This document shows positions 1 through 33,167 of a stretch of 33,167 nt of DNA, in pieces. A model generated the notes under the pieces. It had not been told where the DNA came from and did not search any database. It was given only the letters and a program-made list of their open reading frames with translations. The position numbers were made by a program, and so were the translations under genes. The number at the start of each line of letters is the position of its first letter. Position 1 is the stretch's first letter. The stretch lies in IMG/VR virus record IMGVR_UViG_3300032240_002076, positions 1 to 33,167 of that record. The stretch is one strand, 5' to 3'. Source of the stretch: a virus.

Positions 1-2
1 AG

Positions 3-602
3 AGTTTAGTCGACACTATTCGATGGTTAGAGTCAAATGGTAAAACTTATAAGTTTCTTACAAAGCAAAGTTCTTTTATTCCAAGTGGTAGAGAACTAAC
101 TGCACTTGACCAGTATGACAACGACTGGGCCACTAGAGAAGTTGGTGCTGGTAAGTACACCTATGGAAAGATATTTTGGATCGATTCAGATATTTCATGG
201 AGTATTGAAACGTTTCAAAAAATCCTAGAATCAGATTTAGATATTGTGGGTGGGCTATATCAAAGTAGTCCAACCGGTCAAGTAGCTTGTGCTAACTTTG
301 ATGAAAAAGGACGACCAACACTTGTCCGAGAAACTGACTTTTTTATGGTAGATGAACCAGTGGAAGTATTTGGCATTGGCTTCGGGTTTATTGCCATGAA
401 GTCTGGTGTCTTCGAGAACTGCGAAAGACCTTGGTTTAGAATCAGGGGAGTTCAGTGGGATGGAGTAGATTTTGAGTGCAATATTGGTGAAGACTATTCT
501 TGGTGTATGAATGCCAGAAATAGCGGGTTCCGTGTTATGCTTGACCCGACTGTAAGAGTCAAACATCATAAAGAAATAATCTACGAACTAAGACCAGCAT
601 GA
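3..602 (+). CDS. Glycosyltransferase-like protein, C-terminal part (5' end outside window)
   Basis: The reading frame is open from the first complete codon of the window, so the gene starts upstream. The visible 199 residues contain IFWIDSDISW near residue 60, a hydrophobic strand ending in a DSD (DxD) motif like the metal- and nucleotide-sugar-binding motif of GT-A glycosyltransferases. Downstream come VGGLYQSS, GIGFGFIAMK and EDYSWCMNARNSGF, an order seen in family-2-like enzymes where an acidic ED pair lies near the acceptor site. Phage enzymes of this type usually modify virion proteins or DNA; the substrate cannot be read here. The stop overlaps the next start as ATGA. An internal ATG at 246 exists, but the DxD motif lies upstream of it, so it is not the start. 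Confidence 0.72.
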   Translation, partial: SLVDTIRWLESNGKTYKFLTKQSSFIPSGRELTALDQYDNDWATREVGAGKYTYGKIFWIDSDISWSIETFQKILESDLDIVGGLYQSSPTGQVACANFDEKGRPTLVRETDFFMVDEPVEVFGIGFGFIAMKSGVFENCERPWFRIRGVQWDGVDFECNIGEDYSWCMNARNSGFRVMLDPTVRVKHHKEIIYELRPA

Positions 603-796
603 GTGAAGACAAATTAAGAATTTGCGGGTATTGCATAACTGGAACCCATAAACTATGCAGACCCGAAATAAAGTGGTACGACAAGGTGTGGTACTGCTAC
701 TGTGAACCTTGCAGAGCGCAAGAGAAAGAAGAAAAGACAGATGAAGTGGTTCAAGAACCTATTCAAGAGCAAGAAGAAGCGCGAACAGGAGATTAG
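599..796 (+). CDS. Small zinc-binding-type protein
   Basis: This 65-residue protein starts at an ATG overlapping the previous stop (ATGA), which indicates translational coupling. It has a CGYC pair near residue 9, a further Cys near residue 20 and a YCYCEPC cluster near residues 32-38, consistent with a small zinc ribbon. The C-terminal third is Glu-rich and probably disordered. The next gene begins inside this one in another frame. I do not recognise a family. Confidence 0.6.
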   Translation: MSEDKLRICGYCITGTHKLCRPEIKWYDKVWYCYCEPCRAQEKEEKTDEVVQEPIQEQEEARTGD

Positions 797-1001
797 AGAT
801 TTCCTAGAGCAAATCGAACAAATCAAGAAACTTGCTGAAACCAGACACAAGGAACTTAAGAAGGCTAACCCAACTGTAACTAAGAAAAACCTAACAGTTA
901 AGGTGACTACTAAGGATTCCAAGAAGCCAACCGCTAAGAAGACAACTTCAAAGCCAACCGCTAAGCCAACTGTTAAGAAGCCAACCACAAAGAAGAAGTA
1001 A
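741..1001 (+). CDS. Lys-rich basic protein with histone-H1-like tail
   Basis: The 86-residue product has an amphipathic Lys/Glu-rich N-terminal half (MKWFKNLFKSKKK onward) and a C-terminal tail made of repeated K-K-P-T, A-K-P-T and similar steps ending in KKK. This resembles the disordered DNA-binding tails of histone H1 and actinobacterial HU. Binding of nucleic acid is inferred from charge only. I chose ATG 741 because an AGAAAGAAG stretch precedes it; an in-frame GTG at 702 would add 13 very basic residues and overlap the upstream gene more. The stop overlaps the next start as TAATG. Confidence 0.6.
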   Translation: MKWFKNLFKSKKKREQEIRDFLEQIEQIKKLAETRHKELKKANPTVTKKNLTVKVTTKDSKKPTAKKTTSKPTAKPTVKKPTTKKK

Positions 1002-1441
1002 TGAGACTAGTCACCCCTAAAGAAGCAGCTCAAGCTTTCTATGTAACCCAGTCTATGATTCCATACTGGATTAGAAAAGGCAGGATAAAGAAACACTATG
1101 TTCTGGCTAACAAGAGAAACTATTTAGTGGACTTAGACGAAATCGAAATTGCCTCAAAAGGTATGGCTGGCATAAAATCTAAAGCACCAGAGAATCTGAT
1201 TACCAGAGAAGAAGCAGCAAAGCTAATCTGGACTTCAAAAGAATCTATTGCTTACTATGTCCGCATGGGATATATCAAAAGACATTATGTGCTTGGAAAC
1301 AAGTATCATTACCTAGTCGACCGAGATGAAGTGCTTGCTCAAGTCGATTTGATACAAAAAAGAAGTGATGCAAGAAAGCCAATGCTTAGTAGAAAAGCAA
1401 AAACTCAAAAGCGTATTGGCGGGAAATTCGTCAAACTTTAA
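1001..1441 (+). CDS. Protein with two tandem excisionase/MerR-type helix-turn-helix domains
   Basis: The 146-residue product contains the same ~43-residue module twice, about residues 7-49 and 70-111. Each copy reads EAA, then a turn region, a Y-rich helix (IPYWIRKGRIKKHYVL or IAYYVRMGYIKRHYVL), an N-K turn and YLVD.DE. This is the winged-helix pattern of excisionase-like HTH_17 proteins, where the first helices contact DNA and the YLVD strand forms the wing. The tail is basic. A tandem duplication suggests binding to direct repeats. It is the last gene of a chain of overlapping genes and is followed by a strong terminator. Confidence 0.72.
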   Translation: MRLVTPKEAAQAFYVTQSMIPYWIRKGRIKKHYVLANKRNYLVDLDEIEIASKGMAGIKSKAPENLITREEAAKLIWTSKESIAYYVRMGYIKRHYVLGNKYHYLVDRDEVLAQVDLIQKRSDARKPMLSRKAKTQKRIGGKFVKL

Positions 1442-1458
1442 AAGCACTTTTTTAGAAG

Positions 1459-1502
1459 ACCCTGTAAAAATCAAAACCCTTGATTTTACAGGGTTTTTCT
1501 TT
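1459..1502 (+). terminator. Intrinsic terminator after the first operon
   Basis: ACCCTGTAAAAATCAA pairs with TTGATTTTACAGGGT across a short loop and is followed by a run of T with one C. It closes the operon that ends at 1441. Confidence 0.9.
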
Positions 1503-1571
1503 TGTTTGTAAATAGGAAAATGCTGCTGTGTCTCTCAATTCCCAAAAAAACTTTTTCAAACTCATGGCAAA

Positions 1572-2711
1572 ATGGAACCATCGAACTTCTATAAAAAGTC
1601 GTTCGATGGGCGAGACATCTCAAACTGCTATAAAAAAGCAAGCATCTGGGTCGGGTCGGTAAACAGTCTCTCCCCAGTTTTACCGGCCCGATCCTCCTTA
1701 ACATTGAACGGACGTCGATTAAAAGTGACTAGCTCAGATCCCTCTTCACCTTCCTCAACTTCTAACGAAGGCCCGTTACAACTAACGGATGACATTTTTA
1801 GCAGGCCCGAAGAAGAGCAGCCTATTATAGAAATTAACGCACCGCTGAACATCAGGCCTGACCTTAGCGAAATAGGTATCGAGGAAACCGACCGAGGCGT
1901 GTGCGAAGATACATTTGAAAACCGTGCCATCCTACGTCGGGCCCGCCTAAACTGGATTCCTGTTTACGCAACTAACGGCGTGCCCACAGGACTTATACAA
2001 GCAATTAGCCCCGAGATGGCAACCGAGAAGAGAATCATGTCTCTCTCAGAGAAGAAGCCCCTCTTGGTTGAACCGACCAATCGAAACTCTGATTATATAA
2101 CTGGATACGATCTCATCGCAGAAGAAGCAGCGGACTATCTCGTTCCACCTTGGGTAATCGGAGCTACCAGGGCCTGGATCAAAGAACAAACGGAGCCCGT
2201 TAAAAGTTCGAAGCGGAAGCCCGCCACATTACCTCACAGATGTCAAGCTATCAAGGACGATGGAATCAGATGTCAACTTTGGACTTCCGGACGTCTACAA
2301 GATGACGGTCTTTGCCGCGTGCACTTGAGATCGATCAAGCATCGTCCTGGTGATGACATCGAACGAGCTCGTGCAAAGTTGACACAAGCTGCGCCATATG
2401 CCGTCGACGTTCTCGAAGATATGATGAGCAACGCAGAGTCTGAGCCAGTGAAGCTAAAAGCTGCAACAGAAATCTTGGACAGAGCCGGGATCCGTGGAGG
2501 TGTCGAACTTGACACGAACGTCAACATCGACGTACGCCCTGCAGCTTCCGTCATCGCTGAAAGATTGAACAGACTTGCCATCAACGCAAATGATGCAGCG
2601 GCCCGCTTAGCCGGAGCCGGCATCCGCGTTGAAGCTGAGAAGGAGATCATTGATGCTGAAGTTGTAACGGACGTTGATGAGAAGACGGAAGAGGATCCAG
2701 GTAAAGAATGA
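1572..2711 (+). CDS. Probable terminase small subunit-like protein (start uncertain)
   Basis: The 379-residue frame has a low-complexity Ser/Pro-rich N-terminus, a middle region I do not recognise, a Cys/His cluster (RCQAIKDDGIRC then LCRVHL, about residues 222-250), and a helical segment near residues 260-311 containing AAPYAVDVLEDMM and AATEILDRAGI. Actinophage small terminases often pair an N-terminal zinc-like CRA..K..G.RC motif with a helix ending in ILDRAG, so this is my best call. No Shine-Dalgarno precedes ATG 1572, so translation may begin at a later Met; the first ~60 residues look unlike a folded domain. The gene lies far from the large terminase at 30516. Its stop overlaps the next start (ATGA). 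Confidence 0.55.
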   Translation: MEPSNFYKKSFDGRDISNCYKKASIWVGSVNSLSPVLPARSSLTLNGRRLKVTSSDPSSPSSTSNEGPLQLTDDIFSRPEEEQPIIEINAPLNIRPDLSEIGIEETDRGVCEDTFENRAILRRARLNWIPVYATNGVPTGLIQAISPEMATEKRIMSLSEKKPLLVEPTNRNSDYITGYDLIAEEAADYLVPPWVIGATRAWIKEQTEPVKSSKRKPATLPHRCQAIKDDGIRCQLWTSGRLQDDGLCRVHLRSIKHRPGDDIERARAKLTQAAPYAVDVLEDMMSNAESEPVKLKAATEILDRAGIRGGVELDTNVNIDVRPAASVIAERLNRLAINANDAAARLAGAGIRVEAEKEIIDAEVVTDVDEKTEEDPGKE

Positions 2712-2872
2712 ACGAACTTTTAACGGAAGCGACACAGCTAGCTCAGCAGCTGCAGGACGACATTTCACAAGCCGCTAACCGCGTCGACCATATCCGGATG
2801 ACGGCCCGCGCAAATGAAGCCTGGAAGATCGTTGAGATCCTAGAGAAACTTTTAACGAATGAAGCTGTTTAA
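2708..2872 (+). CDS. Small helical protein, 54 residues
   Basis: This short frame starts at an ATG overlapping the previous stop (ATGA) and ends 14 bases inside the next gene. It reads MNELLTEATQLAQQLQ onward, an almost entirely helical, heptad-rich peptide with LLT near both ends. The two CTTTTAACG words inside it are the same word repeated in the non-coding block at 4408-4610. Position between terminase-like and lysin-like genes suggests a late function, but nothing identifies it. It has no membrane segment, so a holin role is unlikely. Confidence 0.6.
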   Translation: MNELLTEATQLAQQLQDDISQAANRVDHIRMTARANEAWKIVEILEKLLTNEAV

Positions 2873-3647
2873 AGTTAGAAGCGGCGATGCCGCCAGGAGT
2901 TTATTTATAGAAACCGCCGAAAGCTTCGTTGGGTTTACCGTACCGAACCTGAATGCCGTGCCGTTCACGCAAGCGATCGGAAAGCCAGGTACAACTTGGA
3001 ACGGAGTGTTCGTTGATTATTGTGCAGCGAAGGCCGGCCTGGGAAGACTCATCCCGTCAAATGTTTCAACGGCCAGCTCCTTAGGGACGTTCGTAAAAGC
3101 TCATCAAATCTTTGAACGGCCCGCCCCAGGGGACATTGCCTATTTTGAAGTTTCAACGGATGTCGGCCCGCGCGTAGGAATAGTAACGGATGTCTCTAAT
3201 TGGGAAAAGTACGGCATGTTCCAATGCGTGGAAGCACAAACCGATAGCGGCCTGCCCAGGGGGGATAAAATCGAGAACGGTATCTTTAAACGGACTCGCT
3301 ACAAGTACGAAGTGATCACCTTTGCTCGTCCTAACTTTGCACGAGCTATTAACGAGCTAGAAGCTGAAGCTCCGGATGCAGCTGAAAAAGATATAATGAA
3401 ACCGCTCGTTAAAAGTTTTACCTGGAGGCCTGGACTGAAGCACCCGGACGTCGCCCTGGTACAGTTGGCCCTGTCAACTTTGAACGACCTCAAAGGTGTG
3501 CCACGTGGAGAGTGGGATGGAAGATCTCAAGCTGCCTTCGCAAACTTTCAACGAAGAATCGGATACACCCCAGTGGAAGCGAATGGCATCCCAGATGGTA
3601 AAAGTTTGAACGAGCTTGCAACGAGGACTGGCCTCTTCAGACTCTGA
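2859..3647 (+). CDS. CHAP-like wall protein with C-terminal peptidoglycan-binding domain; catalytic residues apparently missing
   Basis: The 262-residue protein has an N-terminal region with the outline of a CHAP amidase (GTTWNGVFVDYCAAKAG at 44-60, RPAPGDIAYF at 87-96, RVGIVTDV at 105-112) and a C-terminal peptidoglycan-binding-type domain about 190-262 (VQLALSTLND, WDGRSQAAFANFQ, NGIPDG). In typical CHAP domains the first motif carries the nucleophile Cys (WC.aFV) and the later one the catalytic His (HVGIV). Here those positions read Asn48 and Arg105. Cys55 is present but displaced. It could be an inactive wall-binding protein or a divergent enzyme using other residues. No Shine-Dalgarno is obvious; translation is probably coupled to the overlapping upstream frame. 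Confidence 0.68.
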   Translation: MKLFKVRSGDAARSLFIETAESFVGFTVPNLNAVPFTQAIGKPGTTWNGVFVDYCAAKAGLGRLIPSNVSTASSLGTFVKAHQIFERPAPGDIAYFEVSTDVGPRVGIVTDVSNWEKYGMFQCVEAQTDSGLPRGDKIENGIFKRTRYKYEVITFARPNFARAINELEAEAPDAAEKDIMKPLVKSFTWRPGLKHPDVALVQLALSTLNDLKGVPRGEWDGRSQAAFANFQRRIGYTPVEANGIPDGKSLNELATRTGLFRL

Positions 3648-3689
3648 AAGCGCTTCCAAAAAGTTTTTTAAATTTTTTATAATAAACGC

Positions 3690-3717
3690 AACTTTTGTCA
3701 GCAATCTGTGCTAGCAT
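3690..3717 (+). promoter_or_regulatory. Possible extended -10 promoter
   Basis: TGC followed by TAGCAT (3712-3717) forms an extended -10 with a weak -35 about 16-17 bases upstream, placed 29 bases before the start at 3746. The gap 3648-3745 otherwise holds only an AT-rich tract and the Shine-Dalgarno GAAAGGAG. Confidence 0.4.
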
Positions 3718-3745
3718 CTTTTCGAGACTCTTGAAAGGAGCAAAT

Positions 3746-3973
3746 ATGGAAGAACGTTTGAAATGTATGTGCTGGGAGAACAGCGTCTACAGCGAAGCAC
3801 TCGAAACGTGCAACACCTGCTATGGGACTGGATTTATAACTCTTGAAGAGTTTGAGACTCGGGCTTTTAGAGATGGCGTGCGTTATGCACTCGATTACCT
3901 CAAAGACGTTTTTGGCGATGAAGTCGCCGAGACTAACATTTGGGAAGAATATAATAAAACGGAAGAGGCCTGA
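3746..3973 (+). CDS. Small protein with DnaJ-like Cys motif
   Basis: The 75-residue product has KCMCWEN near the start and CNTCYGTGF near residues 21-29. The latter is like one CxxCxGxG repeat of a DnaJ zinc finger, so one zinc site is plausible. The rest is an acidic helix. ATG 3746 is chosen because GAAAGGAG lies eight bases upstream; a longer frame from 3695 starts before the likely transcription start. The stop overlaps the next start (TGATG). Confidence 0.7.
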   Translation: MEERLKCMCWENSVYSEALETCNTCYGTGFITLEEFETRAFRDGVRYALDYLKDVFGDEVAETNIWEEYNKTEEA

Positions 3974-4317
3974 TGAGAGTCCACCACCAACCGTATACGG
4001 ATGAACTTCCATATAACTGGAACGTCGCAGTCTACTGGGACAAAGACCGCGAACAGTTTTGCCTGCAGTTGATAAAAAAGAAAGGCAAGCAGTATATACA
4101 CGGAGGACCGTGGCATCCAGATATGCACTACTTCCACGAGTTCACTGAATACGAAATGGGCGCGGTTGATTCCGTTATCTACCCAAACAAAGATATGCCG
4201 AAGATTTTTTCAGCGGGACGGTTCGCCACATTCATTGACGACTACAAACCGCTCAAACCTCTGGCACAAACAATCAGGCGTGTGTCTGGCGTATTAGAAG
4301 ATAAACCGCTGGTCTAA
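3973..4317 (+). CDS. Hypothetical protein, 114 residues
   Basis: The start overlaps the previous stop by one base, so the two genes form a coupled pair. The protein is rich in aromatic residues and His (HHQPYTDELPYNWNVAVYWDKD, GGPWHPDMHYFHEF in two separate stretches) and looks like a compact mixed alpha/beta domain. I do not recognise it. A strong terminator follows. Confidence 0.65.
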   Translation: MRVHHQPYTDELPYNWNVAVYWDKDREQFCLQLIKKKGKQYIHGGPWHPDMHYFHEFTEYEMGAVDSVIYPNKDMPKIFSAGRFATFIDDYKPLKPLAQTIRRVSGVLEDKPLV

Positions 4318-4336
4318 ACTCGGCCTGCCCTATAGA

Positions 4337-4369
4337 ATCCCTGTCCTAACGGACGGGGATTTTTTTTTT
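4337..4369 (+). terminator. Intrinsic terminator
   Basis: ATCCCTGTCC and GGACGGGGAT form a near-perfect stem around TAAC, followed by nine T. Confidence 0.92.
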
Positions 4370-4407
4370 GAAAACGGGAATAAAAATAATATTATTAGTT
4401 CCCAAAT

Positions 4408-4610
4408 AAAACTTTTAACGGAGGCTTCGTTGGAAGCTGGCGAGCTTCCCAGCAGCTGTATCCAGGCAAACTTTTAACGGAGTCTCGCCCAATGTGCCCG
4501 AAGGCGAGGCGCCATCCCCAAACTTTTAACGGAGGCTTGGTTTGAAGACGGGGCCTGCCGTAGATCCGGATCCGGAGGTATCTTTTAACGGAGGCTTGGT
4601 TGAAAGTTTT
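4408..4610 (+). repeat. Four direct repeats of a CTTTTAACGGAGG unit, each followed by an inverted repeat
   Basis: Copies begin near 4408, 4468, 4519 and 4580. Three share CTTTTAACGGAGGCTTNGTT; the second diverges after AACGGAG. Each is followed by its own small dyad: GGAAGCT/AGCTTCC, CTCGCC/GGCGAG, ACGG/CCGT and a TCCGGATCCGGA palindrome. The 397-base gap 4318-4714 has no credible gene; besides this it holds two AACCGCTG words near 4657 and 4700. The unit contains a GGAGG, but no start codon follows at useful spacing. Confidence 0.8.
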
Positions 4611-4714
4611 TGAAGCTCAAAAATCGATGCAGGCCTGGTAGGGGCTAAAAAGTATTAACCGCTGAGCCTCAGGCCTGTCAGAAAATCGCAAAATCACCTT
4701 AACCGCTGTGCTTT

Positions 4715-4969
4715 ATGATTATGGCTATGGAACATTTAGAAATGCACATTGTGCTAAGAGAAAAAGATTTACCAACAGCAGTAGAACTCGGCCTACTCGA
4801 AAGTGTTGACCAAGATACCTACTGCAAGGCTTGTGATGAGGTCGTTGGCGTCTATGAGGAGCACTTCTACCCATTTGCAGTGGTTCTAGACTCCGAAGAC
4901 GCTGATTGGATTATCTGCTACGAGTGCTACTGGCCGGTGGTCAATCCAACGACCTCGTTGAGTGATTAA
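4715..4969 (+). CDS. Small zinc-ribbon-type protein
   Basis: The frame gives up to 84 residues, with candidate starts at 4715, 4721 and 4727; none has a clear Shine-Dalgarno. CKAC (near 38) and CYEC (near 69) make a four-Cys zinc site, and AVVLDSEDADWIICYECYWPV is the conserved-looking core (written here in one run of 21 only by position: residues 55-75 hold the core). A TATGAT box overlaps the first ATG, so a leaderless transcript starting near 4725 is possible. Function is unknown. Confidence 0.6.
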   Translation: MIMAMEHLEMHIVLREKDLPTAVELGLLESVDQDTYCKACDEVVGVYEEHFYPFAVVLDSEDADWIICYECYWPVVNPTTSLSD

Positions 4970-5027
4970 TTTATAGGTATATAAAAACTTCTAACGAGAA
5001 ACTCGTTAAAACCTTTCCGGCTGCCGT

Positions 5028-5056
5028 TTGACAGCCAAGTTCCTTTCGTTTAATGT
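5028..5056 (+). promoter_or_regulatory. Sigma-70-type promoter, upstream of pair
   Basis: TTGACA (5028-5033), a 17-base spacer and TAATGT (5051-5056). It lies upstream of a second promoter for the gene at 5162. Confidence 0.7.
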
Positions 5057-5058
5057 CA

Positions 5059-5145
5059 ATAGACCAACAAAAAAATAAAAAACTTTCAGAGTTTCGGACT
5101 TGACAAACTTCTAACGAACCCTGAAAATAGTTATTGTCATAACTG
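5059..5145 (+). promoter_or_regulatory. Degenerate copy of the cassette promoter element
   Basis: ATAGACC begins at 5059 and TTGACA at 5100, 41 bases later; in the cassette array the same pair is 38-40 bases apart. A 17-base spacer leads to GAAAAT (5123-5128). The next bases form the hairpin AGTTAT-TGTC-ATAACT at the expected RNA 5' end. The Shine-Dalgarno GAAAGG follows. It appears to be a diverged relative of the array elements placed ahead of the ATPase operon. Confidence 0.65.
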
Positions 5146-5161
5146 AAAGGAAAAACCCCAA

Positions 5162-5647
5162 ATGACAAAATCAGCAACATTAGTAGGCAAGGCTCTTTAT
5201 ATGGAGTTTCGCAAGGCAGTAAATACTGCTCAAATCATCATCACTCCCGAGGGCTTTACTTCCGAGGGCGAGTTCGTTCCTAGTTCCTCTTGGCGTAGGC
5301 AGATTTCGGCTTGGTCGCCTAAGAAACCTTGGCGTGTCTATAACAATGGCGATTGGGCTACTCGTAAGACAAATGCTATGGAAACTAAGACACTAGAAAC
5401 TTCGGCAACACTAGAAGTAGCAAAAGAAGTCTCGGCTGAAATGCTTATGGACTTGGCTAAGGTTCTAGACCAACTTCACGATAACGAGTGGCAGTTGTTT
5501 CAGAAACCTATTGTGTTAGAGTTCTCACAAGAGGATTTAGACGATACCAAGAACCAACAAACTCCGTCTGCTCTTATTCGTAGAATACTTAGAGCAAGAA
5601 AAGAACTTGGATTTCCAGAGGAAATCCTTGACCAACTAGCAGAATAG
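5162..5647 (+). CDS. Hypothetical protein, first gene of the AAA/VWA region
   Basis: The 161-residue product has a Trp/Ser-rich N-terminal half (SSSWRRQISAWSPKKPWRVYN) reported here by its position 41-61, and a helical acidic C-terminal half. No family is recognised. It has its own promoter pair and lies 17 bases before the AAA ATPase gene, with which it is probably co-transcribed, so a role as an adaptor or substrate of that ATPase is possible but unproven. Confidence 0.7.
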   Translation: MTKSATLVGKALYMEFRKAVNTAQIIITPEGFTSEGEFVPSSSWRRQISAWSPKKPWRVYNNGDWATRKTNAMETKTLETSATLEVAKEVSAEMLMDLAKVLDQLHDNEWQLFQKPIVLEFSQEDLDDTKNQQTPSALIRRILRARKELGFPEEILDQLAE

Positions 5648-5664
5648 AAAAGGAAAAATCCACA

Positions 5665-6699
5665 ATGACAACGATTACTGAAATCACAACACCTAGTCAG
5701 GCAGTAGAACTAGCAGATAGGCTCTACTCTGGCTTAGGCGAACTACTTATGGCTACTGCTGGTCAGCACCTACACGCTGAACTATCAGAACACGCCTACC
5801 TAGATACTCACTCCACACCTGCGAGCAAACTTACCAATCGTGCCTCGGTTGGCGATAGTGGCTCTACACCTAGCATTGTTGAGAAAGAGGCTTTGGTCGG
5901 TGCTGGCTCTTACCTACGACCAAATGGCTCGGCTTACTTCACTCGTAAGTGGGGTTCTACTGACAATGATGATGTTGAGGTTATGAAAACCTGTCGTGCC
6001 AACAAGCAGTATGTCTTGCTTTATGGTGAGGCTGGCTGTGGCAAAACTGCTCTGGTTGAGGCTAGTTTCCCCGAGGAACTTTACACTCTGCTCGGCTCTG
6101 GTGATACTGAACTCTCTGACTTCATTGGTGGTTATGTTCAGACCCCTAGTGGCGACTTTGAGTGGATTGACGGAGTTCTGGTAAAGGCTATGTCCGAGGG
6201 TAAGGTCTTGTTGATTGACGAGATTGGTTTGATTGACCCTAAGGTTCTATCAGCCCTGTATGGCGTAATGGACGGGCGTGATGAACTAATCATTACTCAA
6301 AACCCCGAGAGAGAACCTGTGAAATCACAAGAGGGTTTCTATGTGGTCGGTGCTACCAACCCTAACGCTGTTGGTGTTCGTCTATCAGAGGCTCTGCTCT
6401 CTCGTTTCACTATCCAAGTGGAAATGACTACTGACTTTGGTATGGCTAAGACCAAAATGGGTATCACTCCACTAATCATTACTGCCTCACAAAACCTAGC
6501 AAAGAAACGAGCCTCTGGTGAAGTTTCTTGGTCGCCTCAAATGCGAGAACTGCTGGCGTTCCAAAAGGCAAACGATATCTTCGGCACTAAGTTCGCCATT
6601 GAGAACTTGATTGCTTGCTCACCTGAAAACGATAGACCTGTTGTGGTTGAGGTTCTAACTCGGGTGTTTGGCGAGGAGTGCCGACCTGCCAAAATCTAG
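5665..6699 (+). CDS. MoxR/CobS-like AAA+ ATPase
   Basis: The 344-residue protein carries Walker A GEAGCGKT (121-128), Walker B VLLIDE (181-186), a sensor-1 segment VVGATNPN (227-234) and an arginine finger in LLSRF (R247). The arrangement and the AAA_5-like core match MoxR and CobS relatives, which act as ATP-driven chaperones or metal-insertion motors together with a von Willebrand A partner. That partner is the next gene. The N-terminal ~100 residues are phage-specific and unrecognised. The start has GAAAAGGAAAAA upstream. A hairpin and a fresh promoter separate it from the next gene. Confidence 0.9.
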   Translation: MTTITEITTPSQAVELADRLYSGLGELLMATAGQHLHAELSEHAYLDTHSTPASKLTNRASVGDSGSTPSIVEKEALVGAGSYLRPNGSAYFTRKWGSTDNDDVEVMKTCRANKQYVLLYGEAGCGKTALVEASFPEELYTLLGSGDTELSDFIGGYVQTPSGDFEWIDGVLVKAMSEGKVLLIDEIGLIDPKVLSALYGVMDGRDELIITQNPEREPVKSQEGFYVVGATNPNAVGVRLSEALLSRFTIQVEMTTDFGMAKTKMGITPLIITASQNLAKKRASGEVSWSPQMRELLAFQKANDIFGTKFAIENLIACSPENDRPVVVEVLTRVFGEECRPAKI

Positions 6700-6723
6700 A
6701 TTTCCTTTCATCTAGGTTTGGCT

Positions 6724-6759
6724 CGGGGGAGTAGGTTATGTGGATTTCCTACTTCCCCG
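6724..6759 (+). terminator. Terminator-like hairpin after AAA ATPase
   Basis: CGGGGGAGTAGG pairs with CCTACTTCCCCG around a 12-base loop. There is no T-run; the next -35 starts three bases later, so it could also act as a boundary or attenuator. Confidence 0.65.
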
Positions 6760-6761
6760 AC

Positions 6762-6790
6762 TTGACACCAAAATCCAAATCCACGATAAT
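6762..6790 (+). promoter_or_regulatory. Sigma-70-type promoter for the VWA gene
   Basis: TTGACA, 17-base spacer, GATAAT. The Shine-Dalgarno AGAAAGG lies before ATG 6816. Confidence 0.8.
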
Positions 6791-6815
6791 TGTCTTACTA
6801 CAAGAAAGGTAGAAA

Positions 6816-8609
6816 ATGACACACTTCGGAACAAACACCTCGGGAGTTAAAGAAACCCCGAAAGAGTGGTTAAAGGTCGGCTCGGAAATAGGTCGGCTTG
6901 TAAATAAATGGGCAGAGAGAAACGACCTCGTTGTCTATGTCGGGGCTGAAATGTCTGCCCCTGTATCTGCTCTCTTTGACCCTGCTACTGCCGAGATTGA
7001 GGTCAATGCCAAAGACGCTTTCGGCATTGCTGACCCTGAAATCGTTGGCGACCTAAACGATAGGTCAATGATGTATGAGTTTCCAAAGGCTAGTGGTGCG
7101 ATACTCCACGAGGCTCTACACGCCAGATTTACTCGTTGGGATTTAGTCAAGTCAAGTAAAGACCTGAAACCAAATGAGAACGAGGCTCTACACTTGTTAG
7201 AGGAAAGTCGTATTGAGGGCTTGGGCATTATTTACTTCCCAGAGAACGCTGACTTCCTACGAGCCTCTGCTATGGAAATCGTGATTGGCGACCTTACTGA
7301 CGAGAAGTTGGCAAGTATGTCTAGCACTAGGGCTTTCGCTAAAATGGCTGGTCTAGTTGGTGGGCGTGTAGATTGTGGCGTTCTTGATTACGCTGATGTC
7401 AAATCTATTCTTGACTTCGTGATTGGTGGTCTTGGTCAAGACCTCTACGACAAACTTAGAGACCTATGGCGTAAGGCTCAACGCCACAACAAACACGCTA
7501 ACGCTGACGACCTCTATCCATTGGCGATTGAGTGGGAACGCCTAGTGTCTGAAAAGGCAAAAGAAAAAGGCGAGGAAACTGAAAATGGCGATTGTGGTTT
7601 CTCAATCCCTAGTGAGTTGTTAGAGGAAATCAAAGAGGCGTTAGAGAAGTCTGCTGATGAAAGTTCTTGGACAGCCACTATTAATTTGGGCGACCAAGAG
7701 TTAGAGGAACAACGCCAAGAGGAAGTCAAAGAAAGAAAAGAAGAGGGCAAGAGACGAGAGAGCAACAAAGAGGCTAGTTCCAAAGTGTTCTCAAAATCGT
7801 CTGGCGAAATCCCTTTCGGTCAATCAAGTTCTAAGTTGGTAGAAACTCGTAAGCCTACCTCGTCAGAACGAGTTGCCTCGGTCAAGGTCGGTCAGATGTT
7901 AGACAAGGCAAAATATCGTGAGAGAGATGTTTCACTCACAACTTCGGTTCTGCCACAAGGTCGTCTAAGAACTAGGTCAATGGTTCAGAAAAAGGCATAT
8001 GAGGCAGTTGGCGTTAGAGTGCCTATTGAGATGTGGGAACACAAAACTCGTAAGCAAACTGACGAGCCTACACTCTCAATCGGAGTTATGGTTGATATCT
8101 CTGGCTCTATGAGTGAGGCTATGAACCCAATGGCTACTACTGCGTGGGTGCTGGCAGAGGCAGGTCGTAGAATACAAGCCCGAACTGCTATGGTCTATTA
8201 TGGTGAGGGAGTGTTCCCAACCCTACGAGTTGGTCAAAGACTAGATGATGTAAATGTCTATTCAGCACCAGACGGAACTGAAAAGTTTAATGAGGCATTT
8301 ATGGCTCTTGACGGACATCTGAACTTGCTGGATAGTCGTGGTGCGAGATTACTCGTAATCGTTTCTGACGGACACTACGCAGGAAACCAACCTACCAAGG
8401 CGAAAGAGTGGATTAGAGAGTGCGATAGACGAGGTGTGGCTGTTCTCTGGCTGACCTTTGATAAGAACACCTCAACACCAGATACTTACCTCGCTGGAAC
8501 TTCTGGTAAGGCTGTATCGCTGGCTGGCTCTACGCCAGAACAATCAGCACTCCTGATTGGAAAAACTTGTGCTGATGTCATTGGCACGATTGGTAGGCGA
8601 AACGCCTAA
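6816..8609 (+). CDS. Metallopeptidase-like plus von Willebrand A (VWA) protein, DUF2201/CobT-like
   Basis: The 597-residue protein has an HEALH motif at residues 98-102, the HExxH signature of zinc peptidases, followed by LEESRIEG near 128-135 as a possible third ligand. A charged coiled-coil-like linker (about 300-340) leads to a C-terminal VWA domain whose metal-dependent adhesion site begins DISGSMS at 427. This order (putative metallopeptidase, then VWA) is known in DUF2201 proteins encoded beside MoxR-type ATPases, which matches the upstream gene. The pair probably forms a remodelling machine; its target is unknown. Whether the peptidase site is active cannot be read. Confidence 0.85.
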   Translation: MTHFGTNTSGVKETPKEWLKVGSEIGRLVNKWAERNDLVVYVGAEMSAPVSALFDPATAEIEVNAKDAFGIADPEIVGDLNDRSMMYEFPKASGAILHEALHARFTRWDLVKSSKDLKPNENEALHLLEESRIEGLGIIYFPENADFLRASAMEIVIGDLTDEKLASMSSTRAFAKMAGLVGGRVDCGVLDYADVKSILDFVIGGLGQDLYDKLRDLWRKAQRHNKHANADDLYPLAIEWERLVSEKAKEKGEETENGDCGFSIPSELLEEIKEALEKSADESSWTATINLGDQELEEQRQEEVKERKEEGKRRESNKEASSKVFSKSSGEIPFGQSSSKLVETRKPTSSERVASVKVGQMLDKAKYRERDVSLTTSVLPQGRLRTRSMVQKKAYEAVGVRVPIEMWEHKTRKQTDEPTLSIGVMVDISGSMSEAMNPMATTAWVLAEAGRRIQARTAMVYYGEGVFPTLRVGQRLDDVNVYSAPDGTEKFNEAFMALDGHLNLLDSRGARLLVIVSDGHYAGNQPTKAKEWIRECDRRGVAVLWLTFDKNTSTPDTYLAGTSGKAVSLAGSTPEQSALLIGKTCADVIGTIGRRNA

Positions 8610-8619
8610 CTGACCAAGT

Positions 8620-8663
8620 AGCCCCGAGCCTTGATTTCGCCTTTCTTGTTCTCGGCTCGGGCT
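8620..8663 (+). terminator. Terminator-like hairpin after VWA gene
   Basis: AGCCCCGAGCC pairs with GGCTCGGGCT (one bulge) around a T-rich loop. The next -35 starts three bases later. Confidence 0.65.
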
Positions 8664-8665
8664 AT

Positions 8666-8694
8666 TTGACACCAACCCACAAATCACTAAACTT
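8666..8694 (+). promoter_or_regulatory. Promoter for the 8725-11679 gene run
   Basis: TTGACA, 17-base spacer and AAACTT. The -10 is close to the AAGACT type seen in the array, but there is no upstream AT-rich block. Confidence 0.65.
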
Positions 8695-8724
8695 GATACA
8701 TAGGCAACGAAAGGAAATCCACAA

Positions 8725-9360
8725 ATGCCAAATTGGGTTTATACCTCAATCAACATCTCTGGCTCACCAGAGGAAATCAAACGCTTTAAAGAGCAGGCTG
8801 GTAAGCCTCACCCTCAAACTTGGAACGCTGACACCAACTCCGTTGAGTATGAGAAAGAGGACATCTCGTTCTGGAACTTCATTGCCCCTCCTGCCGAGGC
8901 AGTTGAGAGTGGCGAATACTTCGGCACTAATGGCTGGGAAAATGGCGAGAAAAAAGGCGACACTCCTATCAACTGGTATAACTGGAACAACGAGAACTGG
9001 GATACCAAATGGGACGCTTGCGATAACTCACTAGATAGTGAAAGTGCTACTGAACTCACTTATAGGTTCTCTACTGCTTGGTCGCCAGCCTCGCCTGTGT
9101 TTGAGGCTATGGTTGAGCAGTTCCCCGAACTGAACTTTGACTTCTACTGGGAAGAGGAACAAGGGTTCGGTGCTGAACTCTCGGGCTACAAAGGCGAACT
9201 CACTATCACGAAAGAGTGGGATATCCCGAACTCTCACGCTGACTACGAGGCACAAGATAAAGAGTGTTGGGGCTGTGAGAGTGGCGACCCTGACGACCTC
9301 TATGACGATTGCCCTCGGGAAAATGACCCGAACAAGCCTGAACCTGATATGGTGTATTAG
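8725..9360 (+). CDS. YubB/DUF1281-like ferredoxin-fold protein
   Basis: The 211-residue protein begins MPNWVYTSINISGSPEEI, the characteristic opening of phage and plasmid YubB/Api92-like proteins that adopt a ferredoxin-like fold. It continues with a Trp-rich region and FSTAWSPASPVFEAM, also typical of that family. The molecular role of the family is not known to me. The acidic tail ends EPDMVY, shared in type with the tails of the proteins at 10096 and 10488. GAAAGG precedes the start. Confidence 0.75.
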   Translation: MPNWVYTSINISGSPEEIKRFKEQAGKPHPQTWNADTNSVEYEKEDISFWNFIAPPAEAVESGEYFGTNGWENGEKKGDTPINWYNWNNENWDTKWDACDNSLDSESATELTYRFSTAWSPASPVFEAMVEQFPELNFDFYWEEEQGFGAELSGYKGELTITKEWDIPNSHADYEAQDKECWGCESGDPDDLYDDCPRENDPNKPEPDMVY

Positions 9361-9368
9361 GAGGAAAA

Positions 9369-9698
9369 ATGGAAGTCAAACAACTTATAGAGGCATTACA
9401 AAAACTAGAACCTACAAGTCAGGTCTGGGTTCAGTATGCTACTAAATCCGAACTATCAGAGTATTTCGTTGAGGGCTGTGAAATCAACGATAAAGATTGG
9501 GAGGATTTCTGCTCGGACTTCTCTGGCGATTGGGATTATGTTTCAGAATATCTTTCTGACTTACTACCTGATAATAACGAGAAAAATGTTTATTGCGAAC
9601 AATGCGACTTATACGACTACGAGTGTATTACTAATGAACAAGAACAAGAAACTACTTGTCGTCATTGTGGCGAGGAGGAGGACTTACTAAATGATTAG
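9369..9698 (+). CDS. Small acidic zinc-ribbon protein, paralogue 1
   Basis: The 109-residue protein has an N-terminal helix, a WVQY strand, a D-W repeat region and a C-terminal ribbon CEQC...CRHC ending EEEDLLND. The next gene has the same plan (CDDC...CANC, EEQDLLD), so the two look like a tandem duplication; the protein at 13722 shares the N-terminal part. AGGAGG lies just upstream. The 3' end overlaps the next gene by eight bases. Confidence 0.75.
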   Translation: MEVKQLIEALQKLEPTSQVWVQYATKSELSEYFVEGCEINDKDWEDFCSDFSGDWDYVSEYLSDLLPDNNEKNVYCEQCDLYDYECITNEQEQETTCRHCGEEEDLLND

Positions 9699-10062
9699 AA
9701 CTGCGAAAGAGTGGGCAGAAGTGTTCGCCAAGATTGCTGATAAAGACCCTGACCAAAAAGTTTGGGCTTACTGCTACACCCGAGACGAAGTAGAAGTCCA
9801 TAACAGCCCCGAACCAGACGGAAATATCTCGCAGGCAGATTGGGATAAGATTGTCAGCGAGTTTGACGGACTATGTAGTGGTAGTGCCTTAGAGCCGGTG
9901 TGGGAGGCGTTCTCTGACGCTGTAAGCTCTGAACTAAGAGATATTCGTTGTGATGATTGCTACGAATACGATTACGAAGTCAAAGGCGAAGAGTATGAGA
10001 TGAAATGTGCCAATTGTGGTGAGGAACAAGACCTACTTGACCCACCAAGCAAAACTGACTAA
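9691..10062 (+). CDS. Small acidic zinc-ribbon protein, paralogue 2
   Basis: This 123-residue protein shares with its upstream neighbour a helix, a VWAY strand, a DW.KIVSEFDG helix and a terminal ribbon with CDDC and CANC followed by GEEQDLLD. The neighbour overlap (ATGATTAG) suggests coupling. Function unknown. Confidence 0.75.
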   Translation: MIRTAKEWAEVFAKIADKDPDQKVWAYCYTRDEVEVHNSPEPDGNISQADWDKIVSEFDGLCSGSALEPVWEAFSDAVSSELRDIRCDDCYEYDYEVKGEEYEMKCANCGEEQDLLDPPSKTD

Positions 10063-10095
10063 ACTTTAACTAACCCTAACGAAAGGAAATCAAAA

Positions 10096-10488
10096 ATGGG
10101 CGACAGGTCTCTTATTGTTATTACTAATAACACAGACGAAAATCTACTTGTGATGTATGGGCATTGGTCAGGTAGCGACAACTTACAGGCAGTTCATAAT
10201 GTTATGGCTGAAACTAGCAGGATTGGCGACAACTATATCGTTGCCGAAATATTCCACGAGTTCTCGGTAGTCCTCGGTGGCTACTCTGGCACAGGTTCAG
10301 GCTCATTTGGTATGTGGGCTGATAGGCTTGACACATTTGACGAGGGCTGGATTGACAGCCCTAGCGTGTGGCTCAATGCCGATACAGGCGACTACACTTG
10401 CGACGGAGTGGATTACTCGCCACCTAGCCCTGAACCACCTAAGGCAGACAAGCCAGAACAAGATGTCGTGTATGGTGGTGAGGCATAA
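10096..10488 (+). CDS. Hypothetical acidic phage protein
   Basis: The 130-residue product begins MGDRSLIVITNN and contains YGHWSG and a Gly/Ser-rich GGYSGTGSGSFG segment; similarly opening small proteins occur in actinophages, but I cannot name a family. The tail ends EQDVVYGGEA. Codons of the last residues (GGTGAGGCATAATG) also supply the Shine-Dalgarno for the next gene, which starts in a TAATG overlap. Confidence 0.7.
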   Translation: MGDRSLIVITNNTDENLLVMYGHWSGSDNLQAVHNVMAETSRIGDNYIVAEIFHEFSVVLGGYSGTGSGSFGMWADRLDTFDEGWIDSPSVWLNADTGDYTCDGVDYSPPSPEPPKADKPEQDVVYGGEA

Positions 10489-10754
10489 TGGCTAATAGAC
10501 ACTTTCACTATGTCCTCGCCTACAAAGAGGAAACTAACGAGTGGTATGTTGAGACCTACGAACTAGGAGACGGAGACATTTGGGACGCAGACCTAGACGA
10601 GTGGCGTTGGGCTGATGATGATGTAATCGCAGGTGAAACAAACCTAGACGGAAAACTCTATGGTATTCTCAAAGAGGCAGTAGATAAACTGCCAAAACCA
10701 AAACTAACACCAGCAGGGCAAGAACCCGACTTGCTCTACGGAAACGAGGCATAA
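10488..10754 (+). CDS. Hypothetical acidic protein, 88 residues
   Basis: The protein is strongly acidic and Trp-rich (YELGDGDIWDADLDEWRW). Its tail ends EPDLLYGNEA, the same type as the preceding protein, and its stop overlaps the regulator start as TAATG. No family recognised. Confidence 0.7.
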   Translation: MANRHFHYVLAYKEETNEWYVETYELGDGDIWDADLDEWRWADDDVIAGETNLDGKLYGILKEAVDKLPKPKLTPAGQEPDLLYGNEA

Positions 10755-11029
10755 TGAAATTCAGACACGCATTAGGCGAAGTCATTAGAGAAACTAGACA
10801 CGAACTCGGTCTAAACTTGCGAGAAGTGTCGCAGCTCGGCTCGGTAGCCTTAGGCTACCTATCCGAAGTGGAACGAGGGCATAAAGAGGTTTCCTCGGAA
10901 ATCTTGGAGTGTATCGCTAAGGCTCTCGGAGTGTCAGTAAGTAAATTAATAGAACAGACCGCGATTAGAATAAGAATAAGCGAGCCATTGAGTATTGCTG
11001 ACTTTGACTTCTTGGAGTTAGTTCAGTAA
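10754..11029 (+). CDS. ClgR-like XRE-family transcription regulator
   Basis: The 91-residue protein has a Cro/C1 helix-turn-helix about residues 6-65. The segments LREVS and LGYLSEVERG (33-42) followed by KEVSSEIL closely recall ClgR, the actinobacterial activator of clp protease and DNA-repair genes. Host ClgR controls, and is degraded by, Clp proteases, usually through C-terminal residues. The C-terminus here (FDFLELVQ) does not look like the usual degradation signal, so the phage form may be stable. It is translationally coupled to the gene upstream. I infer that it rewires host Clp control or regulates phage promoters. Confidence 0.82.
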   Translation: MKFRHALGEVIRETRHELGLNLREVSQLGSVALGYLSEVERGHKEVSSEILECIAKALGVSVSKLIEQTAIRIRISEPLSIADFDFLELVQ

Positions 11030-11055
11030 AGTTAGAGTGTAAAGAAAGGAAACCA

Positions 11056-11256
11056 ATGGCGAAATACGCACTTTACGATAAAGACGGAAAGTTCTTTATG
11101 GCAACCGATAACGGACAAGAGGCAGATAAAGTCCTAATGGAAGTTCTCAAAACAGGAACTCTTCTACAAGCAAAACATCTAACTCAAATCCAACTGCTAA
11201 CTTTGACAGCAGACCAAGCATACGCATTACAACCAAATCGCATTAGGGAGAACTAA
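11056..11256 (+). CDS. Hypothetical protein, 66 residues
   Basis: A small protein (MAKYALYDKDGKFFMA onward) with GAAAGGAAA upstream. It abuts the SSB gene with no gap, so it is probably co-transcribed with SSB and could be a replication accessory. No family recognised. Confidence 0.65.
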   Translation: MAKYALYDKDGKFFMATDNGQEADKVLMEVLKTGTLLQAKHLTQIQLLTLTADQAYALQPNRIREN

Positions 11257-11679
11257 ATGGAAAACAGCAAAACAACAATTACAGGATTAGTAGCAACAAC
11301 CCCACGCTACCTAAAAACAGCAGACGGACTAGATATCACAAGTTTCCGAGTAGCAAGTGCCAACAAAAAGTTTGACCGAACTAAAATGGATTGGGTTGAT
11401 GCTGATACAAATTGGTTCACCATAACCTCTTTCGGAACTCTTGCCATAAATGTTGCCTCGTCAATCGGCAAAGGCGATAGGATTATCGTTTCAGGAACAC
11501 TACGAGTTCGTGATTGGGATAATGGCGAAAGGTCAGGCACTTCGGTTGAGATTGAAGCAGACACAATCGGACACGATTTAGTGTGGGGTCAATCTACTTT
11601 CGTTAGAACTACACTCGTAGAACCTAGACCAATTATCAGACCAACAAGCGTTCCAAGAGAGGAACCAGCAATCGTCTAA
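11257..11679 (+). CDS. ssb: Single-stranded DNA-binding protein
   Basis: The 140-residue protein has the OB-fold pattern of bacterial SSB: ITGLVATTPRYLKTADG, TSFRVASANKKFDR, NWFTITSFGTLAINVASSIGKGDRI (read as two adjoining pieces, residues ~49-73) and VSGTLRVRDW. It coats single-stranded DNA in replication and repair. The last residues are EEPAIV, not the usual acidic DDDIPF-type tail; nearly the same tail ends the protein at 16399. It is the last gene before a three-hairpin region. Confidence 0.9.
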   Translation: MENSKTTITGLVATTPRYLKTADGLDITSFRVASANKKFDRTKMDWVDADTNWFTITSFGTLAINVASSIGKGDRIIVSGTLRVRDWDNGERSGTSVEIEADTIGHDLVWGQSTFVRTTLVEPRPIIRPTSVPREEPAIV

Positions 11680-11684
11680 TCTTG

Positions 11685-11805
11685 GTTGGTGAGACTTTCT
11701 GCCCTGACTTCCCCTCACCACCAACGCAGAGTGGCTTTACCCCTCGTTTCCCACTCTGCTACCCCTCACCGACTTATTGGTTGCTCGGTGGGGGGTCTTT
11801 CTTTA
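11685..11805 (+). terminator. Three-hairpin terminator region
   Basis: Three consecutive stems: GTTGGTGAG with CTCACCACCAAC, GCAGAGTGG with CCACTCTGC, and ACCCCTCACCGA with TCGGTGGGGGGT. The last is followed by CTTTCTTT and is the likely terminator; the first two may stabilise the SSB mRNA 3' end. Confidence 0.8.
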
Positions 11806-11820
11806 TTTAGCGGCATTTGA

Positions 11821-11932
11821 AAAATTAATAATAGACCAAACAATTAGAAAGAGATCCTTTCTAAGCCGATTTGACAAGCAAGCCAAATGTAAGGTAAGTT
11901 TATCTTGTGAGGCAAATAGACAATCTCACAAG
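11821..11932 (+). promoter_or_regulatory. Cassette 1 promoter element and 5' hairpin
   Basis: Conserved block 11821-11854, TTGACA at 11871, weak -10 near 11894, then CTTGTGAG (11904-11911) pairing with CTCACAAG (11925-11932). The 3' arm reaches into the AGGAG Shine-Dalgarno, so the hairpin could limit translation. Confidence 0.8.
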
Positions 11933-11940
11933 GAGAAAAA

Positions 11941-12267
11941 ATGTCAAACGACAACAACGCAACACCAGAACTGCCAGATGACGCAGTTCTAATCACAAGT
12001 GCCAAAGTAAAGAAAGCCCACGCTGACTTTATCAAGGCAAAAGATGACGAGAAAGACGCAAAGGAACGCAAGGCACAAGCCGAGGCAATCCTGCGAGCCT
12101 CTCTACCAGCAGGTAAGAAAACAGGGTTCTTTGGAAAACTCAAAGCCTTTACCTTGGTATCTAGCAAGAACACTTCCTTTGACCGAGACCTACTCAAAGA
12201 GAAGTTCCCAGACGCTTATGCCGAGACCCTACGCACAACCGAGTATGACTACATCAGAACTGCGTAA
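11941..12267 (+). CDS. Hypothetical coiled-coil protein, cassette 1
   Basis: The 108-residue protein has a Lys/Glu/Ala-rich helix (about 22-55), then a GFFGKLKAFTL strand and a KEKFPDAYAETLRT helix. The last segment recalls short phage proteins linked to recombination functions, but I cannot name the family. It follows SSB and is the first array gene. Confidence 0.65.
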   Translation: MSNDNNATPELPDDAVLITSAKVKKAHADFIKAKDDEKDAKERKAQAEAILRASLPAGKKTGFFGKLKAFTLVSSKNTSFDRDLLKEKFPDAYAETLRTTEYDYIRTA

Positions 12268-12280
12268 TCACTCCTAGTTA

Positions 12281-12331
12281 GCAACAGCCCCCAATAAACT
12301 AAACCGAGAGTTTAGATTGGGGGTTTGTTGC
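12281..12331 (+). terminator. Terminator, cassette 1
   Basis: GCAACA, GCCCCCAAT and AAACT pair with AGTTT, ATTGGGGG and TTGTTGC in one long interrupted stem. Confidence 0.75.
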
Positions 12332-12340
12332 GTTCAGCCC

Positions 12341-12440
12341 AAAATTAATAAATAAACCAAACAATTAAAAAGAGAGTTTTTCGCAGCAGGCTTGACTTCG
12401 TAAAAAGTTCGTGTAAAGATATAAATGTGGAAATACCACA
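12341..12440 (+). promoter_or_regulatory. Cassette 2 promoter element and 5' hairpin
   Basis: Block at 12341, TTGACT at 12392, -10 AAAGAT at 12415, hairpin TGTGG-AAATA-CCACA (12426-12440). ACGAGGAG follows. Confidence 0.88.
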
Positions 12441-12461
12441 AAAACAAACGAGGAGTTATAT

Positions 12462-12632
12462 ATGTTGGCAGAACACCAAAAAGAACTCTCTGAACTAAAA
12501 ATGGATTTGCTAGAATTGCTAGATGCCGGTGAAGAAACACCATTTAGCAACAGCCTATTCGCTTTGGTTGAGGGACGGATTAGCGACCTAGAAAGTATGA
12601 TTGCGATTGATAAGTATTGGGAAAACCGATAA
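12462..12632 (+). CDS. Small helical protein, 56 residues, cassette 2 gene 1
   Basis: MLAEHQKELSELKMDLLELL onward: a Leu/Glu-rich helical peptide, with a second helix (LVEGRISDLESMIAID). ACGAGGAG lies upstream and the stop overlaps the next start as TAATG. Unknown function. Confidence 0.72.
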   Translation: MLAEHQKELSELKMDLLELLDAGEETPFSNSLFALVEGRISDLESMIAIDKYWENR

Positions 12633-12937
12633 TGTCAGCACATCTTATAGACATTGACGACAAAGACGGACAGGTAGTAGATAGAAACTACTACTGCTCC
12701 GACAACTGCGCCAGAACTGATGAAAACTACAACGGCTGGAATGGTTGCCACGAAATCTTTACTTGGGAAATCTGTGGCAACTGCTCAAAAGAACTCGTTT
12801 GGTATGACGAGGAAGAAAAAACATACAAGGTTGGTAGCCTAGCAATCGCAGGAAAACACGCTGGCTATTGGTCTTTGTTCGGTGCTTACCACTGCTACGA
12901 GTGTGGAGCCTTATGCGAAAGCGAAGAAGAGGAATAA
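12632..12937 (+). CDS. Cys-rich zinc-binding-type protein, cassette 2 gene 2
   Basis: The 101-residue protein has YCSDNC, ICGNC and YHCYECGALC, about eight Cys in three groups, implying two zinc sites. The tail is ESEEEE. ATG 12632 is chosen for the TAATG overlap; a longer frame begins with a weak TTG. Unknown function. Confidence 0.72.
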   Translation: MSAHLIDIDDKDGQVVDRNYYCSDNCARTDENYNGWNGCHEIFTWEICGNCSKELVWYDEEEKTYKVGSLAIAGKHAGYWSLFGAYHCYECGALCESEEEE

Positions 12938-13317
12938 TGGAAATAGAAGTAAAAGATTTTTATAGGGCTAACTGCGAGTTAGTTCCTATAAAAGTAGATG
13001 CCGAAGAGTTTTGGTCTAATACCTTCGGTAGTGGTTGGGAAGACTGCTCTTGGTGGGTTGATTGGAAATATTCCAATGGTGCTGATTGGAATAAGATTGG
13101 TGAAATCACACTCACCATTCAAGACCCAGACGACCACGAAGAACTAAAAACCATAACCAAAACAATAGGTCTAAACGATATTGTAAAAGCCTATGAGTTC
13201 GCACAAGAGCAAAACTTTTTCCATTGTGGAAATAGATGGCATTGGGAAGACCAAGACCAATGCGTTTCAGACGGAATACTACAAATCGCAATGTTTGGTG
13301 ATGTTGTCTTCGGTTGA
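12937..13317 (+). CDS. Hypothetical acidic protein, cassette 2 gene 3
   Basis: The 126-residue protein starts in a TAATG overlap with GAGGA in the end of the previous gene. It is rich in Trp and acidic residues (DCSWWVDWKYSNGADW). No family recognised. Confidence 0.7.
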   Translation: MEIEVKDFYRANCELVPIKVDAEEFWSNTFGSGWEDCSWWVDWKYSNGADWNKIGEITLTIQDPDDHEELKTITKTIGLNDIVKAYEFAQEQNFFHCGNRWHWEDQDQCVSDGILQIAMFGDVVFG

Positions 13318-13327
13318 TTAGGTAGAA

Positions 13328-13357
13328 AGGCAGTAGTCAGAAATGGCTACTGCTTTT
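13328..13357 (+). terminator. Terminator, cassette 2
   Basis: GCAGTAG pairs with CTACTGC, followed by TTTT. Confidence 0.8.
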
Positions 13358-13368
13358 CGCAACTTTTC

Positions 13369-13467
13369 AAAATTAATAAATAGACCTAACAATTAGAAAG
13401 AGAGCTGGTATTGCGACTTGACTAATGTCAGGTGTTCGTGTCAAAATAGTAATGTGGAAAGACCACA
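13369..13467 (+). promoter_or_regulatory. Cassette 3 promoter element and 5' hairpin
   Basis: Block at 13369, TTGACT at 13418, -10 near CAAAAT 13442, hairpin TGTGG-AAAGA-CCACA (13453-13467). The leader resembles cassette 2. Confidence 0.85.
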
Positions 13468-13485
13468 AACAAACGAGGAGTAAAA

Positions 13486-13725
13486 ATGTCTGAAAGAAAA
13501 CTGACATCACTAAGTATCAATGCTGGAACAAGATTAGGTTCTACCTATATGGGAGACGGAACTGTTATTGACCTAGATATCAACACACACCTACGAGATG
13601 TTGGTGAGTTGGAAGTTGGTGGCATTATCTCTACTATAAGTCAGCACCTAACCCTAGCAGATGCTAAGGAAATAGTAGCCCTACTAAATGTCGCTATCGC
13701 TGAAATTGAATTGGAGACTTTGTGA
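13486..13725 (+). CDS. Hypothetical protein, cassette 3 gene 1
   Basis: The 79-residue protein looks like strands followed by a helix (TLADAKEIVALLNVAIAEIE). ACGAGGAG precedes it and its stop overlaps the next start as GTGA. Unknown. Confidence 0.68.
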   Translation: MSERKLTSLSINAGTRLGSTYMGDGTVIDLDINTHLRDVGELEVGGIISTISQHLTLADAKEIVALLNVAIAEIELETL

Positions 13726-13991
13726 AAGTTGTAGAGATTGTCTCTATGTTGCTCAAAGAATATAAACCTGATGATGAACTTGCTATAACTTGGTTTGATA
13801 AAGACCATACAGCAAGTTTCATCACAGGTGATATGACCCCCGAGCAACTAACGGAGGCGTGGAGCAAAATCATCAGTAGTGTCCAAGGCGATTTAGATTG
13901 GGTGCTAGAACACCGAGAGTTCATCTATGATGTTGTAGAGGAACTTACCGAGCAACTAAAAGAACTTGGAGCAGAGGTAAAAAATGAGTGA
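13722..13991 (+). CDS. Small acidic protein related to the 9369/9691 pair, cassette 3 gene 2
   Basis: The 89-residue protein starts at GTG in a GTGA overlap. Its plan (helix, PDDELAITWFDKD strand, LTEAWSKIISSVQGDLDW helix) matches the N-terminal parts of the proteins at 9369 and 9691 but lacks their zinc ribbon. The next small gene supplies a separate ribbon, so the family may exist in fused and split form. Confidence 0.68.
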   Translation: MKVVEIVSMLLKEYKPDDELAITWFDKDHTASFITGDMTPEQLTEAWSKIISSVQGDLDWVLEHREFIYDVVEELTEQLKELGAEVKNE

Positions 13992-14139
13992 AGACAACAA
14001 AGAAAGTGATTTCTGTGGCTACTGTGGGAAATCTGGCATTGATACTTGGCTAGTAGAAACCCCAGACGATTTCGGTTGGGAATGCGACCAAGATTGTAAA
14101 GAGCATATTTCTTGTAGCAACTGTGGCTACGCTGTCTAA
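13984..14139 (+). CDS. Small zinc-ribbon protein, 51 residues, cassette 3 gene 3
   Basis: The start overlaps the previous gene by eight bases. CGYC, CDQDC and CSNC give the Cys pairs for one or two zinc sites in 51 residues. Possibly the detached ribbon partner of the preceding protein. Confidence 0.7.
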   Translation: MSEDNKESDFCGYCGKSGIDTWLVETPDDFGWECDQDCKEHISCSNCGYAV

Positions 14140-14147
14140 ATCAGTAA

Positions 14148-14185
14148 AGCAAGTCCTACCGAAAGGTAGGGCTTGCTCTGCTTTT
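14148..14185 (+). terminator. Terminator, cassette 3
   Basis: AGCAAGTCCTACC pairs with GGTAGGGCTTGCT around a GAAA loop; TTTT follows. Confidence 0.85.
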
Positions 14186-14288
14186 AAAATTAATAAATAA
14201 ACCAAACAATTAAAAAGAGAACGGTTTGTCGCTATTTGACATCAAGCAGCAAATCTGGCAAACTGATACCGAGAGCAATAACGCTCTC
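14186..14288 (+). promoter_or_regulatory. Cassette 4 promoter element and 5' hairpin
   Basis: Block 14186-14220, TTGACA at 14236, -10 CAAACT at 14259, hairpin GAGAGC-AATAAC-GCTCTC (14271-14288). Confidence 0.88.
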
Positions 14289-14307
14289 CAAATCAAACGA
14301 GGAAAAT

Positions 14308-14769
14308 ATGTATCTCACAAATGAACAAAAAGACGAGTTCCTAAAAGGAACTTTGACACCGAACAATGTAGTTGAGATTATCGGCAACGATGCTCTTGCT
14401 TGGGCAGAGTTGTTGGAATACACCTACAAAGCACACGCCAGCGTAAAAGACCAAAAAAACTTTGCTGACACCAAGCGTTCAGAACTTATTATGAACATCA
14501 GTTCTGCTGAGGATTGGTTTCAGGATAGGATTGAAAGTGCTTACGCTGACGCAGACGAGTTGGTAGAACTAGCCGAAATCTTCGGTTGGGAAACCACTAA
14601 GGAAGTTGATGTTGCTATTGAAATCACTGCCTACGGAACAATAAGCGTTCCAATGGGACAAAGCGTTGATGACGCTGAAAGTGATATTGAAGTTGATATT
14701 AGTATCGCCTATTCAAGCGACTTTGTTCTTGATGTCAGCGTTGATAAAATCAACCTATCAGAAAACTAG
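14308..14769 (+). CDS. Hypothetical acidic protein, cassette 4 gene 1 (paralogue of 15791)
   Basis: The 153-residue protein has a helical N-terminal half and a C-terminal beta-rich domain beginning LAEIFGWETTKEVDVAIEI. The protein at 15791 shares this C-terminal domain (IAEIFDISTDVEKEVEVTI, then TGT/SGT turn, a DD pair and a run of alternating strands) but has a different N-terminal part. ATG 14308 follows ACGAGGAAA; the longer frame starts at the -35. Unknown role. Confidence 0.7.
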   Translation: MYLTNEQKDEFLKGTLTPNNVVEIIGNDALAWAELLEYTYKAHASVKDQKNFADTKRSELIMNISSAEDWFQDRIESAYADADELVELAEIFGWETTKEVDVAIEITAYGTISVPMGQSVDDAESDIEVDISIAYSSDFVLDVSVDKINLSEN

Positions 14770-14784
14770 ACCACCTCGGACACC

Positions 14785-14807
14785 TAGGCAAGTGTATAAA
14801 CTGCCTA
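14785..14807 (+). other. RNA hairpin with a covarying twin at 15066
   Basis: TAGGCA pairs with TGCCTA around the loop AGTGTATAAAC. The twin copy has TAAGCA and TGCTTA around AGTGTCTAAAC, so both strands of the stem changed together. They bracket the gene at 14835. Confidence 0.6.
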
Positions 14808-14834
14808 CTAACAACCTAAACATAGGAGTAAAAA

Positions 14835-15038
14835 ATGGAACATATTCCGGGATATGACGGATGGAAACTATCTACACCTTGGGACGATGAACGCGAAATC
14901 AGCGTGTCCTTTGAGTGTAAAGAGTGCGATGAAGAAAACGAAACTGAAATTGTAGTTGGTGGCAGGTCGGGAGACGCTGATGTTGAGTGCGAGTTCTGTG
15001 GTAAAAATAATGTTGTAAGTTTCGGCAACGACGAGTAA
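14835..15038 (+). CDS. Small zinc-ribbon protein, cassette 4 gene 2
   Basis: The 67-residue protein carries CKEC and CEFC around a GGRSGD turn, an ordinary zinc-ribbon plan. TAGGAG precedes it. It has no promoter block of its own, so it depends on the cassette 4 transcript. It is flanked by the two covarying hairpins. Confidence 0.7.
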   Translation: MEHIPGYDGWKLSTPWDDEREISVSFECKECDEENETEIVVGGRSGDADVECEFCGKNNVVSFGNDE

Positions 15039-15065
15039 GCCCTCCTTTCCCCCAAAGGAAACACC

Positions 15066-15088
15066 TAAGCAAGTGTCTAAACTGCTTA
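15066..15088 (+). other. RNA hairpin, twin of 14785; possible weak terminator
   Basis: TAAGCA pairs with TGCTTA around AGTGTCTAAAC. A CCTTT-CCCCC-AAAGG stem lies just upstream (15045-15059). No normal GAAA-loop terminator is seen at this cassette end, so these hairpins may do that work. Confidence 0.55.
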
Positions 15089-15104
15089 CTCGCATTTTAG
15101 CGGC

Positions 15105-15229
15105 AAAATTAATAAATAGACCAGACAATTAGAAAGAGACCGTTTAGGACTATTTGACTTAGCCAAGTAATTCTGGCAAACTAAATGTGGGGGCAAGGCT
15201 TTCTTTGTTCATGTTTCTACTTGCCCCCA
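15105..15229 (+). promoter_or_regulatory. Cassette 5 promoter element and 5' hairpin
   Basis: Block at 15105, TTGACT at 15154, -10 CAAACT at 15177, hairpin TGGGGGCAAG (15188) with CTTGCCCCCA (15220-15229), a perfect 10-bp stem. Confidence 0.88.
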
Positions 15230-15254
15230 ACCTAATCAAACCGAGGAGATATAA

Positions 15255-15584
15255 ATGATAAATAGCCACTACGAAATCACCTGTGATAGTTGTGGAAACT
15301 ACAACGACGGAGACCCAGTTAGCGTTCTTGGTAGAACAATGACAGCACCAGAGGGTATCCACGACCCAGAAAAAATCAAAGAACTTACGTTCTTCTGGCT
15401 TTGTCGGGACTGCCGAGAGGATTATCCAAACGGGGCAAAAGATTTTTTCAGCAAATCATACTTTACTGATGATGAACTGTTCCTTTGTAATTACTGTAAG
15501 GCGTTCATTCCAGAGGAAGTCCGAGACGAGTTTGACGACACCGAAGTATGTCTAACCTGCTCACCTCGGGAAGAAGACGAGTAA
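15255..15584 (+). CDS. Zinc-ribbon protein with two Cys4 sites, cassette 5
   Basis: The 109-residue protein contains CDSC (10-13), CRDC (50-53), CNYC (78-81) and CLTC (99-102), enough for two ribbons. The tail is acidic. ACGAGGAG-type Shine-Dalgarno precedes the start. Such proteins often bind nucleic acid or RNA polymerase, but the partner is not evident. Confidence 0.72.
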   Translation: MINSHYEITCDSCGNYNDGDPVSVLGRTMTAPEGIHDPEKIKELTFFWLCRDCREDYPNGAKDFFSKSYFTDDELFLCNYCKAFIPEEVRDEFDDTEVCLTCSPREEDE

Positions 15585-15591
15585 AACTTCT

Positions 15592-15632
15592 AACCAAGCC
15601 CCTTGCTGAAAAGCGAGGGGTTTTGGTTTTTT
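15592..15632 (+). terminator. Terminator, cassette 5
   Basis: AACCAAGCCCCTTGCT pairs with AGCGAGGGGTTTTGGTT around GAAA, with a following T-run. Confidence 0.88.
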
Positions 15633-15634
15633 CT

Positions 15635-15763
15635 AAAATTAATAAATAAACCAAACAATTAAAAAGAGAACCGCGACCACTTGATTTGACTAAAAACTAA
15701 AAGTGTGTAAAAATATAAATGTAAGGGCAGAAAAGTAACTCCTAGTGCCTATCTGCCCTTACA
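15635..15763 (+). promoter_or_regulatory. Cassette 6 promoter element and 5' hairpin
   Basis: Block at 15635, TTGACT at 15686, -10 AAAAAT at 15709, hairpin TGTAAGGGCAGA (15720) with TCTGCCCTTACA (15752-15763), a perfect 12-bp stem. Confidence 0.88.
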
Positions 15764-15790
15764 CTCAACCAATAATCCGAGGAGATAAAA

Positions 15791-16213
15791 GTGGAAAATC
15801 CACAAGAAACACCAGAGGTAGTAGTAAAGTCCGTTGAGGAACTTACTGCCGAAGTAGCACAACTAACCAAAGAGTTAGAATTCGCAAAGTCAGAAAACGA
15901 ACGAGTTAGTCGTTGGTGGACTGACCTAGAACGCAAAAAAGACAGGTTAGAGGAATACCTAGATGAAAACTGGGACAGCCTTGATGACCACGCAGAAGAG
16001 ATTGCTGAAATCTTTGATATCAGCACCGATGTAGAAAAAGAAGTAGAAGTTACTATTTCTGGAACTATGACTATCAAAGCACCTCGCAGTTTCGACTGGG
16101 ACGACCTTTCACACACCTCGTTTGAGGTCAGCATTGATACCCACTGGTCTAACGAGTTCTCTATTGAGGGCTACGACCTAGATGTCAATGAAACAAATGT
16201 TCAGGACTACTAA
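15791..16213 (+). CDS. Hypothetical acidic protein, cassette 6 (paralogue of 14308)
   Basis: The 140-residue protein starts at GTG after CGAGGAG. A coiled coil (about residues 13-60, ELTAEVAQLTKELEFAKSEN) precedes a beta-rich C-terminal domain shared with the protein at 14308. The exchange of the N-terminal part between two cassettes suggests module shuffling. Unknown role. Confidence 0.7.
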   Translation: MENPQETPEVVVKSVEELTAEVAQLTKELEFAKSENERVSRWWTDLERKKDRLEEYLDENWDSLDDHAEEIAEIFDISTDVEKEVEVTISGTMTIKAPRSFDWDDLSHTSFEVSIDTHWSNEFSIEGYDLDVNETNVQDY

Positions 16214-16225
16214 CACCTGACCAAA

Positions 16226-16275
16226 GCCAGCCCTACCCACTAACCTCTCTAAGTGGGTAGGGTTCTGGCGTTTTT
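16226..16275 (+). terminator. Terminator, cassette 6
   Basis: GCCAG and CCCTACCCACT pair with AGTGGGTAGGG and CTGGC; TTTTT follows. Confidence 0.88.
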
Positions 16276-16277
16276 CT

Positions 16278-16382
16278 AAAATTAATAAATAAATCAAACA
16301 ATTAGAAAAATAAGCCAGCCGAGCAATCTTGACAGCAAGCAGCAAATCTGAAAGAATAAATATGTAAGCAACAACGCTTACA
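16278..16382 (+). promoter_or_regulatory. Cassette 7 promoter element and 5' hairpin
   Basis: Block at 16278, TTGACA at 16329, -10 AAGAAT at 16352, hairpin TGTAAGC-AACAAC-GCTTACA (16363-16382). Confidence 0.87.
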
Positions 16383-16398
16383 AAAACGAGGAGACAAA

Positions 16399-16800
16399 AT
16401 GTCGCTAAATTGGAACGCCCAGAGCGTAGCAAACATTGACGCTAGGTTAGAGGACGAAAATGATGCTAACGCTATCGCATACTTCGCTTTCGCACTTATG
16501 GCTATCGGTATCGGTTCGGTGTCAAAGAAAAATGTTGGTGAGGTGTATGCCCGTATTCAGTTGTGGGAAAACATCAACGGACCTATTCACTACGAGGCAA
16601 AGCAGTTAGAGGACGGCAGTTGGTCAAAGAACTCTTCTTACAATTGGAAATTTGTAAGTGGTATGGTCGGCTACGGAACTAATGTTTCCAGTGAGCCTCT
16701 TGGAACTTGGACCAAAAAAGTTATTGCCAGAGAAGCTGAAAGGCTACAAAAGCAATACGAGGAAAGTCTTGCTGAACCCAAAGAACCAGCAATAGTCTAA
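16399..16800 (+). CDS. Hypothetical protein with SSB-like C-terminal tail, cassette 7
   Basis: The 133-residue protein begins MSLNWNAQSVANIDARL, has a hydrophobic helix (AIAYFAFALMAIGIGSVS), a mixed region with aromatic residues, and ends AEPKEPAIV. The phage SSB ends REEPAIV. No family recognised. The shared tail suggests both proteins offer the same peptide to a partner, but this is inference. Confidence 0.68.
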   Translation: MSLNWNAQSVANIDARLEDENDANAIAYFAFALMAIGIGSVSKKNVGEVYARIQLWENINGPIHYEAKQLEDGSWSKNSSYNWKFVSGMVGYGTNVSSEPLGTWTKKVIAREAERLQKQYEESLAEPKEPAIV

Positions 16801-16810
16801 CGACTACCAG

Positions 16811-16850
16811 CCAAGCCTCTCACCGAAAGGTGAGGGGTTTGGTGCTTTTT
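16811..16850 (+). terminator. Terminator, cassette 7
   Basis: CCAAGCCTCTCACC pairs with GGTGAGGGGTTTGG around GAAA; GCTTTTT follows. Confidence 0.88.
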
Positions 16851-16853
16851 GTA

Positions 16854-16953
16854 AAAATTAATAAATAGACCAAACAATTAAAAAAAAATCAGCATTTGGC
16901 GTTTGACTAAACTGCTAAACTCTGAAATAATATAAATGTGGAAAGTATCCACA
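16854..16953 (+). promoter_or_regulatory. Cassette 8 promoter element and 5' hairpin
   Basis: Block at 16854, TTGACT at 16903, -10 AATAAT at 16926 (the copy nearest consensus), hairpin TGTGGA-AAGTA-TCCACA (16937-16953). Confidence 0.88.
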
Positions 16954-16967
16954 GAAACAGAGGAAAA

Positions 16968-17234
16968 ATGTCTAATTGGAATATCACGGTCAGAGTAGAT
17001 TACAACTTTGATGTTGAGGCAGATACACAAGAAGAAGCCGAGAAAATCGCTTGGGACAACTATGCCAAACTTGGTGTAGATGTTCAGATTGTAGAAATCT
17101 GGACAGAGGAAGAAACCGAGGACGAGGACAAGGACGAGGACAACGAGCCAGACGAAAGTTGGTTTGACGGAGATGCTCTCGCTAGTGCTGGACACGGAAC
17201 AGACGAGGACTACGGGTATTACGGAGATGAATAA
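16968..17234 (+). CDS. Hypothetical very acidic protein, cassette 8 gene 1
   Basis: The 88-residue protein opens with a small strand-helix unit (NWNITVRVDYNFDVEADTQE as residues 3-22, then EEAEKIAWDNY) followed by an extreme Asp/Glu tail. The unit resembles short phage domains with a VEA...EEAE helix. ATG 16968 is chosen for GAGGAAAA upstream; the longer frame begins inside the 5' hairpin. It overlaps the next gene by eight bases. Confidence 0.68.
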   Translation: MSNWNITVRVDYNFDVEADTQEEAEKIAWDNYAKLGVDVQIVEIWTEEETEDEDKDEDNEPDESWFDGDALASAGHGTDEDYGYYGDE

Positions 17235-17457
17235 GCCTAATCACCCAGAAGGAGTGGAGGGGGCAACCCCTCTCCACTACCCTACGCCAGAGGAAATCGG
17301 AAAGTTCCACGCAGTTATGGAAGAACTTCGCAAACTAGGATTTGTAGTCCCTAATGTAATCAACTCAGATGAAGTCCCTCTCTACCAACTAACCTCAGAT
17401 GACCTCGCAGAACTACAAGAATATATTGAGGAAATCAAAAGGGATAATGATGAGTAG
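17227..17457 (+). CDS. Hypothetical protein, cassette 8 gene 2
   Basis: The 76-residue protein (MNKPNHPEGVEGATPLHYPT, then two acidic helices) starts inside the end of the preceding gene, with ACGGAG as its Shine-Dalgarno. Unknown. Confidence 0.65.
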   Translation: MNKPNHPEGVEGATPLHYPTPEEIGKFHAVMEELRKLGFVVPNVINSDEVPLYQLTSDDLAELQEYIEEIKRDNDE

Positions 17458-17563
17458 GCATAAATATAATCCTGACCTCAACCAAAAGGCTATACGATTA
17501 CTTAGCCGAGTAATCATTAGACTTTCCACGCTACAAGCGTTCCTAATCAGCAAATCCAAGTAA
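17447..17563 (+). CDS. Tiny basic protein, 37-38 residues, cassette 8 gene 3
   Basis: The frame begins at ATGATG overlapping the previous end and encodes a basic, helical peptide (NQKAIRLLSRVIIRLSTLQ), in contrast to the acidic proteins around it. AAAAGGGAT lies upstream. It ends directly at the terminator. Real coding is likely but not certain. Confidence 0.5.
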   Translation: MMSRHKYNPDLNQKAIRLLSRVIIRLSTLQAFLISKSK

Positions 17564-17597
17564 GTCAGACCCCACCAGAAATGGTGGGGTTTCTGGC
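17564..17597 (+). terminator. Terminator, cassette 8
   Basis: CCCCACCA-GAAA-TGGTGGGG with an outer GTCAGA/TCTGGC pairing. Confidence 0.85.
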
Positions 17598-17602
17598 AGC
17601 TA

Positions 17603-17703
17603 AAAATTAATAAATAAACCTAACAATTAGAAAAAAAGCTGGCTAGGCAAACTTGACTAAATTACCTATTTATGAAAAACTTAGAGTGTGGAAAGTATCC
17701 ACA
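17603..17703 (+). promoter_or_regulatory. Cassette 9 promoter element and 5' hairpin
   Basis: Block at 17603, TTGACT at 17653, -10 AAAACT at 17676, hairpin TGTGGA-AAGTA-TCCACA (17687-17703). Confidence 0.88.
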
Positions 17704-17718
17704 GAAACCGAGGAAAAA

Positions 17719-18033
17719 ATGACCGATTTCAGTAAAGTAGAAAAAGCCCTTGAAACAGCCGAGGGTATCGCTTGGGACACTTGCCACAAGATTTATGTCC
17801 TAATGGATAACTATCAGGTAGAACTTATGCGTAAGTATGAGTATGAAAAAATCAAAACTTATAGTGACGGTTTATCTCCCGAAGATATGCTGGACTTGGT
17901 AAAAGAGTGGTATGCCGATAGTTGCCAACTACGATTTGTTCAGTCAGTCAGAACAGTTCTTACAAATCCAAACTTGGGTTACGAAGACCTAATCGAGCAG
18001 TTTGACGAGATTGACGAAGACGGTATGTATTAG
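17719..18033 (+). CDS. Hypothetical acidic helical protein, cassette 9
   Basis: The 104-residue protein is mainly helical (VEKALETAEGIAWDTCHKIY, KYEYEKIKTYSDG, LVKEWYADSC) and ends in an acidic EIDEDGMY tail. ATG 17719 follows CGAGGAAAAA; the longer frame from 17653 begins at the -35 box. Unknown. Confidence 0.68.
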   Translation: MTDFSKVEKALETAEGIAWDTCHKIYVLMDNYQVELMRKYEYEKIKTYSDGLSPEDMLDLVKEWYADSCQLRFVQSVRTVLTNPNLGYEDLIEQFDEIDEDGMY

Positions 18034-18037
18034 ACCA

Positions 18038-18076
18038 AAGCCTCTCACCCAAAAGGGTGGGAGGTTTCTTCTTTTT
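18038..18076 (+). terminator. Terminator, cassette 9
   Basis: CCTCTCACCC-AAAA-GGGTGGGAGG, then TTTCTTCTTTTT. Confidence 0.88.
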
Positions 18077-18077
18077 C

Positions 18078-18178
18078 AAAATTAATAAATAGACCGAACA
18101 ATTAAAAAGAAAGCTCTACACGGCAACTTGACTAGACAATAAAACTATGAAAGACTTATCTTGTGGAAAGTATCCACA
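18078..18178 (+). promoter_or_regulatory. Cassette 10 promoter element and 5' hairpin
   Basis: Block at 18078, TTGACT at 18128, -10 AAGACT at 18151, hairpin TGTGGA-AAGTA-TCCACA (18162-18178). First copy with the full TATGAAAGACT form. Confidence 0.9.
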
Positions 18179-18198
18179 ATTTACAACTAGGAGTAAAT

Positions 18199-18585
18199 AT
18201 GTTATCTGAGTTTGATTTCGAGCAGATAAAACAAGCACTATGGCACGCTGAAAGAAACGCTAGTCCGTCAATGAAATCTAGGTGGGTAAGTGTTCTAAAT
18301 AGGTTCATAGATGAGTTCCAGCCTATATCTAATGTCTGCCAGTGTGAAGACCGACCTTGTTGTTCCTGTGATAAAGACTACTATCGCAACGACAACAACG
18401 AGGCACCTGATTACGAGGCTATCCGAGAGCGTAGTGAGGAAAGAGAACTACAATGGGAAATGCTAATGGATAGCCCTTGCTCAATCTGTAAGGAGAACTT
18501 TACAGACGAGGACAACGAAGATGATGTTGTTCAAGGTTTCCACGCTGACTGCGCGGCAGATGGCGACCACTACGGAGATATCTAA
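18199..18585 (+). CDS. Cys-rich acidic protein, cassette 10
   Basis: The 128-residue protein has an N-terminal helical region, a central CQCEDRPCCSC cluster (about 47-57) and a later CSICKENF plus a His/Cys pair (HADC). This suggests two metal sites. ACTAGGAG precedes ATG 18199. The longer frame starts inside the leader hairpin. Unknown role. Confidence 0.68.
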   Translation: MLSEFDFEQIKQALWHAERNASPSMKSRWVSVLNRFIDEFQPISNVCQCEDRPCCSCDKDYYRNDNNEAPDYEAIRERSEERELQWEMLMDSPCSICKENFTDEDNEDDVVQGFHADCAADGDHYGDI

Positions 18586-18590
18586 TCCCA

Positions 18591-18620
18591 ACCAGAGCCA
18601 CCCGAAAGGGTGGTTTCTGG
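18591..18620 (+). terminator. Terminator, cassette 10
   Basis: CCAGA and CCACCC pair with GGGTGG and TCTGG around GAAA. Confidence 0.82.
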
Positions 18621-18628
18621 CGTTGGTA

Positions 18629-18729
18629 AAAATTAATAAATAGACCAAACAATTAAAAAGAAGTCGCAGCTGCCCAACTTGACTGATGCAGTGAAGTGTG
18701 AAAAGCTGATGATGTGGAAAGTATCCACA
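18629..18729 (+). promoter_or_regulatory. Cassette 11 promoter element and 5' hairpin
   Basis: Block at 18629, TTGACT at 18679, -10 AAAGCT at 18702, hairpin TGTGGA-AAGTA-TCCACA (18713-18729). Confidence 0.88.
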
Positions 18730-18748
18730 CTTCCAACCTAGGAGAAAT

Positions 18749-19060
18749 ATGGAAAACTGGAAAACAATTACGGACAAATGGGAACTGCTAGAAAACGCTC
18801 CCGAGTTCGCTGAACATACGGCTGGCTTGATTCACTGGTCGCATAACTGGAACGCTGGAGATACTGCCAGCCCAATCATTCCGTTCCTTGCTTTGATTGG
18901 CTACTTTGATACGGTTCTTGGTATTGAAAAAGTAGAGGTCTCTCGCACAGGATTTCTTGAAATGTCTTACATTGCTGACGCTTTACAAGAATACTCAGAG
19001 CGACCTAACGATGTCTGGGACTTTGTTCACCGCTACTTTATCTTAGAAACTCAGGACTAA
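18749..19060 (+). CDS. Hypothetical protein, cassette 11
   Basis: The 103-residue protein contains HWSHNWNAGDTA and a hydrophobic segment PIIPFLALIGYFDTVLGIE that could be a buried helix. CTAGGAG lies upstream. No family recognised. Confidence 0.66.
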   Translation: MENWKTITDKWELLENAPEFAEHTAGLIHWSHNWNAGDTASPIIPFLALIGYFDTVLGIEKVEVSRTGFLEMSYIADALQEYSERPNDVWDFVHRYFILETQD

Positions 19061-19065
19061 CCTCT

Positions 19066-19102
19066 GCCTCTCTGCTAAAAAGCAGGGAGGCTTTGGCTTT
19101 TG
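19066..19102 (+). terminator. Terminator, cassette 11
   Basis: GCCTCTCTGCT-AAAA-AGCAGGGAGGC followed by TTTGGCTTTT. Confidence 0.88.
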
Positions 19103-19104
19103 TA

Positions 19105-19201
19105 AAAATTAATAAATAGACCAGACAATTAGAAAGAGATCCATAACGCCACACTTGACTATTTATTGTATATATGTAAGACTTGTAGTGCCAGCAACTA
19201 C
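19105..19201 (+). promoter_or_regulatory. Cassette 12 promoter element and 5' hairpin
   Basis: Block at 19105, TTGACT at 19155, -10 AAGACT at 19178, short hairpin GTAGT-GCCAGCA-ACTAC (19185-19201). Confidence 0.87.
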
Positions 19202-19214
19202 CTAGGAGGAAAAA

Positions 19215-19886
19215 ATGGCAATCAGGAAAAACAACCACTTATTACCTGCTGATGTGTGGATAGTAGCCCACAACCTAAACAGCCACATAAACGCAGTGAA
19301 AGAACAGAACAAAATAAAAAGGGTAAAAAGAGGACACCACGGCTCTTGGCTAGAATATAAAGTAGCACTTGAGGAGTGGCAACTAAAAGTCCAGCGTGCT
19401 AAAAAAGCCTTAGAAGTTAGACACGCTTATATAAAAATGCTACGAAACTTAGGCTGGACTTTGGAGAGCATAGGTGAGGCTTTCGGAATAACTAGAGAAC
19501 GGACTAGGCAGTTAGCAAGTAAAGACTGCCCGATAGTTATCTCAAGTTTAGATATACCTCTACCAATGCCACCACAAAAGCCAGAAAAGTTTGGTCGTGT
19601 AATCCGAGTGCCAGACGAGGAAACTATCGCAAGGCTTAGGGAACTACATAGCAAAGCAAGGCTAGTTAGAAGTAGCGACCCAAGGTATCGCAAAGAGGCA
19701 GAGGAATTTACATATCTTCTAAACCACTTGGTCAATGTTGAGAAATATACAGCATACCAAATAGCCAAGATATTAGGGGTAACTCACGCTGCACTAGAAC
19801 ACCGATTAGTTAGATATGGCTACAAAACAACTAACGGAACTTCCCAAGCATTAGTTCCTCTAAAGCACAGAATACCTTTACACTAG
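19215..19886 (+). CDS. Sigma-region-4-like DNA-binding protein, cassette 12
   Basis: The 223-residue protein has a helix-turn-helix at about 77-101, LGWTLESIGEAFGITRERTR followed by QL, which is very close to the -35-binding region 4.2 of sigma-70 factors. A second helix-turn-helix-like segment lies near 178-201 (AYQIAKILGVTHAALEHRL). The N-terminus is basic. There is no recognisable sigma region 2, so it is not a complete sigma factor. It could bind the TTGACT boxes or the conserved block and act as a co-regulator of the array; that is inference. AGGAGG gives a strong translation start. Confidence 0.75.
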   Translation: MAIRKNNHLLPADVWIVAHNLNSHINAVKEQNKIKRVKRGHHGSWLEYKVALEEWQLKVQRAKKALEVRHAYIKMLRNLGWTLESIGEAFGITRERTRQLASKDCPIVISSLDIPLPMPPQKPEKFGRVIRVPDEETIARLRELHSKARLVRSSDPRYRKEAEEFTYLLNHLVNVEKYTAYQIAKILGVTHAALEHRLVRYGYKTTNGTSQALVPLKHRIPLH

Positions 19887-19894
19887 GCAACGCT

Positions 19895-19920
19895 AGACCT
19901 ACCCGAAAGGGTAGGTTCTG
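19895..19920 (+). terminator. Terminator, cassette 12
   Basis: AGACCTACCC-GAAA-GGGTAGGTTCT. No T-run before the next block. Confidence 0.8.
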
Positions 19921-19927
19921 GCAATTC

Positions 19928-20052
19928 AAAATTAATAAATAAACCGAACAATTAAAAAGAAAACCGCGGCTAGTGATTTGACTAATGTAGCGAAGTGTGA
20001 AAGACTAGAACCGAGAGGGTAAGTCTGCGGGAACAGGTTCGCTTACCCTCTC
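19928..20052 (+). promoter_or_regulatory. Cassette 13 promoter element and 5' hairpin
   Basis: Block at 19928, TTGACT at 19978, -10 AAGACT at 20001, hairpin GAGAGGGTAAG (20013) with CTTACCCTCTC (20042-20052). The loop holds TCTGCGGGAACAG, shared with cassette 18. Confidence 0.9.
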
Positions 20053-20088
20053 AACTTATCCACCCACTAAACAACTAGGAGTAAAAAA

Positions 20089-20583
20089 ATGGGATTAGAT
20101 ATGTATTTAGAGGCTCGCAAGTATTTCTCTAAGTTTGATTATTCATCAAACAGCGAAGAACTATTGCCAGACTACAAAGAACTAACAAAGTTCTTTCCAA
20201 CAGGTTCAGATGAACTTGGCTCACACGCAGGAGCGCACTTAGAAATCACCGTTGGCTATTGGCGAAAGGCTAATGCTATCCACGCTTGGTTTGTCCGAGA
20301 GTGTGCTAACGGAGTAGATGAGTGCCAGCCTATCCGAGTAATAAACGGAAAGTTGCGAGAACTAAAGGTAGTCATTGAGTTCCTAATGGACATCAAAGAC
20401 TTACCGAGTGTCAAGGAGGAAATTGAAAAACTATTGCCTCCAACAGCAGGGTTCTTCTTCGGTGATACTGAAATAAATGAGTATTATTGGGCTGACCTAC
20501 AACACACCTTAGATATTCTCAACAGGGCTATTGACCTAGAAGAAAATCAAGACTGCGACATCACTTACCAAGCCAGTTGGTAA
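20089..20583 (+). CDS. MGLDMYL-family phage protein, cassette 13
   Basis: The 164-residue protein opens MGLDMYLEARKYFSKFDY, the hallmark of a family of hypothetical proteins found in many phages and sometimes mis-annotated as a kinase. It continues with EITVGYWRKANAIHAWFV and a late FGDTEINEYYWADLQHT segment, both usual for the family. Its function is not established. ACTAGGAG precedes the start. Confidence 0.82.
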   Translation: MGLDMYLEARKYFSKFDYSSNSEELLPDYKELTKFFPTGSDELGSHAGAHLEITVGYWRKANAIHAWFVRECANGVDECQPIRVINGKLRELKVVIEFLMDIKDLPSVKEEIEKLLPPTAGFFFGDTEINEYYWADLQHTLDILNRAIDLEENQDCDITYQASW

Positions 20584-20590
20584 TCCCCAC

Positions 20591-20627
20591 CAGCAGCCTA
20601 CCCGAAAGGGTAGGTTGTTGGCGTTTT
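20591..20627 (+). terminator. Terminator, cassette 13
   Basis: CAGCAGCCTACCC-GAAA-GGGTAGGTTGTTG, then GCGTTTTT. Confidence 0.87.
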
Positions 20628-20630
20628 TAA

Positions 20631-20725
20631 AAAATTAATAAATAAACCAAACAATTAAAAGAAGAGCTGGTGTGCGACTATTTGACTAGCACGGCAAAGT
20701 GTGAAAGACTAGGTGTGTAAGCACC
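20631..20725 (+). promoter_or_regulatory. Cassette 14 promoter element and 5' hairpin
   Basis: Block at 20631, TTGACT at 20682, -10 AAGACT at 20705, small hairpin GGTG-TGTAAG-CACC (20712-20725). Confidence 0.87.
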
Positions 20726-20746
20726 ACTAATCAACTAGGAGATAAA

Positions 20747-21034
20747 GTGAAATACACACCACAGCAATACGCAGACGCAGTAATCAAGGAAATCTACAAA
20801 GTAGAGAACCTTTACAACCTAGCACCTGCCCTCGCCTATGTAGCAACCAAACTTGGTATTTGGGCAAGTAAAAAAGCCGAAATCGCAATTTGGGCAACTG
20901 ACGGAACCGAAGAACACGCAGCAAGAAATTACGCTGAGTGGGAAATCGCAGACACAAAGTTCAAAGCATACCTAATCGCTTTCAACACCTTACAAGCAAG
21001 ACTTCAAGAGTTTGTAATGGAAGTGGAACTATGA
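20747..21034 (+). CDS. Hypothetical helical protein, cassette 14 gene 1
   Basis: The 95-residue protein starts at GTG after CTAGGAG. It is almost wholly helical and Ala-rich (APALAYVATKLGIWASKKAE). The stop overlaps the next start (ATGA). The plan resembles small phage proteins with paired helices, but no family is recognised. Confidence 0.68.
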   Translation: MKYTPQQYADAVIKEIYKVENLYNLAPALAYVATKLGIWASKKAEIAIWATDGTEEHAARNYAEWEIADTKFKAYLIAFNTLQARLQEFVMEVEL

Positions 21035-21162
21035 GTGTTTGGTGTCCAGAGTGCGATGAAGAAACCACACAAGCCACGCTAGACAAGTATGGTATGTGCT
21101 ACAACTGCGAAAAGCAGATGTGTCCCGAGTGTGCCAGAGTGTTCTGCGACCACGACCAGTAA
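21031..21162 (+). CDS. Tiny zinc-finger protein, 43 residues, cassette 14 gene 2
   Basis: CPEC, CYNC, CPEC and a final C-x-H give seven Cys and a His in 43 residues, ample for two zinc sites. It is coupled to the upstream gene by an ATGA overlap. Unknown role. Confidence 0.72.
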   Translation: MSVWCPECDEETTQATLDKYGMCYNCEKQMCPECARVFCDHDQ

Positions 21163-21168
21163 AATCTG

Positions 21169-21204
21169 CCAGCCTATCCGAAAGGGTAGGCTGGTTTGGT
21201 TTTT
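21169..21204 (+). terminator. Terminator, cassette 14
   Basis: CCAGCCTATCC-GAAA-GGGTAGGCTGG, then TTTGGTTTTT. Confidence 0.88.
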
Positions 21205-21206
21205 GT

Positions 21207-21285
21207 AAAATTAATAAATAGACCAAACAATTAGAAAGAAAGCGCGACCCTCTGATTTGACTAATCACGGAAAGTGTGAAAGACT
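21207..21285 (+). promoter_or_regulatory. Cassette 15 promoter element
   Basis: Block at 21207, TTGACT at 21257, -10 AAGACT at 21280. TGATT and AATCA flank the -35 as an inverted repeat. A long structured leader follows. Confidence 0.88.
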
Positions 21286-21549
21286 AGTATCAACAAGGAA
21301 GCGACGGCTGACTTGGAGTGTGGCTGAACAACCTCAATCGTCAGATGGGGAGGTAAGGCAATGTCGGATACTAGCGTATCGTCTTAGCGGACAAACGGCA
21401 GGTGTGCTGAAAAGCGGGCTTAGAACCGAACTGACTTGGCACTAGTGGTAAAACGCAATCCACTCACTCACTATAAAACCCCACCTGAGTATGTGGGAAA
21501 GCACCAAAAATATAAACTGCTCACTCAAACAAACAACTAGGAGAAACAA
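21286..21549 (+). ncRNA. Long structured leader RNA or small RNA, ~260 nt
   Basis: CTAGTATC (about 21285-21292) pairs with GATACTAG (about 21367-21374), enclosing CGAC/GTCG and CTGAC/GTCAG pairings. Further downstream GTGG and CCAC enclose an A-rich loop near 21444-21462, and CCCAC pairs with GTGGG near 21481-21500. No start codon with a Shine-Dalgarno lies inside. It is far longer than the usual 20-60 nt leaders of the array. It could be an attenuating leader for the gene at 21550 or an independent RNA; I match it to no known family. Confidence 0.55.
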
Positions 21550-21753
21550 ATGGAAGACCCAAAATACCCAGAAGTCAAAGTTCAGTTAGTAGGACTTGAC
21601 GGAAACGCTTGGTCTATTATGGCAAGAGTTTCATCAGCACTAAAAAAGGCAGGAGTTTCGGAGGACGAGGTTTCTGAATACCTGACCGAAAGCCAGTCGG
21701 GAGATTACGACAACTTGCTACGCACTGCTATCAAGTGGGTTAGCGTAGATTAG
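21550..21753 (+). CDS. Small conserved phage protein, cassette 15
   Basis: The 67-residue protein reads VKVQLVGLDGNAWSIMARVS then ALKKAGVSEDEV and SGDYDNLLRTAIKWV. This pattern (a strand with L.G.DGNA, a helix, then SGDYD.LL..A..WV) is one I know from many short hypothetical proteins of phages and mobile elements; its function is not established. CTAGGAG lies upstream. Confidence 0.75.
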   Translation: MEDPKYPEVKVQLVGLDGNAWSIMARVSSALKKAGVSEDEVSEYLTESQSGDYDNLLRTAIKWVSVD

Positions 21754-21757
21754 CAAA

Positions 21758-21785
21758 AGACCCTAGCCGAGAGGCTAGGGTTTCT
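21758..21785 (+). terminator. Terminator, cassette 15
   Basis: AGACCCTAGCC-GAGA-GGCTAGGGTTTCT. Confidence 0.85.
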
Positions 21786-21792
21786 GCGTTTC

Positions 21793-21893
21793 AAAATTAA
21801 TAAATAGACCGAACAATTAAAAAGAGACCGGCTACCGACTATTTGACATAGTTCGGTAAGTGTGAAAGACTTAGAGTGTGGAAAGTATCCACA
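21793..21893 (+). promoter_or_regulatory. Cassette 16 promoter element and 5' hairpin
   Basis: Block at 21793, TTGACA at 21843, -10 AAGACT at 21866, hairpin TGTGGA-AAGTA-TCCACA (21877-21893). ACCGACTAT and ATAGTTCGGT form a dyad across the -35. Confidence 0.9.
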
Positions 21894-21918
21894 AGCACCA
21901 CCCAACTAGGAGAAACAA

Positions 21919-22218
21919 ATGGAACTACTACCCGAAAGCGAGAAAGCAAAACTCGCTAAGTGGAACGAAACCGAAGGTATGGACCTCGGTAAAGTTATGG
22001 CAACTGTCAAGTTCTTCTGCCCTTGGTCCAACTGGACTTGGTATGCGGCAGAGTTTGACGGAGAAGACTTGTTCTTTGGTCTTGTTGATGGCTTAGAAAA
22101 AGAACTTGGCTATTTCTCGCTGAAAGAGCTAAGCGACCTTACAGGTCCTATGGGTCTCAAAATTGAACGCGACCTTTATTGGACACCAAAGGACTTAGGA
22201 ACACTTATCCACTCCTAA
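21919..22218 (+). CDS. DUF2958 family protein, cassette 16
   Basis: The 99-residue protein matches my memory of DUF2958: MELLPESEKAKL at the start, then VKFFCPWSNWTWYAAEFDG, FFGLVDGLEKELGYFSLKEL and IERDLYWTPK. DUF2958 proteins occur on plasmids, integrative elements and phages and have no assigned activity. The whole family length is present. CTAGGAG precedes the start. Confidence 0.85.
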   Translation: MELLPESEKAKLAKWNETEGMDLGKVMATVKFFCPWSNWTWYAAEFDGEDLFFGLVDGLEKELGYFSLKELSDLTGPMGLKIERDLYWTPKDLGTLIHS

Positions 22219-22271
22219 CCAGACTGCCCTACCTAGATAATCCCAGTTATCTAGGTAGGGTTCTGGCTTTT
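22219..22271 (+). terminator. Terminator, cassette 16
   Basis: CCAGA and CCCTACCTAGATAA pair with TTATCTAGGTAGGG and TCTGG; TTTT follows. Confidence 0.88.
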
Positions 22272-22274
22272 GTA

Positions 22275-22375
22275 AAAATTAATAAATAGACCAAACAATT
22301 AAAAAGAGATCCGCGTGGTGCTATTTGACTTATGCGGTGAAGTGTGAAAGACTGATAGCGTAGAAAGCCCTCTAC
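22275..22375 (+). promoter_or_regulatory. Cassette 17 promoter element and 5' hairpin
   Basis: Block at 22275, TTGACT at 22325, -10 AAGACT at 22348, hairpin GTAGA-AAGCCC-TCTAC (22360-22375). Nearly identical to cassette 19 from block to hairpin. The leader to 22429 continues another 54 nt. Confidence 0.88.
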
Positions 22376-22429
22376 AACAAGACGCAGACTTGCTAAACTG
22401 CCCCTTAGTTCCACCGAGAGGAGGACAAA

Positions 22430-22690
22430 ATGGTAATGTTCAAGTTCATTAGCGACCCTGGACACGGCTGGTTAGAGGTTAGTCTGAAAGACTTCCCTTT
22501 CGCCCAGCGTTCAGCAACAGGGTGCGGCTACAAAAATGGCGACTTTATTTATCTGGAAGAAGATGTTGAAGCAAACGACTTTCTGGTAGAACTTCGCCAA
22601 CGCGGTATTGCCTTCGACATCACAGAAGAAATTCTGAATGACGAATGGGAAGGTCGCGACTACGAACGCAACCGAGTGTTGAAGAAGTAG
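22430..22690 (+). CDS. Conserved hypothetical phage protein, cassette 17
   Basis: The 86-residue protein begins MVMFKFISDPGHGWLEVSL and contains GDFIYLEEDVEANDFL. I recall the same pattern (F..D.GHGWLEV ... YLEED.DA..F) in widely distributed short phage proteins with no assigned function. GAGAGGAGG is a strong ribosome site. The C-terminus is basic. Confidence 0.75.
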   Translation: MVMFKFISDPGHGWLEVSLKDFPFAQRSATGCGYKNGDFIYLEEDVEANDFLVELRQRGIAFDITEEILNDEWEGRDYERNRVLKK

Positions 22691-22697
22691 TCCCTAG

Positions 22698-22728
22698 CCT
22701 AGTCTGTCCGAAAGGACAGGCTAGGTTT
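22698..22728 (+). terminator. Terminator, cassette 17
   Basis: CCTAGTCTGTCC-GAAA-GGACAGGCTAGG, then TTT. Confidence 0.86.
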
Positions 22729-22737
22729 CCGCATTTC

Positions 22738-22862
22738 AAAATTAATAAATAGACCTAACAATTAGAAAGAGAGCTCCACGAAACAGTTTGACTTATGCGG
22801 TGAAGTATGAAAGACTAACATCGGGAGAGCAAGTCTGCGGGAACAGTTCTACTTGCTCTCCC
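22738..22862 (+). promoter_or_regulatory. Cassette 18 promoter element and 5' hairpin
   Basis: Block at 22738, TTGACT at 22788, -10 AAGACT at 22811, hairpin GGGAGAGCAAGT (22823) with ACTTGCTCTCCC (22851-22862). The loop shares CTGCGGGAACAG with cassette 13 while the stem differs. Confidence 0.9.
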
Positions 22863-22892
22863 ACCTATTCACCCGCAAACCTAGGAGTAAAA

Positions 22893-23021
22893 ATGGAACT
22901 AGATGATGTAACAGCAGCAAAAATCAAGCGTATCTACGACATGTATTACGCTGATGAAATCACTGTTGATGACGCAATACACAAGTTGGAACTAATCATC
23001 AACGGAGTAGAAGATGAGTGA
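22893..23021 (+). CDS. Tiny helical protein, 42 residues, cassette 18 gene 1
   Basis: MELDDVTAAKIKRIYDMYYA onward, two acidic helices. CTAGGAG precedes ATG 22893; the longer frame starts at the -35 box. The end overlaps the next gene by eight bases. Confidence 0.65.
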   Translation: MELDDVTAAKIKRIYDMYYADEITVDDAIHKLELIINGVEDE

Positions 23022-23265
23022 AATCACCAAATCAAAAAGTGAGCCATACTTCAACGACCTTCTAAGTAACCACATTGGACACAAAATGGAAGTTGTTGAG
23101 TATCTATGCGGTATCTGCGGTAAGACCAGCGACTATCTATTGAGATGTATTCAAGAGCAGATAGACGACACTTGCTACAATGACCCAGTAGGTATCGCTA
23201 GAGAGTTGACTCCAGAGTGCGGTTGCTCTCTCGCTGACCTGAAAGTGGCTTGGATGCCATCCTAA
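23014..23265 (+). CDS. Small zinc-binding-type protein, cassette 18 gene 2
   Basis: The 83-residue protein has CGIC near 32-35 and later C, C and CGC positions, consistent with one zinc site. It is coupled to the tiny gene upstream. Unknown role. Confidence 0.65.
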   Translation: MSEITKSKSEPYFNDLLSNHIGHKMEVVEYLCGICGKTSDYLLRCIQEQIDDTCYNDPVGIARELTPECGCSLADLKVAWMPS

Positions 23266-23272
23266 CCAATAC

Positions 23273-23312
23273 TAGCCCTAGCCCCTGAAAAGGGGTTAGG
23301 GTTAGCTCTTTT
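23273..23312 (+). terminator. Terminator, cassette 18
   Basis: TAGCCCTAGCCCCT pairs with AGGGGTTAGGGTTAGCT around GAAA-type loop; CTTTT follows. Confidence 0.87.
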
Positions 23313-23413
23313 AAAATTAATAAATAGACCGAACAATTAAAAAGAGATCCGCGTGATGCTATTTGACTTATGCGGTGAAGTATGAAAGACTGATAGCGTA
23401 GAGAACTCTCTAC
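23313..23413 (+). promoter_or_regulatory. Cassette 19 promoter element and 5' hairpin
   Basis: Block at 23313, TTGACT at 23363, -10 AAGACT at 23386, hairpin GTAGAG-AACT-CTCTAC (23398-23413). Compared with cassette 17 both arms of the hairpin gained a pair. Confidence 0.9.
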
Positions 23414-23438
23414 ACTAAACCAACCCGAAAGGAACATA

Positions 23439-23912
23439 ATGTCTATACTAGATATTATTTCTGCTCTACCGCTTGTTTATCTTGCGGTTGCTACAATACC
23501 GCTTGTAGTCATTGACTACAAACTACACCGCTTACCGAACAAAATTGTTCTACCATTCGCAGCGCTAGCGTTCATTACCGCCATTGTTGTAAATGTTGCC
23601 ACTCAAAGTTGGATAAACCTACTGCTCGCAGTTGGCTTGCCGTTTGTATGGTTCATCATTGGACTTGTTCTAAACTACCTTGATGTAGTTGGAATGGGTG
23701 ATGTGAAGTTCGTTACTGCCCTACTGCTCGCTGTTGGTGTGTATTCACCGATTATTGCTCTGCTAATCATTCCACTATCAGTTCTATTCTCAATAATCTC
23801 AATTGTTTATATGGCTATGCGGAAAGCACCAATAGGAACAAGTGTGCCACTTGGTCCTTGGCTAATACTCTCAACTTGGCTAGTAGTCGCAGTATTCAGT
23901 TCTGCTTGGTAA
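23439..23912 (+). CDS. Type A24 prepilin peptidase-like membrane protein, cassette 19
   Basis: The 157-residue protein is hydrophobic with about five or six membrane segments. Two aspartates sit where the catalytic pair of A24 (TadV/CpaA/PilD-type) peptidases lies: Asp26 in VVIDYKLHRLPN and Asp88 in VGMGDVKF, the GxGD motif. These membrane enzymes cut the leader of type IV or Tad pilins; the short length fits TadV/CpaA, which lacks the methylase domain. Both key residues are intact, so activity is likely. It is unusual in a phage. The start has CGAAAGGA instead of the CTAGGAG of its neighbours, hinting at separate origin. Confidence 0.85.
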   Translation: MSILDIISALPLVYLAVATIPLVVIDYKLHRLPNKIVLPFAALAFITAIVVNVATQSWINLLLAVGLPFVWFIIGLVLNYLDVVGMGDVKFVTALLLAVGVYSPIIALLIIPLSVLFSIISIVYMAMRKAPIGTSVPLGPWLILSTWLVVAVFSSAW

Positions 23913-23917
23913 GCACT

Positions 23918-23962
23918 GCCAGCCCTGCCACCTGAAAAGGTGAGCAGGGTTGGTGGCTTTTC
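23918..23962 (+). terminator. Terminator, cassette 19
   Basis: CCAGCCCTGC and CCT pair with AGG and GCAGGGTTGG around a GAAA-type loop; CTTTT follows. Confidence 0.85.
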
Positions 23963-23963
23963 A

Positions 23964-24064
23964 AAAATTAATAAATAGACCTAACAATTAAAAAGAGATC
24001 CGCCACGGTGCGTTTGACTACTATGGCTATCTATGGCAGACTAATAGTGTAAGCACCCGCTTAC
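23964..24064 (+). promoter_or_regulatory. Cassette 20 promoter element and 5' hairpin
   Basis: Block at 23964, TTGACT at 24014, -10 CAGACT at 24037, hairpin GTAAGC-ACCC-GCTTAC (24049-24064). Confidence 0.88.
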
Positions 24065-24089
24065 GCTAAATCTAAACTAGGAGTAAATT

Positions 24090-24536
24090 ATGGCAGAGCC
24101 CATTGTTTATGAGTTGTCTAGTGATTGCCGTTGCACTGAAACGGACGATGACGGCAACGAACTGAAAGACGATAACGGTTATCCCCTTGCGGCTGACTAT
24201 TGCCACGGTTGTTGGGAAGACGACCTAGGCAATACAGAAAGCGAAATAATCAAGCCTTGGCTAAAGGCTAATGGTATCACCGAAGATGATTACATTGCGG
24301 TAAGCGTTGAAAGAGCGACTTGGCAAAATGTAAGTGGAAACGGAGTTGGTAAGGCTGACCTCAAGAGTATCTTGAAGATGCTAACCTTCAACGGTGATTG
24401 GACACTTGAATTCACCTATGACGGTGATAAGACCCTAATCGCTAAGCGTTGGAGCCACGATGAGCCTATGGGAACATCGCCCTTCTTGTTCAGAAAAGCG
24501 ACTGAACACGACATAGAGAATTGGGAACATCGCTAG
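24090..24536 (+). CDS. Hypothetical acidic protein, cassette 20
   Basis: The 148-residue protein has CRC near 14 and CHGC near 38-41, which may hold a metal, then an alpha/beta region (DDYIAVSVERATWQNVSGNG, WTLEFTYDGD). CTAGGAG lies upstream. No family recognised. Confidence 0.68.
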   Translation: MAEPIVYELSSDCRCTETDDDGNELKDDNGYPLAADYCHGCWEDDLGNTESEIIKPWLKANGITEDDYIAVSVERATWQNVSGNGVGKADLKSILKMLTFNGDWTLEFTYDGDKTLIAKRWSHDEPMGTSPFLFRKATEHDIENWEHR

Positions 24537-24543
24537 ACCAAAC

Positions 24544-24580
24544 AGCGACAGCCCTGCCGAAAGGCAGGGTTGTTCGCAGC
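24544..24580 (+). terminator. Terminator, cassette 20
   Basis: GCGACAGCCCTGCC pairs with GGCAGGGTTGTTCGC around GAAA. Confidence 0.84.
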
Positions 24581-24584
24581 TTGA

Positions 24585-24724
24585 AAAATTAATAAATAGA
24601 CCGGACAATTAAAAAGAGAGCTCCGTCAGCCCGTTTGACTAAGTGCCGTATCTATGAAAGACTAGACCCACAACTAAATAGCGTGAGTGGTTAGGCTCAG
24701 TTGCGAAGCCTTGCCTAACCACTC
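24585..24724 (+). promoter_or_regulatory. Cassette 21 promoter element and 5' hairpin
   Basis: Block at 24585, TTGACT at 24635, -10 AAGACT at 24658, hairpin GAGTGGTTAGGC (24685) with GCCTAACCACTC (24713-24724), a perfect 12-bp stem. Confidence 0.9.
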
Positions 24725-24757
24725 AGCCCCCAACCTATCCACTAATCTAGGAGCAAA

Positions 24758-24988
24758 ATGAGTAAAACTCAAATCGCTACGGCTTGGACTTGGTTTGTCG
24801 CAAGATACACCAAACTAGGCTACAAATCACTCAACCAGTTCGCTAACGCAACAGGATTACAGAAATCCAGCCTTAGCCGATACTTCCACCTACAGCGTGA
24901 AATCCCATCAGGTATGATGGCGACACTCTGCCGAGAACTCAAGACCACTCCAAATGAGTTGATGAAAATTATCGGTGCTTGGAAGTAA
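24758..24988 (+). CDS. XRE/Cro-type helix-turn-helix protein, cassette 21
   Basis: The 76-residue protein is one DNA-binding domain: SLNQFANATGLQKSSLSRYF covers the turn and recognition helix (about 25-44), followed by IPSGMMATLCRELKTTPNEL, the usual closing helices. It probably regulates phage or host promoters; it may act within the array. CTAGGAG precedes the start. Confidence 0.82.
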   Translation: MSKTQIATAWTWFVARYTKLGYKSLNQFANATGLQKSSLSRYFHLQREIPSGMMATLCRELKTTPNELMKIIGAWK

Positions 24989-25000
24989 TCACCACCGAGA

Positions 25001-25033
25001 GCCTAGCCCGAAAGGGTTAGGCTTTTGGTTTTT
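25001..25033 (+). terminator. Terminator, cassette 21
   Basis: GCCTAGCCC-GAAA-GGGTTAGGC, then TTTTGGTTTTT. Confidence 0.88.
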
Positions 25034-25034
25034 C

Positions 25035-25113
25035 AAAATTAATAAATAGACCGAACAGATAAAGAGAGATCCGCGGCTTAGTGCTTGACTAAGTGCCGAT
25101 AAAGTGAAATACT
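25035..25113 (+). promoter_or_regulatory. Cassette 22 promoter element
   Basis: Block at 25035, TTGACT at 25085, -10 AATACT at 25108. CGGCTTAGT and ACTAAGTGCCG form a dyad across the -35 (one 2-base bulge). Confidence 0.87.
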
Positions 25114-25242
25114 TGGAGTAGGGTGAAATCACCGTAGAAGTGCTACGGAGCGAGCGAAAGCACAGCCTTAGCGAAGTGAGCAGGAAAGACCTTGCTAGCA
25201 GTTGATTACTGCTCACTTTGCGACTACCAACCTAGGAGAAAA
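25114..25242 (+). ncRNA. Structured leader RNA, ~130 nt
   Basis: Successive stems are GGTGAAATCACC, CGTAG/CTACG, GTGCT...AGCAC, and a long GCGAAGTGAGCAG with CTGCTCACTTTGC near 25174-25222. The ribosome site CTAGGAG lies just after the last stem. It may be a regulatory leader for the gene at 25243. Confidence 0.55.
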
Positions 25243-25449
25243 ATGGAACTATGTAGTAAGTGCCAAGAAGAAGGCAAAGACACAGAGGCTAAATACGCAG
25301 TTTGGGCAATAGCGTATTTTGACCCTACCCTAAAAAAGTTTGTAGGTTGTTGGAATGACGGAACTAAAGTTTGTAAGCCTTGCCTAGACTTTACTCTAAC
25401 TATCCCAACAATTAAAGTTCAGTATCAAATACTAGAAGAAGTCGCCTAG
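25243..25449 (+). CDS. Small zinc-binding-type protein, cassette 22
   Basis: The 68-residue protein has CSKC (4-7) and CKPC near 46-49, a four-Cys ribbon around a beta hairpin (AVWAIAYFDPTLKKFVGCW). ATG 25243 follows CTAGGAG. The longer frame lies in the structured leader. Unknown. Confidence 0.68.
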   Translation: MELCSKCQEEGKDTEAKYAVWAIAYFDPTLKKFVGCWNDGTKVCKPCLDFTLTIPTIKVQYQILEEVA

Positions 25450-25455
25450 CACTTA

Positions 25456-25487
25456 GCCTAGCCCTGCCGAAAGGTAGGGTTCAGGCG
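25456..25487 (+). terminator. Terminator, cassette 22
   Basis: GCCTAGCCCTGCC pairs with GGTAGGGTTCAGGC around GAAA. Confidence 0.83.
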
Positions 25488-25492
25488 CGGCT

Positions 25493-25594
25493 AAAATTAA
25501 TAAATAGACCGAACAGTTAGAGGGAAATCCGTGGCTCGGTGTTTGACTTATGCCGTGAAGTATGAAAGACTTATCTCGGGTAGCGTATCTACCC
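25493..25594 (+). promoter_or_regulatory. Cassette 23 promoter element and 5' hairpin
   Basis: Block at 25493 (variant GAACAGTTAGAGGGAA), TTGACT at 25543, -10 AAGACT at 25566, hairpin GGGTAG-CGTAT-CTACCC (25578-25594). Confidence 0.88.
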
Positions 25595-25630
25595 AAAGCA
25601 TCACCCAAACAACTAACCATAAGGAGTGCC

Positions 25631-25978
25631 GTGAATACTATTCGCGCCTTAGTTGTCCACGCTGACAACACTACCGAGAGAATAGAAGTCGCTGAGACTG
25701 ATTTCTCTACTGCCCTACACGATGCCATTGGTGGCTGGTTTACCCACGTGTCCATAAACGAAACCCTAGATTTCTGGGTTGATGATGAAGGACTACTAAA
25801 AAGCCTGCCACTAAACAGAGTGGCTACTCGGTTCTACTCACTACTGGGAGCAACTAGCCCTATTGTTGGCACTGCCGTATTCACGGGTGGTGGAGACGGA
25901 CACGGTGGAACTATGTCTCTCGATGAGACTAGCATCGAAGCCTTAGAGTTCGCAGCCAAAATGGCTAGCCAGTTCTAA
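25631..25978 (+). CDS. DUF3846-like protein, cassette 23
   Basis: The 115-residue protein starts at GTG after AAGGAG. It reads RALVVHADNTTERIEV, then LHDAIGGWF, WVDDEGLLKSLPLNRVATRF and PIVGTAVFTG. This order (a short strand, a GG turn, DEeG...LPlN..A, IVG...) is the DUF3846 pattern common in actinobacterial phages and plasmids. Function is not established. Confidence 0.8.
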   Translation: MNTIRALVVHADNTTERIEVAETDFSTALHDAIGGWFTHVSINETLDFWVDDEGLLKSLPLNRVATRFYSLLGATSPIVGTAVFTGGGDGHGGTMSLDETSIEALEFAAKMASQF

Positions 25979-25990
25979 TAACCCTTAGCC

Positions 25991-26020
25991 CTAGCCCCTA
26001 GCCGAAAGGTTAGGGGTTAG
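25991..26020 (+). terminator. Terminator, cassette 23
   Basis: CTAGCCCCTAGCC-GAAA-GGTTAGGGGTTAG. Confidence 0.82.
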
Positions 26021-26032
26021 GTGTTGCGCCGT

Positions 26033-26110
26033 AAAATTAATAAATAGACCGAACAGTTAGAGGGAAGCCTGGCGAGCCTGTTTGACTAAGTGCCGATAAT
26101 GTGAAAGACT
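26033..26110 (+). promoter_or_regulatory. Cassette 24 promoter element
   Basis: Block at 26033 (same GAACAGTTAGAGGGAA variant as cassette 23), TTGACT at 26082, -10 AAGACT at 26105. Confidence 0.87.
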
Positions 26111-26232
26111 GAACCCGTCAGGGAAAACCCTGATGCGTTGCTCTGTCTTGTTGTGTCTAACTAAGTTAGAACGGGTAAGAGTGCTGGGTGCCAGTGCCGC
26201 AGAGCAACGCTAACTACAACATAGGAGCAGAA
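26111..26232 (+). ncRNA. Structured leader RNA with possible pseudoknot, ~120 nt
   Basis: TCAGGG-AAAA-CCCTGA (26118-26133) is followed by an 11-bp stem GCGTTGCTCTG (26135) with CAGAGCAACGC (26200-26210). Inside is TCTAAC/TTAGA. ACCCGT (26113-26118) can pair with ACGGGT (26171-26176) in the enclosed loop, which would make a pseudoknot. ATAGGAG and the start follow. Confidence 0.58.
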
Positions 26233-26451
26233 ATGCGCTTTATAGTAAGAGCCTTATTTGGGCTAATGTTCGGTGGCTTCGCCACTCTAAGTATGGAAAT
26301 CAGCAGACGCTACATTGTAGCGTGGAGCTTCACCGATAGAAGTGATGACCTAGTTAGTTATGCTCGCTGGGAAACTATCAGTTGGGCGTTGATGTCCGTT
26401 GCAGTAGTTATCGTAATCTGGGCTTGGGTATCAACCAGAAACGACAAGTAG
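26233..26451 (+). CDS. Small two-pass membrane protein, cassette 24
   Basis: The 72-residue protein has one hydrophobic segment near 4-20 and a second near 47-66 (WALMSVAVVIVIWAWV), joined by a polar aromatic loop. The protein at 27307 has the same plan and similar second segment. ATG 26233 is set by ATAGGAG. It could be a superinfection-exclusion or envelope protein; no family recognised. Confidence 0.7.
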   Translation: MRFIVRALFGLMFGGFATLSMEISRRYIVAWSFTDRSDDLVSYARWETISWALMSVAVVIVIWAWVSTRNDK

Positions 26452-26452
26452 C

Positions 26453-26498
26453 ACCGAGCCAGCCCTGCCTAGCAATAGGCAGGGTTAGGCAGCTCGGT
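26453..26498 (+). terminator. Terminator, cassette 24 (duplicated at 27126)
   Basis: Inner stem CCCTGCCT-AGCAAT-AGGCAGGG with outer CCGAGC/GCTCGG. The same structure ends the gene at 26899. Confidence 0.85.
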
Positions 26499-26598
26499 AA
26501 AATTAATAGATAGACCAGACAATTAGAAAGAGATCCGTTCAGGGTCATTTGACTATGTCTGCCGTTTATGAAAGACTAGCATTACGGGTATGCCCGTA
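26499..26598 (+). promoter_or_regulatory. Cassette 25 promoter element and 5' hairpin
   Basis: Block at 26499 (variant AATTAATAGATAGACC), TTGACT at 26549, -10 AAGACT at 26572, hairpin TACGGG-TATG-CCCGTA (26583-26598). Confidence 0.88.
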
Positions 26599-26615
26599 GA
26601 AAGAAGGTGATTAGT

Positions 26616-26822
26616 ATGACTAACCTAATCTCATTACCAAAATCAGGACTATTCGGGTTTGGCGAGTTCATGGTTGATAAAGTATTCCAGTGTTCATACT
26701 GCTCCAACAACGCAACTAAGTATGTTTGGAGCAAGGACACCGATGGAGCATTCAGCGACATTGAGAGTTTCACTTGCGACAACCACGATGAACACTTCGC
26801 TAAACTCAATGCCAGAGCATAG
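26616..26822 (+). CDS. Small zinc-finger-type protein, cassette 25 gene 1
   Basis: The 68-residue protein has CSYC near 26-29 and a later C and H pair (TCDNHDEH), consistent with one Cys/His zinc site. AAGAAGG lies eight bases before ATG 26616. Unknown. Confidence 0.66.
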   Translation: MTNLISLPKSGLFGFGEFMVDKVFQCSYCSNNATKYVWSKDTDGAFSDIESFTCDNHDEHFAKLNARA

Positions 26823-26830
26823 CACCACTC

Positions 26831-26860
26831 GCCTAGCCCTGCCGAAAGGCAGGGTTAGGC
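26831..26860 (+). terminator. Terminator-like hairpin inside cassette 25
   Basis: GCCTAGCCCTGCC-GAAA-GGCAGGGTTAGGC. It is not followed by a block or promoter, unlike the others. Confidence 0.8.
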
Positions 26861-26898
26861 AACCCCTAACCAGCAGCACCGATAACAAGGAGAACCAA

Positions 26899-27123
26899 TT
26901 GAACCAGCCGAGAAAGTCAGTCATAGTTGTTCGCAGACTACTAGCCAGCGTAGTTATTACGCCCCTAGTTGCCCTTGCCTACTTGCTAATCTATGCCTTG
27001 CTAGTCGCATACGGAGCAACACCGACCAACACCCCAACAGGAATACTACTAGACGCCCTAATGCTAGGAGTATTGGCAAGCCTAATGTTTGCCCTTGCTC
27101 CGTTAGCGTGGAAACGCAAGTAA
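26899..27123 (+). CDS. Small two-pass membrane protein without own promoter, cassette 25 gene 2
   Basis: The frame starts at TTG 26899 after AAGGAG and encodes 74 residues with two hydrophobic segments (ASVVITPLVALAYLLIYALL; LLDALMLGVLASLMFALAPL). Positive residues flank the first segment. No block, -35 or -10 precedes it, so it depends on read-through of the hairpin at 26831, or the promoter was lost. Confidence 0.65.
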   Translation: MNQPRKSVIVVRRLLASVVITPLVALAYLLIYALLVAYGATPTNTPTGILLDALMLGVLASLMFALAPLAWKRK

Positions 27124-27125
27124 GC

Positions 27126-27171
27126 ACCGAGCCAGCCCTGCCTAGCAATAGGCAGGGTTAGGCAGCTCGGT
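27126..27171 (+). terminator. Terminator, duplicate of 26453
   Basis: CCGAGC, CCCTGCCT, AGGCAGGG and GCTCGG in the same order and spacing as at 26453-26498. Confidence 0.85.
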
Positions 27172-27273
27172 AAAATTAATAGATAGACCTGACAATTAGA
27201 AAGAGAGCTCGGTCTGCCTATTTGACTAACTTTACTATTTATGAAAGAATAGTATCGGGTAGCGTATCTACCC
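27172..27273 (+). promoter_or_regulatory. Cassette 26 promoter element and 5' hairpin
   Basis: Block at 27172 (AATAGATAGACC variant), TTGACT at 27222, -10 AAGAAT at 27245, hairpin GGGTAG-CGTAT-CTACCC (27257-27273) identical to cassette 23. Confidence 0.88.
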
Positions 27274-27306
27274 AAAGCACCACCTAACTACTACTAAGGA
27301 ATTCAA

Positions 27307-27525
27307 ATGAACTCTTTATTCTTTACCCGTGTTGCCTTGTTCATCTCACTTAGCGTTTCATCAGGTATCTCTATTACCCTTGCTAAGACTAACTACGAGC
27401 AATGGTTCTACTACGACAGCACCAGAGCCCTTGATGCTTATGTTTCTTGGACAGCCATAACTGCCGTATTACTAACCCTAACTCTCGCTAGTTTCGCTTG
27501 GATTTGGAAAGCGTTTAGAGACTAG
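27307..27525 (+). CDS. Small two-pass membrane protein, cassette 26
   Basis: The 72-residue protein has hydrophobic segments near 5-25 and 49-68, the latter ending LASFAWIWKAF. The polar loop with paired aromatics (YEQWFYYDS) and the plan match the protein at 26233, so they are probably paralogues. AAGGA precedes the start. Confidence 0.7.
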   Translation: MNSLFFTRVALFISLSVSSGISITLAKTNYEQWFYYDSTRALDAYVSWTAITAVLLTLTLASFAWIWKAFRD

Positions 27526-27530
27526 CCAGC

Positions 27531-27577
27531 ACCGAGCCAGCCCTAGCCGAAAGGCTAGGGTTATGGCGTTGCTCGGT
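27531..27577 (+). terminator. Terminator, cassette 26
   Basis: CCCTAGCC-GAAA-GGCTAGGG inside an outer CCGAGC/GCTCGG stem. Confidence 0.86.
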
Positions 27578-27670
27578 AAAATTAATAGATAGACCAGACA
27601 ATTAGAAAGAGAGCTCGGTCTGCCTATTTGACTATGCTCGGTATCTATGAAAGAATAGTTGCGTAAGCAA
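27578..27670 (+). promoter_or_regulatory. Cassette 27 promoter element and 5' hairpin
   Basis: Block at 27578, TTGACT at 27628, -10 AAGAAT at 27651, short hairpin TTGC-GTAA-GCAA (27659-27670). Block and upstream part match cassette 26 closely. Confidence 0.86.
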
Positions 27671-27693
27671 TACACCTACTAGGAGATGATAAA

Positions 27694-27981
27694 ATGCTAC
27701 ACCCACAATACAGGCAAATAAGCCCAAACAAAAGGCTTAGAGATTACCGAAGAAACGAAACAGGAAATCTAGTTGTAGAAATCTTTGGCAACTTAGATGG
27801 TTGGTTACACGGAGTTACTTGTTTTGGAAGCGACACTTGCCAGAACGAAATGTTTTATCAGGTAAAGTATGGCATCTCGGTCAAGAACCACGACAAGTAT
27901 TATCCAAACTACTTATGCGAAACTTGCGTAGAAGTAGCGATACAAAATCAAGAACTACCTTACAAGGAGTTTTGGTTTTAG
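27694..27981 (+). CDS. Hypothetical Cys-containing protein, cassette 27
   Basis: The 95-residue protein is basic at the N-terminus (NKRLRDYRRNE) and contains C-x4-C (CFGSDTC) near 45-51 and CETC near 78-81, a likely zinc site. CTAGGAG lies upstream. It is the last intact cassette gene. Unknown. Confidence 0.68.
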   Translation: MLHPQYRQISPNKRLRDYRRNETGNLVVEIFGNLDGWLHGVTCFGSDTCQNEMFYQVKYGISVKNHDKYYPNYLCETCVEVAIQNQELPYKEFWF

Positions 27982-27997
27982 CCACTAGCACCAAAAC

Positions 27998-28032
27998 GCC
28001 TAGCCCTACCTAGCGATAGGTAGGGTTTAGGC
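27998..28032 (+). terminator. Terminator, cassette 27
   Basis: GCCTAGCCCTACCT pairs with AGGTAGGGTTTAGGC around AGCGAT. Confidence 0.85.
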
Positions 28033-28041
28033 TTGCGCGGC

Positions 28042-28123
28042 AAAATTAATAAAAGCTTCGCTCGCTTCGCTCGCTTCGCAAATAGACCACGCTTCGCTCG
28101 CTTCGCTCGCTTGCTAACAATTA
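28042..28123 (+). repeat. 28th cassette block, split by two GCTTCGCTC-rich inserts
   Basis: The pieces AAAATTAATAAA (28042-28053), TAGACCA (28083-28089) and AACAATTA (28116-28123) join to give exactly the block consensus. Between them lie inserts of about 29 and 26 bases made of the repeating CGCTTCGCT word. No -35/-10 pair at the normal distance follows, so the promoter is lost. The non-coding stretch 28033-28308 continues with more GCTTCGCTC copies near 28162, 28213 and 28238. Confidence 0.85.
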
Positions 28124-28308
28124 CATTAGTCACCCTGGCTTGCTCGGTAAATATTACATACTCGCTTCGCTCGTTTTGGTCAAGCCCGCATCCGCGGCCT
28201 TTCCCTGATAGTTCGCTTCGCTCACACTGATTTTTATGCTCGCTTTGCTCGCTTGAAAGCGCCGTTATGGTATAGAATATATCTAGGCCCTTACATGAAT
28301 GGAATCAA

Positions 28309-28530
28309 ATGGAACCAAGTATCAGTAGATCAAATGAGCAAGCCATGGCTTTTATCATGGATAGATATAAAAGCTACATCGCTGGTAAGTATGATCTAAG
28401 CTCTCAAAGTAAGCGCGAATTGCTAGAAATCGAAGCAAATTTTAGAATCTGCGAAAAAGATCTTGATTACGAAAAAAACCACGGATTGCTTAGTTTTAGG
28501 AAGACTGCGGCCGTTCTTTTAGGTATTTAA
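28309..28530 (+). CDS. Hypothetical helical protein, 73 residues
   Basis: The protein is helical and charged (MAFIMDRYKSYIAGKYDLSS as residues 13-32, ELLEIEANFRICEKDLDYEK). Upstream TATAGAAT could be a -10. There is no clear Shine-Dalgarno (GGAATCAA), so the start is tentative. It lies just beyond the cassette array and lacks its element. Unknown. Confidence 0.55.
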   Translation: MEPSISRSNEQAMAFIMDRYKSYIAGKYDLSSQSKRELLEIEANFRICEKDLDYEKNHGLLSFRKTAAVLLGI

Positions 28531-28560
28531 ATAATAAAAGACAGACTTTTTTGACTTTTT

Positions 28561-28574
28561 TGACCCTAAGGTCA
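28561..28574 (+). promoter_or_regulatory. Possible operator dyad
   Basis: TGACC-CTAA-GGTCA is a perfect 5-bp inverted repeat in the AT-rich leader before the NlpC/P60 gene. The gap 28531-28683 contains no gene. Confidence 0.35.
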
Positions 28575-28683
28575 CAAATTACCCCTTAAAATAGATAAAT
28601 GCAGACTTCGCTTTGCATATGGGAGAACCCAAACAATAACGACCGAGTACTAACTCACTTTAATCAGGAAAGGTAGGTCGCCA

Positions 28684-29262
28684 ATGAGAAAGTTCGCAAC
28701 ATTACTAGTAGCAACAGTCTTGACTGTTGCTGGATGCTCGGCTTCTGCAGCCATTGCATCTAAAAATCAAGTAGCGAAAACAGTAGCAACACCGGTTTTG
28801 GTAAAAACAAAACCTCTAACTACAACACAGTTAAAGTTTATGGCTAGTCCAGGGGCTTCAAAAGAAGTTCGTAACTATGCCAAAATGACACTGCTAGTTA
28901 GGTACCTGAAGTCTCGCGTAGGAAGAACATCTTATGTCTTCTCAGGCGATACAACCAGGGGATGGGACTGCTCCGGAATGGTTCGCTGGACTTATAAACA
29001 GCTCGGTATAATCCTTCCTCACTCTGCTAACAAACAAGGACATCTTGGTAGTCGAGTATCTAACCCTAACGTTGGAGATATCGTTGTATTTGCATACAAT
29101 GGATCTACCAACTTCTATCACTCAGCAATCTATATCGGAAATAACAAAGTAATCAATGCTAACTTTGGATCCGGAACAACTATAGTAGAACCCCTATCTA
29201 ACTATAGAAATAGTCAGATTAGATTCGTACGGGTAATAAGGCAGGCAGTATCTCCACAATAG
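28684..29262 (+). CDS. NlpC/P60 cell-wall hydrolase with lipoprotein signal
   Basis: The 192-residue protein begins with a lipoprotein signal (hydrophobic 4-16, lipobox TVAGC, Cys18), implying export and anchoring in the host membrane. An NlpC/P60 domain occupies about 68-187: the nucleophile is in GWDCSGMV (Cys96) and the His in FYHSAIYIG (His146). Such enzymes cut peptide bonds in peptidoglycan. A membrane-anchored form is unusual for a phage endolysin, which normally acts only after holin action, so it may modify or protect the host wall, or block later infection. A strong terminator follows. Confidence 0.87.
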   Translation: MRKFATLLVATVLTVAGCSASAAIASKNQVAKTVATPVLVKTKPLTTTQLKFMASPGASKEVRNYAKMTLLVRYLKSRVGRTSYVFSGDTTRGWDCSGMVRWTYKQLGIILPHSANKQGHLGSRVSNPNVGDIVVFAYNGSTNFYHSAIYIGNNKVINANFGSGTTIVEPLSNYRNSQIRFVRVIRQAVSPQ

Positions 29263-29287
29263 TAGATAGATACTTCTAACCATAAAG

Positions 29288-29316
29288 AACCCCTAGCTAA
29301 TACCTAGGGGTTTTTT
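29288..29316 (+). terminator. Intrinsic terminator
   Basis: AACCCCTAG-CTAATAC-CTAGGGGTT followed by TTTT. Confidence 0.92.
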
Positions 29317-29332
29317 ATGGTAGGATTCAACT

Positions 29333-29491
29333 ATGGAACCTCTACTAGCTGCCCTTGCGGTTATACTTATTATCATCCTAGTAATAGCTTATGCTATCGC
29401 TGGACTAGTTTGGCTAACCAAGATGATTAAGAAGGCTAGCGATAACCTATCCCATGATGTTTTAGATTTGGATTATACTCATGATGACTGA
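29333..29491 (+). CDS. Tiny membrane protein 1 (holin candidate)
   Basis: A 52-residue frame with one strong membrane segment (LLAALAVILIIILVIAYAIA, residues 4-23) and a polar acidic tail. TAGGAT precedes the start. It overlaps the next small membrane gene by eleven bases. Three such genes between two wall proteins suggest a holin or spanin-like set, but size and topology are the only evidence. Confidence 0.62.
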   Translation: MEPLLAALAVILIIILVIAYAIAGLVWLTKMIKKASDNLSHDVLDLDYTHDD

Positions 29492-29672
29492 CTCGTACCT
29501 TTGGCTACTTCTTCTAGCCATAGTCTTTGGAATACTTGCGGGTATACTTAAAGCTTTTCTTTCTAACCTACGGTCTAAAAGAAAAGCTCAAGCGCCGTTA
29601 CTTGGCGTTATACTTCCTAAAACTCAAAACCTCGTATCTAAACAAAACTCAAAACATAAGGATGAACTTTAA
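29481..29672 (+). CDS. Tiny membrane protein 2
   Basis: The 63-residue protein has one membrane segment (LWLLLLAIVFGILAGILKAF, residues 7-26) then a basic tail (LRSKRKAQ...KHKDEL). The start may be 29481 or 29484. It overlaps both neighbours, so the three genes are translated as a unit. Confidence 0.65.
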   Translation: MMTDSYLWLLLLAIVFGILAGILKAFLSNLRSKRKAQAPLLGVILPKTQNLVSKQNSKHKDEL

Positions 29673-29842
29673 TGATTAAACTTTTGGCAACTCTAAGAAA
29701 CCTTGTTTGGCCTTCTATTCTTTCTCTACTCTTTGTAGTCTTAGCTATCCTGGTCGCTTTGATTTCTCCAAGTAACCTAGCTCTTGTATTATCTTTTGGC
29801 TTCGCTTCAATAGCTTTCGCTATTTTAGCTCAACGCGCTTAA
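29672..29842 (+). CDS. Tiny membrane protein 3
   Basis: A 56-residue frame starting in a TAATG overlap. It has two hydrophobic segments (ILSLLFVVLAILVALI; LALVLSFGFASIAFAILA) and basic ends, the topology of a class II holin. AAGGATGA lies upstream. Unproven. Confidence 0.65.
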   Translation: MIKLLATLRNLVWPSILSLLFVVLAILVALISPSNLALVLSFGFASIAFAILAQRA

Positions 29843-29855
29843 GGAACTTCTAGCC

Positions 29856-30227
29856 ATGACTGAAGATCAGAATAAATATAAACAACCTATTCCTGTAGAT
29901 ATAGAAAAATTCTATGCTAGCTTACCTGAACCAGCTGGCCCTGCGGTAGTAAGCAATGGGCGCACCGATGAAGTTAGACTAGATGCTTGTATATTCAAGA
30001 ACATCCATGCTAGAAAATCTCTAACCATACATCATCTTCAACGTCGCCTAGCTGAGCTAGGCTATGTCGAAGCTAGCCAAGACAAAGATGGATGGTATGG
30101 CGATCATACTAAGACAGCTATTATTAGATTCCAAGCAAGCAAAGATCTAGATGCCACTGGCAATATAGATGCGGTAACCTTCTTGGCTATCTTTGATGGC
30201 GACGTAAACGTCACAGCCATCGTCTAG
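29856..30227 (+). CDS. Peptidoglycan-binding-domain protein
   Basis: The 123-residue protein has a polar N-terminal half and a C-terminal PG_binding_1-type domain (HHLQRRLAELGYVEA, GWYGDHTKTAIIRFQ, DATGNIDAVTFLAIF). The D-G-W-YG-D..T..AI..FQ pattern is standard. No catalytic domain is present, so it may target the wall together with a partner such as the lysin or be a structural protein. AAGGAAC precedes ATG 29856. Confidence 0.75.
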   Translation: MTEDQNKYKQPIPVDIEKFYASLPEPAGPAVVSNGRTDEVRLDACIFKNIHARKSLTIHHLQRRLAELGYVEASQDKDGWYGDHTKTAIIRFQASKDLDATGNIDAVTFLAIFDGDVNVTAIV

Positions 30228-30253
30228 CCATCGTCTAGCCATCGTCTAGCCAT
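30215..30253 (+). repeat. Tandem repeat of AGCCATCGTCT
   Basis: Three 11-bp units in a row plus a partial fourth. The first unit contains the last codons and stop of the upstream gene, so the 3' end of that gene has been copied in tandem. The final unit runs into CTAGCCATAA, a word repeated near 32258, 32440 and 33113. Confidence 0.8.
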
Positions 30254-30314
30254 AAACTATGCCCCTTGCCTCGCCCTGGCCGGCCGAGACTGGAGTTGAA
30301 CTTTTCTATAGTTC

Positions 30315-30407
30315 TGACTTAGACTTCTCGACTAAAGCATTCGCTATAGAGCCCTTGGCTCTATCAACTTCGTTGACGCTCATTATTTAGTCAAGAGATC
30401 TAAGTCA
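30315..30407 (+). repeat. Large imperfect inverted repeat enclosing two hairpins
   Basis: TGACTTAGACTTCTCGACTA (30315 on) matches, with three mismatches in 22, the reverse complement of 30386-30407. Inside are ATAGAGCC-CTT-GGCTCTAT and TCAAC-TTC-GTTGA. DNA or RNA here could fold into a branched cruciform. The gap 30228-30515 has no gene. Confidence 0.65.
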
Positions 30408-30500
30408 CAAGCAAAGCTTGATTATTCAAAAGGCTTTCTGATGAAGTTGAACTGCATCTCGAGGCTGTACAATAGATACACAAGGCTTATATATCACATG

Positions 30501-30514
30501 ACTGGAGTTGAACT
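30501..30514 (+). promoter_or_regulatory. ACTGGAGTTGAACT leader with the TerL ribosome site
   Basis: GGAG lies eight bases before ATG 30516 and so fixes the TerL start. The same 14 bases occur at 30289, 31946 and 32231, three places with no start codon at suitable spacing. TATATA lies just upstream of this copy and of the last two. Confidence 0.7.
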
Positions 30515-30515
30515 G

Positions 30516-31907
30516 ATGGCCAAAAGCTTGATGGAACAGATTGCTTTACTTCCCCCTGATGAGCAGTTGCTTGCTTTGAATGGGATGGACCCAGAGACAT
30601 TGCTTTGGGATTGGTCTGTTTGGGGAAGACCTGAGCAACAGGCACCTGAAGGCGACTGGGCTATCTGGGCATACATAGCTGGACGTGGAGCTGGCAAGAC
30701 TAGGACAGCAGCTGAATGGGTAAGAGAGCAGGCCAAGTATACAACTGAAGGTCAACGTCGTTTTGCTCTTGTAGCAAGAACAGCAGCAGACGTTCGTGAC
30801 GTTATTGTTGAAGGTGAATCAGGTATCATGAATGTCACTCCCCCAAGTGAGAGACCTTTGTATGAACCTTCTAAGAGAAGACTGACCTGGCCTAATGGTA
30901 ACGTTGCTACATGCTTCACAGCAGATGAGCCTGACTCACTTCGTGGTCCTCAGTTCACTCATGCTTGGGGGGATGAGATAGCTGCTTGGAGACAGACACC
31001 TGACGCAGCAGGTATGACTGCCTTTGATAACCTTCGCGTTGGTACTCGTCTTGGTCGTAATCCTAAGATCATGGTTACTACTACACCTAAGAGAGTACCT
31101 CTTCTTTATAAGTTGATTGAAGAAGCAAAGACTGGTCGTGTAGTTATCACTCGTGGTTCTACTCTTGATAACTCAGGTAACCTATCAAGTGCTTACCTAG
31201 ATGCAATCACTGGAGTATATGCTGGAACTAGATTGGCTGCCCAGGAACTCTATGGAGAAATGCTTGATGATGTTGAAGGTGCTCTATGGACTGAAGAAGT
31301 CATTGAGCAATATAGGGAATCAGTAATGCCTTTAGGTACTCCACTTCGTATTATTGGAGTAGACCCTTCTGTTGCTGAGAATCCTAGAGACGAGTGTGGC
31401 ATTGTTGTCTGTGCATCAACAGCAGATAGAGACTTATTCAAACGTCAAGCTTGGGTACTTGAAGATGCAACTGTTCTTGGCTCACCTGAAAAATGGGCTA
31501 ACAAGGTTGTTGAGATGGCTCGTAAGTGGGGATGTCCTGTAGTTGCTGAAGTCAATCAAGGTGGAGCATTGGTTCGTAATGCTATCAATGCTATTGACCC
31601 TAACATTAAGGTACTTGAAGTCCATAGCAAACATGGTAAAGCACTTCGTGCTGAGCCTGTAACTCTTGCTTATGAGCAAGGTCGTATTCATCACGTTGGT
31701 TATTTGGCTGAACTAGAATCCCAGATGATATCTTGGATTCCAGGAGAGACTAAATCTCCAGATAGAGTAGATGCTTTAGTTCATGCTATGACTGCCCTGC
31801 TTATCAAGCCTCCTAGTGGATTTACAGGTGGAAAGATTACTGCTAGGTCTATGGCAGGAAGAAAAATAGATAATGGTCGTATTTCTAGTATATTTAGAGT
31901 TAGATAG
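30516..31907 (+). CDS. terL: Terminase large subunit
   Basis: The 463-residue protein packages phage DNA. The ATPase part has Walker A AGRGAGKT (55-62) and Walker B THAWGDE (148-154). The nuclease part has IIGVDPSV with Asp283, VAEVNQGG, and DRVDALVHAM near the end, giving the usual acidic set. Length and order fit the Terminase_6 type found in actinophages. ATG 30516 is chosen for the GGAG eight bases upstream; the longer frame from 30441 reads through the repeat leader. It stands alone, with non-coding repeats on both sides, and no portal gene follows in the window, which is unusual. Confidence 0.93.
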   Translation: MAKSLMEQIALLPPDEQLLALNGMDPETLLWDWSVWGRPEQQAPEGDWAIWAYIAGRGAGKTRTAAEWVREQAKYTTEGQRRFALVARTAADVRDVIVEGESGIMNVTPPSERPLYEPSKRRLTWPNGNVATCFTADEPDSLRGPQFTHAWGDEIAAWRQTPDAAGMTAFDNLRVGTRLGRNPKIMVTTTPKRVPLLYKLIEEAKTGRVVITRGSTLDNSGNLSSAYLDAITGVYAGTRLAAQELYGEMLDDVEGALWTEEVIEQYRESVMPLGTPLRIIGVDPSVAENPRDECGIVVCASTADRDLFKRQAWVLEDATVLGSPEKWANKVVEMARKWGCPVVAEVNQGGALVRNAINAIDPNIKVLEVHSKHGKALRAEPVTLAYEQGRIHHVGYLAELESQMISWIPGETKSPDRVDALVHAMTALLIKPPSGFTGGKITARSMAGRKIDNGRISSIFRVR

Positions 31908-31945
31908 CCTAAATATCTAAAAATATTGGCTCCCTACTATATATA

Positions 31946-32001
31946 ACTGGAGTTGAACTTCGTTCAAGTGCAAAGCCTCAAATCCTTGAGGCTTTGCTTG
32001 G
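31946..32001 (+). other. Repeat leader copy and strong hairpin after terL
   Basis: ACTGGAGTTGAACT (31946-31959) is followed by GCAAAGCCTCAA-ATCC-TTGAGGCTTTGC (31970-31997), a perfect 12-bp stem. No T-run follows. It may end or stabilise the terL mRNA. Confidence 0.65.
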
Positions 32002-32028
32002 TCATTGCTTCGCAATGCCCTCTAATTT

Positions 32029-32140
32029 CAGTTGAACTTCGTTCAACTGGCTCACTTCGTTCGCTTATTGCTCGCTTCGCTCGCTGGTCGCTTCGCTCCC
32101 TTAGTATTCGCTTCGCTCATTGCTCGCTTTGCTCGCTTAG
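32029..32140 (+). repeat. GCTTCGCTC-family repeats and TTCG-loop hairpins
   Basis: GTTGAA-CTTCG-TTCAAC (32032 on) is followed by at least five copies or variants of CGCTTCGCTC between 32051 and 32140. The same word splits the block at 28042. The whole 31908-32635 stretch (728 bases) carries no gene I can support. Confidence 0.75.
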
Positions 32141-32282
32141 ATACTATAAAATCAAAAGCACCTATAAAAGCAAAAGTAAAGGCTAATAAAAAGCCTATAA
32201 AAGCAAATAAAGCCTTCTACTATATATAAGACTGGAGTTGAACTTATACTCACCTAGCCATAAGCCTAGCCATAAAATTCTA

Positions 32283-32470
32283 AATGCTTCTCAGGTAAAG
32301 AGGGCTTTGGCTGAGGGCTTTGGTGGGGCTTTGGTGGGGGTTATAGGCTATTAGGTGGGTTAGGTATTACTAGGCTAGTCTAGGCTTTACGGGCAAGGCT
32401 TTACGGGCATACTAGGGCAAGGCTTAGGCTATTAGGGTTAGCCATAAGGCTAGCCATAAAAATTAAAAGG
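32283..32470 (+). repeat. G/T-rich repeats downstream of terL
   Basis: GGGCTTTGG-type units occur three times (about 32308-32341), GGCTTTACGGGCA twice (about 32382-32410), and TAGCCATAA before and after. The strand is strongly G over C. Four G-runs in 32308-32341 could form a quadruplex with long loops. Confidence 0.6.
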
Positions 32471-32554
32471 GCTTAGGCAGATTAGGCTTAGTAAAGGCAG
32501 ATACTAGGTAAAATAGTTGTTATCAAGTTGTTATCAAAATGGGCGTGTATGAAT

Positions 32555-32583
32555 TTGACACTATTGGCTAATAGGCACTAAGT
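32555..32583 (+). promoter_or_regulatory. Possible promoter for the gene at 32636
   Basis: TTGACA, 17 bases, CTAAGT. Two GTTGTTATCAA words lie just upstream (32515-32537). Confidence 0.5.
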
Positions 32584-32635
32584 TAGTAAGTGTTAGGTAA
32601 TCGCCTAATAAAACTACTAAATAGGAGTAAATGAA

Positions 32636-32854
32636 ATGACTATCACTACTAAGAGAAATCTTATTCTTACTGGACTACTTACTGGCTTTGTCTGGGCTAT
32701 TGTTTGGGGTATCACTGAACTAGGTAAGTTAGACAACAACTACTCGGTTGAGAACTGGTCAGTTATGTTTATGTTTGTAATCTTGTTTGGATTCTTCGGG
32801 TCAGTGATTACGGGGGTTGCTCTACTAAGAAGAATTTGGACAGAAGCAGAATAG
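32636..32854 (+). CDS. Small two-pass membrane protein
   Basis: The 72-residue protein has membrane segments near 9-27 (LILTGLLTGFVWAIVWGI) and 43-64 (VMFMFVILFGFFGSVITGVA) and charged ends. The plan resembles the membrane proteins at 26233 and 27307. TAGGAG precedes the start. It is an isolated gene with its own promoter-like sequence and terminator. Confidence 0.7.
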   Translation: MTITTKRNLILTGLLTGFVWAIVWGITELGKLDNNYSVENWSVMFMFVILFGFFGSVITGVALLRRIWTEAE

Positions 32855-32884
32855 GCAACACCTAGACTAATCCCCCGAACTAAT

Positions 32885-32906
32885 CCCCCCTAGAACACTA
32901 GGGGGG
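32885..32906 (+). terminator. Terminator hairpin
   Basis: CCCCCCTAG-AACA-CTAGGGGGG followed by CTTAGTTTATT. Confidence 0.82.
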
Positions 32907-32917
32907 CTTAGTTTATT

Positions 32918-33167
32918 CGGGCAGGTTAGGTTAGGTCAGGGGGTCAGGTCAGGGTCAGGGGTCAGGTCTATACGGGCAGGTCAGGTCAGGGTCAGGGGTC
33001 AGGTCAGGTCAGGTCAGGGTCAGGGGTCAGGTCTATACGGGCAGGTCAGGGTCAGGGCTATACGGGCAGGTCAGGTCAGGGGGGTCAGGTCAGGTCAGGG
33101 GCTAACCATAAATCTAGCCATAACTTAGGCAGGTCAGGGGGTCAGGTCAGGGTCAGGTCAGGTCAGG
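32918..33167 (+). repeat. G-rich GGTCAGG tandem repeat tract
   Basis: About 250 bases are built of GGTCA, GGGTCA and GGGGTCA steps, broken by TATACGGGCAGG, which occurs three times. One interruption near 33100-33130 carries TAACCATAA and TAGCCATAA. There is no gene. The tract runs to the window end, so its full length is unknown. It could be a contig or genome end, an origin or a packaging signal. Confidence 0.85.

Follow-up and report, generated by a model that had tools for sequence, protein, structure and literature searches.

A TadV-like prepilin peptidase gene in large actinophage-type viruses and its possible bearing on host pili

Introduction

What use could a phage make of a prepilin peptidase, and whose prepilins would such an enzyme cut? 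Peptidase_A24-type enzymes are in themselves a well-known family, and the phage devices against host pili of which we know are small inhibitors of pilus motors. If the reading developed below is true, a phage-carried leader peptidase would be a different route into pilus biogenesis, and one taken by freshwater viruses that are uncultured and have no known receptor. Among cellular enzymes, TadV is described as a shortened form of prepilin peptidase with Flp pilins as its substrates (PMC3244431). We found no direct report of a phage prepilin peptidase in the open-access literature and, as far as the searches reach, a phage-only branch of these enzymes without pilus genes is undescribed. Here we analyse such a gene in a 33,167-base stretch of viral DNA, referred to throughout as the window.

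Results and discussion

The gene occupies positions 23439-23912 (+) of the window and runs from an ATG start to a TAA stop, encoding 157 amino acids that lie mostly in membrane helices. The start codon is backed by GAAAGGA five bases upstream and by an identical start in relatives, and the antisense strand of the ORF is full of stops. The Pfam profile PF01478 (Peptidase_A24) spans residues 15-116 (E 7.7e-10; score 39.6 bits, cut-off 26.5), and a six-frame search of the window recovered the same match independently. Sequence comparison with the PDB, PHROGs and NCBIfam gave no match. Asp26 lies within VIDYKLHRLPNK and Asp88 within VGMGDVK; by homology the two are the catalytic pair. The initial annotation had proposed a phage-encoded prepilin peptidase with both catalytic aspartates intact, Asp26 and Asp88 in GMGD. 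The translation confirms the residues, and the proposal is supported by the family match, the catalytic pair, the predicted fold, the conservation and the phage surroundings of the gene, in line with dN/dS and the tree.

With the family alignment as input, AlphaFold2 gave a model with a mean pLDDT of 90.2 and a pTM of 0.83. Its best match among solved structures is the archaeal preflagellin peptidase FlaK (3S0X), with a Foldseek probability of 0.99 but an E-value of 0.2. VIA aligned 148 residues to FlaK at Z 11.5 and rmsd 3.8, with the next unrelated chain at 7.3, although a Z below 13 for a helical bundle calls for care. FlaK, an archaeal enzyme, is 16% identical to the phage protein and larger, its chain having 186 residues against 157. 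Presenilin chains, which are also GxGD proteases, stand lower among the matches. In BFVD, two short viral models (138 and 141 aa) match at probability 1.00 with E-values of only 0.02-0.04, so further viral members may exist.

Among known systems, the phage protein resembles the TadV/CpaA enzymes of Tad (Flp) pili, which are about 150-180 aa long and consist of the peptidase domain only, with PF01478, two catalytic aspartates and GxGD. In contrast to these, it is phage-encoded, has no surrounding tad operon and forms its own branch relative to the sampled actinobacterial peptidases. The bifunctional PilD/ComC peptidases share the peptidase half and its catalytic motifs, but the phage protein begins straight at the peptidase domain and has no N-terminal cysteine-rich methyltransferase half. 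The best-scoring cellular homologue, at 34% identity, is a stand-alone prepilin peptidase of Arthrobacter sp. H14, which differs in being chromosomal and 179 aa long, in grouping with the cellular sequences in the tree and in having GMGYGD instead of GMGD. In thaumarchaeal integrative-conjugative elements, which are mobile elements too, a prepilin peptidase lies beside pilins and FlaI/PilT ATPases (PMC6563490), whereas the phage gene stands alone.

Relatives of the peptidase are encoded at seven IMG/VR loci by single-sequence search (41-91% identity) and at 42 loci by alignment-based search (24-91% identity). Members are about 152-163 aa long, one with a longer open start (L045); each of the 27 in the alignment is recognised by PF01478 with E<=0.01. 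In the family alignment Asp26 is at least 90% conserved and GMGD with Asp88 is invariant, an invariance that is partly selected because the second search pattern included GMGD. By the NG86 method, dN is 0.05 and dS 0.18 against the closest relative (dN/dS about 0.27), and dN is less than half of dS in all pairs. The peptidase is thus retained under purifying selection. The ORF is not a chance one: further virus contigs encode relatives 41-91% identical to it, these keep both aspartates, and synonymous changes predominate.

In the tree, 23 phage rows fall on one side of a branch with support 100/100, against 32 actinobacterial peptidases, the cellular rows being only the best matches from about 300 Actinomycetota genomes. 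The phage peptidases are not nested among the cellular sequences, which argues against a recently host-derived auxiliary gene. A single old acquisition fits one phage branch better than repeated capture, although denser cellular sampling could change this picture. Among 49 loci around related terminases, 13 carry the peptidase on the covered flank and some others carry it farther off. Three near relatives, 102-135 kb in size, do not carry the gene; the family profile found no peptidase in a 135-kb record, a 102-kb record or phage DSL-LC01, whereas it detects G011, G013 and G436. It was likewise silent in MaAM05, A3Wally, GodonK and Mimi while positive in related records. Given this patchiness among close relatives, the peptidase is not essential to the phage type.

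The expectation that phage examples would be few holds for named phages, in that tblastn of the peptidase against 50,697 phage records gave no match, but not for metagenomic viruses, with their 42 loci. When bifunctional and Arthrobacter peptidases were used as tblastn queries instead, the phage records yielded mainly two kinds of match, some to the N-terminal half and others in DNA that looks host-like and is of doubtful origin, namely fragments from Listeria and Enterococcus and the wastewater record MaAM05, in which ispH and fliA are present; these candidates were rejected.

The virus itself can be placed through its large terminase at 30441-31907. Among named phages, Actinomycetia phage DSL-LC01 has the closest terminase, at 77.7% identity, and large phages of Microbacterium and Gordonia (115-195 kb) come next. 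The window also encodes an SSB, an NlpC/P60 protein and a putative endolysin and, together with the terminase, these mark it as a piece of a larger actinophage-type genome. An Actinomycetia host is predicted for DSL-LC01, which has WhiB genes (PMC10611076), and we found a WhiB gene in one relative of the window. The hosts are probably freshwater actinobacteria.

The peptidase gene appears to have its own transcription signals. A predicted intrinsic terminator of the preceding gene lies at 23272-23312 (+; CTAGCCCTAGCCCC-TGAAAA-GGGGTTAGGGTTAG, then CTCTTTT), and the 45-nt stretch upstream of the peptidase cassette has a predicted fold of -28.6 kcal/mol. Next comes one copy of an intergenic promoter cassette at 23312-23414 (+), identified by repeat search and cassette scan. 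Within it, from consensus alone, we infer a putative promoter at 23363-23391 (+), with a -35 element TTGACT (23363-23368), a 17-base spacer ending in TGA and a -10-like AAGACT (23386-23391). A 5'-UTR hairpin, GTAGAG-AACT-CTCTAC, is predicted at 23398-23413 (+), and the GAAAGGA ribosome-binding site lies at 23427-23433 (+). Downstream, a hairpin followed by TTTT at 23918-23961 (+) is a second candidate intrinsic terminator, and the stretch between the gene and the next cassette has a predicted fold of -28.4 kcal/mol. With terminators on both flanks and a cassette of its own, the gene would form a single-gene transcription unit. About 27 copies of the cassette occur in the window (11819-28053), ahead of many small genes, and the TTGAC element is conserved in 27 copies.

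The initial annotation had raised the option that the phage processes a pilin-like protein of its own. It finds no support: in related virus records, which may be fragments although several are >125 kb, Flp and TadE profiles had no match (seven records) and no T2SSE match exceeded the cut-off (15 other records), and no convincing conserved class III leader emerged from strict (five records) or loose (ten records) scans, the loose scan recovering the Arthrobacter Flp as a positive control. T2SSE matches in six records were short P-loop matches below the cut-off and were discarded. A scan with the PilFind motif (PMC3244431) gave no convincing substrate in related records either, and in these records the peptidase is not surrounded by the Flp/TadE pilins and TadA ATPase of a tad locus. 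Gene content was compared between eight peptidase-plus and three peptidase-minus phages. Of 71 families present in six or more of the eight, 67 are shared with one or more of the three; besides the peptidase, no family is present in all eight of the former and none of the latter.

On the host side, TadE pilins are common in Actinomycetota: they were found in 11 of 12 genomes tested, several only 1.0-1.3 Mb in size, a result for the likely host phylum as a whole. A homologous peptidase is present in 180 of 296 sampled genomes of the phylum. Pilins in the likely host phylum are a precondition for the superinfection block or the aid to release that the initial annotation had suggested, effects which the phage peptidase may or may not have. 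As no convincing substrate was found in the phages, the substrate is most likely the host's.

We therefore lean, cautiously, towards a TadV-like membrane aspartyl protease that acts on host Flp/TadE-type prepilins during infection; its activity, host prepilins as its substrate and a benefit through the pilus are what we infer. In this scheme the phage would make a small GxGD protease of the TadV/CpaA type from its own promoter, and the protein would insert into the host cell membrane with Asp26 and Asp88 at the cytoplasmic face. There it would cut the leaders of host prepilins and alter the pool of assembly-ready pilin and hence the pili, which may be a phage receptor or may be removed against superinfection. 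The effect could go either way, since extra peptidase could raise pilin supply or could disturb timing and deplete precursors. That added peptidase would block pili is not obvious, because the host should have a peptidase of its own.

Other readings account for parts of the evidence. The protein might have kept GxGD catalysis, as in signal peptide peptidase and presenilin, and been retargeted to other membrane proteins, either host surface or defence proteins or a phage protein without a class III leader. The phage-only branch with its long distance from cellular enzymes would suit such a shift, as would the many small phage membrane proteins encoded nearby and the lack of a pilin found in the phages; however, the pilin-peptidase motifs RLPNK and GMGDxKL remain typical and no phage membrane protein strictly co-occurs with the peptidase, and we judge retargeting unlikely. 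Still less probable in our view is that the phage encodes its own substrate, pilin-like or tail-associated, with an unrecognised leader that the peptidase matures. The function of most phage proteins is not known, and there are two-helix membrane proteins that many peptidase-plus phages encode but that the three peptidase-minus phages lack; one such family, at 26659-27123 of the window, occurs in six of eight versus none of three. Against this, no candidate family conserved across the phages came out of the leader scans, just 4 of 11 members among the holin-like matches show the motif, and the Flp and TadE profiles are silent.

One lineage leaves room for a role outside pilus maturation or for a mainly non-catalytic one, in which the protein would bind host prepilins and keep them sequestered, or would compete with the peptidase of the host, as a decoy or binding partner. 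In L042 (8001-8474) and likewise in L043 and L044, identical in the three contigs, Asn replaces Asp26 while GMGD and the reading frame are intact, which suggests that catalysis is dispensable in at least one phage line. Both aspartates are nevertheless kept in every other member found, and the long branch of L042 (1.58 in the tree) and its score below Pfam's cut-off are as expected of a decaying or diverging exception; we judge a mainly non-catalytic role very improbable. The idea that the gene is host DNA, brought in by an assembly error or carried along by chance, scarcely deserves credence: the family is common in bacteria and patchy in phages, but here phage cassettes lie on both flanks, 42 virus loci share related contexts, the phage members form one branch under purifying selection, and the relatives' contigs would need to be chimeras too.

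A wider proposal, which we put forward as speculation and would not expect to hold in full, is that a virus-specific GxGD protease branch, long resident in large freshwater actinophages, gives phages control over the maturation of host pili, or over some other membrane protein, as a means of dealing with superinfection or the receptor, with some members being dead decoys. The conserved branch makes the idea testable: the host phylum offers a small number of candidate substrates, which can be recognised, and the member without Asp26 is a natural control.

Other features of the window and its relatives

The repeated cassettes consist of a terminator hairpin, AAAATTAATAAATAGACC..AACAATTAAAAAGAGA, the promoter-like stretch TTGACT-17-(TGA)AAGACT and often a short 5'-UTR hairpin, the sequence of which varies while the stem is kept. 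Nearly all the small genes thus seem to be started and terminated individually. The NlpC/P60 cell-wall hydrolase at 28684-29262 (+) has a lipoprotein signal (LTVAGC) and occurs in nine of ten peptidase-bearing records; it is possibly a surface-acting exclusion or lysis factor. At 5665-8609 (+), an AAA_5 ATPase is followed by a VWA-domain protein, forming a MoxR/CobT-like pair that is conserved across these phages and also annotated in DSL-LC01, where the second member is named a cobalamin biosynthesis protein.

Three relatives have a tmRNA with the tag ANTSAYALAA adjoining a tRNA-Met (L054 8053-8349, L063 12147-12490 and L082 17801-18097). This tag is unlike those of the actinobacterial tmRNAs examined, and host assignment through tmRNA similarity was dropped, as the match is confined to the last 30-35 bases and the tags differ. 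In the window, a manA RNA motif (Rfam RF01745) lies at 21297-21474 (+) in the small-gene region, with a score of 62.2 bits (gathering score 55.2). Two sets of repeats were also seen: AAACTTTTAACGGAGGCTTNGTT occurs three times within 4409-4606, at spacings of 111 and 59 bases, and GGTCAGG-type direct repeats are densely packed at 32911-33157, at the contig end.

Follow-up and report, generated by a model that had tools for sequence, protein, structure and literature searches.

Promoter-terminator cassettes known as PeSLs have been described in T4-type phages (Arbiol 2010, Comeau 2014; both as cited in PMC4503421). A different kind of signal is found in the promoters of phage N4, where extrusion of the promoter hairpin requires a closing C:G pair and a loop with G at its 5' and A at its 3' end (PMC4496689); the same C-GNA-G rule describes unusually stable DNA minihairpins (PMC6479982). 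The locus reported here lies in a viral contig of 33,167 bases from a freshwater phage of actinobacteria, the whole of which is called the window below. From 11.8 to 27.6 kb the window carries cassettes between small genes, in the order hairpin terminator, block (AAAATTAATAAATAGACCnAACAATTA), A/G-rich DNA and TTGAC. The block was found in 26 copies with at most three mismatches (0.05 expected from shuffles) and in a one-base-shifted copy at 11820, and these 27 intact blocks (11820, 12341, 13369 ... 27578; 11820-27604, plus strand) each have a terminator on one side and a TTGAC promoter on the other.

TTGAC lies 49-51 bp from the block start in all 26 aligned copies, within a promoter resembling TTGACt-N17-nnnnCT, and because this distance is constant the block may be where a phage-specific activator acts. 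None of the 27 intact blocks contains a hairpin. The block is nearly uniform inside one phage and different among phages (window 11820-27604; L139, L058, L060, L062, L065; L numbers denote the 80 loci returned by a terminase scan), and looks as if it had been homogenised within each of them. A manA RNA motif (Rfam RF01745) was found between array cassettes at 21297-21474 on the plus strand, with a score of 62.2 bits where the gathering score is 55.2.

The array ends with a 28th block (28042-28123, plus strand) that is split by two GC-rich units, according to direct reading, shuffles and comparison with relatives. Its left part, AAAATTAATAAA (28042-28053), is followed by unit 1 (28054-28082; AGCTTCGCTCGCTTCGCTCGCTTCGC plus AAA, 29 bp), the middle part TAGACC (28083-28088), a single A at a variable column of the block (28089), unit 2 (28090-28115; CGCTTCGCTCGCTTCGCTCGCTTGCT, 26 bp) and the right part, AACAATTA (28116-28123). 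Leaving out 28054-28082 and 28090-28115 gives a block that matches the consensus at every base, and the pattern ATTAATAAA-n-TAGACC-n-AACAATTA, present once in the window, was recovered in none of 300 dinucleotide shuffles. A preliminary description of this DNA had already read the locus as the end of the array, interrupted by two near-identical word runs of about 29 and 26 bases with no base lost at the second site, and these points were borne out: the block is the last of 28, the consensus is complete across site 2, and the inserts have a 22-bp run in common. The boundaries of unit 1 are ambiguous, as it can equally be read as a 26-bp insert flanked by AAA on both sides.

Each insert consists of the same 9-mer, GCTTCGCTC, repeated in tandem about three times. 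Allowing up to one mismatch, this word has 16 matches in the window against 6.4 expected, with clusters at 28055-28250 and 32074-32134. Outside the window the tandem 25-bp form was encountered in only five genome stretches and three viral contigs; since it is so rare in public genomes and viruses, local growth is the most likely source of the window's tandem form. A host origin of the tandem word was considered and rejected, the five genome matches being scattered over unrelated bacteria. An Rfam search found no family at the split block, a BLAST search with the region as query matched none of 50,697 phage records, exact searches for the block in viral contigs returned scattered single matches only, and the block and word patterns were absent from the records of NlpC-protein relatives.

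The split block is preceded by a normal terminator (CCCTACCTA-GCGA-TAGGTAGGG followed by TTT; 28004-28025, plus strand), as in the other cassettes, but has no TTGAC at the usual distance, and the small gene on its 3' side (28309-28530, plus strand, 73 aa; orthologues in L057, L058, L145, L065 and L069) has its own GGTATAGAAT-type start region, which is kept in relatives and is not the cassette promoter. For these two reasons the split block is considered a terminal orphan of the array. A decayed promoter on its 3' side, resembling the 27578 cassette (TGGCTTGCTCGGTA), was considered and discarded, as 39 of 200 shuffles scored equally high. Word search and comparison with relatives revealed further GCTTCGCTC-type units (28164; 28211-28225, GTTCGCTTCGCTCAC; 28242) in a noncoding element (28164-28250, plus strand) that is strongly conserved with L058 and partly with L065 and L069.

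A second word cluster lies downstream of terL (31953-32134, plus strand) and holds perfect C-TTC-G hairpins (31953, 32003, 32029) together with CTCGCTTCGCTCG words. Near terL, ACTGGAGTTGAACTT is repeated several times (window 31948-32240; L060 9520-10130; L058 9770-11520) and is also found at the likely TTG start of the L058 terL; it may be a late translation start that recurs and is followed by short, word-rich reading frames. After terL, each phage of the group has a short-word tandem array of its own (GGTCAGG, GCAGGTGA, TTGGGC, TAGCTCAGCTC), as seen at 32922-33167 in the window, 12340-12599 in L058, 12060-12197 in L063 and 12417-13120 in L074, and many contigs end there.

The phages nearest to the window are L057 and L058 and a third contig, L145 (95% in TerL and 79% in DNA over 28172-31901). 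TerL relatives are actinophages, namely Actinomycetia phage DSL-LC01 (78%) and Microbacterium phages (62-63%). L057, L058 and L145 have a homogenised block of their own, AAATTAATAAAAACAAAATnAAACAAyTAGAAGATTAC, in about 26 copies. In the orthologous terminal block of L058 and L145, which reads AAATTAATAAAAACAAAATAAAACAA, ACGCAACCTCGCTTCGCTCGGCCGCGT and ACAATTAC in succession, site 1, filled in the window, is empty, and site 2 is filled in L058 by a different unit, ACGCAACCTCGCTTCGCTCGGCCGCGT, holding the GCTTCGCTC-type word once. The uninterrupted 28th block that the preliminary description had proposed to look for in related phages was thus found with respect to site 1 and not to site 2; the relatives covering the split block itself are the L058 species and L065/L069 only. 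It had also been proposed that the word might interrupt other conserved sites, and another L058 block (4924-5094) is indeed interrupted by CTTCG-rich DNA of 100-odd bases, which has a part of the block at either end; the GC-rich element that splits it is also present in L062-L064. Gap-based and HSP-chain searches for CTTCG insertions in all loci gave no clean example beyond coding or repeat DNA; the informative pairs came from aligned cassettes.

In L059, L062-L064, L065, L069 and L070, most cassettes have a small hairpin in the block, flanked by its two AT-rich halves, and the slots of these sister phages hold single, double or triple units. The slot of unit 1 in the window is the one occupied by the hairpins of L059, L062, L065 and L069. 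Stem sequences vary freely with complementarity kept, the constant parts being the closing pair and the loop, which is nearly always C-TNC-G on the coding strand (C-GNA-G on the template) and sometimes C-TNNC-G (template C-GNNA-G); the L061 cassette hairpin has a four-base loop. C-GNNA-G DNA tetraloops are stable as well. With a stem of at least five, C-TNC-G triloop hairpins number 80 in the clade against 2.1 expected, their opposite-strand version (C-GNA-G on the plus strand) 10 against 2.0, and C-TNC-G triloop hairpins in the other TerL clades 9 against 2.9, while the tetraloop version C-TNNC-G reached 22 against 2.0. The N of the loop takes all four bases (CTTCG 31, CTGCG 24, CTACG 21, CTCCG 16). 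Stems covary in the positional set of L062/L161 cassettes, where 12 cells changed on both sides compared to 3.2 in shuffles and none of 500 shuffles equalled this number; in alignment A1 the sequences have CTCCG as their centre, and copies from one phage are non-independent. Four L059 cassettes (4610, 5588, 5801, 6418) carry the hairpin reversed, with GGCGGC-GAA-GCCGCC on the coding strand, and the strand rule of the loop is not absolute. RNA folding was considered as a cause of the words and found to be a weak candidate; a UNCG tetraloop would need another register.

Words and hairpins meet at the array ends of L065 and L069, two phages of about 91% identity that share the DNA downstream of this point. 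L065 reads AAAAATAAAA, then CTCGCTTCGCTCG, then TAAAAAA, and L069 reads AAAAATAA, then ATTTTGCTGCTCCGCAGCAAAAT, then AAAA; CTCGCTTCGCTCG stands in the one where the other has ATTTTGCTGCTCCGCAGCAAAAT, and word and hairpin are therefore alternatives in one slot. The word also obeys the loop rule, TCGC-NNN-GCTC being found with TTC 51 times, TAC 20, TTT 9 and TGC 6 times. A strict Watson-Crick stem in GCTTCGCTC units comprises only two pairs, and both strands fold poorly in the energy model; the template strand, CGAGC-GAA-GCGAG, would, by analogy with known DNA motifs, close via tandem sheared G-A pairs, which are unscored by that model.

Three aligned slots of L065 and L069, with flanks of 85-93% identity, differ by a whole unit: L069 has an extra hairpin unit of about 27 bp, about 18 bp and 13 bp, and L065 has A-rich DNA. 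Together with site 1 of the terminal block, these slots provide orthologous sites in a filled and an empty state. A double-hairpin cassette of L065 has the left neighbour of one L069 cassette and the right neighbour of another. L069 also has two copies of a hairpin-like unit, AAAATGAGCTCGCGCAGCTCGCACTCATTTT (7280-7390), of which L065 has one (7400-7440). The preliminary description had taken the split block as direct evidence that the word family inserts into DNA as discrete units. The filled and empty states of site 1, the three slots and the second split block of L058 support discrete units; insertion as such is not established by them, as the units lack a conserved sequence, target duplications are irregular, and loss from other blocks is as possible as gain because sister phages carry units in nearly every cassette. 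The TerL tree likewise leaves both gain and loss possible, because hairpin-bearing and hairpin-free phages are interleaved in it.

The explanation that we favour, at a probability of roughly 55%, is that the inserts belong to a family of mini-hairpin units that turn over as discrete pieces in the AT-rich cassette blocks, and have themselves grown in tandem. The split block is the terminal copy of the terminator-block-promoter cassette, and, its own promoter being missing, would therefore be free to change. The family would consist of very short, GC-rich units with the loop, C-TNC-G in the coding and C-GNA-G in the template strand, as their common feature. Whole units would be gained, lost, doubled and swapped, and in the window the unit would have expanded by tandem repetition of GCTTCGCTC, about threefold, at two points of one block. 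The template strand would fold in vivo, and the units would probably owe their movement to replication copying or to recombination from cassette to cassette (hairpin-assisted template switching, unequal exchange), not to a transposase.

A possible but clearly less probable history is that an ancestral hairpin unit was lost from the 27 intact blocks by homogenisation between cassettes, the orphan terminal block having kept a degenerate copy; ancestral spacer had also been named in the preliminary description as the reading opposed to insertion. Hairpin units in L070, L065/L069 and L059/L061/L062-064, around the window's branch, would fit such a loss, as would the homogenised blocks of each phage and the position of unit 1 in a slot where sister phages carry C-TNC-G hairpins. 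However, slot 1 is empty in the terminal block of L058, the cassettes of L060, L039 and L068 have no hairpins either, site 2 has no clear counterpart in hairpin cassettes, and the rest of the split block fits the window's own modern consensus.

Somewhat less probable again is neutral low-complexity growth, by which an orphan noncoding array end would gather tandem words through slippage, DNA structure being irrelevant. That both inserts are runs of a single 9-mer, that the exact 25-mer is rare elsewhere and that unrelated short-word arrays follow terL in the group (GGTCAGG, TTGGGC, TAGCTCAGCTC) is in line with this, but a loop rule accepting any N, covarying stems and a clade-restricted enrichment are unexpected from plain slippage, and the same slot holds units across phages. 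We consider it unlikely that the units are a true family of very small mobile elements, similar to SDRs or REPs and served by an enzyme acting in trans. The precise presence or absence of 13-27-bp units, what may be a 3-bp repeat (AAA) at site 1, the ACAA on the flanks of the L058 unit and the precedent of SDR5 of Nostoc, for which precise insertion within HIP1 is cited in PMC4390886, speak for it; the inconstant sequence and ends of the units and the inconsistent target duplication speak against it, and the variable stems favour structure-driven copying.

It is highly improbable that the units, lying upstream of each gene, serve on the template strand as promoters for an RNA polymerase that recognises hairpins as N4 vRNAP does: template-strand C-GNA-G before nearly every gene in L059, L062, L065 and L069 fits the N4 rule, but each cassette already has a sigma-70-like promoter about 50-60 bp downstream, the intact window blocks are hairpin-free, both strands are used in L059, and the one open reading frame searched for an N4-type polymerase, the giant 3289-aa virion-region ORF of DSL-LC01, gave no PHROG or Pfam polymerase match, no PDB match and no motif set. 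This protein (L158 5801-15670) has no strong family match, and by eye it may include an ADP-ribosyltransferase-like and a kinase-like stretch.

Under the favoured explanation, turnover of mini-hairpin units, the odd GCTTCGCTC runs probably belong to a wider family that follows a simple loop rule. The slots, filled in some phages and empty in others, provide a natural experiment on the movement and multiplication of 13-27-bp units, with a bearing on how very small dispersed repeats arise in bacteria and phages. If the units are DNA hairpins, the DNA shape of one strand serves a whole phage clade as a repeated intergenic signal, of which few cases are otherwise known, such as the N4 promoters. 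More tentatively, a clade of freshwater actinophages might carry a modular 13-27-bp template-strand C-GNA-G mini-hairpin in every promoter cassette as a structural DNA (not RNA) signal, spreading as a discrete genetic unit among the smallest known, and the window might have captured a landing in a hairpin-free cassette.

SDRs possess a family consensus. In our units a consensus at dispersed sites, of the SDR or REP kind, was not found, and the stems vary freely. The units resemble Nostoc SDRs (Elhai 2008, via PMC4390886) as pieces of about 25 bp that precisely interrupt a highly repeated motif, HIP1 in that case; unlike SDRs, the window and sister units have only the loop rule and size in common and sit in a phage cassette slot. 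They are short palindromic intergenic repeats like the REP/REPIN elements (PMC3116915), and differ from these in that no REP consensus was seen in them. Like the early promoters of N4 vRNAP (PMC4496689), the units of sister phages present a template-strand hairpin with a 3-nt loop and C-GNA-G upstream of genes, but a sigma-70-like promoter follows each unit, the stem sequence is free and units can be in tandem. The template-strand C-GNA-G hairpin is present in sister phages, and in the window's own units it would form only via non-Watson-Crick pairs; the resemblance to N4 appears limited to structure. In comparison with PeSLs (cited in PMC4503421), the phage of the window is not T4-type, its promoter is not of the T4 early consensus, and an extra phage-specific homogenised AT-rich block lies between terminator and promoter, with C-GNA-G hairpins in sister phages. 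In common with PeSLs, it has an array of small genes and a stem-loop terminator plus promoter as the repeated intergenic unit (27 intact copies), which may also be a site of gene shuffling as in PeSLs. Although phage type and promoter set it apart from PeSLs proper, the whole array appears to work as PeSL cassettes do.
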